Shown here: positions 1-64,000 of the stretch, one piece after another
Layout: each line of letters begins with the position of its first letter
Numbering within the stretch: position 1 is the stretch's first letter
Source: Heterotrichella gracilis
Taxonomy: Eukaryota; Sar; Xanthophyceae; Tribonematales; Xanthonemataceae
Reading direction: 5' to 3'
Length of the DNA: 64,000 nucleotides
NCBI GenBank assembly: GCA_032358255.1
Contig: JAULBX010002999.1
Span: 79,178-143,177, forward strand
Position numbers and translations under genes: made by a program
Notes under the pieces: model-generated
Database searches by the model: none
Told to the model about the DNA's origin: nothing
What the model saw: the letters and a program-made list of their open reading frames with translations, nothing else

Positions 1-3000
1 TGCGCCGACTGCAACATCTGCAGCACGTGCATGAGGTACATCTCAAACTTGTCCCCGATGGCCAGCGCAATGTCGCCAAAGCAGCTGAGGATCTGGGGCT
101 TGATGTTGCGGTGCACCGCCTGGCTCTGCAGGTTGGTCATGAGTTGGGACATGATCCGGTCGCAGTAGGGGTAGATCTGCTCCTCGATGGCCCGCGTGAT
201 GTCGCCCAGCACGCCCACAGTGATCTGGCACACTTGCCACTCCTGCGGACCCACAAAACACGCAACCGTGAGCGACTCCTACACTCGGTGGCGTGCCCCA
301 GCGGCTTGCATGGAATGCAATAACCTTGGTGTGCCATTTGCAGCAGAATGCAAAATAAATGCAACAGGGTCTCACTGAAACGGTTTGAGGAAGTATACAA
401 GCTCTGACAAGAAAAGCTTGTATACTACGCAAGCTTCTGCATGTCCAGGAAACTACAGTGGGCAAGCAGGCCACGGCACCCCACCTCGTAGTTTGCAAAG
501 CCCATCTCCAGCACAGGGAAGAAGGTCTCCATGTATCTGCTGAACTGCGCCCCGCAGGCGTACGTCAGCGCCCCAACAGCCAGCATGGCCTCCTCGTGCA
601 CTGTCGCATGCCGGTACGCAAACACCCCCAGCAGGCACTCCATGATCGCATCCGCGTACTGCAGCACCACCGACTTGGAGGCGTCTGAATCTGACAGCTT
701 CTGGATGATGACTTGCAAGCAGCCACACAGCAGCCCCTGCCACACAATGGGATTGAATCAGTACCCAGCCTGTCCTTGAACAGGCGCTTTTCTGCTGACA
801 GAGAGGAGCTAGCAAAGAGGAGGGCATTCCCTTCCCATTCCATTATAATCCTCTATCACCACGAACCCATACGCATTTACCATATTTATACCCTGACCAA
901 AATGGCACCCTTTGGATAATTTGCGCCATCAGTTATCCTGTCAGCACTACGAACAATGCCCAGGTCACCAGCAGCGGCAAGCAGCGCCACATGTGTACCT
1001 GGATCTCGATTTGCCGCTCCCGCTCCTCTGCCGTGCTTGCCTGCGTCCGCAGGGTCTCCTGCAGCTTGCCGATCATGAGGGGGATGAGCTGGGCCACCAG
1101 CTGCAGCGTGTCTGCCGCCGAGGACCGCACCACCTCGTTGATGGCCTCAAAAGCTTGCACTTGCAGCCGGGCTTGCTCGTGCACATCGCAGGGCCTGGCA
1201 GCCTGCAATTGAGTACACCATTTAGTAAGTTATCGCATTATAGTTATTTGCATTCCCGCCAATAGCAAAAGAGTAGTAGCATGCCAATAGGTCCCCCATG
1301 TTTGCACTATTACATGGGCTGGCTGTGCTCCAATGCCCTATCAATGCCATGGGGCATGAACACATGAAAGCCACTGCTTACCGTTTCCAGCAGAGCTTGC
1401 ACGATATCCTTGAAGTAGGGCGATAGTGGCGACGTCGCGGTTTGTTCGGCAAAGCCGCTTGCAAGCTGGCTCAGTGCATAGCAAGTCTTCTCGGCAATGT
1501 GCGGCTCATCTTTGATGCTTTCCAGCAGCGCTTGCACGATCTGAGGCAAGTTCTGTGTTGTCACCACAGATATGCCCTCGCGGTTACCGTGAACAAACTC
1601 AAGAATGCGTCCTGCACAAAGGGACAACGTTGTCAGCAGAGGTGGACAAGCGGCGAGACATTGTTGCAGCCATCTGAATCATGTTTGGTACATCCCAAGT
1701 GAAAAAACCAGGTCCAACCCACCTATGGTCCAAGCTGTTGTGTTCTTGACTTGCGGGTTGGGATCTTTGGTGGCATGGAGCAAGAACCCAAGACCCATCA
1801 CCACCAAGTTCACCAGCTCTTCCACAGCCGGGCCTTCCAGAATGGAGCCAAAGGCAAACGTGGCTGCTTCCCGGTACCGCCAGTCATCTGGAGTGTTGTT
1901 GCGGCCGATGTTGTCCTGCACGCAGGGCGTGTGCATTTGTCATGGCCAGTGCTCAAGGGTGGACATCAACATAAGAAAATAATGTATAACTCAGAAATTA
2001 CTTGTAAAAATAGGACCCAAGCACCAACACGCCGCTGGCAAGCTGTGGCAGGGTAGCTGTGCAGCGTGGGCGGGTACTGCACGTACCTGGACATAGGGCA
2101 TGACCAGTGGGACAATGTCGTTGCCCACCGTGGCGGCCACCAGGCCCAGGCAGGTGCCTGCCGCCATGGACAGGTTCCACAGCGTGTCATCCTGGTCCTG
2201 CCCCTCCTCCTGCTTGGTCAGCTGCTCCAGGAGCATGGGCACCAGCACGCTCAGTGCCTGCTGGATGAAGTGGTGGTTGATGCACGAGGTGTCGCCCTCT
2301 TCTTGGGCCTGGGCGCGCGGTGAAGAACACACATCGGGTCAGTCTCGGCAGCGGCCACAGGGCGTAGGGACACAGGGCAAACATAGGTGGGCAAAGATGG
2401 TTGGTCCACCTCTTTGTGAGAGGTAGCAAAAATGGATGCATATGAAATTGTAAACGGTTTCAGGGCTTGCCTTTACCAGGTCCAACTCCTCCTCGCACAC
2501 TGTGCACCAGAACTCCAGCGCCTGCAGAGCAACCTCCTCCTCGTCCTCCTTGGTTGCCTTGTACGTCAGCTTGAACACCTCGCTCATGTAGGCTGGCAGC
2601 TTCTCATAGTAGTTGGCTGCTGTCTTCACCAGGCACTCGAAGGCTGCCCGCCTGATCTTTGCTGCTGGCGCAAGGGTGCCCTCACACACCATCTGCATGA
2701 TGTAGTTCCTCTCGTTGTCGTTGTCAAAGTTGGTGTGTGCAAACTCCAGTGCGTTGTACAGCGCTACGCAGGCTGTGTATCTGACTTCTGGGTCTGGCTC
2801 GTCCTTGCGCATCCCTTGCACCACCGCTGTCAGGATGTTATTCACCTCCTGCTGCTCCAGGAACTCCTCTTTTAAACTGCCCATCTCCTCGCAGATGTAG
2901 CCCAGGGCCTCCAGAGTGGACTGCTTCAGCCCACTGTTGGGGGGCTGCACCCCCATGTTGCTCAACAGCTGCTGAATAAGCTCTCCCCATTGCTTCTCAG

Positions 3001-3548
3001 GCAGCTCAATCGCTGCAACCTTGGCAACCACAAGGGCTGCCGTATGCCGTGCATCTGCTGCCTGTAACAGAAAGCAGGCTGGCTGAGCAGGATGCTACCT
3101 ATGGGTGGTGCCTCAAGTGACCATTGACCACGGTCCTCACCTGTGTGCCCAGCGTTGCCAGAAGAGCCTGCTTGATCTGCTGCCTCAGCCCAGCATCTAG
3201 CCCCAACCACTGGGTGGTGAGCTCGACCTACGCCATAACAAAGGATGCATCGTAGCTGTCAGGCCAAGCCCCCGCATCAATCACGAAACATAGTTCCCAG
3301 CCCCAAATGGCGCCTACCTTCTTGGCCTCATCCTTGGCGTCGAGCGTGTTCTTGAGTATCAAACCAGCTAGGCGCCGGGAATCAACAGGCTTGTCATTGT
3401 TTGACAGCTCCGCTGCAAGGCTGATGAGGAAGCTCGGGTAGTTTTGTTCCTGGAACTGTTTGAGCTGCTGTTCTGCCTGAGTACGCAGATTCGCATCAGC
3501 ACTCTGTGCGTTCTGTAGGACAGGTGTAATGTCCGCTGGTTGCGCCAT
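1..3548 (-). CDS. KPNB1: Importin subunit beta (karyopherin beta 1), C-terminus cut off
   Basis: Nuclear import receptor: a HEAT-repeat solenoid that carries importin-alpha/cargo through the nuclear pore and is released by Ran-GTP. Nine exons fit in one frame: 3318-3548, 3141-3227, 2477-3061, 2087-2308, 1723-1915, 1382-1611, 999-1202, 485-736 and 1-242. They give about 748 residues; the family has about 870, so roughly the last 120 lie beyond the left edge. The start ATG at 3548 gives MAQPADITPVLQNAQSAD; a GTG four codons upstream is not needed. Family stretches include RRLAGLILKNTLDAKDE in the N-terminal Ran-binding region and CFGDIALAIGDKFEMYL near the edge. No duplicated exon edges were noticed here, unlike several neighbours. 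It is head-to-head with the PLAA gene. Confidence 0.95.
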
Positions 3549-4044
3549 GGGCAACGCCACACTGCAAGTTTCCTTGCAAAGGCCTCGCAGGAGCCGAGGC
3601 TATTCTAGTGCAATCGAAAGCAGGTTGTTTACTCGTATCAAAACTGGCCAGCCATAGTCATATAGCCTCCAATGAACTGAACGAGTGGCTAGGGCTCCAC
3701 AGGCTGCTGGCCACCGTGACAAGCCTCGACAAAGAAGATCACAGTAAAGGAACGTCTTGAAAGGAACGTATTATCACGGTCATTGACGATGTTTTTGTAT
3801 CGAATTGACTCAGGGAAACCCGCCGTTGCCGCCGCTGGTATGCGGCCACGCCACCTCTGGAAATAACCCTGAAATAACAGTGATTTTCCGTCTGTTTCCC
3901 TTTTCTACAAAGCGTCTGAAGCTCACTTCTCAACAGGTGAGACGTAGCCCCTTTCTCGTCTAAAACTGCTGCTCAACACGCACTGAAGCATCTAGCATAG
4001 CGCTCCACAAGCACACCGTTTCACTCTTGGAAGGGCAGCACCTG
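3549..4044. promoter_or_regulatory. Shared 5' region between divergent importin beta and PLAA genes
   Basis: These 496 bases separate two divergent start codons, so they must hold both 5' UTRs and both promoters. I see no convincing TATA box and no ORF resembling a protein. Bidirectional use is inferred from gene orientation only. Confidence 0.5.
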
Positions 4045-7000
4045 ATGGCAGTGCCAGAGTTTCCATGTGGCAATGTGGACTTCCACCTTGTTTCCAATCT
4101 TCGTGGGCACGAGGAGGATGTAAGTTTCTGCCTGTAACCACTTCCCCAGTACCCTCCTGCACCGCATCGGTTTCCATCCTGATCACGCTATGTACTCTGT
4201 GACAAACACTTGACACACGATGGGGTCGTATGAACGCAGGTGCGAGCAGTCTGCAGCTGCCCTTTGGGGATAGTGACAGGCTCTCGTGACAAGTCTGTGA
4301 GGATCTGGCAAGGGACCAACGGGGTATACACCGAGACCACAACGTTGGTGAGGCGGCATGCATGCATATGTCCACCCATGCCCATACAGCAATCTCCAAT
4401 AGGCTACCGTCACAGCTGCGCAACTGTCTAATTTACAATTTTCTCCGTGCCATCAACATAGATCGGACATACAGACTATGTTGTTTCCGTCGCCTATCTG
4501 CCACCAGGCGTTGCACAGGACGTGCCTGGAGGGGGATTGGTCTCAGGCAAGTGGCTCCCCAAACTCTCAACCATTACTTGGACTATCAACACTGTGGAAC
4601 ACTGGGTTAGTTTGGAACATTGTTCCTCAAAAGTCTGTCTTCTGAAAACGCATGGCTTGGGTGGCAATCTCACATGGCTCACTATGCAGGTTCGAGGGAC
4701 AAGACTGTTATTGTCTGGGACGTGGAAACTGCTACGCCTCGGTACACACTAGAAGGCCACCAATACCAGGTATTTGACGTGCTGACCAACCGTTTGGTTC
4801 TTGTTTTCTCTTCTATATCCAACACCTGGCAATGGTGTCCAATGCTATCCTCCGCCTCACACCTCACCTTTGTGCACAGGTGACTTCTGTAGCGGTCAGC
4901 GGAAATGGTGACATCATCTCCGGCTCACTAGACAAGTACGCACCCCTTTTCCCTATCCAACGCTGCGCCCACTGCTATACCTCTTTGCAACCCTTCGTTC
5001 ATGCAGTGTTGCATCAAATGCAGTAGCTCAATGCGTAGCGATGCCCTCCTAACCAACACAAGTTGCCTGGTTTTGGCGCACCCCCACGCTTAATGACCAT
5101 CACTTATTAAATTATGCATCCACTCTCACCACGAGGTTCTATTGGATGTTTTGTTACCCACGGACACCATGACACCAATGGCTGTAAAGGAAAATAATGA
5201 AAAAATAAACTAGTTGCGATAAAGCATTCTTGTATAAAGGTTAATGTAGAAAACGATTTTATATGCCACTTCTTTAAAACACCCCTTGATAGTAGCCCTG
5301 GATGGCCCAGGACTGTGCGCATCTGGCGCCATGGCAAGTGCGCGCGGGTGCTGGAGGGCCACGAGGGGCCAGTGCTGTGCGTGCTGGTGCTGCCAAATGG
5401 GGACATCCTGTCGGGGTCTGGGGATCGCGCCATCCGGGTGTGGTCCCCAGAAGGCGAGTGCAAACATGTGATCACAGGAGCACACACCGACACTGTGAGG
5501 TGCGGAATCCAGTGCTGATGGCGCGGTCTGTGCATGCTGGGGCACAGGGCCGATGGCACAGCGTTTGCATGCTGGGGCATGGTGGCTGCGGCGAGGTTGG
5601 CAATCCAGCGCCAATCGCGTGTGTGTTGCGGGAATCATGGATTGGTGCCCACGATAGGGTGGGGAATCATGAGGGAATCGCGTGTGCTTGCTGCAGCAAA
5701 TCATGGCCTTAGTTAGTCACATGTATTCAGTCACTGGGATCAGCCATGCACATCGTATGTTGGCAATCGCATTCCATGCCAGAGAAGTTGCGGTGGTTGC
5801 CGAGGACGGTTGCATGCACAACCTCAGAAATGAAAAGCTTAAATATGACATGCCACCGTCACTTATCATGCGGTGGCTATGCATGCATCAACCCCCACTT
5901 TGCACCACACGCAGGGGGCTCTGCCTACTTCCAGACATCGGCGTGGTCTCTGCATCACATGACCAAACCCTCACGGTGTTCACCTTTGCTGGGGAGTGCA
6001 TAGCCGAGCTGGTGGGACACACAGCCCTGGTGTATAACGTAGCGGCTACGGCAGGGGGCCTGATTGCCTCCGCCAGTGAGGACAACACCGTGCGTGTGTG
6101 GAGGGCGGACGGGACATGCCTGCAGACGATTGAGCATGCAGGTGGGTGGGTGGGTGACGGGAGAATAGTGGCTGAGTCCATGCAACGAAGTTGTAGTTGC
6201 AACATGGAGATAAGGCATTGGATGTATCCCCCACACGCATGCCACCCTTGCCGTAGCTTCGATTGTGATCCCCCCTTGTGCGCAACTTCATTACTCCCTT
6301 GTACCTCCCTTGTATATGTTTCCCTGTCCCTCTTGTGTACATGCCGCACTTTAGCGTCGGAATCTCAGCATGTGGAAATCGCAGGGTGTGTGTGGGACGT
6401 AGCATTTTCAGGGGAGGACGAGCTGCTGTCCGCCTGTTCAGACTTTCTCACACGTGTGTGGTCAACCTCCCCGAAGAAGCAGCCGGAGGAAGGAGTGGTG
6501 GAGGTGGGTGTCAGGGGTGGACATACACCAGTGCATGTGGGTGGTATTTTCCCTGGAGAAGTGTGGGTAGTGGTTGAAGTTTTGGGACGATGGGATGGTG
6601 GGGGTAGGTGTGAGCAATTCTGAAGTGACGCAGCCGGAGGTGGGGAGTGGAGGTGGCAGAGGTGGTGGTTGCAGCCTATTGCAAACCTTGCACCTGTTGA
6701 GAAGCACACATTTTTCACCTCTTGAATGCCACACCCATTTGTTATCCTTCAGGGTTTAAGGATTACGCTGCACCTGCACCTCTGCTCCACTCGCAACTCA
6801 CCTGACACTTAGCACCCATATGATGTAATCAAGTCGTCCTGACCTTCACCGCATGTTATTGTAATGTAAGAATGCGGCCCACCCCCACCCCAGGAATTCC
6901 AAGCCACCTTGGCGGCCAAAAAGGCTGCCGCCACTGCCGCCACTGCCTCACAAGCCTCTGGTGGTGGCGGGGGCTTGCCTGAAGGCCTAACCCTAGAGGA

Positions 7001-10000
7001 ACCCTCGGCATTGCTGATGCCTGGTGCCAGGGATGGTCAGACCAAGGTCATCCGGGAGGGAGATGGAGGGATCGCCTATTGCTGGAGCGCGTCCAGGTAG
7101 GGTTTTGCGCTAGGGTTTTCGGAGGCAGCGATTGCCTAGAGCTTGGGCGGGACTCATGAGTTATGCACATCTGGCTGCACAAGAGAGCGAGGTGGCGGAC
7201 ATGATAACAAAGCGTATCAAATAAACGAAAATGTCATGTACTATTGGTGGCGCTGCGGCTGCAGTATATGCGCAAAGAGGGTTTTGAACTGACGTGGTTG
7301 TGTCATGGATTTGGTTTATGATCACAATTTCACAACTGACTCATTGTACCCACCCTTGGCGCACCCGGGGGGAGTGGAGAAGATAGGGTAGGTTGTGGCG
7401 TGTCCTAAAAAACAGGGACACAAGGGGCATATGCCGGCAAATCCCAAGTCTTTCCTTGCATGTTACTTGATCTTGCTGTGCCCAAAAACTCAGCCTCTCC
7501 CTCACACTTTACCCACCCTTGACCCACGCGTTGCACCATCTCTCAGGGGGGAGTGGGAGAAGATTGGGGAGGTGATGGCTGGTCCTGGGGATGGGGACAC
7601 CGTGGCATCTGCCCCCAAGCTCCACCTGGGCCAGACCTACGACTTTGTGTTTGATGTGGATGTGGGCGAGGGGGTTCCGCCTCGCAAGCTGGCCATGAAC
7701 CGGGGCGACAACCCCTACTCGGTGGCGGACAGGTTCATAGCGGAGAATGACCTCAACCCTGATTTCAAGTGCGTTTTTACCCTACCTTCAAACTGAAAAT
7801 GTTGAACATCTAGACACTTTTCAAGGAAAGGAATGCATGGTGCATTACTACTGTTGGTGGGTGCATCTGTTCCGGGGCGCTGAGGGGCTGCACCTACATA
7901 TGTTGATTTAGATCCCTAAGTAACTACAGATCAAATTGCAAAGCAAAACAAAACGAAGAAGGAATGAAGGACTTGCTGTGTTTCACACTCATGGCAAATT
8001 GATGAATCATGCTCCTAAACCATGCACGTTTGTTTATATGTGACCTTGTTGCTCCTGCAGGGGCCAGATTGTGGAGTTTGTGCTGCAAAACACGGGAGGG
8101 GGCGCTGCCCTTGCCCCCCTGCCAACTGGCAATGTCGACCCATTCACGGGGGGCGGGGCGTATGTGCCCCCCGCATCTGGCGGATGGGACCCCCAAGCAG
8201 GGGTGACCAACAATGCAGCAGGTATGCAGGCAATCACACATGTGGGGAGGTTTCTGTACGCTATAATCTGCCGAGTAATTGTACATGTAATGTTTAATGG
8301 ACCTGGACCTACGGTTTTAGGGTTTTGGGCTCTGGGAGGGCAAGCTGGACCATGGTTGCCCTGTTGAGAATGGGGTATGTGGTCGCACACGCAGCCCATG
8401 TGGTGCCCTAGACGACCCCACATACCCTCTTCTAGGCCCCTTCCAAAGGCAATCCACCTTGCCTGTCCATGCCCACAGCTGTTGCCAGCAATCTGCAGCT
8501 GATACTGGAACAAGTGTATGGCTATTACGTGGAAGTGGTTATTGTGCGGCCGCCGTCACGTGTGCATGTACAATCGGTTGGCATGGGCTGCCCTAAACCC
8601 TTAGTCGAGCATGAACTTCATGCTGACAACCCCAGACATCACCAGCCTAAGCCTTAATCCCTCTGCAGGCCCCTCGGGTGACCCCTTCACCTCCAGCGGT
8701 GCATATGTGCCGGGCAGCGCGGCCTCCGGCCCCCGCCCGGGGGTGCAACCCATGGAAGTTAGTGTGACAGGAGGCGGGGTGGATCCTTTCACAGGGTCAA
8801 CCGCTGTCAGGCACCGGCTGCGTCATGTGCCACAAAGGTAGGGACTAGGCTTAAGGGGTATAAAATTAACGCTTTAGGGTTTAGGATTAATCCTACCCCG
8901 CCATGACACTGCTCGTGGTCATTGCTTGCATCTGCGCCGCGTGTATGCTTGCCCATCATGCCACTCCCCATGCCAGCCCAAATGATGAGGACACGCATCA
9001 CCCCTGCACAATAGCCTGTTGCTGTACTCACATGTGGGCCTTGTGCCACTAGGAGAGGACTTCAATATGCCGTGATGATCGTAGCTCATGCTGATTCCAT
9101 TCCTGCTTTCTCCCTTTCAAGTATCCCACTCACAGCATTCCCCAGGGCCTTTGTGTACATCCAATATTCTCACTTCAAAAATTTCGTTTACGGCATTCCC
9201 CGTTTCCCAGGGCCTACCTCATCTTTGACAACATGCCCAAGCGGGACCCCATCCTGTCCAAGATCAGGGAGCTGAATGGCAGCGTGGCAGCCACCAGCGC
9301 TGACGTGGCGCTGAGTCAGGAGGAGGCAGGGCAGGCACTGGAGTCGTTGCTTGAAAGGTACGGGTTACGGTTCAAGGGTGTGGGGTTACGCCTGTGTTTT
9401 TGGGGGAGTTGAAGTCACGCACGAGTGCGCAATTGGTAGCTGTAAACCCTAAGCTGTAACCCTACAGGAGTGTGCATTTTTGACCTACTCCATTTATGGG
9501 GGCTCCACACCATTCAACACCCCACCGCCCTGGTACCTTTCCCTGCAGAGTGGTCAGCATTACCACATCTTTCCTTTATTTGATTTTTTTGACTGTCATT
9601 CTCCAAATGCACAGGCTGTCCAGCATTGCGACAGCTGGCCCCCCGCCAGACGCCGAGCTCCAGGTGGCGGTCAAGATGCTGGCCTGGCCCAGGGAGCAGC
9701 TGTTCCCAGCACTGGATGTGGCCCGCCTGCTGGTGCTGAATGAACACATGGCGCGCACCTTTGCCACGTCAGCGGGGATGGTGGGGAGGGATTCGGCGCC
9801 AGGTGAGGAAACAAACTCGGAATTATGCCGCCTGTCCTTGGTGCATGAGGACACTAAAGCGCTGTGCAGATCCATCACACAATGAATTCCTCTATGCAAT
9901 TCCCGTGCAGTTTTTTAAATAATCCCTGCAGTGAATACCCATTGCTGGCCAGATTCTCCCCGCATTTTCAAAACAACTAATATTCTCCAAGCAGGCAGCC

Positions 10001-10925
10001 TGGCCGCTGCCCTTGCATCTGCCGCAGCGGACCCGCCCATCCCCGCCATGCAGCAAACCGGGCTGCGCCTTGCATGCAAATGCTTCCCCCACATGTTCAT
10101 TCATGCAGCGATCATTTGAGCCCCCTTTGTGAAACATAATATACGAAATTTAATCCATTTACCTAACTAAACTATTTTTTCTCCCCTGCAGGCAGCCTGG
10201 GAGGCGCGCTTGCTTCTGCCGCAGCTGACCCACCCATCCCCGCCGCCCAGCAAACAGGGCTGCGCCTGGCATGCAACTGCTTCCACCGGGATCCCCTGCG
10301 CGCCTGGCTCACCACCCAGCTCCCTCCCCTGCTGGACGCCTTCTCCCCCTGCTGCGCCTCGGGCAACAAGAATGTGCGGGTGGGCCTGGCCACGCTGCTG
10401 CTCAACTGCGCGGTGGCGCTGGTGGGCGGTGGGGGTGGGGGGGATGTGGAGCTGCAGGTGGCCAGTGCGGCGTGCGAGCTGCTGGCTGCTGCGCCGGCGG
10501 AGGAGGCGGATACTGTGTTCAGGTGGGGGGTGGGGACGGTGGCTCAGTAAAATGGGATTGTGATATCAGGGGTGTTGACAAACAGAAATTCCATGAACAT
10601 TCCTCTGGGAGTATCCATGGGCCAGCAGTTGAATCCCTCGCACTGCATATATATTTGTTGATCCTGCTCAAGCTAGATAGGCCCTGTTGGTCAGCCATGG
10701 CCCGTTTATCATATCAGGTTTCTCCTTGTACCGTATCAAAATCAAAGTTGATGCAATCGTGCAATGCGCAGGTGCTTGGTGGCGATCGGGACCCTTGCGC
10801 AGAGCGACAAGGAGATTGCCGGCATTGCTGGGGACCTGGGTGCACGACAAGTGGCGATGCAGCTCCAGGCGCAGGCGAGCAAGGTGGGCGAGGCAGCAAA
10901 GGATGTTCTCAGCCTGCTCCAATAG
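4045..10925 (+). CDS. PLAA: Phospholipase A2-activating protein / Doa1 (Ufd3): WD40-PFU-PUL ubiquitin and Cdc48 cofactor
   Basis: PLAA/Doa1 binds ubiquitin and the Cdc48/p97 ATPase and acts in ubiquitin recycling and membrane-protein turnover. Sixteen exons: 4045-4119, 4240-4347, 4462-4546, 4690-4769, 4880-4935, 5311-5499, 5915-6141, 6355-6503, 6894-7096, 7547-7768, 8061-8221, 8669-8837, 9211-9357, 9615-9802, 10192-10522, 10772-10925. They sum to 2544 nt (847 residues plus stop); human PLAA has about 795. Residues 1 to about 310 form WD40 repeats (SGSRDKTVIVWD, SGSGDRAIRVW, ASEDNTVRVWRADG). The PFU ubiquitin-binding domain follows at about 390-500 (YDFVFDVDVGEG, NDLNPDFK), then three DPFTxxxAYVP-type linker motifs and an alpha-helical PUL domain from about 575 that should bind Cdc48. 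The intron after exon 3 starts with GC. Partial copies of exons 10, 13 and 15 lie in adjacent introns. Confidence 0.94.
7355..7395 (+). repeat. Partial copy of PLAA exon 10 start in the preceding intron
   Basis: The stretch around GGGGGGAGTGGAGAAGAT repeats the first bases of exon 10 (7547 onward) together with upstream CACCCTTG-type intron sequence. It has diverged and has no clean AG acceptor, so it is probably not used. Confidence 0.6.
9993..10100 (+). repeat. Degenerate copy of PLAA exon 15 5' end
   Basis: About 100 bases match exon 15 from its acceptor onward (10186-10285): CAG, then a GCAGCCTGG-type start, then codons reading close to ADPPIPAAQQTGLRLACNCF. The copy keeps an acceptor-like AG but has no matching downstream donor, and diverges after the CACATGTTC region. 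Confidence 0.8.
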
Positions 10926-11506
10926 GGGGGTCAACTTGGCAGCGTATGCGCCAGCTTACAGCAAACTGGGGTTGGGACTGGGATGAACTCTGGCCCAGAG
11001 TCTGGGGGCCAATGGCATTGCATATTTACTGTTTGTTTGTGCAGCTTCAGCTAATCTGGTCGCGCGCCCCTGTGTCTGCGCTCAAAACTTGGAATTTTGG
11101 TGTTCTTGTGCTGTACTAGACACCTTCAGTATACATAATCAATGACTGAAATAACCTGTAATAACAACGATCTACTTGCCCCCCCTCTCATTTGGCAACT
11201 GTCTATAGCTATCTATCTGGAAATGATTGGTCTTCTCAACAGCAATGCGTCTGATCAGCACAGCATGCAAAGCACATGGTTGCTGCTGTTGTTCTGTCCC
11301 AGGGCTTGAGTACGTAAAATATGTGCAAAAGTGCTGCAATTGCGATTGGTTGCGTGCTATCCCTCTCCCTCCCGTGTGCTGCAGCCTACTATGCTCCACA
11401 TTGAGTGGGTATCCACTGCCGCATTGAACCGCCAGCGTGGCCACTTGATGGTGCTGCTCAATCTGGGTTAACCCACCAGGGGCGACATTGGTGCCAGCTC
11501 CCTGCG
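10926..11506. other. Convergent 3' intergenic region, PLAA and SYP7
   Basis: The 3' flanks of two convergent genes. A TGTAA signal for PLAA lies at 11157-11161. I found no clear TTACA (TGTAA on the minus strand) for the SYP7 gene, and no other feature. Confidence 0.6.
11157..11161 (+). terminator. TGTAA polyadenylation signal of PLAA
   Basis: TGTAA lies 232 bases after the PLAA stop. It is the usual poly(A) signal in chlorophyte algae; assignment is by motif and position only. Confidence 0.55.
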
Positions 11507-13104
11507 CTAGAAGTTCTTGAACATGCTGACGATGTACACCCCAATGGCCAGCACCACGCAGATGAGGATGATGTCCAGGACGATCTTGCGCGTGGACCGC
11601 ATCTGCGTCACCAGCCCCTTCAGCTTGGCGTTGTTTGTCTTCAGCTCAGTGGTCACCTTGTCCATCTGCAAACACGGTGCTCACCCATAAAACAATACCC
11701 TTAGGGTTTGGGTTTAGGCTACACAAACCCTAACAAAAATGACAAGGAAAAGTTGCTCTGTCATATTCTGTGGATGGGTGCTGTGTAGCATGCTTCATGC
11801 TTCATGCTACTTGATGCTGAGAGCTAGCATAATATGGTACGGTGAAAAAGTTTTACCTTGGCATTGATGTCGTCTATCAAGATGTCATGTTGGTCCAGCG
11901 TCTCACCCATCGCTTCTCCCAAGCCCTTGAGGGTGGATATACCCCTTTCAATGTTGTCCAGCTGCTTGTCTTGCCGGAGCTTGGCCACCTCAAACTCCTG
12001 TAGGTGGGTTTTAACGTGAACTTCTGTCAGTCTGAGGTGTTTGCTCGGCAACAGTGGGTGGCCTCCTTAAAACATGCTCCATCCCTAAAGCAAGCCTTGG
12101 TAAGGCAGTGCTTGCTTACCTGCCTGAACGCCCTAGTTTCATCTGTGTGCTTGTAGTAGCCCTCCAAGTCCTGCCTGGCATCATACTTGCCTCCATTGAT
12201 GTTGATTTGGGTGGGGGTTCTCGAAGAAGAGGAGGCTGTGATTTCAGCTCTCACTGGCTGCACGTTGTTTGGACATCAGGTGTTCATGGTGTTGCATGTG
12301 TGGGTGGAGGGTTACCGGGTTCAAGCAGCAAAATAGTCCCCACTTACCCGCAAAGAGCTTTTGCCTTTCATGTTGTTGATGCCGTCAGGGATGCTGTCAA
12401 TCGCTGCTCTCAACCACTCCATCTGCAATGGCAGGTGTTTGGGTGCTCTTCCAGTCAGAAAGTGGGCTGCACCACTACTAAACATTTGAGGGCAAACAAA
12501 GGCGCATACCCACCTTCTGTATCCTATCCTCAGTGATCTCCTTTGTCACGTTTTTGCCTTTGCCTACCAGCTTTTCAAGCTTTGGCATGCTTGCATCCAG
12601 CAATAGTTGTTTGGCTTTCCTGCAGCCACAAACAGCGCAGAGGTCACAGCCCTGTTCACTCAATAGCAAAAGAGATATGGCAGTGGACAAGGTATGCATA
12701 CCTTAGCTCAGCGTTCATAGAGGCCTTGAGGGCCCTGTTCTTTTCTGTGCTGATCTCCGCTGATCGCTGCAGACAGAGGACTCATCAGTGGTTAGAACTA
12801 ACAGTGCAGCAACAGGTCAACCATTGTGGGAGCCACTGAACCTGTGCTACTAGTTGCAGTGGTACTTACAGCTGTGAGCTCGTCAACCTTGTCCAGAGCC
12901 TCCGTGTATTCATCGGTGAAAGGATCCGTGGACTTTGGCTTCTTGTTTTCTTTGTTGGTGTCATACTTCTCATACCTAGCACCAGAAATGTGAGTTTGGT
13001 GTGTGCAATCCCATCCAACGCTGACCTATCCCGCGTTGAGTGGATGACAGCACTTACTTTGTGAGTATAGCGTCTGCACGGAGTATGATATCAGATATGC
13101 TCAT
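11507..13104 (-). CDS. SYP71: Qc-SNARE of the SYP7 family (syntaxin of plants 71-like)
   Basis: Tail-anchored SNARE for membrane fusion, likely at ER and/or plasma membrane as for plant SYP7 proteins, a family typical of the green lineage. Eight exons: 13058-13104, 12870-12975, 12702-12766, 12514-12619, 12348-12422, 12120-12257, 11857-11997, 11507-11665; total 837 nt, 278 residues (Arabidopsis SYP71 has 266). The start MSISDIILRADAILTKYEKYD matches the SYP7 N-terminus. The middle has SIPDGINNMKGKSS, like the SYP7 IEAIPDG segment. The SNARE motif covers about residues 185-245 (DKQLDNIERGISTLKGLG, then LDQHDILIDDINAKMDKVT), with the zero-layer Gln/Asp region in the first part. A hydrophobic anchor IVLDIILICVVLAIGVYIV follows, with a short luminal tail ending KNF. 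No duplicated exon edges were seen. Confidence 0.94.
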
Positions 13105-14805
13105 CTTCGTCCAGCTTGTCTACCCCCGGACAGTATGGCTTGGGCCACGAGACGCTGGTAGTTGCAACCCTGGTGTTCCGCTGACTAGTTTACTGGTTGT
13201 TGTGACTGGTGGACGTATTAATGCCGAGGTGAGCCGTACTCACTAGAGCTCAAAGAGCAGGTTGTTTGTCGAGAAAGTTGTTGGAAAGCATAAACTAGCC
13301 ACTCTTCACTGTGTGCGTCCTTGGCTAGTAAAGCACATGCGGGCGTACATGCGGAGAGCACAGCTGGGGCAGCAAACAGTAAAACCAGGCTTTGACTAGC
13401 AGGTGCAAGAAAGTCTCCTACTTTGCATAATTGACAGATAGTCTTGAAAGTTGATGCACTGCCTGATAAGTCAAACGACACCAAATTGTCTAGGAGATGC
13501 CAGTTGGCGGGAGTGCAAAGGGGCGATAACCAACGAGTTCTCCTCCCCGCTATGCATGCATGTGATGGGCCATCACTGTGGGGACCTGACCACTGTTCAA
13601 AATCTCAAATACTGTTCCCCTCAGGCTGGGTCATCGTTGGAGCGAGGCCCAACCCCTGCCTCCGCCTCACGAGGGTCTCTTGCCTGCCATTTCAACCTGC
13701 CACGGTGGCTGGAAGTGCAGCCAGGGCGCTGATTTCACCACATCTGGAGGCTCACTGCCGCAGACAGGTGGGGTCCCCCCGACCAGGCAGACCTCATTCA
13801 TGGAGGAAAAAATGTTACTGTAAACTTTATTCTAAGACACAGAGGGATCCTCAGGTGGTCCTGGAACAGGCCAATCTAAGTGCCGTAATAAAGCTAGGAT
13901 TGGTACCAAATTGCCAACATGGAAGGTGGGCATAGCATACAAGTATTCAGTGCATGGAAGACATGTTGAAGCAGAGTACTGGGTGTACTGGAAAGTTGCA
14001 GTGAGCCAGCTGTTGCAATGCTTTGGTCACCATAAGGCGAGGAAAACTAAGCGACCAACTCTAGAAAATGCACCACAAAAAAGCATAACACATACTTTGT
14101 TCCTGAGGAATTCCACATGTCAATGGGAAAATTGCAATACCAACTCTCCTCTCTGCAACATGCATGTCACTTCAAGCTAAACAACATGTCATTTGAACCT
14201 AAACGTGCAATTTATGTGTTCAACAAGCCCACCGTCCCCAACAAAAATACAAACAATACCATGCCTGGTTGTGATTGAGCGAGTACTTCACCAACCATGC
14301 CATGGTCCTATAATACAAGTGAAACGAGCTGCTTGGAGCTGTATAAGCTCCTCGCTATGACAGAAAGAAGCAAGTTGCATGCGCGCAGGGTGGGTGCTGC
14401 CACTGGCCCCAGCCTGCAGCAACCCATATCCCGCCACATCCATGTACAGTTTGACAAAAATGACGATCCGCAGACCTCCCACCTAGCCCCGCGCCCACCC
14501 GCAATTGCCCACCCACCCCAATCTGGTGCCGCATCCCGGGACAACCCCGCCTTGAGCTTGCCTTCCTCACGCAGATTCAACCTCGCTGGGTGGGGCATTG
14601 GTCTGCTTTAGCCTGCAATCATGGGCACCGCTGTCAGCAACGGTCGCAACATAAGGCAAATGCATGCTGACTGTACCAATAAAAACCAGAAGTAGCTCCT
14701 GATGTGAAAAGAGAGCTGGCAGTGAGGGGGTAGAGCAGGGGTTGCGCGGGGTTCATTGGGCTGCTGGGACTGAATCTCACATATCGCATCTCTCGGGTTC
14801 AGTCT

Positions 14806-14810
14806 TTACA
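14806..14810 (-). terminator. TGTAA polyadenylation signal, probably of the GNAT gene
   Basis: TTACA on the plus strand reads TGTAA on the gene strand, about 290 bases after the proposed GNAT stop codon. Confidence 0.4.
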
Positions 14811-14941
14811 AAAATTGGGAATGGCAAATGCTGCGCCATCACTAGCTCGCCATCGCCCACCCAACATCACCACCACCATTGTGGGAACCACCACTACCGC
14901 CGCTACCCACCGCTGCAAAGACCCAACCACCCCCACCTACG

Positions 14942-14989
14942 GTGCATGAGTACCAGGTGCCCGCTCGGCCTGCCCTCAAGGGAAGGCAG
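14942..14989 (-). repeat. Partial copy of the last GNAT exon
   Basis: CATGAGTACCAGGTGCCCGC and the following bases match 15139-15182 within the last GNAT exon (CATGAGTACCAGGCGCACGT). On the gene strand this is the coding segment just before the LVLMLR end of the acetyltransferase fold, copied into its 3' flank. Confidence 0.75.
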
Positions 14990-15101
14990 TCGAGCTTGGA
15001 TGCACCCCCTTCCCGCACACCCACACCCACCAGCAGCACCGCCAGCAACAACATCATCACTCCCATTGCCACCACCGCCACCACTACCCTAAACCCCAAC
15101 C

Positions 15102-17642
15102 CTAGATCCCAAAACAGGTTCCTGTCACCCACCTGCGCAGCATGAGTACCAGGCGCACGTTCGGCCTGCCCTCCAGGAATCGCACCCAGTTTGGCTCAGC
15201 CTTGACCACTCTGTACCCCCGCTGCAGGTACATCTGGTAGGCTGCCACGTTGGTGGGGTCCACATGCAGGGCCATGGAGCGACAGCCCCATTGGGTGGCA
15301 ACCTGTGCATGTGGGGGGTTTTGGTGGTGGAGTGGAGCCAGTGGGGTGTGGTGATGGTGGTGACAGTGGCGGTACATAGGCGCTTGCATACCAAGATCCA
15401 TCACAAGCCTGATACGCAACATTGCACCACAGACCCGCTGAAAATGTACATTTCAACATTACATAATATGTCCCCACATCTCCTCAGCCCGCAGCAGCAG
15501 CTCCTGCCCAGCCCAAACCCTGTACATAAACCGTAAACCCTAGACCATAAACATGACCCCACACCTCCTCAGCGCGGCGCAGCAGCTTCCGCCCCACCCC
15601 CTGCCACCGGGCCCAGGGGACAACCGCCAAATTGGCCATGTAGGCGGTGTGTGCAAGTGCATAGGTTGCGCTCCACACCAAGAATCACCAGGAGACCTGA
15701 TTTGCAAATGTGCACACCAGACCCGCTGAAAATGTTCACCTGAACTCAATATAATATAACATGCCCCCGCACCTCCTCAGCCCGCAGCAGCAGCTCCCGC
15801 CCCACCCCCTGCCGCCGGGCCCAGGGGGCCACCGCCAAGTTGGCCATGTAGGCTGTGTGCTTGCGCGCCACCATGCGGGTGGTGCCCCCTGCCCGGACCA
15901 CCCGCGGGGGCACGTGCTGGGCCAAGGAGTCCACAGTGATGGACCCTAGTAGGGTTCTGGACTGCTGCTCAAGGCGCTCCTGGGAGAGGAAAACATATAA
16001 TTACATAAAATAATGAAGAAGTGCACTCCACGCAGCCTGTCCTTGCACAATCGCGTTGCTTAATGAAGAGAATTTAGCGAGCAGAAGGGCACTGGGAGGG
16101 GAATGGAGCTGGGTCCTGGATATGATGTAGTGCAGTATTTGGCGATGACTCATGATGGAGGGGGTTGCCAAGAGACCCTAAACTTCAAACCCTAAACTTC
16201 AAACCCTAACTAAACCTGACCCATGGCCCCACCCACCTGCAGTTGCCCCGAGAGCAGCAGCTGCAACCAGGCAGGCACCTCATTTGCAATGTCCCTACCG
16301 TCCACTTACCACGCCATGCATCCACCATGCCATGCAATGCCACAATTCTCACCCACCTGCAATTGACCCGAGAGCAGCAGCTGCAACCAGCCAGGCACCT
16401 CAGGACTGGCCTCCCCCTCCTCCTCCTCCCCACTGTGCGCCAGCAGGCAGGCAAAGCGCCCTTGGTCCTGCCGCCGCTCATACTCCTGACCTGCACAACA
16501 CACGTCAAGATGTGTTTATTAGATGTATACCTTTTGTCATGGCGTGTGCGCCGGATGAGCAGCCATGGCCAAAATGGGAGGTAAGGTGTGAGGCATGGAC
16601 TGTGTGCAATGCCACCAAGGAGAGACCAAACCCTAACCCTAACGCCAAACCCTACACCCTAATGCTCGACAGGGGCTGAGCAGCGGCCCTGGTCGTGAAT
16701 CAAAGTGACGCCGCTCGTACTCCCGCCCTGCCTCCACACACATGCACCCTGCTTCCTCTCCGCACTGTATATATTCCCTACCACGCTCCCTCAGCTGCCA
16801 ATACCTCCTCTCCACCCAGAACCCTAAACAAAACAGCGATTTTGCGCTAGCTGCAAATCTGCCATCTACAACGCTAGATCCTAAACACAATGGCGCATTC
16901 ATTGGGGGTCGAGAAGTAGTGTGCACCTATTTCCAGCGCCATCACCCTGTCCACCCGCAGGATCTTCTCCATGAAGGGCCCCGAGGTGGGGTAGAACGCC
17001 TGGCAGTGCAGCTCCGCCACATTCCAGTAGTCGCGCTTGGAGGCCACCCGGATGGACACGCCCTGTGTGCGGGGCACTGCCTCTGATGTGGCCGAGGGCA
17101 GGGAAGCTCCTAGGCTGCTGGCTACGGGGCGGAAGCTGGCGCAGCGCCTGCGTCCTGGATGATATGAATAATTCAGGCATGCAGCTCACCACAACACATT
17201 TTTTTCTTCAATTTCTTGTGGTGGAGGGCAGGGATGCCCCAGGCTGCTTGATACAGGGCGACAAAGGTGCTACCGCCTGCGGCCTGGATGCACAGGTTGT
17301 TGGTCCTAGTGGGCTGCATAAGTAGGTTGTTGGTTGTGGTGGGTTGCATAAACAAGCCCTATACGTGGGTTGCCAAGGGCGGAGGTTCGATTGAGCAGGG
17401 TGGCGCGTTGTGGCGCCTGCGCCCTGCGTGCACAAACATGGGTTTGGTTGGTACACATGGGTTTGGCGTGAGTACCCAGGTTCATAAGGCTGTCTCCTTT
17501 GGTTCCTACACGAGCTACTTACTCAACTACGTGCAGCCAGAGTCTGGCCTAGGCATGCATGCAGCTGGACCCTACCTGTGGGGCTGGTGGGTTGAGACAG
17601 CTGGTAGAGTCCCTTGCAGGTGCACAGCAGCCTGTGCAGCAT
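15102..17642 (-). CDS. GNAT-family N-acetyltransferase, probably organelle-targeted
   Basis: Acetyl-CoA-dependent acetyltransferase of the GNAT fold; the substrate is unknown. Exons on the minus strand: 17576-17642, 16927-17154, 16357-16490, 15773-15979 and 15102-15302. The core is clear: IRVASKRDYWNVAELHCQAF at the start of the fold, the acetyl-CoA loop ARRQGVGRELLLRAEE (Q/RxxGxG), then ALHVDPTNVAAYQMYLQRGY and LVLMLRR. The first exon (MLHRLLCTCKGLYQLSQ) was chosen because its donor phase fits exon 2; the joined N-terminus is rich in Ser, Ala and Arg and looks like a transit peptide. The last exon is read through to a stop at 15102, but a GT after LMLR at 15131-15132 could instead start another intron, so both ends are less certain than the middle. 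Related plant GNATs are plastid enzymes. Three exons have edge copies nearby. Confidence 0.78.
15478..15660 (-). repeat. Two extra copies of the GNAT acetyl-CoA-loop exon 3' end
   Basis: 15562-15660 repeats about 100 bases of exon 15773-15979: it codes AYMANLAVVPWARWQGVGRK and keeps the GT donor after the GAG. 15478-15511 is a shorter copy of the same edge. The longer copy preserves the reading frame through the acetyl-CoA-binding loop with several substitutions. Confidence 0.85.
16232..16290 (-). repeat. Copy of GNAT exon 3 3' end
   Basis: CACCTGCAGTTGCCCCGAGAGC and flanking bases match 16352-16402, coding WLQLLLSGQLQ followed by the donor. Another copy, of the exon's 5' end (EYERR), lies at about 16700-16730. 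Confidence 0.8.
17209..17300 (-). repeat. Copy of GNAT exon 2 5' half
   Basis: The block from TGTGGTGGAGGGCAGGGATG to GGCCTGGATGCACAGG parallels 17088-17164, the transit-peptide-like part of exon 2 with its acceptor. It is diverged but collinear. Confidence 0.65.
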
Positions 17643-19361
17643 CCCACGGAGCAGTGAGTATGTACTTACACAGCACAGCAGCACAGGTGGCACCTGCCAC
17701 TCCACACCCAGCACCCACAACTGCAAAACATGTACGCTAGGCGATGCTACCCATCATACTGTGCAAAGCAGTAGACAATCGTTCCAGTGAAGGACAAGCA
17801 GACAACCCACAGGCAAACAGGCATGGGCGCATATCAAATCCCCGCCATTCTACTGCCAGCTAGACTCAAAGATCCCACCTTGATGTGCCCAATACCGTGT
17901 TGCCCCCCTGCGCCATCATGCTCCCACGGACTAGCATCGTGGTCTTCCTCAAAAGTGCTTAAAACAGGTGGTTCTGCAACTAGTCAGACACGGTAGGACG
18001 TGGGTGTTGTTTTCAAGGCCTGTGACGCGACAATTTCCTCGATAGGTCCAAAGGTGGGTTGAGGTAGGATGCCTCGACATGGGGCCCCGCATCCGCTGAG
18101 TTTGCACACCGGGGGTTCTGTCATCACCCGTGTACGTGTGCTGGGTTTGTTAGGTTGACAGAACGTCAGTTGGGAGGTTTAGATTGAAGCCATAGAGGCC
18201 TCTGTCCTGTATCGTAACTTGAGGAATGGCTCACCAATCGTCTTATCCTGACCTCCTCGTTTCTCGACGTTATATTGTTGCTCCTGACTCCACCTCAGTG
18301 TTTTCGACTGTGCCCACTTTAAGTCCACGTTAACGGGTGTCCTTCGGACCCCAGTTGCAGTAATCGTCCACAGCACTCTGCAACCCACTCCTGCTACCAC
18401 GCCCCGTAACGCTCGCGCCCGTCGCATGTAGCCTATAGCTAAGGACCGCACACCATGAAGACAGCCCGCAAGTGGCTCTGCGCCATGGAGCCGGGCGTGG
18501 AGGACGAGGCCCCGGCTCAGCCCGCAACCAAGGTGAGAGTGGTCGAGTCCCACCTGGGAATACGACCCTGGTGCAGCCGCCGGCCTGCACATGACTCACT
18601 GGAAGGAGTCTACACCATTTAACCTACCGGGGTTCCCGCTTTGTCACTATTAGGACCCCCTACAAAATTCAAACGTGTATGTCTTTTCGGGTGGTTCAAT
18701 ACCCAGTCCTGCGCACCAGGATGTGTTACGGCGAACAAGTGGCGAGCATGCAAGTGCCTGCGACCCTTTTGTGCGATACTTAGCCGGGTCGCGTATGCAT
18801 GCTATTTCCGATGCCTGCCATGAGCCCTCCCTAGCTAGACACACACGTCCGGGGCTCGTCGCCCTCCTCGGCTTCCCTATTGCTTAATGTTCTAGCTAGA
18901 GACGAAGACGTCATGACCAACTTGGTGTTTCACGTGGGCAGAATTTGTGATACGTGTGCCGTGCCCCCTCGCTAGAACGGTACTTGGCATAGGAAGGTAC
19001 AAGGTTTGCCGCCAACTTGAGCTTCCCAAGGACGTCACCCACACACCTCGGAGGCTTCGATACCTTGCGGGCATCTAGTTCAGAGGGTTGTGGCGAACCT
19101 CTGGTTGTGCGACTTGCCGTGATTATGATGTCTTTGTAGTGCCCTCAACCCTGGTCCCAACCCTAAACCCTAAATAGCAGCAACGCGAATGCATGGCCGC
19201 ATCAGGCGCTTCTGCCTGTCACGCGTGGCAATAGCATTGGGTATAAGCAGAGGCACGGTCAACCAATCACCCCCACCGTACCCCACCCCACCCCACCCCA
19301 CACCTGTACCCCCCCACCCACACACCCACCACATGCACCCACCCACCCCTCCCTTGTGCAG
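17643..19361. other. Intergenic region between GNAT and NOS, unassigned
   Basis: This must hold the GNAT promoter and the promoter and first exon(s) of the NOS gene, which I could not identify. From about 18000 to 19100 the sequence looks different from its surroundings, with almost no CCCTAAA-type tracts. It includes a short inverted repeat (GTTCTGTCA at 18115-18123, TGACAGAAC at 18156-18164). A small ORF starting MKTARKWLCAMEPGVEDE at about 18454 resembles nothing I know. A C-rich tract (19265-19345, CCCCACCCCACC-like) directly precedes the first supported NOS exon and could be its polypyrimidine tract. Confidence 0.4.
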
Positions 19362-22300
19362 AGCCATGACCAGCCCACCACCAGCCCAGTGGCCCCACCA
19401 ACCAGCAATGGGGTACACAAAGAGGAGGTTGTTGCTCAAACATGCCCAGCAGCAGCAACCACACCCTCCACGCCCGCTGGCCGCTGCCCCTTCATGCACG
19501 GCAGCGTTGGGGTGCACCCCTTCCCAGGTGCGCCACTCAGGTTCAGGGTTCCCAAGTGGGCACCACTTGCACCTTCAAAGACCCTGCTCTAGGTTTGGCA
19601 GAACCCACTTAAAAACCCTAAACCCTGCGCCGTGCAGGCTACGTGCGCGGGAAGCACCCCGAGATCTGCAAGCACCGTAAACCCTTAACCCTAAACCCTT
19701 AACCCTAAACCCTAAACCCTGTGCCGCGCAGGCTACGTGCATGGGAAGCACCCGGAGATCTGCAAGCACGGCTGCACCCCAGACCCTGCGCTAGGGTTTG
19801 ATGAAACCCCGAAGGAGACCCTCATCAGGGAGGCCATGGAGTACCAGGTAAACCCCAAACCTTAAAACCCTAAACCCTAAAACCGAAATTCAAAGCATGT
19901 GCTCTGACAGGCTGGCACCTGCACATGTGTGTAGAGCATGCTGGCCTGCCATGCGACGTGCGGATTACTGTCAGTTGGATTGGATTGTCCATTCAAACCT
20001 GGCAGTACTCGTGGGATTGCATGACGCATCAGCAGTGATCATGAGATGGTTCAGTCAACAGCGTTCAGCACATACTGTATCCTCAAACAGACACCTGTTG
20101 CTTGGCTGTCATGCTACTTGGTTTTTTTTCTTCCGCTGGTGGGAAATGGCCAATGTGCTGCCTCGCATTGTTAATGAAATCCCCAACCTCTTCATGCAGC
20201 GGCTGTACCACACCGAGAACGGCACCCCAAGCGAGGAGGCGGAGGCGCGCAAGGCTGCTGTGCTGGCACAAATCGAGGCCACCGGCACCTACAGCCACAC
20301 CTATGACGAGCTGCAGTATGGGGCGCGCGTGGCATGGCGCAACGCACCAAAGTGCGCGAACCGCAAGGTGGGTGGGCCATATACCCTACATGCTGAAACC
20401 CTTGTGCTACCCTTACTCTCAGTCGGTACACCCTAGTCCCTTGTCGCATTTCTGCACAGGCCATGAAGGCCCTTCCCCCCAAAAAAACGTAGATGAAATT
20501 GTCTAATCCCATGCCTTTGTGCAGTTTTGGGACGTGATCAAGGTGTTGGACAAGCGCGATGTGGACAGCCCCGAGGCAATGTTCGAGGCATGCCTGGACC
20601 ATTTGGACAAGGCGAATGCAAGCGGGGTCACAGAGGCGTTCATCACGGTGGGTGGCTAGGGTTTTGGGAGTCAGGGTTAGGGTTTCATGTGCAGGGTGTA
20701 GGTTGTGGGGTCAAGGAGGCATTTATCTTGGTGGGTTTAGGGTTTCGGGTTTGTGGCGTAGCATGTAGGGTTTGAGGCCTGCCTGGACCAATTGGAGAAG
20801 GCAAATGCAAGCGGGATCACCGAGGCATTCATCACGGTGGGTGGCAAGGGCTTATGGGCTAGGGTTTGCAGGCTAGGGTTTAGGGGTGAAGGATGTAGGG
20901 GTGTCTGGACGCATGTTTGTGAATCCTAAAGTGTGAGGGCAAGGAGTGTTCAAGCAAAGCTAGAGCCAGGGACGGCTGGCCATGCCTTTCGCAATACCTG
21001 TAGATCTTGTAGGGTATCAAACACAAGCTGTTTGTGGTGAAATGTGTTGGAAATACGGCCATTAATGCCATATATGGGTGGTCAATAATGTTTTTATTTC
21101 CCACTCCCCCAGGTGTTTCCCCCTCAACACCCACTGACCAAGGCTGACACGTGCACGTTGTTATTGTTGGGATTATGCACAATGTGATCGATGATGTTTG
21201 ATGAACCATAATTTACTTAACGGGTACTGCCACGCTGCTCCCTCAGGTTTTTCCCCCTCAGCACCCGCTAACCAAGGCTGGCGGTGCGCGTGTGTGGAAC
21301 AGCCAGCTGCTCAGATATGCGGGGCACAGGCAGGACGACATGTAAGCAAAAACTCTAAACCCAAACCCTGCAAATTAAACCCTAAGCCCTTACAAGACAG
21401 CTGCTCAGATATGCAGGGCACAGGCAGGACGACATGTAAGCAAACCCCTAAACTCTGCAATTAAAACCCTAAACCCTAAGTCAGCCAGCTGCCCAGATAT
21501 GCGGGGCACAGGCAGGACGACATGTGCGCAAACCATAAACCCTAAATTTGGATCAGCCACCTGCTGCCATGGACTGGGGCACAGGCTATCCCAGGGATGT
21601 GCGCAAGTCGGGTCATTGGCAATGTTATGGCCATGTATATGTGTGCATGTGCCATGCAATGCATACATGGCATGTGGATGAATATGTGAGCACGCATGCA
21701 GGCCCTTGCATCATGTATGCACGCGTTGCCAAGCAGAATGTATCTAGCAACAAAGGTGTCATCACTGGCAAAACTCAGGTGGGCAACCCCCTGAGATGGC
21801 GTTCATGGAACCCTTAATCCCTAACCTTAAATGTGCATCATGTTTGCGCAGGTCCATCCTGGGGGATCCTTCTGAGGTTGCCTTCACGGAAATGCTCAAG
21901 ACCGAGTATGGGTGGAAGCCGATAGGTAAATGGACGGGAAAACCTGCTCAATACGTTGCACAGCAGGAATAGGCGCGATGTGTGCCTGTTGCCTGCACCC
22001 ATGCAGGGAAGGCTTCGTGTCTTATTGCATTGTTGAAAATCACTGTGCAACTCCTTCCTTCCTTCCATTCATCCTTTTTCCGGCGTTTTCGTTTTGTTTC
22101 GTTTCTGATCTTGGACGGGCCTGCCTGGCGCGTGAAGAATGCTGACCTCCTGGCTGTGAAAATGCTGGAATGCACGTGTCCAATTGAAAGCTAATTCCCA
22201 GTTTGGTGTGGGTGTGCAGGTGGCGTGCGTCGCTTCCAGATCATGCCGCTCCTGCTGCAGATCGCACCTGACCAGCCGCCAAAGCTGTTCAACGTGCCAA

Positions 22301-25300
22301 GGTATGGTAGCTACATCATGTTTATTTTACATCATTATGTAATGTTGTTGTCATTATTATCGTTAGGACATTAATAAGGGTGTGGGGTACGGTGTGGAGG
22401 GTGTGCTGAATGGGGTGCAGGGACCAAGCTGGGTGTATGGTGTGGTGTTGTTCACAGGATGCGATACAATTGTATTTGATCTATTTGGGTGAAAACAGCC
22501 TTTATGCTGCAGGCAGTACCATGGCGAGGTCCCACTGGTCCACCCCACACACTCGTGGTTTTCCGAGCTGGGGCTGCGCTGGTATGGAATCCCTGCGGTG
22601 AGTGGCGACAGTAGACTCTAAACCCTAAACTGTAAACACGCGCGTGGATCCCAGCATCGGCATCCCAGTCAACTGCTGCTTTGTCTGGGCAATGCCCAAT
22701 CGCCCGTTTCCAGATTGTACTGCTGGATAGGAATTGCCCCCCACTTTCTAATTAACATCTATCTATTATTAATGTACACACTCATTGCTTTCCCTGTGTC
22801 AGGTGAGCAACATGGAGATTACCCTGGGAGGAATCCTGTACATCGGCATACCCTTCAACCGCCCATGTCCAGATCATACTGCTGGATAGAATTGCCCCCC
22901 CCTTTCTAAATGACATCTGTATTTTATCCATCTACATACTCATCGCTTTTTTTTGTGCCAGGTGAGCAACATGGAGATCACGCTGGGAGGGATCCTGTAC
23001 ACCGGCATACCCTTTAACGGGTGGTACGCAGACTCCGAGATTGTGCGCAACATGACTGACGAGTCGAGGTTCAACATGCTGCCGGTGGTGGCAGGCAAGC
23101 TGGGGTACTCACTCACCGACAACGCATCCCTGTGGCGCGATGCAGCGCTCAATGTCATCAACGAGGTGCGGAAGCCCTAAAGCAAGCTCTAAAGCTCTGA
23201 ACCCTAAAATGGCTGGCGACGGTTGCGAGCTGTTGGAGGTGTTGAGAATATGCATTGCCAGTTGCACATTGCATCGTGTCCACCTGCACGCTGACTCAAG
23301 TGGGCTTGAATTTATAATTGTCTAAATATTCCAATTTGTTTCCCACCCGCAGGCCTTCCTGTTTATTTATTTATCTATCCATTTATCAATTTTTCAAACC
23401 AATTATTCCTTATTTCGTCTACAGGCCATCCTGCACAGCTTCCGGCAGGCGTGCGTGGGCATGGTGGACCACCACACCCTCATCCAGGGTTTCTGGGAGT
23501 GGTACTGGAAGGAGCGCAGGGTGCGGGGATACGTGGCGGGCAACTGGAAGTGGTAAGCGTGGACCCCTAAACCCTGAAAACCCTGGACCGTAAATGTGGC
23601 AAGGGTTGGAAACGACCCTGGAAAAATCTAAACCATGTGCCTGACAGGACGCTGAAAGATGCGCCCTGGAAATTCCTTCCCCCTCCCCCCCATAGGGTCG
23701 CCTGCCCCGCATTGCTGCCCCCCCATCCCCCCAACCGTGCCTGGGTCTGAACATCCCCGCCATAAACCTAAAACCCTAATAACCCTAAAACTCTTCCCCT
23801 TCCCGCAATGTCATCCTCCCTATCGCTGCCTCCACCTCCCCTTGCTATCTGGGATTGAACATTGCTGCCCTAAATCCTAAGACCTAGACCCTAAAACCCT
23901 ACTCTTCCCTGCAGGGTCATCCCCCCTATCGCTGCCTCCACCTCCCCTTGCTACCTGGGGCTGAACAAGATGACAGAGTACACGATCAAGGTAAGAAAAA
24001 CCTAACATAAACCCTAACCCTTGGAACCCTAAACCCTAAACATTGCTACCTGGGGCTGAACAAGATGATAGAGTACACGATCAAGGTGAGGAAAACCCTA
24101 ACATACACCCTAACCCTAGCATCCATAAACCCTAAACCTTGCTACCTGGGGCTGTACAAAATGACAAATTACAAGCTCAAGGTGAGAAAAACCCTAAACC
24201 CTAAACCTAGGAACCCTATGTTCAAGCCTTGCGCCAGTCAGCCTTGACTTGGCTGCCTATACCACTGCTGCAAAAGCCTTCAAGAAGCCCCTAGAGAGCC
24301 CGTCAACCCCTGCAACAACTCTGAAGTACCCCTTCTCCTTGCAGCCCGCATACCTGTATGCCCCCGGCTGGTCCAACTACCGCCGCAAGCTGCTGGGGCC
24401 CGCCGCCAAGCGGCCTCCCCGCCGCTGCGTTGCCCTCAACCCCTACGTGCTGCGATTCCTGGTCTACCTGAAGAGGCGCGCGGCGGCCCGCAAGGCCAAG
24501 GTGCTTGTGCTGTTTGCCACTGTTTCGGGGACAGCCAAGCGGTTTGCGCAGCAGGTGTGGAAAACCCTTTGCCCTCAAAATACCCTACACTCTAACAACC
24601 CTACAGAATGGGTAGCTACCTGTGGTTTGGGCAGTGCAGCCAGGTTAGCAGGTAGGGAGAACCATATAACCCGTCCTGGTATACCTCAAGCGCCGCGCAG
24701 CAGCCCGCAAGGCCAATTGTATAAATACTGTTCCTTTTTTGAGGCTGTCTGACATCGCTAGCAGGGAGCAGCACATGGCCATGGAGGCTAACCACACCTA
24801 CCCAACCCACGTCCAATCCATGGCCTATTAGAACTGTAGAAAAACCTTTGAATCCGTTTACAGTCGTCGCTAAACAGGGCATTCGTTCTTTCTTTGCAGC
24901 TGTCTGACATTGCCAGTAAGGAGCTGCATGTGGTGCTCCTGGATATGGAGGCGTGGGACCCAGATTCCAACCACATCTCGGAGGCCAAGCAAGCAGATGT
25001 GGTCCTGCTGGTCACATCCACCTATGGCAGCGGGGCGCCGCCACCCGCGGCCACACCGTACGTATAAAACCCTAACACCCTGAAACTCTAGATGTCAAAC
25101 CCTAAACCCTAAGCAAGCAGATTGGTGCAGCTGTTCACATCCACATATGGCAGCGGGGCGCCGCCACCCGCAGCCACACCGTACGTGAAACCCTGGAAAC
25201 CTAAAACCCTGAAGTGTAACCCCAAGCAAGCGGATGTGGTCCTTCTGTGCGTATCCAAATATGGCAGCGCAGCCACACCATGCGTATTAAAACCCTGACA

Positions 25301-28300
25301 CTGTGGAGCCCAAACCCTAGATCTCAAACCCTAAACCGTAAGCAAGCGGATGTGGATCTGCTGTGACGTCCACCTATGGCACCGGGGCGCCGCCACCTGC
25401 AGCCACACCGTACGTACCTTAAGGCCCGGAAACCATACCTCTGGAAACCCTTAAGCCCTACGCGGTGCCGTACAACCCTGAAGGCCCAACCCTTGAAACC
25501 CCGGAGGCCTACGCAGCCGCAGTGTGACATCATAGCGTTTCTACACCCTCGAACCCTGAAGCTCAAAACCCAAATCCCTGGAACATGCAAATGTGCAGGG
25601 TCAAGCATGCAGCTACAATAACACGCGCATCTTACACTTCCGTCTCTTTGCGCAGCTTCCTGCTGGGGTTGCTGGCTCAGCAGCAAGTCATTGGCGCCAC
25701 CAAGCGGCCACTGGCGCAGAAACCCTCAACTCTACTACAGAACACACACATACATCCCACGGTCGGTATCTGTGCATGTAAAGGCATTGTGATTCATGCA
25801 TTGCAACGTCCATCCCCCGTGTAATTATAATTGCCATTTCTCTGCGCAGCTTCCTGCGCTGGCTAGCGGCCCAGCAGCAAGTCAAGGGCGACACCAAGCG
25901 GCCTGTGGCACAAATACCCCAAAAACCTTACCCAGAAACCCTAATTTCCAAATCCCTCAAATTGTATACTTCCACACTTACTATCCTGTGTCGCTGTGCA
26001 GCTTCCTGCGCTGGCTAGCAGCCCAGCAGCAAGTCACGGGCGACACCAAGCGGCCACTGGCGCAGAAGCCCTTTTCGGTGTTTGGGGTCGGCAGCAGCTC
26101 CTACCCCCGCTTCTGCGCTGCTGCTGAGCTCATGAACTCAATGATGCTGGCGGTGGGGGCGAGGCAGCTCACACCCACATTCAAAGGTGAGCTGCGGGGG
26201 AGAATCCAGGGTCCTGGACTGTTTTGCCTTCTCGATTTAGGGGGTTTAGGTTCGAGGGTGTAGAGTTTTTGGGGTTGGTAGCTGCCAGTACCCTTGCTTC
26301 TGTGCGGCTGCTGAGCTCACGAACTCAATGGCGGTGGCGGTGGGGGCAAGGCAGCTCACACCCAGGTTCAAAGGTGCGTTGTGGGGAGATTCTAGTCCTC
26401 GCCTTCTTAATTATTGAACATGCATCCGAAGATGACTGCCAGAACAGCCAGTCGTTCGCATGCGGCGCAAGCACTTCATCCAAAGCATAGTTACGCACCG
26501 TTTTGATGCTTTTGTGCGACATGAGGTTCATACCACTCTGTGCAAAACCCTAAGCTAGGGTTTCTCCCCCCACAGGTGACTCTCTGGGAGGCCGCGAGAG
26601 CACCTTCAAGTCGTGGCTCACGCAGGTGGTACGCAACATGCGCACGCAGGTAAACCGTAATTCCCTAACATCAAAACCCTAATCCGCACGCAGCTTCTGG
26701 GTGGTGGGGTCTGTACCACGACGTTTGGTGTGCGCGCGTGCTTCCCCGCAGAAGCCACGCATAGCCTCCACCCTGCACCCTACACCATCGCCCCAACCCT
26801 GATCATCCTTGACCTTCTATGCGATAGGTGCCCTTAAGGGTGAGCCATACCACCATAACCCCCTTCCCCTGCAGGGTCTGGTGCCACCTGCCTGCACCGC
26901 GCTGCTTGCCCGCATGGAGGGAGAGGAGGGGTCTGTCAACCCGCCATTCGAGCACATGTGGAACGTGGTGCAGCTGGCAGGTGGGGAACCTTACATCGCA
27001 ACCCTGAGACCCTATAACAAAACCCTAATCATTGAATCCTAGTCCCTTTGAGCGCATGTGGAGCGTGTTGCAGCAGGCAGGTGGGAATCCTTAATCTGAA
27101 ACCCTACAACCCTGGAGCCTACAGCCCTCCACGGTGAAGTTCTGCAAGGCCATGTGATCATGGTACAAGCTGCCAGGTGGAATACCCTGCAATCCCAACC
27201 CCACACCTCTGTTAACTTGTGTCCATTGTTTCCAAATGTCCTGAGCTGACAACCTAAACCCTAAAAAAAAGCCCCGGTTTTTTATACCGCTTCTCATTTC
27301 CATTCCCCTTGTTTGAAGCGCCTGGCTTGCGACCCCCACCCTTGATGGCTGCTCCCGCCATGCGACGCACATTTCCTGCTGCCAGTCCCCCATAATCCAA
27401 ACATGTATTCGCTTTACTGCATAGCCTTGTTTGTTGTTTGAAGTGTAAACCCAACAGCCTTAACCCTAAACCCTGCACTCCAAACCCACCGTGTCCTTCT
27501 GTGTCCAGGCTTGAAGCGCCTGGCCCGCGACCCGCACTTCATGTCTGCTCCCGTGATAGACGCCCAGCACCTGCTGGCGGATCACAGTCATGATACTATG
27601 TCACAGCATAAACCCTGAATCCTACTCTCCAAATCCCAAACCTCATCCAGTCGAATACTCACATTGTCCAGGCCATTGAGCTGATACAAAAGATGCAAGA
27701 AGGATGCAATGTGCTTTTGCAGGGTTGAAGCGGCTGGCCCGCGACCCGCACTTCATGTCCGCTCCCGTGATAGACGCACAGCACCTGCTGACAGACCCTA
27801 AGGACCCTAACCGGCGCACCACGCTCATCAAGATCGACCTCAAGGAGCTCAGCTCAAGATGCGCGGCGGTGTACGAGTCAGGCAAGGAACAAAACCCTAG
27901 AACCCTAGATCCTAACCTTAAATCAAGATCGACCTCAAGGAGCTCAGCTCAAGATGCACGGCGGTGTACGAGTCAGGCAAGGAAACAAAACCCTACACAA
28001 ATATACAAACCCCTGCACATGACACACAGGGCTGCGGCCAGCGGTGTATGAACCAGGCAAGGCATTGACACCCCAAACCCTACACCAAATCCTACACCCT
28101 TCAATAAATAGCACATTGGCCAATACTCCAAGCCTGAAGCCAATACACCTCAATCTCAGCTCAACATGCGCTCAACGCCTCGTCCTCCACGTACAGAATC
28201 TGGCAATGAAAGTACATTCTAGTTCTATGAATCATCTCTCCCCGCCGTGCAAGCAACCATCTGGGTGTGATGCCCGACTACTCGGTCCAGGTAACCGATG

Positions 28301-31300
28301 AGCAGCTGTGCACATTTCCTGCCTGGGCGGGGAAGTGGCCAGCCTGGACCTACATTCGATATGGAACCGAAAACCCTCAAATTTCAGCTCTAGGATTCAA
28401 GGGAAGCCTCCGAACAACGTTAATATCGACGACTATCTGGGTATGTTGCCAGGGCAACAAGATGGGCCCAAAATCTCAAACTGTAGTTGGTAAAATCCAA
28501 GGAAAGCCTCCAAACAACGTCAAATTTATCCACTTTTCTGCAGGCGACCACCTGGGTGTGATGCCCGACAACAGTGCCCAGGTGAGCGAGGAGCAGCCGG
28601 CCGCATTTGCGCGCTGCGTGGGGGTGGCCAACCTCGACCAACTATTCAACATGGAACCAAAAACCTCAAAATTTCAACCCAAAAATCCAAGGAACAAAAC
28701 CAAAACAATGTCTAAATCATGCCCCTTTTCTGCAGGCGACCACCTGGGTGTGATGCCCGACAACACCGCCCAAGTGAGCGAGGAGCAGCTGGCCGAGTTT
28801 GCGTGCTGCGTGGGGGTGGCCAACCTTGACGAGCCGTTTGACATGGAGCCCCTGCATGTGGAGGAAGGGGAACTGCCCCCAGCCAAGCCCTTCCCGCTGC
28901 CGCAGACCTACCGCACCATTTTCGGAGGTGCGCATGCGCAATTCTGATTTGCTGGAAACCAGAATTAGTAGTACGGGGGGGTTGTTAGTAGTAAGGGGGA
29001 GGAAATGACAATGAACATAGGAAAATGAGGGCAGCTGCCCCATGCCAAGCCCTTCCCGCTGCCACCGACCTACCGCACCATATTCGGAGGTGCGCATGCA
29101 TGCGCAATATTCACAAACTTTAAAAAGAGATGCAATCACTGCGTGTGGATGATCACTTTTGGCAGTGTCGAAAGAGGCGTCCCCCAGGCGGAAGCCCTCG
29201 TGCTCTAACCTGTGATACCCTAAAACCCTGACCAGTGGTGTGCGCATGCAGGCTACTTGGCACTGCTGGAGAGCCCTGCCATGAAGGACCTGGCAGCACT
29301 GGCGCAGGTAGGAAACTAGGGTTTATGGTGGCCGCAAGGGTTTTGCCATTAGGGTTTGCAATGAAGGACCTGGCGGCACTGGCGCAGGTAGGGCTGTAGG
29401 GTTGCCGCTAGGGTTCGCCATAAGGGTAAAGCTGTGTTTCACCACAGCATGTCTGCTGATTGAATGACTCAGCTTGCGAAGCTTCCAAGTCATCTATCTA
29501 TTCATTTAACATTTTCATTTTCATTTTTATTTTCTGCAGTATGCCACCGATCCCAGCGAGGCGTCCCATCTCCAGAAGCTGAGCTCGGATGAGGTGATGT
29601 ACTCAACATGGGTGCACGGCCAGGGTGTCAGGTGAGAGCAGAAACCCTAGACCCTTAAACCCTAAACCCTAAGAAGCTTAGGTCGGATGAGGTGATGTAC
29701 TCAACATGGGTGCACGGTTAGGGGGTCAGGTGAGGGCAGAAACCCTAGACCTTTTAACCCATAAACCCTAAAGTGCATGTTGCGGTTGGGGTACATGGGC
29801 AGGGGTTGTGGTGCAATATGCAAGTGACCATGTTGTAATTGCAGTTATAGCTGTGATTGAATCACTTAACTTCAACATCAAATTCAATATGAATACGGTA
29901 GCGATGAAATGATTCATAAACTCACTATATTATGCAGGTGGATCGGCATCTTCCAGGAGTTCCCCTCCCTGATCGACTCCATCCCCCTTGCCGCGCTGCT
30001 GGAGCTCATCCGAGTGATGCACCCCCGCCACTACTCCATCGCTGCCAGCTCCTGGTACTGCGAGAATGAGGTGAGGGAACCCTAACCCTAACCCTAACCT
30101 ATGAAGTTGAACCCTAGATTGCTGTCCTGGTATTGCGAGAATGACGCAGCGTCACTGCTCTGAACCGGGAAATCCGAACCCTCGACCATTACTGGATAGC
30201 ATCCTGTTACTGCGACGGTGAATGGACCCCGCTAATTTAGCGGGTTTAGCGGGTTTAGCGGCTAAACCCGAACTTGAGAAATGGCTGACTACGGTGAACT
30301 AACTTTAGCTGCTGTGCCGTCGCAGGTTCACCTGATGGTTGGCAAGCTGACCTACAAGCTGCCTAATGGCCAGGAGCGTGGTGGCGTGTGCAGTACCTAC
30401 CTGTGCAACCTCAAGGCGGGGGACACAGTGCGGTTCCACATTCTGAAGGTGGGTATAATCCCTTCTTTGGGTCTAAGCCATAAACCGTAAAACAGAGGTC
30501 AAGAACTGGCACGTGATGATGGTGGCAGAGGGAACCGGGCTGACACCCATGCACACCCACATGTGTGCGATCTGGTGTTCAAGGACTGGCTGCACAGCTG
30601 TTACTGCATTTTGTATTAGATTGTGTTCTGTACGCGCACAGGTGCCCTCCTTCCGCCTGCCGCTGAACGCGCGCGGGCCTGTGATGATGGTGGCAGCAGG
30701 GACCGGGCTGGTACCCCATTATGGCCCCATACAAAATACCTCAAAATCACACAGAAATGTGGTCCACGGCCTTTGCAAATCGCATGTTACCCTTCAAGTT
30801 GTGTAATGTGTCTGTTGCAGGTGCCCTCCTTCCGCCTGCCGCTGAACGCGCGTGGGCCTGTGATGATGGTGGCAGCGGGGACCGGGCTGGCCCCCATGCG
30901 GGGATTCCTGCAGCACCGCGCGGCGCTCAAGGCGGAGGGGCCTGTGGGTCCCATCGCGCTCTTCTTTGGCTGCAGGAGCCAGAAGGACATGCTGTGCAGG
31001 TGGGGTCTCAAAATGTATACTAGGGTTTCGGGTCTGGTGGCTGCAGTATGATGTGCTGTTCAGATGGGGGCAGGGTGTGGGGCTTCGGTGCATTACCTAA
31101 TGGCGTTAGGTAGCGGGTTACCCTATAGTAGCCTATATTCTAAACCCTAAACCCTATTCAATGTTCCCAGGGAGGAGCTGGACGCCTTTTCTGCTGCGGG
31201 GGACATCCAGCACCTGGTGGTGTGCTACTCAAGGGAGCCGGGCATGCAAAAGCAGTATGTGCAGGTGGGTGCCTGCTGGCTGACCCTAAACCCTAAATTG

Positions 31301-34300
31301 TAAGCCTCTACCCAAACCTAGTATGTGCTACTCAAGGGAGCCGGGCACGCAAAAGCAGTATGTGCAGGTGGGTGCTGCTAATTGACCCTAAACCCTAAAC
31401 CCTGAACCCTGTGTGCTACTCAAGGGCACCGGGGTGACCACGCAGTATGTGCAGGTGGGCTGCTGTGGAAGCCTTTCTCGCCAGTACGCTGGTAATGGTG
31501 CCTGGATTATCCTTGGTGTATTCACTTGTTGTGATGTGCTTTTGCAACTATGCTTGTTACCGTATCTGCGACAAAGTTTGCAACTGTGCGCTTAAGGACC
31601 TAGTGGCAGCCGTCGCAGATCCTGTAAAGGAGTTGCTTGTAATGGATCAATCCTAAAAATGGAGGTGTGGCGCAATTGAAATTGTAACATAACTCCATTA
31701 TGTATCCCCCCCTGCAGGACCTGGTGGCGGCCAATGCGGACCTTGTGAAGGAGCTGCTTGTAATGACCACTCCGAATTTTGATAATGATCATGATCTCAA
31801 ATTGTTTTCCCCCTGCAGGACCTGGTGGCCGCCAATGCGGATCTTGTGAAGGAGCTCCTGAGCCCCCTCAACGCACACGTGTACATCTGCGGGGACAGCA
31901 ACATGTCGCACGCGGTGTCGGGGGCAATCGCGGGAATCATGGGTGCGTGGGCAGATTCAGCGTTTTAGGGTTTGAAACATTATTGCATGCATTCATTATG
32001 CCGCATAATTTATGCGTGGAGGGATGGCAGACTATAGAGTTGATGTAGGTTCTGTATATTCAATAAATTCCTTGTCCTCTTTTGGGATTCTGCTGCAGGC
32101 AGCGCTGAGCAGAGCCGCGTGGCCAAATGTACTGAATATTCCGACCGTTATTGTACAGATCAACAGATTATATATATAAAAATGGTGTTATAATATCCAA
32201 CAATTTGCCTCCAGGGAGCGCCGAGCTGAGCCGCATGGCCACCGAGGGGAGGGTTCACGAGGACGTGTTTGGAGCAACGGTCACTACTGAGACGCACAGC
32301 AACGTAGCCAAGCTGGCGGGGCAGCAAGCTGAGATGATCAAGCTAGCGGACTTTGCACAGGCAGACGATGAAACAAGTAAGGAAAAATCCCATGGAAAAT
32401 TGATTGGATTTGGATCTGGCTTGGATTGGCGCACATGTAGGAGTGGCTACCTACTTGACTGACTACCTGCTATGACCCTCACTACTCATCAAATCAACCT
32501 ACCTTCATCCCTACCTGCCTAAAGTTGCTTTTTGCCTCCGTTTCAGGGCTCGAGAAGGCGCTGTCCGAGGGCGCTGACGCCACCCAGGTGGATGTCGATG
32601 GCAACACGCTGCTGCATCTGGCGGCAGCCAGCGGGGCGGCCAAGGCGTGCAAGGTAGGGTTTGGGGCGTAGGGAGTTGTCGGGTTTAAGGGTTTGAGGTT
32701 AGGAATCAGGGCTTAGGATGTTATCAGGTTTGGGGTATAGGGTTTAGGGTTTGACCAACCTGGCCTGGCAATTCTGCTGCGCAGATGGCCATGAGAGTGG
32801 CTGTTAAATCGCTATTTTACAGTGGGTGGGCAGATGCACGAAATCGGAGCGAATTGCTTCTGAACCAAGGGCTTTTGCTTCTGCAGGTACTCATAGCTGC
32901 GGGCGTGTCTGTGAATGCGGTCAACAATTACAACCTGACCCCTCTGGCGGTGGCCACACTGGCTGGGCAGCAGGCGGTGGTGGAGGTGCTGCAGGGGGCC
33001 AAGGCGCTGCTGAGCTCGCGCATGCACAGCAACTTCTACCCTCTCCACGTGGCGGCGTTCACAGGTGTGAAGCGCGGCTACTCTTCGTCTTTAATGCTTT
33101 TATTGGCCCCTGCTGTTCCTATTGGTTGCCCTGCCTGAGAAGCATGATAAAAGAAACCCTTTTCGTTGGTTTGCATTGAATTCCAGGTGACACTGCGGTG
33201 GATTCTCGGTGCACCGCATACACTTCCGAACAGGCAGCATTGCGCCACTTCAGGCTGTGATGGTGGAAAAGCCAACGCTAGAACAAGCAGTCAAAAAAGA
33301 ACGTTATATATCAAAATCAAAGTCACATTTGAGTCTGTTCACTGTCTTTTTGCACAGGTGACATTGCGGCGCTGGAGACCCTTCTGGGCCAGGGCAGCGA
33401 CCCCGATCAGAGGGATTATTTTGGATCGACACCACTCCAAGCCGCGGCAACCATCGGCAACCTTGCGGCCGCACAAGTGCTGGTCAAGGGGGGCGCGGCA
33501 CCCAACATCTCAGACAGGCACGTGCAAGACCCTAATCCTTGACTGCAAGCCCTTGACCCTACGGTAACCATGTCTTAAACCTGAACCCTACATGGGTCTA
33601 TATTGAATCCCATGAACCCTTATTGAACCCTCGCTCGACCTGGAGGTAAGCAATCGGGGGGCTGCGCCATGGGGCGCTGGTTGAGGCGTGCCCAGCCAAA
33701 CGTTGCAGACAGGCCAACATTTACCCTAAACCAAAACACACCACCATTACACACTAAACGCTAGGTGGGGCAAACATTGCAGTCAGGTATGACAACACAG
33801 CTTTAGGATTCGTAGCTGTCAACCCAGATCGCTCGTGTTGCGTGTACATACTTAGGTGCATTCTCCATCCCCAGCACTTTGTTTTTCTACCTTACCTACA
33901 TACCGCTATATTTTAATCACACCTTGACGATTTCAATTTCTGTATTATCCAGGTGGGGCCACACGCCCCTGCAGGCAGCCCTGCTCTACCAGCACCACCA
34001 ATTGGTGGATTTCCTCAAGGGGGTGGGTGCCAAGCTGACCGTGAGCGACACCGACTTTGGGATGGTCCTGCCCCAGCTGGAGGGGTTCAAGGGGGCAGGG
34101 GGCGGAGGGGAGGGGGGAGGGGACGCGGGTGCTGCGTTAACGGTGGAGCGCATCGCAATGGTGCAGGCCAGGTGAGTTGATGGTGTAAAGTTGTTTTGGT
34201 TTGGTTTGTGGTGCACTACTGTCAGACTTGGATTATGGCTGCTTGGCGCAAGGCAAATTGGAGTGGGGGTTGCTGTGGCTGATGCTTTGTGTAGCTATCT

Positions 34301-36548
34301 ACGTACCTGGCCTTGCGATTGCACAGGCACGTTGCCAGGGAAGAAGGTGTGGGGTGTAGGGTTTAAAATGTGCTAGGAATGGTAAACGACTGAAGAATGC
34401 ATTGAACACGATCTGCCCAATGGTTGATTACCACCGTATGTACAGCACCGTGTTAAAAGGAGGGTGCAGGATTTGGCTGCAATGACCCAAGCCCAGTGCC
34501 ACTCACTGATCTTTACTCGCTGTCCAGTTGGTGCTGGCTTGCCTCGGAGAGCTACCCTGCAGGCATGCAAGCCCAGCTGGACGAGCATGGTGTCAGGCTG
34601 TTCCACAATTACTCGAATTTACTGGCCCAAAACCCTCCAGTCGAATATATATATTCTACTTTTGATCAGCGAATAATTCCATGTGTTTATATATTTTTTG
34701 TGCTTTATTTTCAGTTGGAGCTGGCTTGCTTCAGAGAGCTACCCCGCAGGCATGCAAGCCCAGCTGGAGGAGCATGGAGTCAGGCTGTTCCACAACCTGT
34801 TCGAGATAGCACCCTCTGCGCTCAAGCTGTTCAAATTCAACCTGACAGAGGATGGCAAGGTGGTGGATGATGAGGTGAGGACAAAACATAGCTGGCTGTT
34901 CTCAGAAGCAAAGTGCTTGGTAATCAAACGATTGGATGGGGGTTTATCGCATCGCCTGTCGTAAAGCATACTTCTGGAGAAGGGAAAGTGATAGTGTTCA
35001 ACAGCCCTGTTTGAGCTAGTGCCTGCTGCACTGAAGCTGTTCAAATTCAACTTGGCCGAGGATGGCAAGGTGGTGGATGACGAGGTGAGGAGGAGGGGAG
35101 GGCGGAAGGAGGGAAGGCAGGGGAGATGCGCTGTGGGTTGCAGGGCTGTTTATTTTGGGTACCCATTTTTGGGGGTTAAGCCCAGCATCGAATCCACTCA
35201 CCTGCCTGCGATAGAGCCCGCACCCCTCATTCTGTGCATACTGGGGGATCCATCAACAAAACGCCATGCATTCCAGTCCCCTAAAAGCCGCTGCCAGGGT
35301 ACCAGCCACACGCGCAAGCGCGTGTGTATGCACACATTTGCTGAGTGTTTGTTGTTGTGCGTGGTGCAGGTGCTTCGGAAGCATGCCCTGCAGGTCATGC
35401 GCACTGTGGGGGCAGTCATTGGCCAGCTCAACGACCTGGACTCGCTGCTGCCAAAGATCCAGGTAAAACCCTAAAACCCTACAAAACCCGAAACAGTGGG
35501 TGCAGTCATTGGCCAGCTCAACAACCTGGACTCGCTGCTACCAAAGGTCCAGGTACATCCCTACAAACCCTACAAAACCCTAAACGGTGGGGGCAGTCAT
35601 TGGCCAGCTCAACGACCTAGACTCGCTGCTGCCAAATATCCAGGTAAAACCCTAAAACCCTACAAAACCCTACAAAACCCTAAACAGTGGGTGCAGTCAT
35701 TGGCCAGCTCAACGACCTGGACTTGCTGCTGCCAAAGATCCAGGTAAAACCCTGAAACCTCTAATTTTCAGCATGACCTGGCCTTGCACACAAAAGCGGC
35801 TGTAGCAGTAACGCCAAGCCACTGATAAGATTCGCCACGATGCCCATGACTGGTTATGGAATTTGCCCTCGTTGTCACCCTCGAACCTGGTACTCAAGGC
35901 CTACTCCTTGAGCAGGTGCCTTGTTGAGAGCCATACACCCAGCGGAGCTCTGCTAGGTGGGTATAAATTAACAACCATGATACTACTGTTTGTTCTTGTG
36001 AAGCGGAAATGAGATCATTTCTCCTCTTCTGCAGCGCCTGGCCGAGCGCCACGTGGGGTACCGTGTGGAGCTTGTGCACTACGAGATCCTGGGGAGGGCG
36101 CTGCTGGGCACCATGGAACAGGTGCGCCTTAAGGATTTAGGATTGAGGGTTTAATATGTGGGCTATTGGATACTTGAGGGCGCTGCTGGGCACAACGGGT
36201 GCGCCTTTGGGTTTAGGGTTTTGGGTATGCTTGTGCGCGATGAGATTCTGGGGAGGGCGCTGCTGGGCACCACGGAACAGGTGCGGCGGCAGGTTGGTAG
36301 AAACTGCGGGGATGTACCATCATGTAATAGGCTACCTTGATCAGGATGTCCCAATACCATATTATTTCATTTGCCTGTGTCATGACTACAATATTTGGTA
36401 TCATTTTTGCCTGCGGCAGGTGCTTGGAATGAAGTGGGAGGATGACGAGCGCACCGCATGGACTGCAGTCATAGCGCTCATCATACACGCTGCCACCAAG
36501 GTGTACGAGGATGCGTCCAACAAGGCTGGCGGGACCGTAGCAGCCTGA
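19362..36548 (+). CDS. NOS: Nitric oxide synthase with C-terminal ankyrin repeats and globin domain
   Basis: Makes NO and citrulline from L-arginine, O2 and NADPH. Thirty-four exons join in phase to 4497 nt, 1498 residues plus stop. The 5' end is incomplete: exon 1 (19362) begins at a phase-0 acceptor and an upstream exon must supply the ATG. Domain order by residue: haem oxygenase about 60-440, calmodulin-type linker about 450-485, FMN flavodoxin about 486-650, FAD/NADPH reductase about 650-1120, ankyrin repeats about 1122-1320, globin about 1330-1498. Key residues: haem-ligand Cys146 in AWRNAPKC, arginine-binding Glu329 in [11 protein letters not shown], pterin-site Trp in NWKWVIPP, NADPH loop [11 protein letters not shown]. 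The reductase-to-ankyrin junction is supported by splice phase (32376 to 32547, A+GG = Arg). Two introns use GC donors (27882, 33518). Nearly every intron holds copies of neighbouring exon edges. Domain entries below give the exons. Confidence 0.94.
19633..19678 (+). repeat. Copy of NOS exon 2 5' end
   Basis: GTGCAGGCTACGTGCGCGGG through AAGCAC repeats the acceptor and first 40 or so bases of exon 19732-19847, then stops in CCCTTAACCCTAAACCC tracts. It retains an AG acceptor but no donor. Confidence 0.9.
20772..20838 (+). repeat. Copy of NOS exon 4 3' end with donor
   Basis: GCCTGCCTGGACCAATTGGA through ATCACGGTGGGTGG matches 20588-20654 with a few changes, including the GT donor. Both copies are followed by TAGGGTTT-like intron sequence. 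Confidence 0.9.
21106..21607 (+). repeat. Edge copies of NOS exon 5
   Basis: Upstream of the exon, 21106-21165 copies its acceptor and 5' end (CAGGTGTTTCCCCCTCAACA). Downstream, about 21400-21440, 21482-21530 and a diverged 21553-21607 copy its 3' end, AGATATGCGGGGCACAGGCA, with the GACAT/GT donor. CCCTAAACC tracts separate the downstream copies. The real exon is 21247-21341. Confidence 0.88.
22690..22895 (+). repeat. Copy of NOS exon 9 5' end plus its upstream intron
   Basis: GTGAGCAACATGGAGATTAC (from 22802) reproduces the start of exon 22962-23165 with its AG acceptor. The preceding intron stretch (TACTGCTGGATAG, CCCCCC, TTTCTAA, ACATCT) also occurs before the real exon. This is therefore a tandem duplication of about 160 bp spanning the acceptor. 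Confidence 0.9.
23673..24187 (+). repeat. Four edge copies around NOS exon 11
   Basis: Exon 23915-23990 is flanked by diverged upstream copies at about 23690-23757 and 23800-23868 (TCGCTGCCTCCACCTCCCCT). Two downstream copies of its 3' end with donor lie at 24042-24092 and 24140-24187 (TTGCTACCTGGGGCTGAACA type). CCCTAAACCC tracts lie between them. Confidence 0.88.
24662..25412 (+). repeat. Edge copies of NOS exons 12 and 13
   Basis: 24670-24716 copies the [10 protein letters not shown] part of exon 12. 24738-24788 copies the 5' end of exon 13 (CTGTCTGACATCGCTAGCAG). After exon 13, 25110-25186, 25222-25286 and 25344-25412 copy its 3' end (ACATATGGCAGCGGGGCGCC type, with GTACGT donor), each followed by AAACCCT-like tracts. 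Confidence 0.88.
25650..26374 (+). repeat. Edge copies of NOS exon 14
   Basis: Two upstream copies (25650-25731 and 25846-25912) carry the acceptor and the start CTTCCTGCGCTGGCTAGCGG. A downstream copy (about 26288-26374) carries the 3' part, GCTGCTGAGCTCACGAACTC, ending in a GT donor. The real exon is 26002-26186. Confidence 0.88.
27046..28062 (+). repeat. Edge copies of NOS exons 16 and 17
   Basis: 27046-27085 and a weak 27122-27178 copy the 3' end of exon 16. 27504-27582 copies the 5' end of exon 17 (AAGCGCCTGGCCCGCGACCC) and keeps an acceptor. 27919-27983 and 28034-28062 copy its 3' end with the unusual GC donor (GAGTCAG/GCAAGG). Confidence 0.85.
28256..28660 (+). repeat. Two upstream copies of NOS exon 18 5' end
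   Basis: 28540-28655 is a near-perfect copy of exon 28736-28927 from its acceptor through FDMEP, reading [18 protein letters not shown]. 28256-28345 is more diverged. A 3' copy (29030-29100) follows the real exon. CAAAATTTCA/AACCCT intron sequence is shared between the units. Confidence 0.9.
29358..29735 (+). repeat. Copies of NOS exon 19 and 20 3' ends
   Basis: 29358-29394 repeats ATGAAGGACCTGGCGGCACT through the CAG/GTAGG donor of exon 19. 29672-29735 repeats the VMYSTWVHG end of exon 20 with its GTGAGG donor, but an in-frame TAG replaces the Gln codon. Confidence 0.88.
30505..30713 (+). repeat. Copies of the NOS NADPH-loop exon 5' end
   Basis: 30640-30713 is almost identical to the start of exon 30821-30999 (acceptor plus [20 protein letters not shown]). 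30505-30552 is a shorter copy around GTGATGATGGTGGCAGAGGG. A diverged 3' copy lies at about 31035-31085. Confidence 0.9.
31318..31766 (+). repeat. Edge copies of NOS exons 24 and 25
   Basis: 31318-31372 and 31408-31456 copy the [14 protein letters not shown] end of exon 31171-31264 with its donor. 31595-31645 and 31716-31766 copy the [13 protein letters not shown] start of exon 31819-31942, both ending in the same TGTAATG variant, so one derives from the other. Confidence 0.9.
32547..34080 (+). other. NOS: Ankyrin-repeat segment of the NOS fusion
   Basis: Exons 32547-32653, 32887-33064, 33358-33517 and most of 33953-34171. About four repeats can be read, with consensus pieces [68 protein letters not shown] and [17 protein letters not shown] Gly-rich linker follows (34096-34128). 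Ankyrin repeats usually bind proteins; the partner here is unknown. Confidence 0.9.
34526..35095 (+). repeat. Copies flanking the first full globin exon
   Basis: 34526-34610 copies the 5' half of exon 34715-34874 (TCGGAGAGCTACCCTGCAGG). 35005-35095 copies its 3' half (GCACTGAAGCTGTTCAAATT through GATGACGAG/GTGAGG). Together the two partial copies nearly rebuild a second globin exon around the real one. Confidence 0.9.
35370..35744 (+). repeat. Globin distal-His exon 3' end repeated four times
   Basis: The real exon 35370-35462 is followed by three copies at about 35494-35553, 35586-35643 and 35686-35744. Each reads GTCATTGGCCAGCTCAACGA-like sequence to a CAG/GTA donor and is separated by AAACCCTACAAAACCCTAAA tracts. 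The copies are nearly identical, so they are recent or homogenised. They lack the segment with the distal histidine. Confidence 0.95.
36172..36290 (+). repeat. Two copies of the proximal-His exon 3' end
   Basis: 36236-36290 repeats GAGATTCTGGGGAGGGCGCT through the CAG/GTGCGG donor of exon 36035-36121. 36172-36200 is a shorter copy of GGGCGCTGCTGGGCACAA. Neither includes the histidine codon. Confidence 0.88.
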
Positions 36549-38782
36549 AACCCTATGCCAAACCCTAAACCCTAGCCCATCTAGGGTTGAGGACACTGGT
36601 CATCGATGTGGTGGTGTACCAAGGTGGAGGCTTGGAACAAGGCAGCCACAAGAATCTGGAGCCTTCTTTACTATCTCAGCTTTCAACACATTAGTTATGT
36701 ATTTATGCTATAACGGCGCGACGGAACACTGATATGGCTCGGAAGCAGTGGGGTACGCGGGGCACTAGCCATGTAGAGGGGCATAAAGGGGTAGGCAGAC
36801 GCGCGTGCTGTATACACGTGGCACATGCATATGTCAAGCAGGATTTGATGTTTTTTGTTTGCCCATTTTCTGCCCAGCAGCTCGAGAAGCAGCTTCACCG
36901 AGTATGGCAATGATTATCACTGCGTGCCATGTGTCATCCATCATTACTACCGTAGCTAGAGCAAATCCTACTAGCACTACAAATAATCTCCCTCCCTTCA
37001 CATCGGAGCAATGTAGCCGGTGGCACACCTGGTGACACACAGTCCTTTAAGAAATTCTTTTTAAGCCTAGTAGGTAATAACCCTTTTACCTTGTTGGGGG
37101 TGCACGTTGTTTCGCCCTGACCTTGTTTTCCCAATCAACCCAGAGGCTGTTGCCGTGCTGGGCACCGCGAGCTTCAATACTGAAATTGACTTTGTATTTA
37201 ACTTTTGAAAGCCTGGCCTAGCCGGGATTCCAATCCTTAAAGACAAATTGTGCTCTTCAGAATTACTGCATGCACATCTCTGCAGAGCACGCTCCGGCTT
37301 GTGCAGGGCAGCCAGAACTTGGCCCACAATAAGGGACCCCACTGTGTAAGCAAGCATCTGAAGCTGTCCATTATACCGGTCCTGTCCACCCTGACAGCAA
37401 GCATCCCTGTTGAGGTTTAGGATGTCATCACAATGATTGTGGGCCACACACCCATTGCCGTGCCACGTTAGTAACACTGAAAGGCCTTTGAACAGTATCT
37501 GTGACAGTCATTCGAAAGTGAAATAGGCCCCTATACGAACTGCAGGCCATCATGATGGCATTCAATTGCATTATGGCATTGCGCGCATGATTCCTTTTAA
37601 TTGCCGCAGCAGTTGATTCATAATCAGCATTTCCCTTTCAGTGCCACTACTAACGGTTACACGACCTAGATTTACAATATAGTATACGGACTACACGTAT
37701 TTGGGGTCAATGTTCCAGCTACGCATCAATACCCTAAATTTAGTATACAATCGTAGAATTCTGTTACCACAATGAACACACCAAAATGCCATAGGGCCGC
37801 GTGCACACAAAAGCACGCACGCATCTGATTCAGGATGCTATTAGGATTTTTAGGCCATGCCATGCAGAACCCGCCTACAGTGTAAAAAACCGAAATACAC
37901 AGCGTAAAAGCTGCTACCTGTAAATGCAGTCTAAAGTTAAGAATTGCTGCAGGAACCGGCTACCCGAGCGCAGATACTGTAAATCAAGGGGTGCAGTTCC
38001 AAAAGAAGGGGTCTGAGTGCAGCGTATGGCTCACACAATGGCGCTAGCAGTGGCTGCAATAAAAAAAAAAAAAAAAAGAAAGGGATCGCCCACATGCGGA
38101 GTCAGGGGCCCACAATCTACACTGATACTTGCCACAGGCGCAGGCGCAAACCCGACCGGCCCCTCGTATAAAACCCTTGCACGAGGCACGAAACCCTTGC
38201 ATGAGCCACAAAACTCCCGCATGAGCCACAAAGCCACAGGCAGGGTACAACAGGGGAGTTGCTGCACCGTCCCCCACGGCAGGCACTATACCCCCCACCC
38301 CCCACCTGCCCACGTTACCCCCCACCTGCCCACGTTACCCCCCCACCCACCCAACGGCCAACGCGTGCAGGGCTGGCCCCTGCTATCATAGGCTGGGACC
38401 GCCGCTGACGCGCAGCAGACACTCGAGTCGCGGGCTCCGGCGCAGCGGCGGGATCGGTCATATACTATGGGGAAAATGCTGACTACTGAGTAATTGGATG
38501 GCCTCAACCCCCCAGGAAATACACTGTCCCTGCACCCCCAGCAGACCCCCGCCGGCCCCCCACCGCCCGCCGGCCAAAGGGTTCGGCTGTGACCACAGCC
38601 AATGCGTAGCTGACACTGGAGTCATTGGTGGCGGCGCAGCCACTGGATCGGTCGTGGTGATTAGGCGCATCCAGCCTCCAACCCACCAGGGAGCACGCTG
38701 CTCCCATCCCCCACAGGAGGCCCCCATCCCCACCACCCACCACCCACCATCCCACGCTGATGGGCTAGCCCATCTCACCCCC
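36549..38782. other. Convergent intergenic region between NOS and MEMO
   Basis: Gene-free as far as I can tell. It holds the NOS 3' UTR, a 17-base or so A tract at about 38060-38076, and copies of the last MEMO exon near 38395-38460 and 38595-38655. A two-unit 20-bp tandem repeat (CCCACCTGCCCACGTTAC) lies around 38299-38340. A 136-codon minus-strand ORF (37067-37477) has no recognisable similarity and no codon bias I can see. No TGTAA lies close behind the NOS stop; the nearest candidate is near 37883. Confidence 0.5.
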
Positions 38783-41700
38783 TCATCTCATCTCTGTCAC
38801 CACCGCCGATGCGTAGCTGACACTCGACTCACGGGTGGTGGTGCAGCGGCTTGACTGGTCGTAGTACTTGAACTCCACCTTGAACCGCGTGGCACAGTGC
38901 TCGAGCATCTGCACAGAGAGCGGGGCGTGTCATTTATCAAGGTGCAGAAAGCGAGGTTCAAGGTTCTGAAGGTAGAGTCTAAGTTACCAAGCGGTGCAGG
39001 CGTAGGGTTAGGGTTCAGGTTTAGGGTTTAGGGTTAGGGCAAGGGCAGCAGCGTACATTGAGGAAGACGCTGGTCGGGTGACACCCGCAGATTGTGTTGC
39101 TGTACTGGCGCAGGTAGGAGGTGAATGGGGCGTCCTTTCTTACTTACTAGGATTTACAGGGAAGGGCATGCACGTTTTGTAGGGTTTGTAGGGTAAGGTA
39201 CAAAACTAGAAGGGGCAGGGCAGGGCAGGGCAGCAGCGCACATTGAGGAAGACGCCGATCGGGTGCCGCCCGCAGATTGTGTTGCTGTATTGCCGCAGGT
39301 AGGAGGTGAAGGGGCCTGGTGCGCCCCCCTCGATGAGCCGCATGCCCTCCCTGTCTAGCCACTCGATGGACTCGTGGATGGCGCCCTGCAGGAGGAAAAC
39401 ACAATGAAGGACCGGTAATAAAACCGAACACAAGCTTAGAAAGACAGCTGTGAAGACTACCTGAGATGACCAACAGTACAATTGTTACTCCTAAGGGTTA
39501 CGTGCAGGGTGGACCAACAATGCCATGCACCCACTTCAAAAAGCGCATGCTCTCCCTGTCTAGCCACTAAGACTCGTGGATGAAAAACATGGATGGCACC
39601 CTGTGTGCAGGCCACGAGGGGTGAACAGCTGTACCCATACCATGCCACACAGAAAAACCGGAGGCTCGCTATGCACAGCGGTATGTGCGGCCCCTCTTGA
39701 ACGCAGCGAGGTGCACCCAGCAGCACCATGGGTGCATACACATTGACCAGACACACGCCTAACCACAGCTGCCACAAAGCCCTGGCGGGCCACGCCTGTA
39801 ATCTACACGCTGCTAGGTGTGGGCGCCCAGCTGTGCATTCCACGGTACATGGAAAGGCCAGCACACGCCGCACTATGCGCCCGCCGCTACAGCCCATGCT
39901 AGCCGCTGCGCTAGCGGGTGGGGGGTACCTGCCCGGATCTGCCCACCAAGACAAAGTGCAGCGGCTGACCTTGACAAGCTAAGCAGTACCGGGAGGCTCT
40001 AGATGGATATTTATGCTGACCTTGCCGCTGTATGTGTTGACAGCGGACCAAACTTTGACAGCGTGTAGAGAGAACAGCTTCCCATGGAAAACTATATAAG
40101 AGCGTGCCAAGTGCCTTGGCGAACAGTGCAAGGGAGCTAAAGGTAGAGAGCAGGATAGTGCAAGCCCCGTACCTTTGTCTGGTCGTAGAAGGTGTAGTTG
40201 AAGCGTGTGCCCCAGTGGCAGAAGTCAGAAGACACCACAAACAGGTTGGCGGGGTCGTCCAGGTAGGGGCTAAGCACATTGCCATACGCCGCCTCGCTGC
40301 GGTGACACAAGGGGGGGTTTTGTTGCTGGTGAAAAAGTAGATATGTGAGAGTCAAGCAAAGGTAGCTTATGAGGTCTTGGGTGCACAATGCAGTAGGCTA
40401 GCAGTGCGGGCGTATGTGGGCTTGCCATGTGGCATGGCAGTCTAGGCAGTAGCCCGAGCCAGCACCTTGCCGTACGCAGCCTCGCTGCAAGGGCACAAGG
40501 GGTTTGTTGCTGGTCGTAAAATGGAATTGTGAGAAAAGCAAGGTTTGTATTGGAAGTCTTGGGTGCACGGTCAGTAGGTTAGTATGTGGTATGTGGGCAC
40601 GCCTTGTGCATGGCCGGCACTCCAACTTTGATACCGCTATGCGTTAGGCATGCGCCAGGAGAGTGACAGCCCACTGAAAACATCAGAACGAAAAAAGCGG
40701 TGCTGAATATAAAAGTCTCACTATTTCCGCCATTGTCAAATTAGGGTTTCACTGGGCAGCGGAGGGTTGGCCACGCTGCGGGAGGATGCTCCGCTCACAA
40801 TTTGATTGGGCATGGGGCGTGAAGCTGGAACGCAGGGGTTTCGCCAGTTTTCTTCGACGCTTTTGGGACTAGAGAGTTTGTATCAAGACAACCTCAAAGA
40901 GCCCTGGCCACAGACAGGCAAAAAAATTGCCAAAAAAAGGGATCCGAACAACCGGAATCGAACCAGTGACCTAGAGATTACCGAGGCGTGCCTCCAGCAC
41001 TTTGTATACGTCTACAGTCTCCCGCTCTACCAACTGAGCTATGTTCGGAGAATTGTCTGCTTGCGAGTTTCCGGGCTCCATAAGCGCCGGCCAAGTGGGC
41101 ACTTTCAAAGGAGTGTAAATGGGGCAATTTTTCCACTGATGTGCCCTCAGAAACCAACAGGGCAACTCAGTGCACCGGAATACCTCTCTCAGACTGAGAA
41201 GCCAGCCCAGCTGAATACCAACTGAGCTATGGATCATTTGCACGAGGGAGAGTTTCTGGGCGCTACGTTCGGCGGTGAAAATGGAGCATTTTGACACGTG
41301 GGCGGCAGCGGCAGCCACACTAAGGCACTGGATGCAGCTGCAAGCTCATAGTCCCCACGATTTACCTTTGCGAGCGTGGTGCTGAAACCCTGCCTGCTAT
41401 GTTAAAATAAGTTTGGGCGGTGCCCAGCTGCCATTTCCTGGCCACCGTTTATCGGGGTTACAAAAACCACCTCTCCAAAAATAGACATACATATGCAGCT
41501 ACAGATAGGTGCGCGCACCTCTCAGCTGACAAGGCACCAATCATGATGGGGACCAGCTTGAAGGGTTGGGACCTGCAGATTGTTGGAAGGAGGGGTTGGA
41601 AAAGAGTGCGCGACACCCATGCAAGCGTGGCTAGGCGCTACACTACCCGCCCAACCTGGCCCAATTGCAATAAACTCAACTGCCCAACTGCACATTACCA

Positions 41701-42721
41701 GCAAAAAGTACATTTCAGGCCCAACTGCGTCACCTGTGGCGTGAAAAGCAGCACTTACCCCATCGCCTTCATCACGAAGGGCATGTGCAGCTCCAGGCTG
41801 TGCTCCTCCTGCAGGGGCGCACACACTCAGCTCATAGATACACACCCAAGAAGCAGCCATGCCCATCTAGCATAAGACATAATGCCAGGTACCTCATCCA
41901 CTGATATGTTCATCATCTCGAATTTGCCTGTGGCGACCAGCTCAGCATACACCTCCTGGTCAATCTGTGCGTCACCTAGGGGGAGCACCGCACAGTGTGA
42001 ACCAATTGAAGCAAAAGCACTGGTAATCAACAACAGCTTGCAAAATTGGTATATAGAGGTCGTACCTAGAGGGGTGCTGTACTTTTCTGCCGTGGAAAGC
42101 AGGCACTGCCGGGAGTACATGTGGTGCGAAGGCCCCAGCACAAAAACCCTGGATCTGCCCACCGCCACACCACAATACCCCACATTAAGGATGTTGGCAG
42201 GGCAGTTTCAGTGACTTTCAAGTTTCATATTACAGACTTGAAAAGCAAAAAGTATGCCATTTTTTGTTGACTCACATTGTCTCCGGCCGAATGTGGCGAT
42301 AGGCATGGGCCATCACATGGCCACAGAACCGGTAGCCAGCATGGGGGCCTATGAGCGCTCTGGTGGCGGTGCTTGGGTCTAGGGGCACTGCTTCTAGCCA
42401 CTCTGAAATCTGCCGGTCCAGTACTGGCGCTGCACCATGGACACACATTGGGGGTGTGACTTCTGCAACTGACATATGCATGCATACAGGGGGACATGGG
42501 CAGGACTTTGGCGCAGCAAACTCGTCACCCATGCGTGCACAAGGTGGCATTGAGGGTGGGTTTTCAGTGTACAGGCCAATACCCACGCAAGGCTCACAAA
42601 AAAGAAGATACTGGGGTGGCCATCCAACACACAATTGACACTGACCTCCATCTTCATACCACGACCCTGCGTGCAGCGGTCGCCTCACGGACGAAACACG
42701 GTGGTTGTTTATCCGCGGCAT
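38783..42721 (-). CDS. MEMO1: MEMO1-family protein
   Basis: Member of the Memo family, structurally related to class III extradiol dioxygenases; human MEMO1 has been linked to copper/redox handling and cell motility, and the algal role is unknown. Nine exons: 42646-42721, 42276-42429, 42066-42154, 41893-41975, 41759-41808, 41519-41572, 40173-40296, 39242-39385, 38783-38908; total 900 nt, 299 residues, against 297 in human. Conserved sites: [12 protein letters not shown] near the start, [46 protein letters not shown] and [11 protein letters not shown]. These include the His and Cys residues of the metal-like pocket. Exons 7, 8 and 9 have edge copies (40468-40500, 39050-39128, 39510-39610, 38595-38655). 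A tRNA-Tyr gene sits inside intron 6. Confidence 0.95.
39050..39128 (-). repeat. Copy of MEMO exon 8 3' end
   Basis: GTACATTGAGGAAGACGCTG through GCGCAGGTAGGAGGTGAA matches 39235-39311, which on the gene strand codes [22 protein letters not shown] followed by a GT donor. The copy has Ser for Arg changes near CGCHP. Confidence 0.88.
39510..39615 (-). repeat. Copy of MEMO exon 8 5' end
   Basis: GCATGCTCTCCCTGTCTAGC through ATGGCACCCTGTGTGCAGG parallels 39340-39393 (acceptor and [15 protein letters not shown]). It carries a small insertion and an altered frame, so it is probably not usable. Confidence 0.8.
40943..41049 (-). tRNA. tRNA-Tyr (GTA) with a 33-base intron
   Basis: The gene strand gives a 7-bp acceptor stem TCCGAAC/GTTCGGA, a D arm GCTCAGTTGGTAGAGC, an anticodon stem GGAGA/TCTCT around loop CTGTAGA (anticodon GTA) and a T arm with loop TTCGATT. 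The intron is 40979-41011, directly 3' of position 37, as in nuclear tRNA-Tyr genes; the mature part is 74 nt. A TTTTTTT run follows on the gene strand (40932-40938) as RNA polymerase III terminator. The gene lies inside MEMO intron 6, same strand. Confidence 0.93.
41200..41310 (-). repeat. Truncated duplicate of the tRNA-Tyr 5' half and its flank
   Basis: 41216-41231 reads CATAGCTCAGTTGGTA on the minus strand, identical to the tRNA-Tyr D-arm region. The following plus-strand sequence (GAGTTTCTGGGCGC and GTGAAAATGGAGCATTTT) parallels 41065-41130 next to the real tRNA. The acceptor stem, anticodon and T arm are missing, so it is a pseudogene fragment. Confidence 0.7.
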
Positions 42722-43575
42722 GCTGGTAGAAAGTGGGTTCCAGAGTTTGCGAGCTGTGGGCTAGTTCATCGCGACATCACCCATGCATGCATGCCCAAGG
42801 CGTTGCAACGGTCGAGCCCAGCCAAGTTACCGTTTAAGTGCACTGTGGACAAGGTTCAGCACGATTCAACCATGGACGCATACTTCAAACTCAACGGGTG
42901 CAAGTGGGTTGTGTGGGTCTAACAATAAACTGTGTCGGGCGCCCAAAGTATTATGGACATTGTTCTAGCGACCTGTGGCACCCGTTGCAGACTGCAGACG
43001 TTCGAAACACAAGCACGGATGTACGTTCTCAGTTTGTCAAGCCATGTGAAGCCCCCATACGATACTTTCTCGAGTCGCCCACTTCTCGTGCCCAGCTGCA
43101 AGTGCAATTTAATTTAGTGGCATGCCGTGGAGTTAGGAAGCCCTGTTTGGGGGGCTGCATGCCACCATTGTGGGCTGCTCGACAGATTACACGTGGTTTA
43201 TTGTCAAAAATACGTTGTCTGTTCGATTGACTTGGTCAGTGCCACATGTGCAATCTGTGTGAACAGGCGTGTTACGGCAAACCTGGACAAGGGCATGCCT
43301 AGGCACAATGCTGCTCGGTACCAACTTCATGCAGCCACTCGATCAACCTCCAATTCATATCTGGCCTCTGACCCCACAACACCATGTCCTCTATATACTG
43401 TACAACACAGTGTACAGGGTTACCATTTAATCACACAGAGACACTGTTTGTTTGTCAGCCAGAGTGGCTGTTTTCAATGCTGCCTGGCTGTCCAACCCAG
43501 AAGCTAGCTGCCTACTGACTGCAACCCAATGAGTGTTGCAGAACTTGCTCCCCCAGTGGATGAGACTGGCAACCC
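42722..43575. other. Intergenic region between MEMO start and RidA end
   Basis: Holds the MEMO promoter and RidA 3' UTR. A TTACA (minus-strand TGTAA) at 43187-43191 lies 385 bases after the RidA stop. No coding or RNA feature recognised. Confidence 0.5.
43187..43191 (-). terminator. TGTAA polyadenylation signal, probably of RidA
   Basis: TGTAA on the gene strand, 385 bases downstream of the RidA stop; assigned by motif and position only. Confidence 0.4.
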
Positions 43576-44497
43576 TCACAGCAGAGCGATGGCCTCGATC
43601 TCAACCTTGGCGTTCAGTGGCAGCGTCTTGACAGCAAACGTGGCTCGGGCTGGTGGCTCTGAAGGGAAGTACTTGCCTGAAACAAAGGCAAAAACAACAT
43701 CAGTATGTACGTCCTTTCAAACTGGAGCCCTGTCCACCATTAGATAGATTACACTGTTGTAAGCTGCGGCGCAAGAAAGGCGACAGCCAATGGCCAACCG
43801 ATGCCTTACCGTAGATGGCATTGACTTTAGCGAAATCGCCCATGTCCTCCAAAAGGATGGTCGTCTTCACAACCTTGTCGAAAGAAGTGCCTGCTGCTTC
43901 TAGTATGGCTCCCATGTTCTTCATCACCTGCTCTGCTTGGCCCTCCACCTCATCGGTGGCAAAGTCCTTGGTCTGCAGTACGATACCAGAGGTCAAATCA
44001 CCCAACAATGCATGTCATATATAGTCACATGCACCAGCTATCTAACACAGCTGCTACAAACAAGGTAAGAAATTAACAGCGGGCTCTTACCCCTGGTACT
44101 ATGCCTATTTGCCCAGACACAAAGACGATGTTCCCTGCCTTGACCGCTTGTGAGTAGGGTCCGAGTGCTGCTGGCGCGTTCTCTGTGCTCACTATCTCCT
44201 TGCCTGTATGACAAAGCAACCCACTGATAACCAAACTCTCAGAATAACCGGTTTCAGTGGTGCAAAACTGGCATCACTAGTTGCATGCACCCATTTTGCA
44301 ACACTACAACATCCAATCTCAATGCAAGCCCATCAAACACCTTGGGCAACGACGGTGCTGCAGAGTTGGCGACTCTGCCTGTGATGTGCAAGCTTTGGGG
44401 CGCTCAAGCCACCGCTGCAGAGCCAGCTAGCCCGGACAGGCTGCCTGGCCACAGACTTGAAGGATAGTTGGGCACCTGCTGCTAGGGTGGTGGCCAT
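43576..44497 (-). CDS. RIDA: RidA/YjgF family 2-iminobutanoate/2-iminopropanoate deaminase, probably plastid
   Basis: Hydrolyses reactive enamine/imine intermediates released by PLP enzymes such as threonine dehydratase, protecting branched-chain amino-acid synthesis. Four exons: 44341-44497, 44091-44203, 43810-43972, 43576-43676; 534 nt, 177 residues. The first 50 or so residues ([20 protein letters not shown] and on) are rich in Ser, Ala and Arg with few acids, like a chloroplast transit peptide. The mature domain has the family motifs [60 protein letters not shown] and PPARATFAV with the substrate-binding Arg, ending VEIEAIALL. Plant RidA is plastidic, which agrees. It is divergent from eL32. 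No exon-edge copies were seen. Confidence 0.95.
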
Positions 44498-44915
44498 TGG
44501 AGCTCGTGGGTTGAGGATAGCAGGATATGTGGAAGGACTGTTGTCAGAAGAGCAGCAGAGGAAAGCGCAGAACCTCGGTGTGTGTTCCTGGGCAAGGCTC
44601 GTTGCTTTTGGACAAACGGTGTGCGAAAAACAGGCTCGATGGTTCGATGCATGCATGCATAATGAGCAATTGTTTCCTCCCCGTTTTGGGGTATAATACG
44701 CTTCCACCCGTGACGGCTGCCGAAAAAAGGCTTTACAGCAGCCGGCTCAAAGCCCAGGCAAGCCCGCATCCTCGTTCCTTCTCCCTTGCTTGACGGGTTA
44801 CCTGCTACAGCAGGGCAACAGGTACGTACAGCTGTTTCCGCAGACCGTCGTTGTGGGGGGGTTGTGATAGGCCGCCAGTCGCTCACCCACTCGGTGTTCC
44901 CTGCAGACTGCCAAG
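44498..44915. promoter_or_regulatory. Divergent promoter region and spliced 5' leader of the eL32 gene
   Basis: A TATAATA at 44692-44698 could be the eL32 TATA element. An AG/GTACGT donor at 44821/44822 and a CTGCAG acceptor ending at 44906 define a likely 85-base 5' UTR intron, leaving the ATG ten bases into the next exon. RidA transcription must start on the other side. Intron and TATA are inferred from sequence only. Confidence 0.5.
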
Positions 44916-46725
44916 ATGGTGCAGCCACTCGTGAAGAGGGCTCACGTCCAGAAGTACACCAAGAAGTTCAAGAGGCATCAGAGTGACAGGAAGCACTGTG
45001 TCAAGGTGCTTAACCTCAGCTAGCCATCGGGGTTTCGTTTTCGTAGAGCATGCATCTGAAAATGTTCTGGGATGTGAGAGGGGGGTTTACAGGGGTTGAC
45101 ACGGTTTTTTTGACCTGTACAGGAGAGCTGGAGGCGGCCAAAGGGTATTGATTCCCGTGTGCGCCGTAAGTTCAAGGGATGTGGCGTTATCATGCCCAAC
45201 ATCGGCTACGGCACCAACAAGAAGACAAAGCACCAGCTGCCCAGTGGTAAGGACCCAATATGCACCGTTTGCTGCGTTTTCCACTGCAGCTAGAGTGCTT
45301 TTTGTGGGACCACAGCCTCATATGGGTTGAAGCTCGCTTGTACGTTGTGTACAACCACGGTTGTGGGTTGGCATATGGTTATTTAGGAGATTGTAAACGT
45401 GACTTTGTTGATGCAGGCTTCTACAAGTTTGTGGTCCACAACGTCAAGGAGCTTGACCTGTTGTTGATGCACAACAGGTGAGAATTCCAGAAAACATTCA
45501 CAGATAGCAAGCTTGCTGCCGTCCAGCTGCGCAGTCCAGCTGGGGTGGATGGCCAACCTGTCGCGTTTATTCACAAACACTGTACTTGCTTGCACAACAG
45601 GAAGTACGCCGCGGAGATTGCACACAACGTGTCTTCCAGGAAGCGCACAGAGATCGTCAGCAGGGCAGCAGAGGTACGATGGGACCCTGCACGTCACTAC
45701 CCCACCCTTGCATCAACCATCAGCACTCAGCAGTGTGGCCAGCAGACAGTGCAGCGGCAGCAAACAGTCAACGTCAAGCATCAGGCTTTTCCAAGCTCAG
45801 CACAGTTTGTTTGCAAGGGGGTTGAGTGGGTCAGACTGCTGTAGACCAGCAGGGGACAGGATTGTAAGACATGCGCGAGGTGAAACAAGTTTCACGGAGT
45901 TTTGCTGGCCGGTTGCTTCCCCTCTTGCTGTTTCTTCCGCTCAGCCCAGCCAGAATATCGAAAACGGTCCGTGGGTGGTGCCTCAACTGTTTGACCCACT
46001 CGGTAATGAAGGGTGGGGAGGAGAACCCATGGAAGTGGCATGTACCCAGGGCAGCGGGCTTGGGCAACCAGTGTGTCCCTTGCAGTAACAGCGCAGTGTC
46101 AAGTTCCAATCAGCGCTTGCATCATTGATAGACTTTAAGCAGTATGCAAAGGCAAGCAGCGCTCTTTGGGGAATCAGTGTGCACGGGTAAAATAGAGACA
46201 GCCTCAGCATCGCTTCTCTTTCTCAGTCTTCAGGCTTGACCTCAGGACTGGGCAGGGGTGACACCCAACAGGGTCAGCAGCGCATCCTACCGATTTACTA
46301 ACACACCAGCCAACCACACCCAAGCAGCCCACGTCATTTTTGCCTCCGCTCACGTTGCCAGTTCCTGGACAGGGTAGACAGCTGGAGATCAAGTCAAATT
46401 CGGGAGTTTTTTTTTAAGTTCATTTTGCGCACAGCGGCCAGCCTCACTTGACAAGCCCCATCTCTCTGGGGCCAGCCATTGGCAGCTAACATGCAATTCC
46501 GCAGCGGCAGCGCAGCCACATCGCTTCACATCGCTCATTGTCACGCATACTTCCTTGGATGCAAATCCTGCCCATATGCTTCACAGCGCCCCCATGCGTG
46601 CCACAGTGACATCTGCAAAGTAACCCCACGAAGACCCGTGCGCTGACCTCCCCTTTCCCCCCCTGCAGCTGAACGTGCGCGTGACCAACGCCAACGCCAA
46701 GGTCCGCACCCAGGAGGACGAGTAG
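44916..46725 (+). CDS. RPL32: Ribosomal protein eL32 (60S L32)
   Basis: Component of the cytosolic large ribosomal subunit. Five exons: 44916-45005, 45123-45246, 45417-45477, 45601-45673, 46669-46725; 405 nt, 134 residues, the usual family length. The start [20 protein letters not shown] is basic. Hallmarks are [62 protein letters not shown] and the conserved end RTQEDE. The last intron is long (995 bases) and I see nothing else in it. TGTAA at 46780-46784 gives a 3' UTR of about 60-80 bases. Confidence 0.97.
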
Positions 46726-46779
46726 GCGAAACAGCACCGCTCCGCCTCACAATGCTCCACCTGTACCAATTGGCCCTTC

Positions 46780-46784
46780 TGTAA
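46780..46784 (+). terminator. TGTAA polyadenylation signal of eL32
   Basis: TGTAA lies 54 bases after the eL32 stop, a typical position for a chlorophyte poly(A) signal. Confidence 0.65.
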
Positions 46785-47790
46785 CTTTACACACAATTGC
46801 ACCCTTGTGATTTGCATGCTACCCGCTATTTGGTGCGCTGGCTGGCCTTTGGGAGCTGCCCGCTATGGTTCTCTCAGTGAGCCACGCTTGGCTGTGAGCA
46901 GTGCATCGCAACCATTGCATTGGCTCTGGGCGGCGAGCTCTGCACTCTTTGACAGCAGTAGTGGGTAGTGGGGTGGGTACTTGGATGGTGGTTTGGGGAA
47001 GGCAGGAGGTTGGAGCAGGGGCTGCTGTGGCTGGAGAGCACAGTGTTTTCTGCGGCACGGCATAGGCCACCAGGTTGTTTGGCATTGCGGGGTGGGAGCG
47101 TTGGATGTGCCCTGCCCAGTGCTGCTTGGCTCAGCATGTGTCAAGGGGTTGGAGGCAGTGTGTGTGTTTTGCTGATGCCTACACCTCATAAAAAGTTGCC
47201 AAACTGGATGCAACATCTGCCTGCCTGGAACCCTGATTCCTGTGGCCAGCCGCCATAGACACCTTCGATTCCATCTTCCTGGGCTTGCACCACTACCCTT
47301 TCCACTGGGAGTGGTTGCAAACCTCACACAAGCTCGAGGAAACACACCACAAGCACATCTTCAGCCAGGATCTTCAGGAGGCTCCAGTGGGGTGTACAGG
47401 TTGGCAGGGGGATCCTAAACGCGAATGTCACGGGGAGTGAAAGCTCTGTTTGAACCTTTCGAATGAGTTCAAACCCAAAAAAAATTGTTGTAATACAACA
47501 GTATACTGCTTGGCATGCTGCAAACTATTTACGCTGCCGGCTTCCTTTGCGTCCCATCCTTGTCTTGTCTTTCAAACCCTTCTACGGTCCCCACATATGC
47601 ATGCATGCCCTCTCTCATGTCTGCATCGTAATAACTTAAAGCAACACTGCGTTGCAACGACACTGCCCACATAGAGCAAATTGTCGTATACGTCAAGATA
47701 TAAATTTTATTGAACCAAATAGAAGCTCGGAGCCGCAGGGCTGCACACTGGGACCTCGTTTGCAGCGAGTGAGCGAAGAACGGTACCAAG
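46785..47790. other. Intergenic region between eL32 and RFC3
   Basis: About 1 kb upstream of the RFC3 start. A plus-strand open stretch (47237-47441) reads AIDTFDSIFLGLHHYPFHWE and onward to a stop. It looks protein-like but has no ATG in frame and no family I recognise. Nothing else found. Confidence 0.4.
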
Positions 47791-50700
47791 ATGTTGTGGG
47801 TTGATAAGGTAAAGACACAACAAGAGCACAGGGCTCCCTGCCTGGTGCACAAGGCTGCCATTAGAAATCCACCTACCACTCACACTGTGCAGTTCAATAT
47901 CTGCATCCAATCGTGCACTCAGACTATGTCAACAAGATGGGGGGCACTATTACCCATCTAGGTGTGGATTGGCCGTCCTTTTCGAGTGCTGAGTGGGTCT
48001 TGTGCTGCAGTACCGACCTAAAACGTTCGACAAGTTCACCATCAACCAGGACATCGCAGAGAACCTGAAAAAGCTGGTGGGTGCAGGTGGTGGCATCACA
48101 TGATGTGGCATTGCACAGCATGACTGCATGACTGCAAGGTCACCACGTTGGCATGGCAAGGCATTGCACTGCATTGCGCACCAAATTTTCTGGTCAGAAA
48201 TGGGACGCTGAGCCAGGGCGGTGTGATAATGGCGCGGCAACTTTCCTGGGTGGTCGAGATAGCATGCCTGGCGCAGTGGTGTTGGTTTAGTTGGTTGGTC
48301 GTGTGCAGTGAAGCCAGATTAGCAGTCACACTTGCACACCCAGCTCTCTTGCGGCAAGCCTTGGCTGGCAAACAGGGATGGGGTGCATTGAGCGTTGTCA
48401 ACCTGGCAATTTTCGCCCATAAGTCATGAGCAACTTGTACCTGCACCACATTATGGTCCATCTCGCATCGAATTAATCATTTGGGGCATTTGTGTAATGC
48501 GCCAGACGCCCCGTCCTGTGCTCAGTGGCTCCTCCCCTTGCATAAATGCACCTCCGCCCCCTTTCATACCCCCGCGCACCTCATCCCCTGTGTCCAGGTC
48601 GACAGCGGTGACTAACCACACAAACTGTCCTATGGGCTGATCACTATCATTAGTTTTTTGTTCAATGGACTGATACAACCCGACCTACATCGCATCCAAA
48701 TGCGCATCTTAGCCCATGGGTGTACTAGTTGCCCTCAAGCTTGCAGCATTTCCCCCCATTTGCCGACAAATGCAGCTCCGTACCAACGCACCTTCCTTCC
48801 TGTTCAGGTTGCCAGCGGCGACTGCCCACACACCCTGTTCTATGGACCACCGGGGGCAGGCAAGAAGACCCTCATCGTGGCGCTGCTGAGGGAGATGTTT
48901 GGCCCTGGGGTTGAAAAGGTACATTCATAAATGTAAACCCTTAAAAATGCCCATATCAACAAACCGTTGTGCGTTGTGCGTGGGGTGGAGGTGCACAAGT
49001 TTGAAACCCCAGCCCAATAAAAATCCTAATGTGAAACCCCACATTTGAACCACACTGAATCAAATCTGTGTCCCAAACTGGGCATGGAGACTTGGCACTG
49101 GAAGATTGAGCTGCCTCTCCCACTTTACTCCCGCAACCTGGAGGTTGGGCTCATCACCCCAGGGGTCTCAAATCCCTCTCAACCTTCAACCCCCTGTCCC
49201 TGTGTTTTGCTGTGTTGCAACTGCCTCTCCCAACCTGCGCGCCAAGGCCAAACCCTGGAACAGTAAATCCCCCATTTGTTGAAATCCCCACCCTTTTTCC
49301 CTGTCTCCAGCTGCGTGTGGAGACCCGGCCCTGGAAGATTGAGCTGCCCTCTCGTAACCTAGAAGTGGAGCTCACCACCCTGAGCAGCAACTACCACGTT
49401 GAGATGAACCCCAGCGACGTGGGCAACAACGACAGATATGTGGTCCAGGAGATCATCAAGGAGATGGCGCGCAACCGGCCGCTGGATACAGGAGGGAACA
49501 AGGGGTTCAAGGTGGGTAGGTGGGGGACGGGGAGGGGAAGGGGGAACGGTATGTGGTGCATGGCATCATCCCGAGGAGGTGGCGCTCAACCGGCCGCTGG
49601 ATACGGGGGGCAACAAAGGGGTTCAACGTGGGTGGGCGGGGGACGGGGAGGGAAGACGGGGTGGGGATGGTGGTATGTCGTGCATGCCATCATCATGAAG
49701 GGGGTCTTTCAGATCCATTGGAAACCCTCCACACCACACCCATGACCCTAATCCTCCCCTTCAAAGACTTTACATAATAAACCCCCTAACCCTGAACCCT
49801 CCCTGTGCAGGTCCTTGTGCTGAACGAGGTTGACCGCCTGTCGAAGGATGCGCAGCACTCCCTGAGGCGCACCATGGAGAAGTACTCAGCTGCCTGCAGG
49901 CTGGTGCTGTGCTGCAACAACGTGTCAAAGGTGCGGGCCTTGGTATGGTGAATGTGTCAATGGCTTCCTAAAGTCATTGGCATGCTCCGACATGTGGCCA
50001 AGAAGGGCCCGATTCAAACAAAATCCTACTGAAAGACACCCCAAAAACCCAGAAAATAGCAAAACAATCACCAATGTGGATTGATTGTGCAGGTGATTGA
50101 CCCCGTGCGCAGCAGATGCCTGTGCATACGCGTGCCTGGCCCCTCCGCCCCCCAAGTCATTGATGTCCTCCAACACGTGGCCAAGAAGGAGGGACTGACC
50201 CTACCCGCTGACCTGGCGGCCCGCTTGGCCACCCACGGGGACCGGAACCTGCGTAGGGCTTTGCTAGGGTTTGAGGTGGCCAAGGTGGCGCAGTACCCCT
50301 TTGTGGCGGGTCAGGCGGTGCAGGGGGCGGACTGGGAGATGTACATTCAGGTGTGTGTGTGTGGCGGGGGTAAAGGGGGGAGGGGGGTCTCTGTTGGGTC
50401 CTATGTTTTATTGAATAGGGTTTTGTTGGGGCTTGGGAGGGTTTTGGGAGGGTTTGTAATGGTTTAAGGTACCAAGGCGGTGCAGTACCCCTCGTTTGAC
50501 TGCTTCAATTTACCTACAGGCCATCAGAGAGTCCTAATAATTGGCCTCTCCATTGTGCAGGAAATTGCGGGCGACATTTTGAAGGAGCAGTCCCCCAAGG
50601 CCCTGTACGCGGTGCGGGGCAAGATCTACGAGCTGCTGGTCAACTGCATACCCCCCGAGATGATCATCCGGCGGCTGTCGCTGGAGCTGATGAGGAAGCT

Positions 50701-51069
50701 GGATGACGAGCTGAAGCACAGCTGCTGCCACCTGGCGGCGTTCTACGAGCACAGGATGCAGGTGGGTGGTGGGGACAATACCTGGCATTGCTGAGAAAAC
50801 CCCAGAGCATGAGCACAGGATGCAGTACTTACAAGCGTTCCTGCCAGATTTTGCAGTCAGCTTTGCGCTGCAGTCACCGTTACAGGAGGGTGGCGGGGTT
50901 GGAAACACTAGTGAAACCCATTTATGACTTGATCAAACTGGCCCTCCGCCTCACCCTGCCTCCTTCTTTTGCCCTACAGGAGGGCTCCAAGGCCATCTTC
51001 CACATTGAGGCCTTCATCGCAAAGTTCATGGCGGAGTACAAGAACTGGACAATCATGGCCTTTGGGTGA
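47791..51069 (+). CDS. RFC3: Replication factor C subunit 3 (small clamp-loader subunit)
   Basis: AAA+ subunit of the RFC clamp loader that places PCNA on primer-template junctions in the nucleus. Eight exons: 47791-47808, 48011-48076, 48808-48918, 49311-49511, 49811-49930, 50093-50350, 50561-50761, 50980-51069; 1065 nt, 354 residues, the family length. The first exon is only 18 bases (MLWVDK) and joins in phase to [14 protein letters not shown], the RFC box. Other motifs: Walker [10 protein letters not shown], Walker B-like [20 protein letters not shown] and the SRC motif [13 protein letters not shown]3 has a degenerate DExx box as seen here. Copies of exon 3 and exon 4 edges lie at 48590-48640, 49075-49165 and 49535-49645. 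Confidence 0.96.
49075..49165 (+). repeat. Copy of RFC3 exon 4 5' end
   Basis: ATGGAGACTTGGCACTGGAA through GAGGTTGGGCTCATCACCCC parallels 49313-49383 ([20 protein letters not shown]). It carries an insertion after CTGCCTCTCCC and lacks the acceptor. Confidence 0.85.
49535..49645 (+). repeat. Copy of RFC3 exon 4 3' end with donor
   Basis: GGTATGTGGTGCATGGCATC through GGGGTTCAACGTGGGTGGG matches the [20 protein letters not shown] end of exon 4 (49434-49516), including a GTGGGT donor-like site. Frame is lost in parts. Confidence 0.88.
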
Positions 51070-51095
51070 TCACTCCTGATTACTGGTGGCCACCG

Positions 51096-51340
51096 CCTGA
51101 TTACTGGTAATGGCGGGAGTGCAAGAACTGGACAATCATGGCGCTCGGGTGATCACTTGCAATTGCTTGTTGATTACTGGCAATGGCGGGAGTGCAAGAA
51201 CTGGACAATCATGGCCTTTGGGTGATCGCATGCAATCACTGGTGATTACCTGGGGTGGCAATCTGCGCTGCCACCGCTGCATGGGCACGGCGGGTGAACT
51301 GGACTGTCATGGCGAGTGGGTGAATACTTGTGATGCAGCG
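51096..51340 (+). repeat. Two to three copies of the RFC3 stop-codon region
   Basis: GCAAGAACTGGACAATCATG followed by GGGTGATC, the codons KNWTIMAFG plus TGA of exon 8, recurs at about 51117-51155 and 51190-51228 with intervening GATTACTGG. A more diverged copy lies at 51287-51330. The duplication unit is about 70 bp and crosses the stop codon. Confidence 0.92.
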
Positions 51341-52339
51341 AAGGTTCACAGATGGGCACAGATGGGGATTTGCGAGTATTGGGCAAAAGCCTGCGGGTGG
51401 TTATTGGTGCAAGGCATGGGATTTCCAGGAATGATGTATGCGCATTTGGACTATGCGCGGTGTTCCAGGAACTTTCTACTAGAGTGTACAGTTTTCACTT
51501 GTTGACCCTTAGGAGGTTGGGGATCCCACGGGGCAGCATGGGGTGCAGATTGGGCTTGTGGTCACTTCACTGCGCTGCCAAATCGGGGGAAAAGCTAGAA
51601 AGCAATAGGGACTGCATCAGTTTGGAAGAATCCATTTTGGAAGAATTGCAGTCCGCCGTTGTGACTTGTTCCCCGTCAGACTGGCAACACATATGCATTT
51701 AATTTTGGAAGAAATGTCTGCCATTGTGACCTCTTTCCCTGTCAGGCTGGCAGCATACATGCTTGCAACTGATATTTGCTACTGGCGGGGCTATGTAGCA
51801 ACTAGTGTTGCCGTTATGCTTCAGGATTTAGGGTTGTGATGCTAATAGCTCAGGAGGGGGGGCTTTGGAGGTTTCCATACCTGGGTTTGCGCTGCACTTG
51901 GCGTGGGTGCACAGACCTGCGGATGGCCCAGGCCAGTGACTAGGCTAGGCAGTGAAAGCCGCAAGTGCTGCAAAGCAACCTGTGAGCACGCTTGCACAAT
52001 TTTGAGGACGCCTCAGCGCAAGAAAGGTATGGGTGAGGGGTACTGGCCGCCATAGCTTAGCTTCAGGCGCAGGGTTTGGACTGGACTGCCCACCTTACAC
52101 CCAGCCAAGCGTAAGGTTACAGGCTTAGGGCCTACTCTACATGCCCTGCGTGTGCATGTGATGTCAATGGTACGCAGGCTATGCAAGGGCTGTGGGCTAA
52201 CTTGGGAGGGCAAAACTTAGGTTAAGACAGGGCAATAGCAACTATAGATAGTATGTATATATAGGCAGGAGCACATATGGGGTAGTACCACGGAGTCCAC
52301 CCTATGGCATTGGGTGTGCTAAGTGTGGAATGCGTGGCA

Positions 52340-52505
52340 AGGACCAGCAAAAACCAAAAACGATGGCCACCCAGGCCAAAAATTCGACCGTGGCGACCGG
52401 GGATCGAACCTGGACACTCTCGCTGCGTCCGTCTACCCGGACAGGACGACGCCTAGGCGTGCCTATCTGCCAGCTCACCAAGTTCTGGTTCCACGCGCTC
52501 GACAG
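52340..52505 (-). repeat. tRNA-derived sequence, possibly a SINE head
   Basis: On the minus strand an A-box-like TTGGTGAGCTGGCAGATAGG (52466-52485) is followed about 60 bases later by a good B box, GGTTCGATCC (52401-52412), inside a T-arm-like CCAGG/CCCGG hairpin. A matching 7-bp acceptor stem is lacking (only GTGG/CCAC pairs), so it is not a normal tRNA. No A- or T-rich tail is obvious. Confidence 0.4.
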
Positions 52506-52655
52506 CTCAACCTAGGTGAGACTGAAACACCGACCGACAGAAGTGTTGACACAGTTGCCTTTGTCGTTGCCTACATACCGTTGCGTTGCCAGGGTGCGCA
52601 GCGAAACTTTGGAAGACGGGAAACGGGGCATGCATCGACAGACAAGATCGGTGAA

Positions 52656-52980
52656 CCAGTAAGTTGGCCCAGTTTTTATCAAAATTACTGAACTGGCGCG
52701 CAGCTCAGTAAGTTTCCCCAATTTGTAGAAAAAATACTGTCCTGTGCGCGCGGAACCCGGCGCGCGGAACGCAGCCTGCGCGCAGGACAGTAAATTGACC
52801 CGGGTTTCACCAAATTTACTCTCCGGTGCGCGCGGAGCGCGACGCGCGACGGTGAGACCAGTAAGTTTGCCCACTTTTCACGAAACTTACTGAACGGTGC
52901 GCGCGGAGCGCGACGCGCGGAAAGCATTGCGCGTGGGACGGTAAATTAACCCAGTTTTCACCGAACTTACTGTACCTTGC
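52656..52980. repeat. Tandem array of imperfect palindromes with CGCG-rich spacers
   Basis: Five units start near 52657, 52706, 52786, 52858 and 52939. Each holds an AT-rich inverted repeat of about 34 bases of the form CAGTAAGTTT, then GCCCA..TTTTCAC, then AAACTTACTG. Between units 2 and 5 lie GTGCGCGCGGAGCGCGACGC-like spacers. Spacing is 49-81 bases. Unit 4 has the most perfect arms. No coding potential. Confidence 0.88.
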
Positions 52981-53704
52981 TGACGCCGTGCCATGGGGTT
53001 CGAAACCGAACGAAACAGCACAAAAAAGGTCTTGGCGTTGGCAGGCAGGTTCGAGCTCGCAGTTTAGCTTTGAAAGCGTCTCTTTCGCCAGGCGTAACGT
53101 TAAACAGAACGCTCACACAGTACACATGCATGTGAAAGGGTTGCTTTTAGCTTGCAGGCAGGGTTTGCACAGCAACCCGGCAACAACCAAATGGCAATGC
53201 TTCGTGTGGTACAAGTCACTTGCTGGCGGCGTTCGGCTTGAAAGCCTTGACTATGGTTGTACGCTGAATGCGGGATAGGTTGACTTGTAAATTGTAATAG
53301 ACTGGGACATGCGCATAATATGGTAATACTATACGTATTGCACAACTTGGTTGAGCCGGTGTATCTGAATGGCTTGAAAGTACCCTTTGCGCACGCGCAC
53401 GTATGATGTTGCCAGGTGGTTGTGCACTCATGACACAACGTTTGTGCCTATTAACAGTGACTGTGTTACTCAGTTTCTGCTGTATGTGTATATACAATCG
53501 TCTGCTTACGCATGTCTGACCCACTGGGACTCTGCCAGCTGGTATGCATAGTCCGGCTATGCACCCGCGCAGTGGTATCTGAGGTTGTCACAAGTTGTCA
53601 AACAATTCAGCCACAAGCACCACCTTACGGGTATCCACCCCCTGGTCAGCAAATATTCCCTCCACGCGCTGCGTTAGAATACCCTCCCACCCCTCACCCC
53701 AACC

Positions 53705-53760
53705 CCTAAACCCTCGCCTAGGGTTCGCGCCTGGCTCCGCTCCACGGCTGCTCTAGGGTA
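53705..53760 (-). repeat. Copy of the last GluRS exon end
   Basis: ACCCTCGCCTAGGGTTCGCG through GGGTAACCAAAT parallels 53846-53923, the stop codon and final codons plus flank of the last exon, in a compressed form. It lies downstream of the stop on the gene strand. Confidence 0.6.
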
Positions 53761-53859
53761 ACCAAATCTCCCCTAAACCCTAGTGTAGGATCACAGCCAC
53801 GGTGACTCGCCGGCAGCCACTCCAACTTTAAGCTGCACCCCTCAACCCTCGCCTAGGGT

Positions 53860-60511
<6,652 letters not shown>

Positions 60512-61426
60512 GGTGCCTGTTGAGCGTTCTACACCGGTCTGTTTTGGGTACAGTCCTATATGCGATGCACAGACGGTGAATGTTCGGTGTGTGTCGACGG
60601 TTTCTGGCAGTACTCAGTCAAAGAGGTGAGTTCAAATTCGAGGTTTGTTTTCCTTCTTCCTTGAAAAAGAAGGCTGTTACAGCTCTTATCAGCGGTGTGC
60701 TATAACGAGTTGCAGTTGCAGTTCCACGCCGACCCCTGCCATATCCTTTGCTTTTGTGGATAAGGGTGCCAGAAAGCCCTACCGTAGGGTTTTTTTTTCA
60801 AGCAGTTCAACCAGTGGTGAATTCATCATCCCATTAATGGACGCTTTCTCTGATCGCTCGAGTGCACTAGAATCCCCTTCAAAGCAAGCAGGTGGGCCAC
60901 TTCGTTTATTACAGCAAAATTTCCAAAATCACAACCTTCAAAAATTAAAAAGGTAGCGGGATACCGCTGCTGAAGGCGGTTGGCCCTGGCTTTCAATGGC
61001 CAAGGCTCCTCAGCCCAGGCCAATGTGCATCCAATAGCACTACAGCGGCTGCTGTCAATCCATATATACTTGCTGTTCGAAGCCAGTCCTTGTAAGCGCC
61101 TATGCCACAGTATTGAACCACCCTAACCCTACTGTTCCAGAACACCTAGCGCACACCCCCACCCTCCCCCACCACTGTCTCACAAGGGGAGCTCATGTAT
61201 CTGTCCACAGGGGAGTCACTCGCTGCGCCCGCACCGCACACCCCACACCTGGACCCCATCCCCTTCACCAACAGCCACCATGCACCACCGCCCACACGCC
61301 CCACCACCCCACCACCACCATGGGAGCCCAAAAAATTCTTCTTGTGTGAAGTCCACCCTCTGCGCCAGCATCCCCAGAATTTACCAAACCATAAACCTTA
61401 CTGCCGCCCATGTCGCTGCCACCGCC
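60512..61426. other. Intergenic region between GluRS start and COG4 end
   Basis: Holds the GluRS promoter and COG4 3' UTR. Minus-strand TGTAA signals lie at 60909-60913 (514 bases past the COG4 stop) and near 60676. Copies of the COG4 last-exon 3' end occur at about 61170-61205 and 61330-61380. No gene recognised. Confidence 0.5.
61330..61380 (-). repeat. Copy of COG4 last exon 3' part
   Basis: AAAAAATTCTTCTTGTGTGA through CTGCGCCAGCATCCCC resembles 61440-61486 (gene strand [15 protein letters not shown]). Another fragment, TCACAAGGGGAGCTCA at about 61180-61195, matches the stop-codon region. Confidence 0.7.
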
Positions 61427-64000
61427 TCACAAGGGGAGCGCAAAAATCTCGTCCTGCGTGAAGTCCACCCGCTGTGCCAGCACTGCACGCACCTCCGAGT
61501 CAGTGAGGCGCCAGTTGATGGACCCGGAGTTGTCGCCCCAAAAGTCGAGGATCTCGCCTGCAGGGGGTAGGAAGCAGGGGGTCAGCACGGATTATACTTT
61601 CACACTTGGAGGATAACCTTCACCGCGCTTGCGTGCCCTAAACGATCACGTGCCATGACCCTGTGGGGGGGGAAGGGTCGCAATAGGGTCTAGGGTTCCA
61701 CAATCGCCATGTGTGCACATGGCCATCTGTGTGAAACAAAACCATGTCCCCAATTACAAAGCTTACAGAAAAGAGAGCGATTTGAAGGGATCCCCTTCCT
61801 CACACACAGTTCGCATCCCCATCTCCATCCCCAATCCCCGCCTCCAGCAACACATGTCACCCCACCACCGCCACCCACCTGCCATCTCCAACGACAACAC
61901 CGTGGCCATCTGCGTGAGGCGAAACCATCCCACACCTGTGTGAGGCGAAACCATGCCCACAGCACTACGCACAGAATGAATACCCTCCCTTCACCGCACC
62001 CACGCCCCAACCCCACCTCCACCATCCCCGACCACCGCCACCCACCTGCCGTCTCCAAAGACAGCACCGTGGCCATCTGTGTGAGGCGCGCAAACTTGTC
62101 CCTCACGGTGCGCTGAGTCAGCTCAGACACGTGGCCCACCAGGGTGCGCGTGTCGCGATCCAGTTGCAGCCCACCTAGCTGGTTGAACCTGTGGGAAGAG
62201 AGGATTGTGTTGGTGCCTTTTCTCCCGCACCACAATTGCTTCAAGGCAGGTAACCAGCCCCCACCACCAGGCGAGTCAGGCCATCATACTTGCCCGGACA
62301 AACACCCCAGGAGGCAATACCACACCGACATCGCCCCCAGCGTGCGCTGCACCTCATGCACCAACCCACTCAACACACCCCGCTCCCCGCAACCACCACC
62401 CACCTCTTTTGCGCCATGATAGCCTCCAGGCGGGTGACCAGCGCCTCCACCACAAGGTGCGTCAGCCCATCGTAGTTGCCTGGCGTGAGTAGGGGGCGGA
62501 ACCAGGCCAGGTTGACCCCCAGGGTGCGTAGCAGCTGGTGCACCCATGTGTCCCCCGCCTCGTTCTCTGCGTATTGCCCGTCGGTGAGCTGGTAGCTGGC
62601 GCCCGCCACCTCATCCAGGATGGGCCTGCGGTGGGAGGGAGGGGGTTCAATGGCTGGGTACAGGGGTGTTCCATGGTTTATAGTCCTAAACCCCTAGACG
62701 GTAAACCCTAAGTACCGGGCAGCAGCTGGTGCACCCATGTATCCCCCGCCTCGTTCTCTACGTATTGGCCATCGGTGAGCTGGTAGCTGGCGCACGCCAC
62801 CTCGTCCAAGATGGGCCTGCGGTGGGGGGTGGGGGGTTCGCTGCCTGGGGTACAGGGTGCTTCAATGGGTCTACAAGCCCTAGTATCCTAGACCTGAACA
62901 TAACCCGTACGCGCCCCCTCCTCCCCCCACCATCATCTTACCCTTGCCCCACAAGCCCCGCCCCACCCAAGACGCGGCATGATGCCCCTGCAAAGTGCCC
63001 TCTGCGTTACAGTTACCATCACCACCACCACCCACCACCACCACCACCCACCTGAGCCGCGGCATGATGCCTGTGCACAGCTGCTCCAGCGCCCGCTGTG
63101 CAATGTGCCTGCAGTCGTTGGAGGTCTTGGCAACGTCGGACAGCACGCTGCGGATGCGCTCGCGGTCGGCGGGGGCGGGGAACAGATCACCCGACCACTC
63201 CTCGAGCTCCTGGGAGGCAAAATGAGGGCGTGGTAGGGTTTCTCTAGGGTTTTGTCAGACGTGGCAACCCCTACCAAATCTTATCACCCCTCAATCTCCT
63301 GCCGGGAGGGCATGGCATCAGGGGTTGAATGAGGTTTAGAAAGACTCTGAGTAGGGCTTGTGCAGGCTCGTCCTAGGACTTCCACCAGACACTAACGTGT
63401 GGATGAGGACTTCCCACTGACAGGATGTGTGTAGGGTTTGTTTAGAGTTTGTCCACCCCCACCTGTCGCAGCTTGAGTGCGTACGATGCGGATGTGTCTG
63501 CGTTATTGAATGCCGCCGCCAATGCCGCCACATTCCCAGCGGGTGGTACCCCCGTGCCGTCAAGCATGGCTGCAGATGCGGCCACCAACCGGCCTGCCAC
63601 ACCCTGCGCATGACGATACCACATGACATCAGCACGTGACAATATCACATGGCATCAGTACATGACATCAGCCCACTGTGGCAACGCTGAGGTGGCACAG
63701 AGCACCGCATGGCAGCTGAAGTGGCTGCCGACCGGCTCGCATGCTTTGCGCACGCCATGAAATGGCATCGGGACATGCAGTGACGCCGCATGACATCACC
63801 ACATGCTGTGGCATGGCATGACATCACCACCTGACACCCATTGGCGTGCATGACATCACACCACCATATAAGGTAACATGGTAACTACCGCCGCCAGTGG
63901 TCCATCAGCCAACCCCTGACCTTGTCCCCCCATCCCCATGCCATACACCCCACACCACCTGCAGCTTGGCAGCGCCGCCTCCAGCAACAAAAACACCCCC
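61427..64000 (-). CDS. COG4: Conserved oligomeric Golgi complex subunit 4, C-terminal part
   Basis: Subunit of the COG tether that holds retrograde vesicles at the Golgi. The visible exons are 63959-64000 (cut by the window edge), 63463-63603, 63052-63209, 62404-62625, 62046-62188 and 61427-61557. The last five give 264 residues plus stop; the N-terminal half to two thirds lies to the right. Conserved runs: [91 protein letters not shown] and [19 protein letters not shown], matching the plant COG4 end. The intron between 63604 and 63958 contains a degenerate minisatellite. Edge copies flank three exons. Confidence 0.95.
61700..61935 (-). repeat. Two copies of COG4 exon 62046-62188 3' end
   Basis: 61880-61935 repeats CCACCTGCCATCTCCAACGA through ATCTGCGTGAGGCG (gene strand [12 protein letters not shown] with donor). 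61700-61740 is a shorter, more diverged copy around GGCCATCTGTGTGA. Confidence 0.88.
62705..62840 (-). repeat. Copy of COG4 exon 62404-62625 5' half
   Basis: CAGCAGCTGGTGCACCCATG through ATGGGCCTGCGGTGGG matches 62528-62633 at high identity. It codes [20 protein letters not shown] and keeps the acceptor; the frame is intact up to the break. Confidence 0.92.
63608..63862. repeat. Degenerate CATGACATCAC minisatellite in a COG4 intron
   Basis: The motif CATGACATCAC, or one- to two-base variants of it (CACATGGCATCAG, GCATGACATCACC), recurs about ten times between 63608 and 63862 with irregular spacing. No coding function apparent. Confidence 0.7.

Follow-up and report, generated by a model that had tools for sequence, protein, structure and literature searches.

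The locus described here raises the question of whether a nitric oxide synthase (NOS) that carries ankyrin repeats and a C-terminal globin is encoded by one gene, whether such a protein is of a kind not described before, and what a globin would do at the end of an NO-forming enzyme. In the window, by which the whole analyzed stretch of 64,000 nucleotides is meant, the locus reads as one nuclear eukaryotic gene, apparently intact and presumed to be most likely that of a green alga, and the protein predicted from it is a well-resolved further example of an NOS-ankyrin-globin and not a new kind of protein.

The original prediction comprised 34 exons between positions 19362 and 36548 in one 1498-codon frame, and this was reproduced when the model was rebuilt from the sequence, as the exons join into 4497 nt, corresponding to 1498 sense codons and one stop in a single frame, whereas the other two frames of the joined exons contain 47 and 27 stops. 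The exon chain was thus upheld, but the gene had been left incomplete at its 5' end, where the exon bearing the predicted start (18455-18532) was missing. Position 19362 is a splice acceptor and not a start; a start at ATG 19366 was rejected as out of frame, and a start at 19362 was rejected as it lacks an in-frame ATG. The region 17600-19340 was scanned for first exons whose reading frame, set by their own ATG, leads to one of seven permitted GT donors, and seven candidates were obtained. Candidates 19189 and 19333 were dropped because they lead into another frame of exon 2, and 18485 (a later ATG of the same exon as 18455), 17660, 18069, and 18913 are further candidates. The added exon 1 at 18455-18532 contains an ATG and 26 codons, ends at the donor GTGAGA in phase 0, and is in frame with 19362; 18455 is preferred as the predicted start because of this donor, and the exon has a third-position GC of 0.885, over only 26 codons. 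The resulting sequence-based gene model extends from 18455 to 36548 on the plus strand and contains 35 exons encoding 1524 residues. Its 34 introns have a median length of 348.5 bp, with GT at 32 donors, GC at two, and AG at 34/34 acceptors. As exon boundaries were picked by eye so that the frame stays open, the open frame is partly a product of construction, and an independent check is provided by the domain matches and by the way in which changes between exons and their intron copies favor third codon positions. Both GC donors, at 27882 and 33518, belong to GC-AG introns. The parts of the locus are as follows.

18455..18532, plus strand: exon 1 with the start codon and 26 codons, MKTARKWLCAMEPG...; ATG, donor GTGAGA, phase 0, joins 19362.
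19362..19847, plus strand: exons 2-3, N-terminal segment with Cys92-X3-Cys96, a zinc region of the algal type according to PMC8728061.
19732..24554, plus strand: exons 3-13, NOS oxygenase (Pfam NO_synthase, residues 109-471, 1.3e-117) with Cys172, Glu355, Trp440, and Val330.
24345..24554, plus strand: exon 13, basic and hydrophobic calmodulin-like linker, residues 491-517, by alignment with the nNOS linker.
24345..26649, plus strand: exons 13-16, FMN module (Pfam Flavodoxin_1, residues 520-663, 2.7e-23), by alignment without the autoinhibitory insert of nNOS.
27723..30448, plus strand: exons 18-23, FAD-binding module (Pfam FAD_binding_1, residues 724-945, 4.2e-34); a GC donor closes exon 18.
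30821..31942, plus strand: exons 24-26, NADPH-binding module (Pfam NAD_binding_1, residues 977-1085, 2.8e-18).
32215..32376, plus strand: exon 27, end of the reductase (Phe1112), short tail, and start of the ankyrin domain.
32547..34171, plus strand: exons 28-31, ankyrin repeats (matches from 1145 to 1327; best Ank_2 stretch 1236-1327, 4.7e-25; best Ank stretch 1165-1197) and Gly-rich linker; a GC donor closes exon 30.
34715..36548, plus strand: exons 32-35, globin (Pfam Globin, residues 1392-1506, 1.4e-18) with His1427, His1459, Phe1408, and Phe1394, and the stop.
19528..36419, plus strand: introns, 22/34 with direct copies of an adjoining exon and 30/34 with telomere-type heptamers.

The domain matches are far beyond chance, and their order in the Pfam search is NO_synthase, Flavodoxin, FAD_binding_1, NAD_binding_1, ankyrin repeats, and Globin. 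When residues 1-1134 were compared with solved structures, the best matches were neuronal NOS (nNOS; 8t1j, 1.3e-152) and full-length SyNOS from Synechococcus PCC 7335 (9q05, 3.9e-138). What follows is a C-terminal extension of 380 residues (1145-1524), of which the ankyrin part, with about five to six repeats counted by eye, resembles designed and natural ankyrin proteins in the same kind of search.

Residue positions in the NOS core were obtained from the aligned parts of alignments with nNOS and SyNOS, and the roles of the residues at the heme, arginine, pterin, flavin, and NADPH sites are those which we presume from knowledge of the family. Conserved with respect to both reference proteins are the heme ligand Cys172 within AWRNAPKC, together with the Trp in AWRN, Glu355 within GWYADSE, Arg358, and Trp440 within NWKW, so that the features expected of a diflavin NOS, namely a heme-thiolate cysteine (Cys172), the arginine-binding glutamate (Glu355), and the pterin residues (Arg358/Trp440), are present. 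The FMN, FAD, and NADPH modules occur in the order of NOSs, the FMN motif, the FAD motifs (PRHYS and GGVCSTY), and the NADPH motif are kept, and Phe1112 lies at the flavin-shielding place. The linker formed by residues 491-517 aligns with the calmodulin site of nNOS, and calmodulin binding is putative; the autoinhibitory insert is absent, with 13 residues between the two matched stretches compared with 48 in nNOS. Differences are found elsewhere: the lariat region has two extra residues at CYLGLNKM relative to nNOS and SyNOS, and the loop past the heme cysteine reads CANRKFW, compared with CVGRIQW in nNOS and CIGRIQW in SyNOS, an oddity that is counted against the main functional reading given below. 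The gate residue is Val330, as in nNOS, while SyNOS has Ile; PMC6104048 reports that an Ile at this position slows NO release in iNOS. From what is known of the family, the protein would very probably have NOS activity.

The globin was best matched among solved structures by neuroglobin (2e-12), by 3wfw, a bacterial hemoglobin-like protein fused to a Roadblock domain (2.5e-12), and by plant non-symbiotic hemoglobin (7.3e-11). In the neuroglobin alignment, His1427 takes the distal and His1459 the proximal position, and both are kept; Phe1408 and Phe1394 align with phenylalanines which we take to be CD1 and B10, respectively. A distal and a proximal histidine together with a B10-type Phe would be compatible with a hexacoordinate globin, and such a globin need not be a good dioxygenase. 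As judged by eye, the globin introns do not fall at what we take to be the animal and plant globin positions B12.2 or G7.0.

The original prediction had presented the arrangement with the ankyrin repeats in the middle and the globin last as one unknown to it, and had itself named an earlier description as the finding that would speak against it. This claim fails, because a C-terminal NOS-ankyrin-globin, KnNOS2 from Klebsormidium nitens (GAQ90485.1), is already described in PMC8728061, which puts the layout in print since 2021 for other algae. The same text names NOS-globins from Gonium pectorale, Chlamydomonas incerta, C. schloesseri, Edaphochlamys debaryana, Chlorokybus atmophyticus, and Mesostigma viride, argues that algal NOS-globins possibly had independent origins, and, in the portions examined, gives no activity for KnNOS2 (PMC8728061). 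It also states that sequenced land plants have no known homolog of the mammalian NOSs (PMC8728061). The window protein is a further example of the KnNOS2 kind, since its extension of 380 residues likewise consists of ankyrin repeats and then a globin; KnNOS2, with a C-terminal extension of about 380 residues in the same order, was compared by its description only, and the globin of the window protein has the distal His1427 and the proximal His1459. With algal NOSs of the green lineage it has in common the Cys-X3-Cys zinc region and an insert in the helical lariat, two traits given in PMC8728061; the two extra lariat residues are presumably the insert shown there. Ostreococcus tauri OtNOS and KnNOS1 share the canonical algal NOS core with it, and neither ankyrin repeats nor a globin are described for them in the portions of the literature examined.

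SyNOS (PMC12922734, PMC6104048) resembles the window protein in that NOS, diflavin reductase, and globin are present in one chain, but it differs by a C2-like domain, an N-terminal globin, the lack of a calmodulin-binding linker, which is putative in the window protein, and the Ile gate residue; the location of the SyNOS globin at the N terminus had been correctly stated in the original prediction. SyNOS-type proteins have a C2-like domain and a globin before the oxygenase, whereas Pfam yielded no match with an E of 0.01 or less ahead of residue 109 of the window protein, and its globin is the last domain. The mammalian enzymes nNOS, iNOS, and eNOS have the core domains in common with it, and nNOS also shares its conserved residues and the Val gate, but they lack a globin; the window protein, for its part, has the Cys-X3-Cys region and no autoinhibitory insert of the nNOS type. 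Flavohemoglobin (Hmp) has its globin first and has neither an NOS oxygenase nor an FMN domain; it combines a globin and a flavin reductase in one chain, as the window protein does. Cyanobacteria and algae both have a globin attached to NOS, but at opposite ends of the protein, which suggests that a globin next to the reductase has been selected for repeatedly. The broader question to which the gene is relevant is how NO is formed and removed in green algae.

In a scan of bacterial genome contigs, at least 597 stretches were matched, at least 581 of which encode a relative, and the best 80 of these at least 581 were kept; among viral contigs there were 25 pattern matches, and none encodes a relative. 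A tree was made from 83 rows, consisting of the 80 best bacterial relatives, SyNOS, nNOS, and the window protein. In this tree the window protein has a long branch (2.2) and its place is unsure, so that the lack of a close grouping with SyNOS is to be read with this in mind; because no algal NOS is among the rows, the tree is silent on algal descent. One relative, from Nostoc sp. MG11 (L031:1345-5808), is a SyNOS-like NOS whose single open frame has 1488 codons from stop to stop, with globin-like stretches ahead of the oxygenase. When the globin of the window protein was compared with one of these stretches, 19% identity was found over 148 columns (E 0.003), and comparison with another gave nothing meaningful (E 0.33). 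This weak likeness points to a recruitment of the globin separate from that in SyNOS, short of proof. Four other relatives, three proteobacterial and one from Sericytochromatia (L001, L003, L006, and L032), have a C-terminal NOS oxygenase in frames of 1087-1103 codons from stop to stop, and their N-terminal parts resemble, by eye, cyclic-nucleotide-binding and FNR-type reductase domains.

Regarding the function of the globin, the joint claim that the protein has the NOS-ankyrin-globin architecture and that its globin serves mainly as an NO dioxygenase is held to be somewhat more probable than its negation, and the chance that the globin is an NO dioxygenase, argued by analogy with SyNOS, is put at about even. 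According to PMC12922734, the SyNOS globin is an NO dioxygenase that is most likely reduced by the FNR (FAD/NADPH) module after a large movement, so that, among the candidate roles named in the original prediction (oxidation of NO to nitrate, sensing of O2, gating of NO release, and a supply of electrons from the reductase), the first and the last would have a precedent. Electrons would pass from NADPH via FAD and FMN to the NOS heme, where arginine would be converted to citrulline and NO, the reaction of NOSs that carry these residues. The globin, held on an ankyrin tether in place of the regulatory tail of other NOSs, would bind O2 and NO, would be reduced by the FAD/NADPH module of the same protein, and would oxidize part of the NO to nitrate, the net outcome being a tuned ratio of NO signal to nitrate. 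The ankyrin repeats might be a spacer or a docking arm, which is a guess. Formation of NO from arginine with partial conversion to nitrate is taken as most likely because of the SyNOS precedent, and the chain here continues from the reductase tail; however, the SyNOS mechanism may not carry over, because the globin has the low identity given above to the Nostoc stretch and is located at the opposite end. In the literature search, which covered titles and the starts of abstracts, with most subscription papers outside its reach, no biochemical study of a C-terminal NOS-globin was found. The intron-resolved gene with its traced cofactor residues provides a usable construct for a test of NO versus nitrate formation with and without the globin, as done for SyNOS.

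A different role would be that of a sensor, in which O2, NO, or the redox state acting on the globin shifts the ankyrin arm and so gates NO synthesis, since the arm occupies the place at which other NOSs have the C-terminal tail that holds back their flavin domains. The extension does follow directly after a short tail (Phe1112 to 1144), and the two histidines and the B10-type Phe recall neuroglobin. The SyNOS globin touches the C-terminal tail of the reductase, which would suit a sensor, yet this contact is called unique to SyNOS in PMC12922734, and the SyNOS globin, the one measured NOS globin in the portions of the literature examined, is a dioxygenase. The sensor reading is the main rival of the dioxygenase reading and is considered rather unlikely. 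A combined proposal, according to which the globin was recruited independently of SyNOS and attached via the ankyrin repeats exactly at the site of the tail that limits electron flow in other NOSs, in a chain that would both turn arginine into nitrate and be under the gating control of its globin in response to O2 or NO, is regarded as doubtful.

It could also be argued that two products are formed, an NOS ending near 32400 and a separate ankyrin-globin, by an internal start or alternative transcripts, and Met1134 in exon 27, which precedes the ankyrin match, might act as an internal start. The junction between exons 27 and 28 (32376/32547), however, falls in codon 1148, whereas the Ank_2 match obtained with a fragment starting at residue 1109 begins at residue 1145, so that the ankyrin domain begins in the exon that ends the reductase. 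A junction within the ankyrin domain is most naturally read as one continuous polypeptide. Furthermore, the intron phases match, the intron has 170 bp, reading back from exon 28 within it a stop is reached without any ATG after it, and the first Met beyond the junction, residue 1229, lies within the repeats. With the same fusion described for KnNOS2, two separate products are highly improbable, and the Pfam order together with the domain that spans the junction supports the original proposal that a single gene encodes a canonical NOS, then ankyrin repeats, and a globin at the C-terminal end.

The introns of this gene have an unusual structure. In 22/34 introns, direct copies of the adjoining exon were detected (E below 1e-3), for example in the introns at 23991-24344, 25058-26001, and 35463-36034, and one match pairs an exon with a non-neighboring intron. 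Most of the 39 copies (34, of which 13 are on the 5' side and 21 on the 3' side) extend to within five bases of the intron-facing exon edge, and five do not; of the 31 copies that come to one base or less from this edge, 29 keep the splice dinucleotide (GT or GC, or AG) next to them. An intron copy of exon 18, at 27922-27976, is likewise followed by GC. Mismatches between exons and the 39 copies comprise 46 at first, 50 at second, and 128 at third codon positions (of 728, 728, and 722 sites, respectively), and for the globin exons 32-34, with seven copies and 137 codons, they number 9, 5, and 22. This third-position excess speaks for the frame in which the exons are read here. For exons 28-31, no intron copies were found, and the ankyrin part is therefore outside the codon-position test.

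In the whole window, the search for pairs of local repeats (at least 30 bases and at least 75%, no more than 1.5 kb apart) yielded 50 direct and 0 inverted pairs with a spacing of 80-353 bp (median 180 bp). The plain reading is that short tandem duplications are frequent and are tolerated when one end falls in an intron, as if splicing absorbed them. This does not fully explain a dN/dS between exon and copy of 0.26, compared with about 0.5 expected if the exon is constrained, the copy is free, and rates are equal, or the presence of an in-frame stop in only one of the 39 copies, where assumed rates of 0.05 to 0.10 predict 3.2 to 5.9 (so low a number has a chance of 0.15 to 0.008). With CpG sites left out, the difference is still 0.16 at fourfold sites, compared with 0.056 at position 1 and 0.053 at position 2, so that CpG decay alone is insufficient. 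Use of the copies as alternative exons was considered and thought unlikely, as most of them are partial exon edges. The intron structure of the locus may be a more surprising feature than the architecture of the protein. That the locus is decaying, or the model partly wrong owing to these near-copies, could draw on the 39 copies across 22/34 introns, the two GC donors, and the boundaries picked by eye, but is hardly credible given 1524 open codons, AG at 34/34 acceptors, changes biased to the third codon position, and cofactor motifs that are kept.

The introns are also rich in telomere-type heptamers (permutations of CCCTAAA or TTTAGGG). The introns (13,519 bp) contain 389 of them, 50 plain shuffles gave a mean of 12.8, and the exons (4,575 bp) contain five. 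At least one heptamer is present in 30/34 introns, and in 22/34 the first is located 30 bp or less from the donor. Such heptamers also occur at 8001-20000 and 48001-64000 of the window; the shuffle comparison covers the introns of the NOS gene. A search of titles and the starts of abstracts found no literature on exon copies in introns together with telomere-like repeats.

Outside the NOS gene, an Rfam tRNA match of 57.5 bits and 106 bases is located at 40943-41048 on the minus strand, where ARAGORN makes no call, perhaps due to an intron. At 15102-15452 on the minus strand there is a weak acetyltransferase (GNAT) match under the curated cut-off, and near it near-copies of coding-looking stretches were seen by eye. 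Two of the nine window pieces scanned had no family match. The matches at 2339-3094 (minus), 5673-10550 (plus), 42272-42760 (minus), and 56580-57095 (minus) are to importin-5-like repeats among other HEAT families, to WD40, PFU, and PUL (a PLAA-like protein), to Memo, and to class I tRNA synthetase (E and Q type), and judged by these sequence matches the neighboring pieces are ordinary eukaryotic genes.
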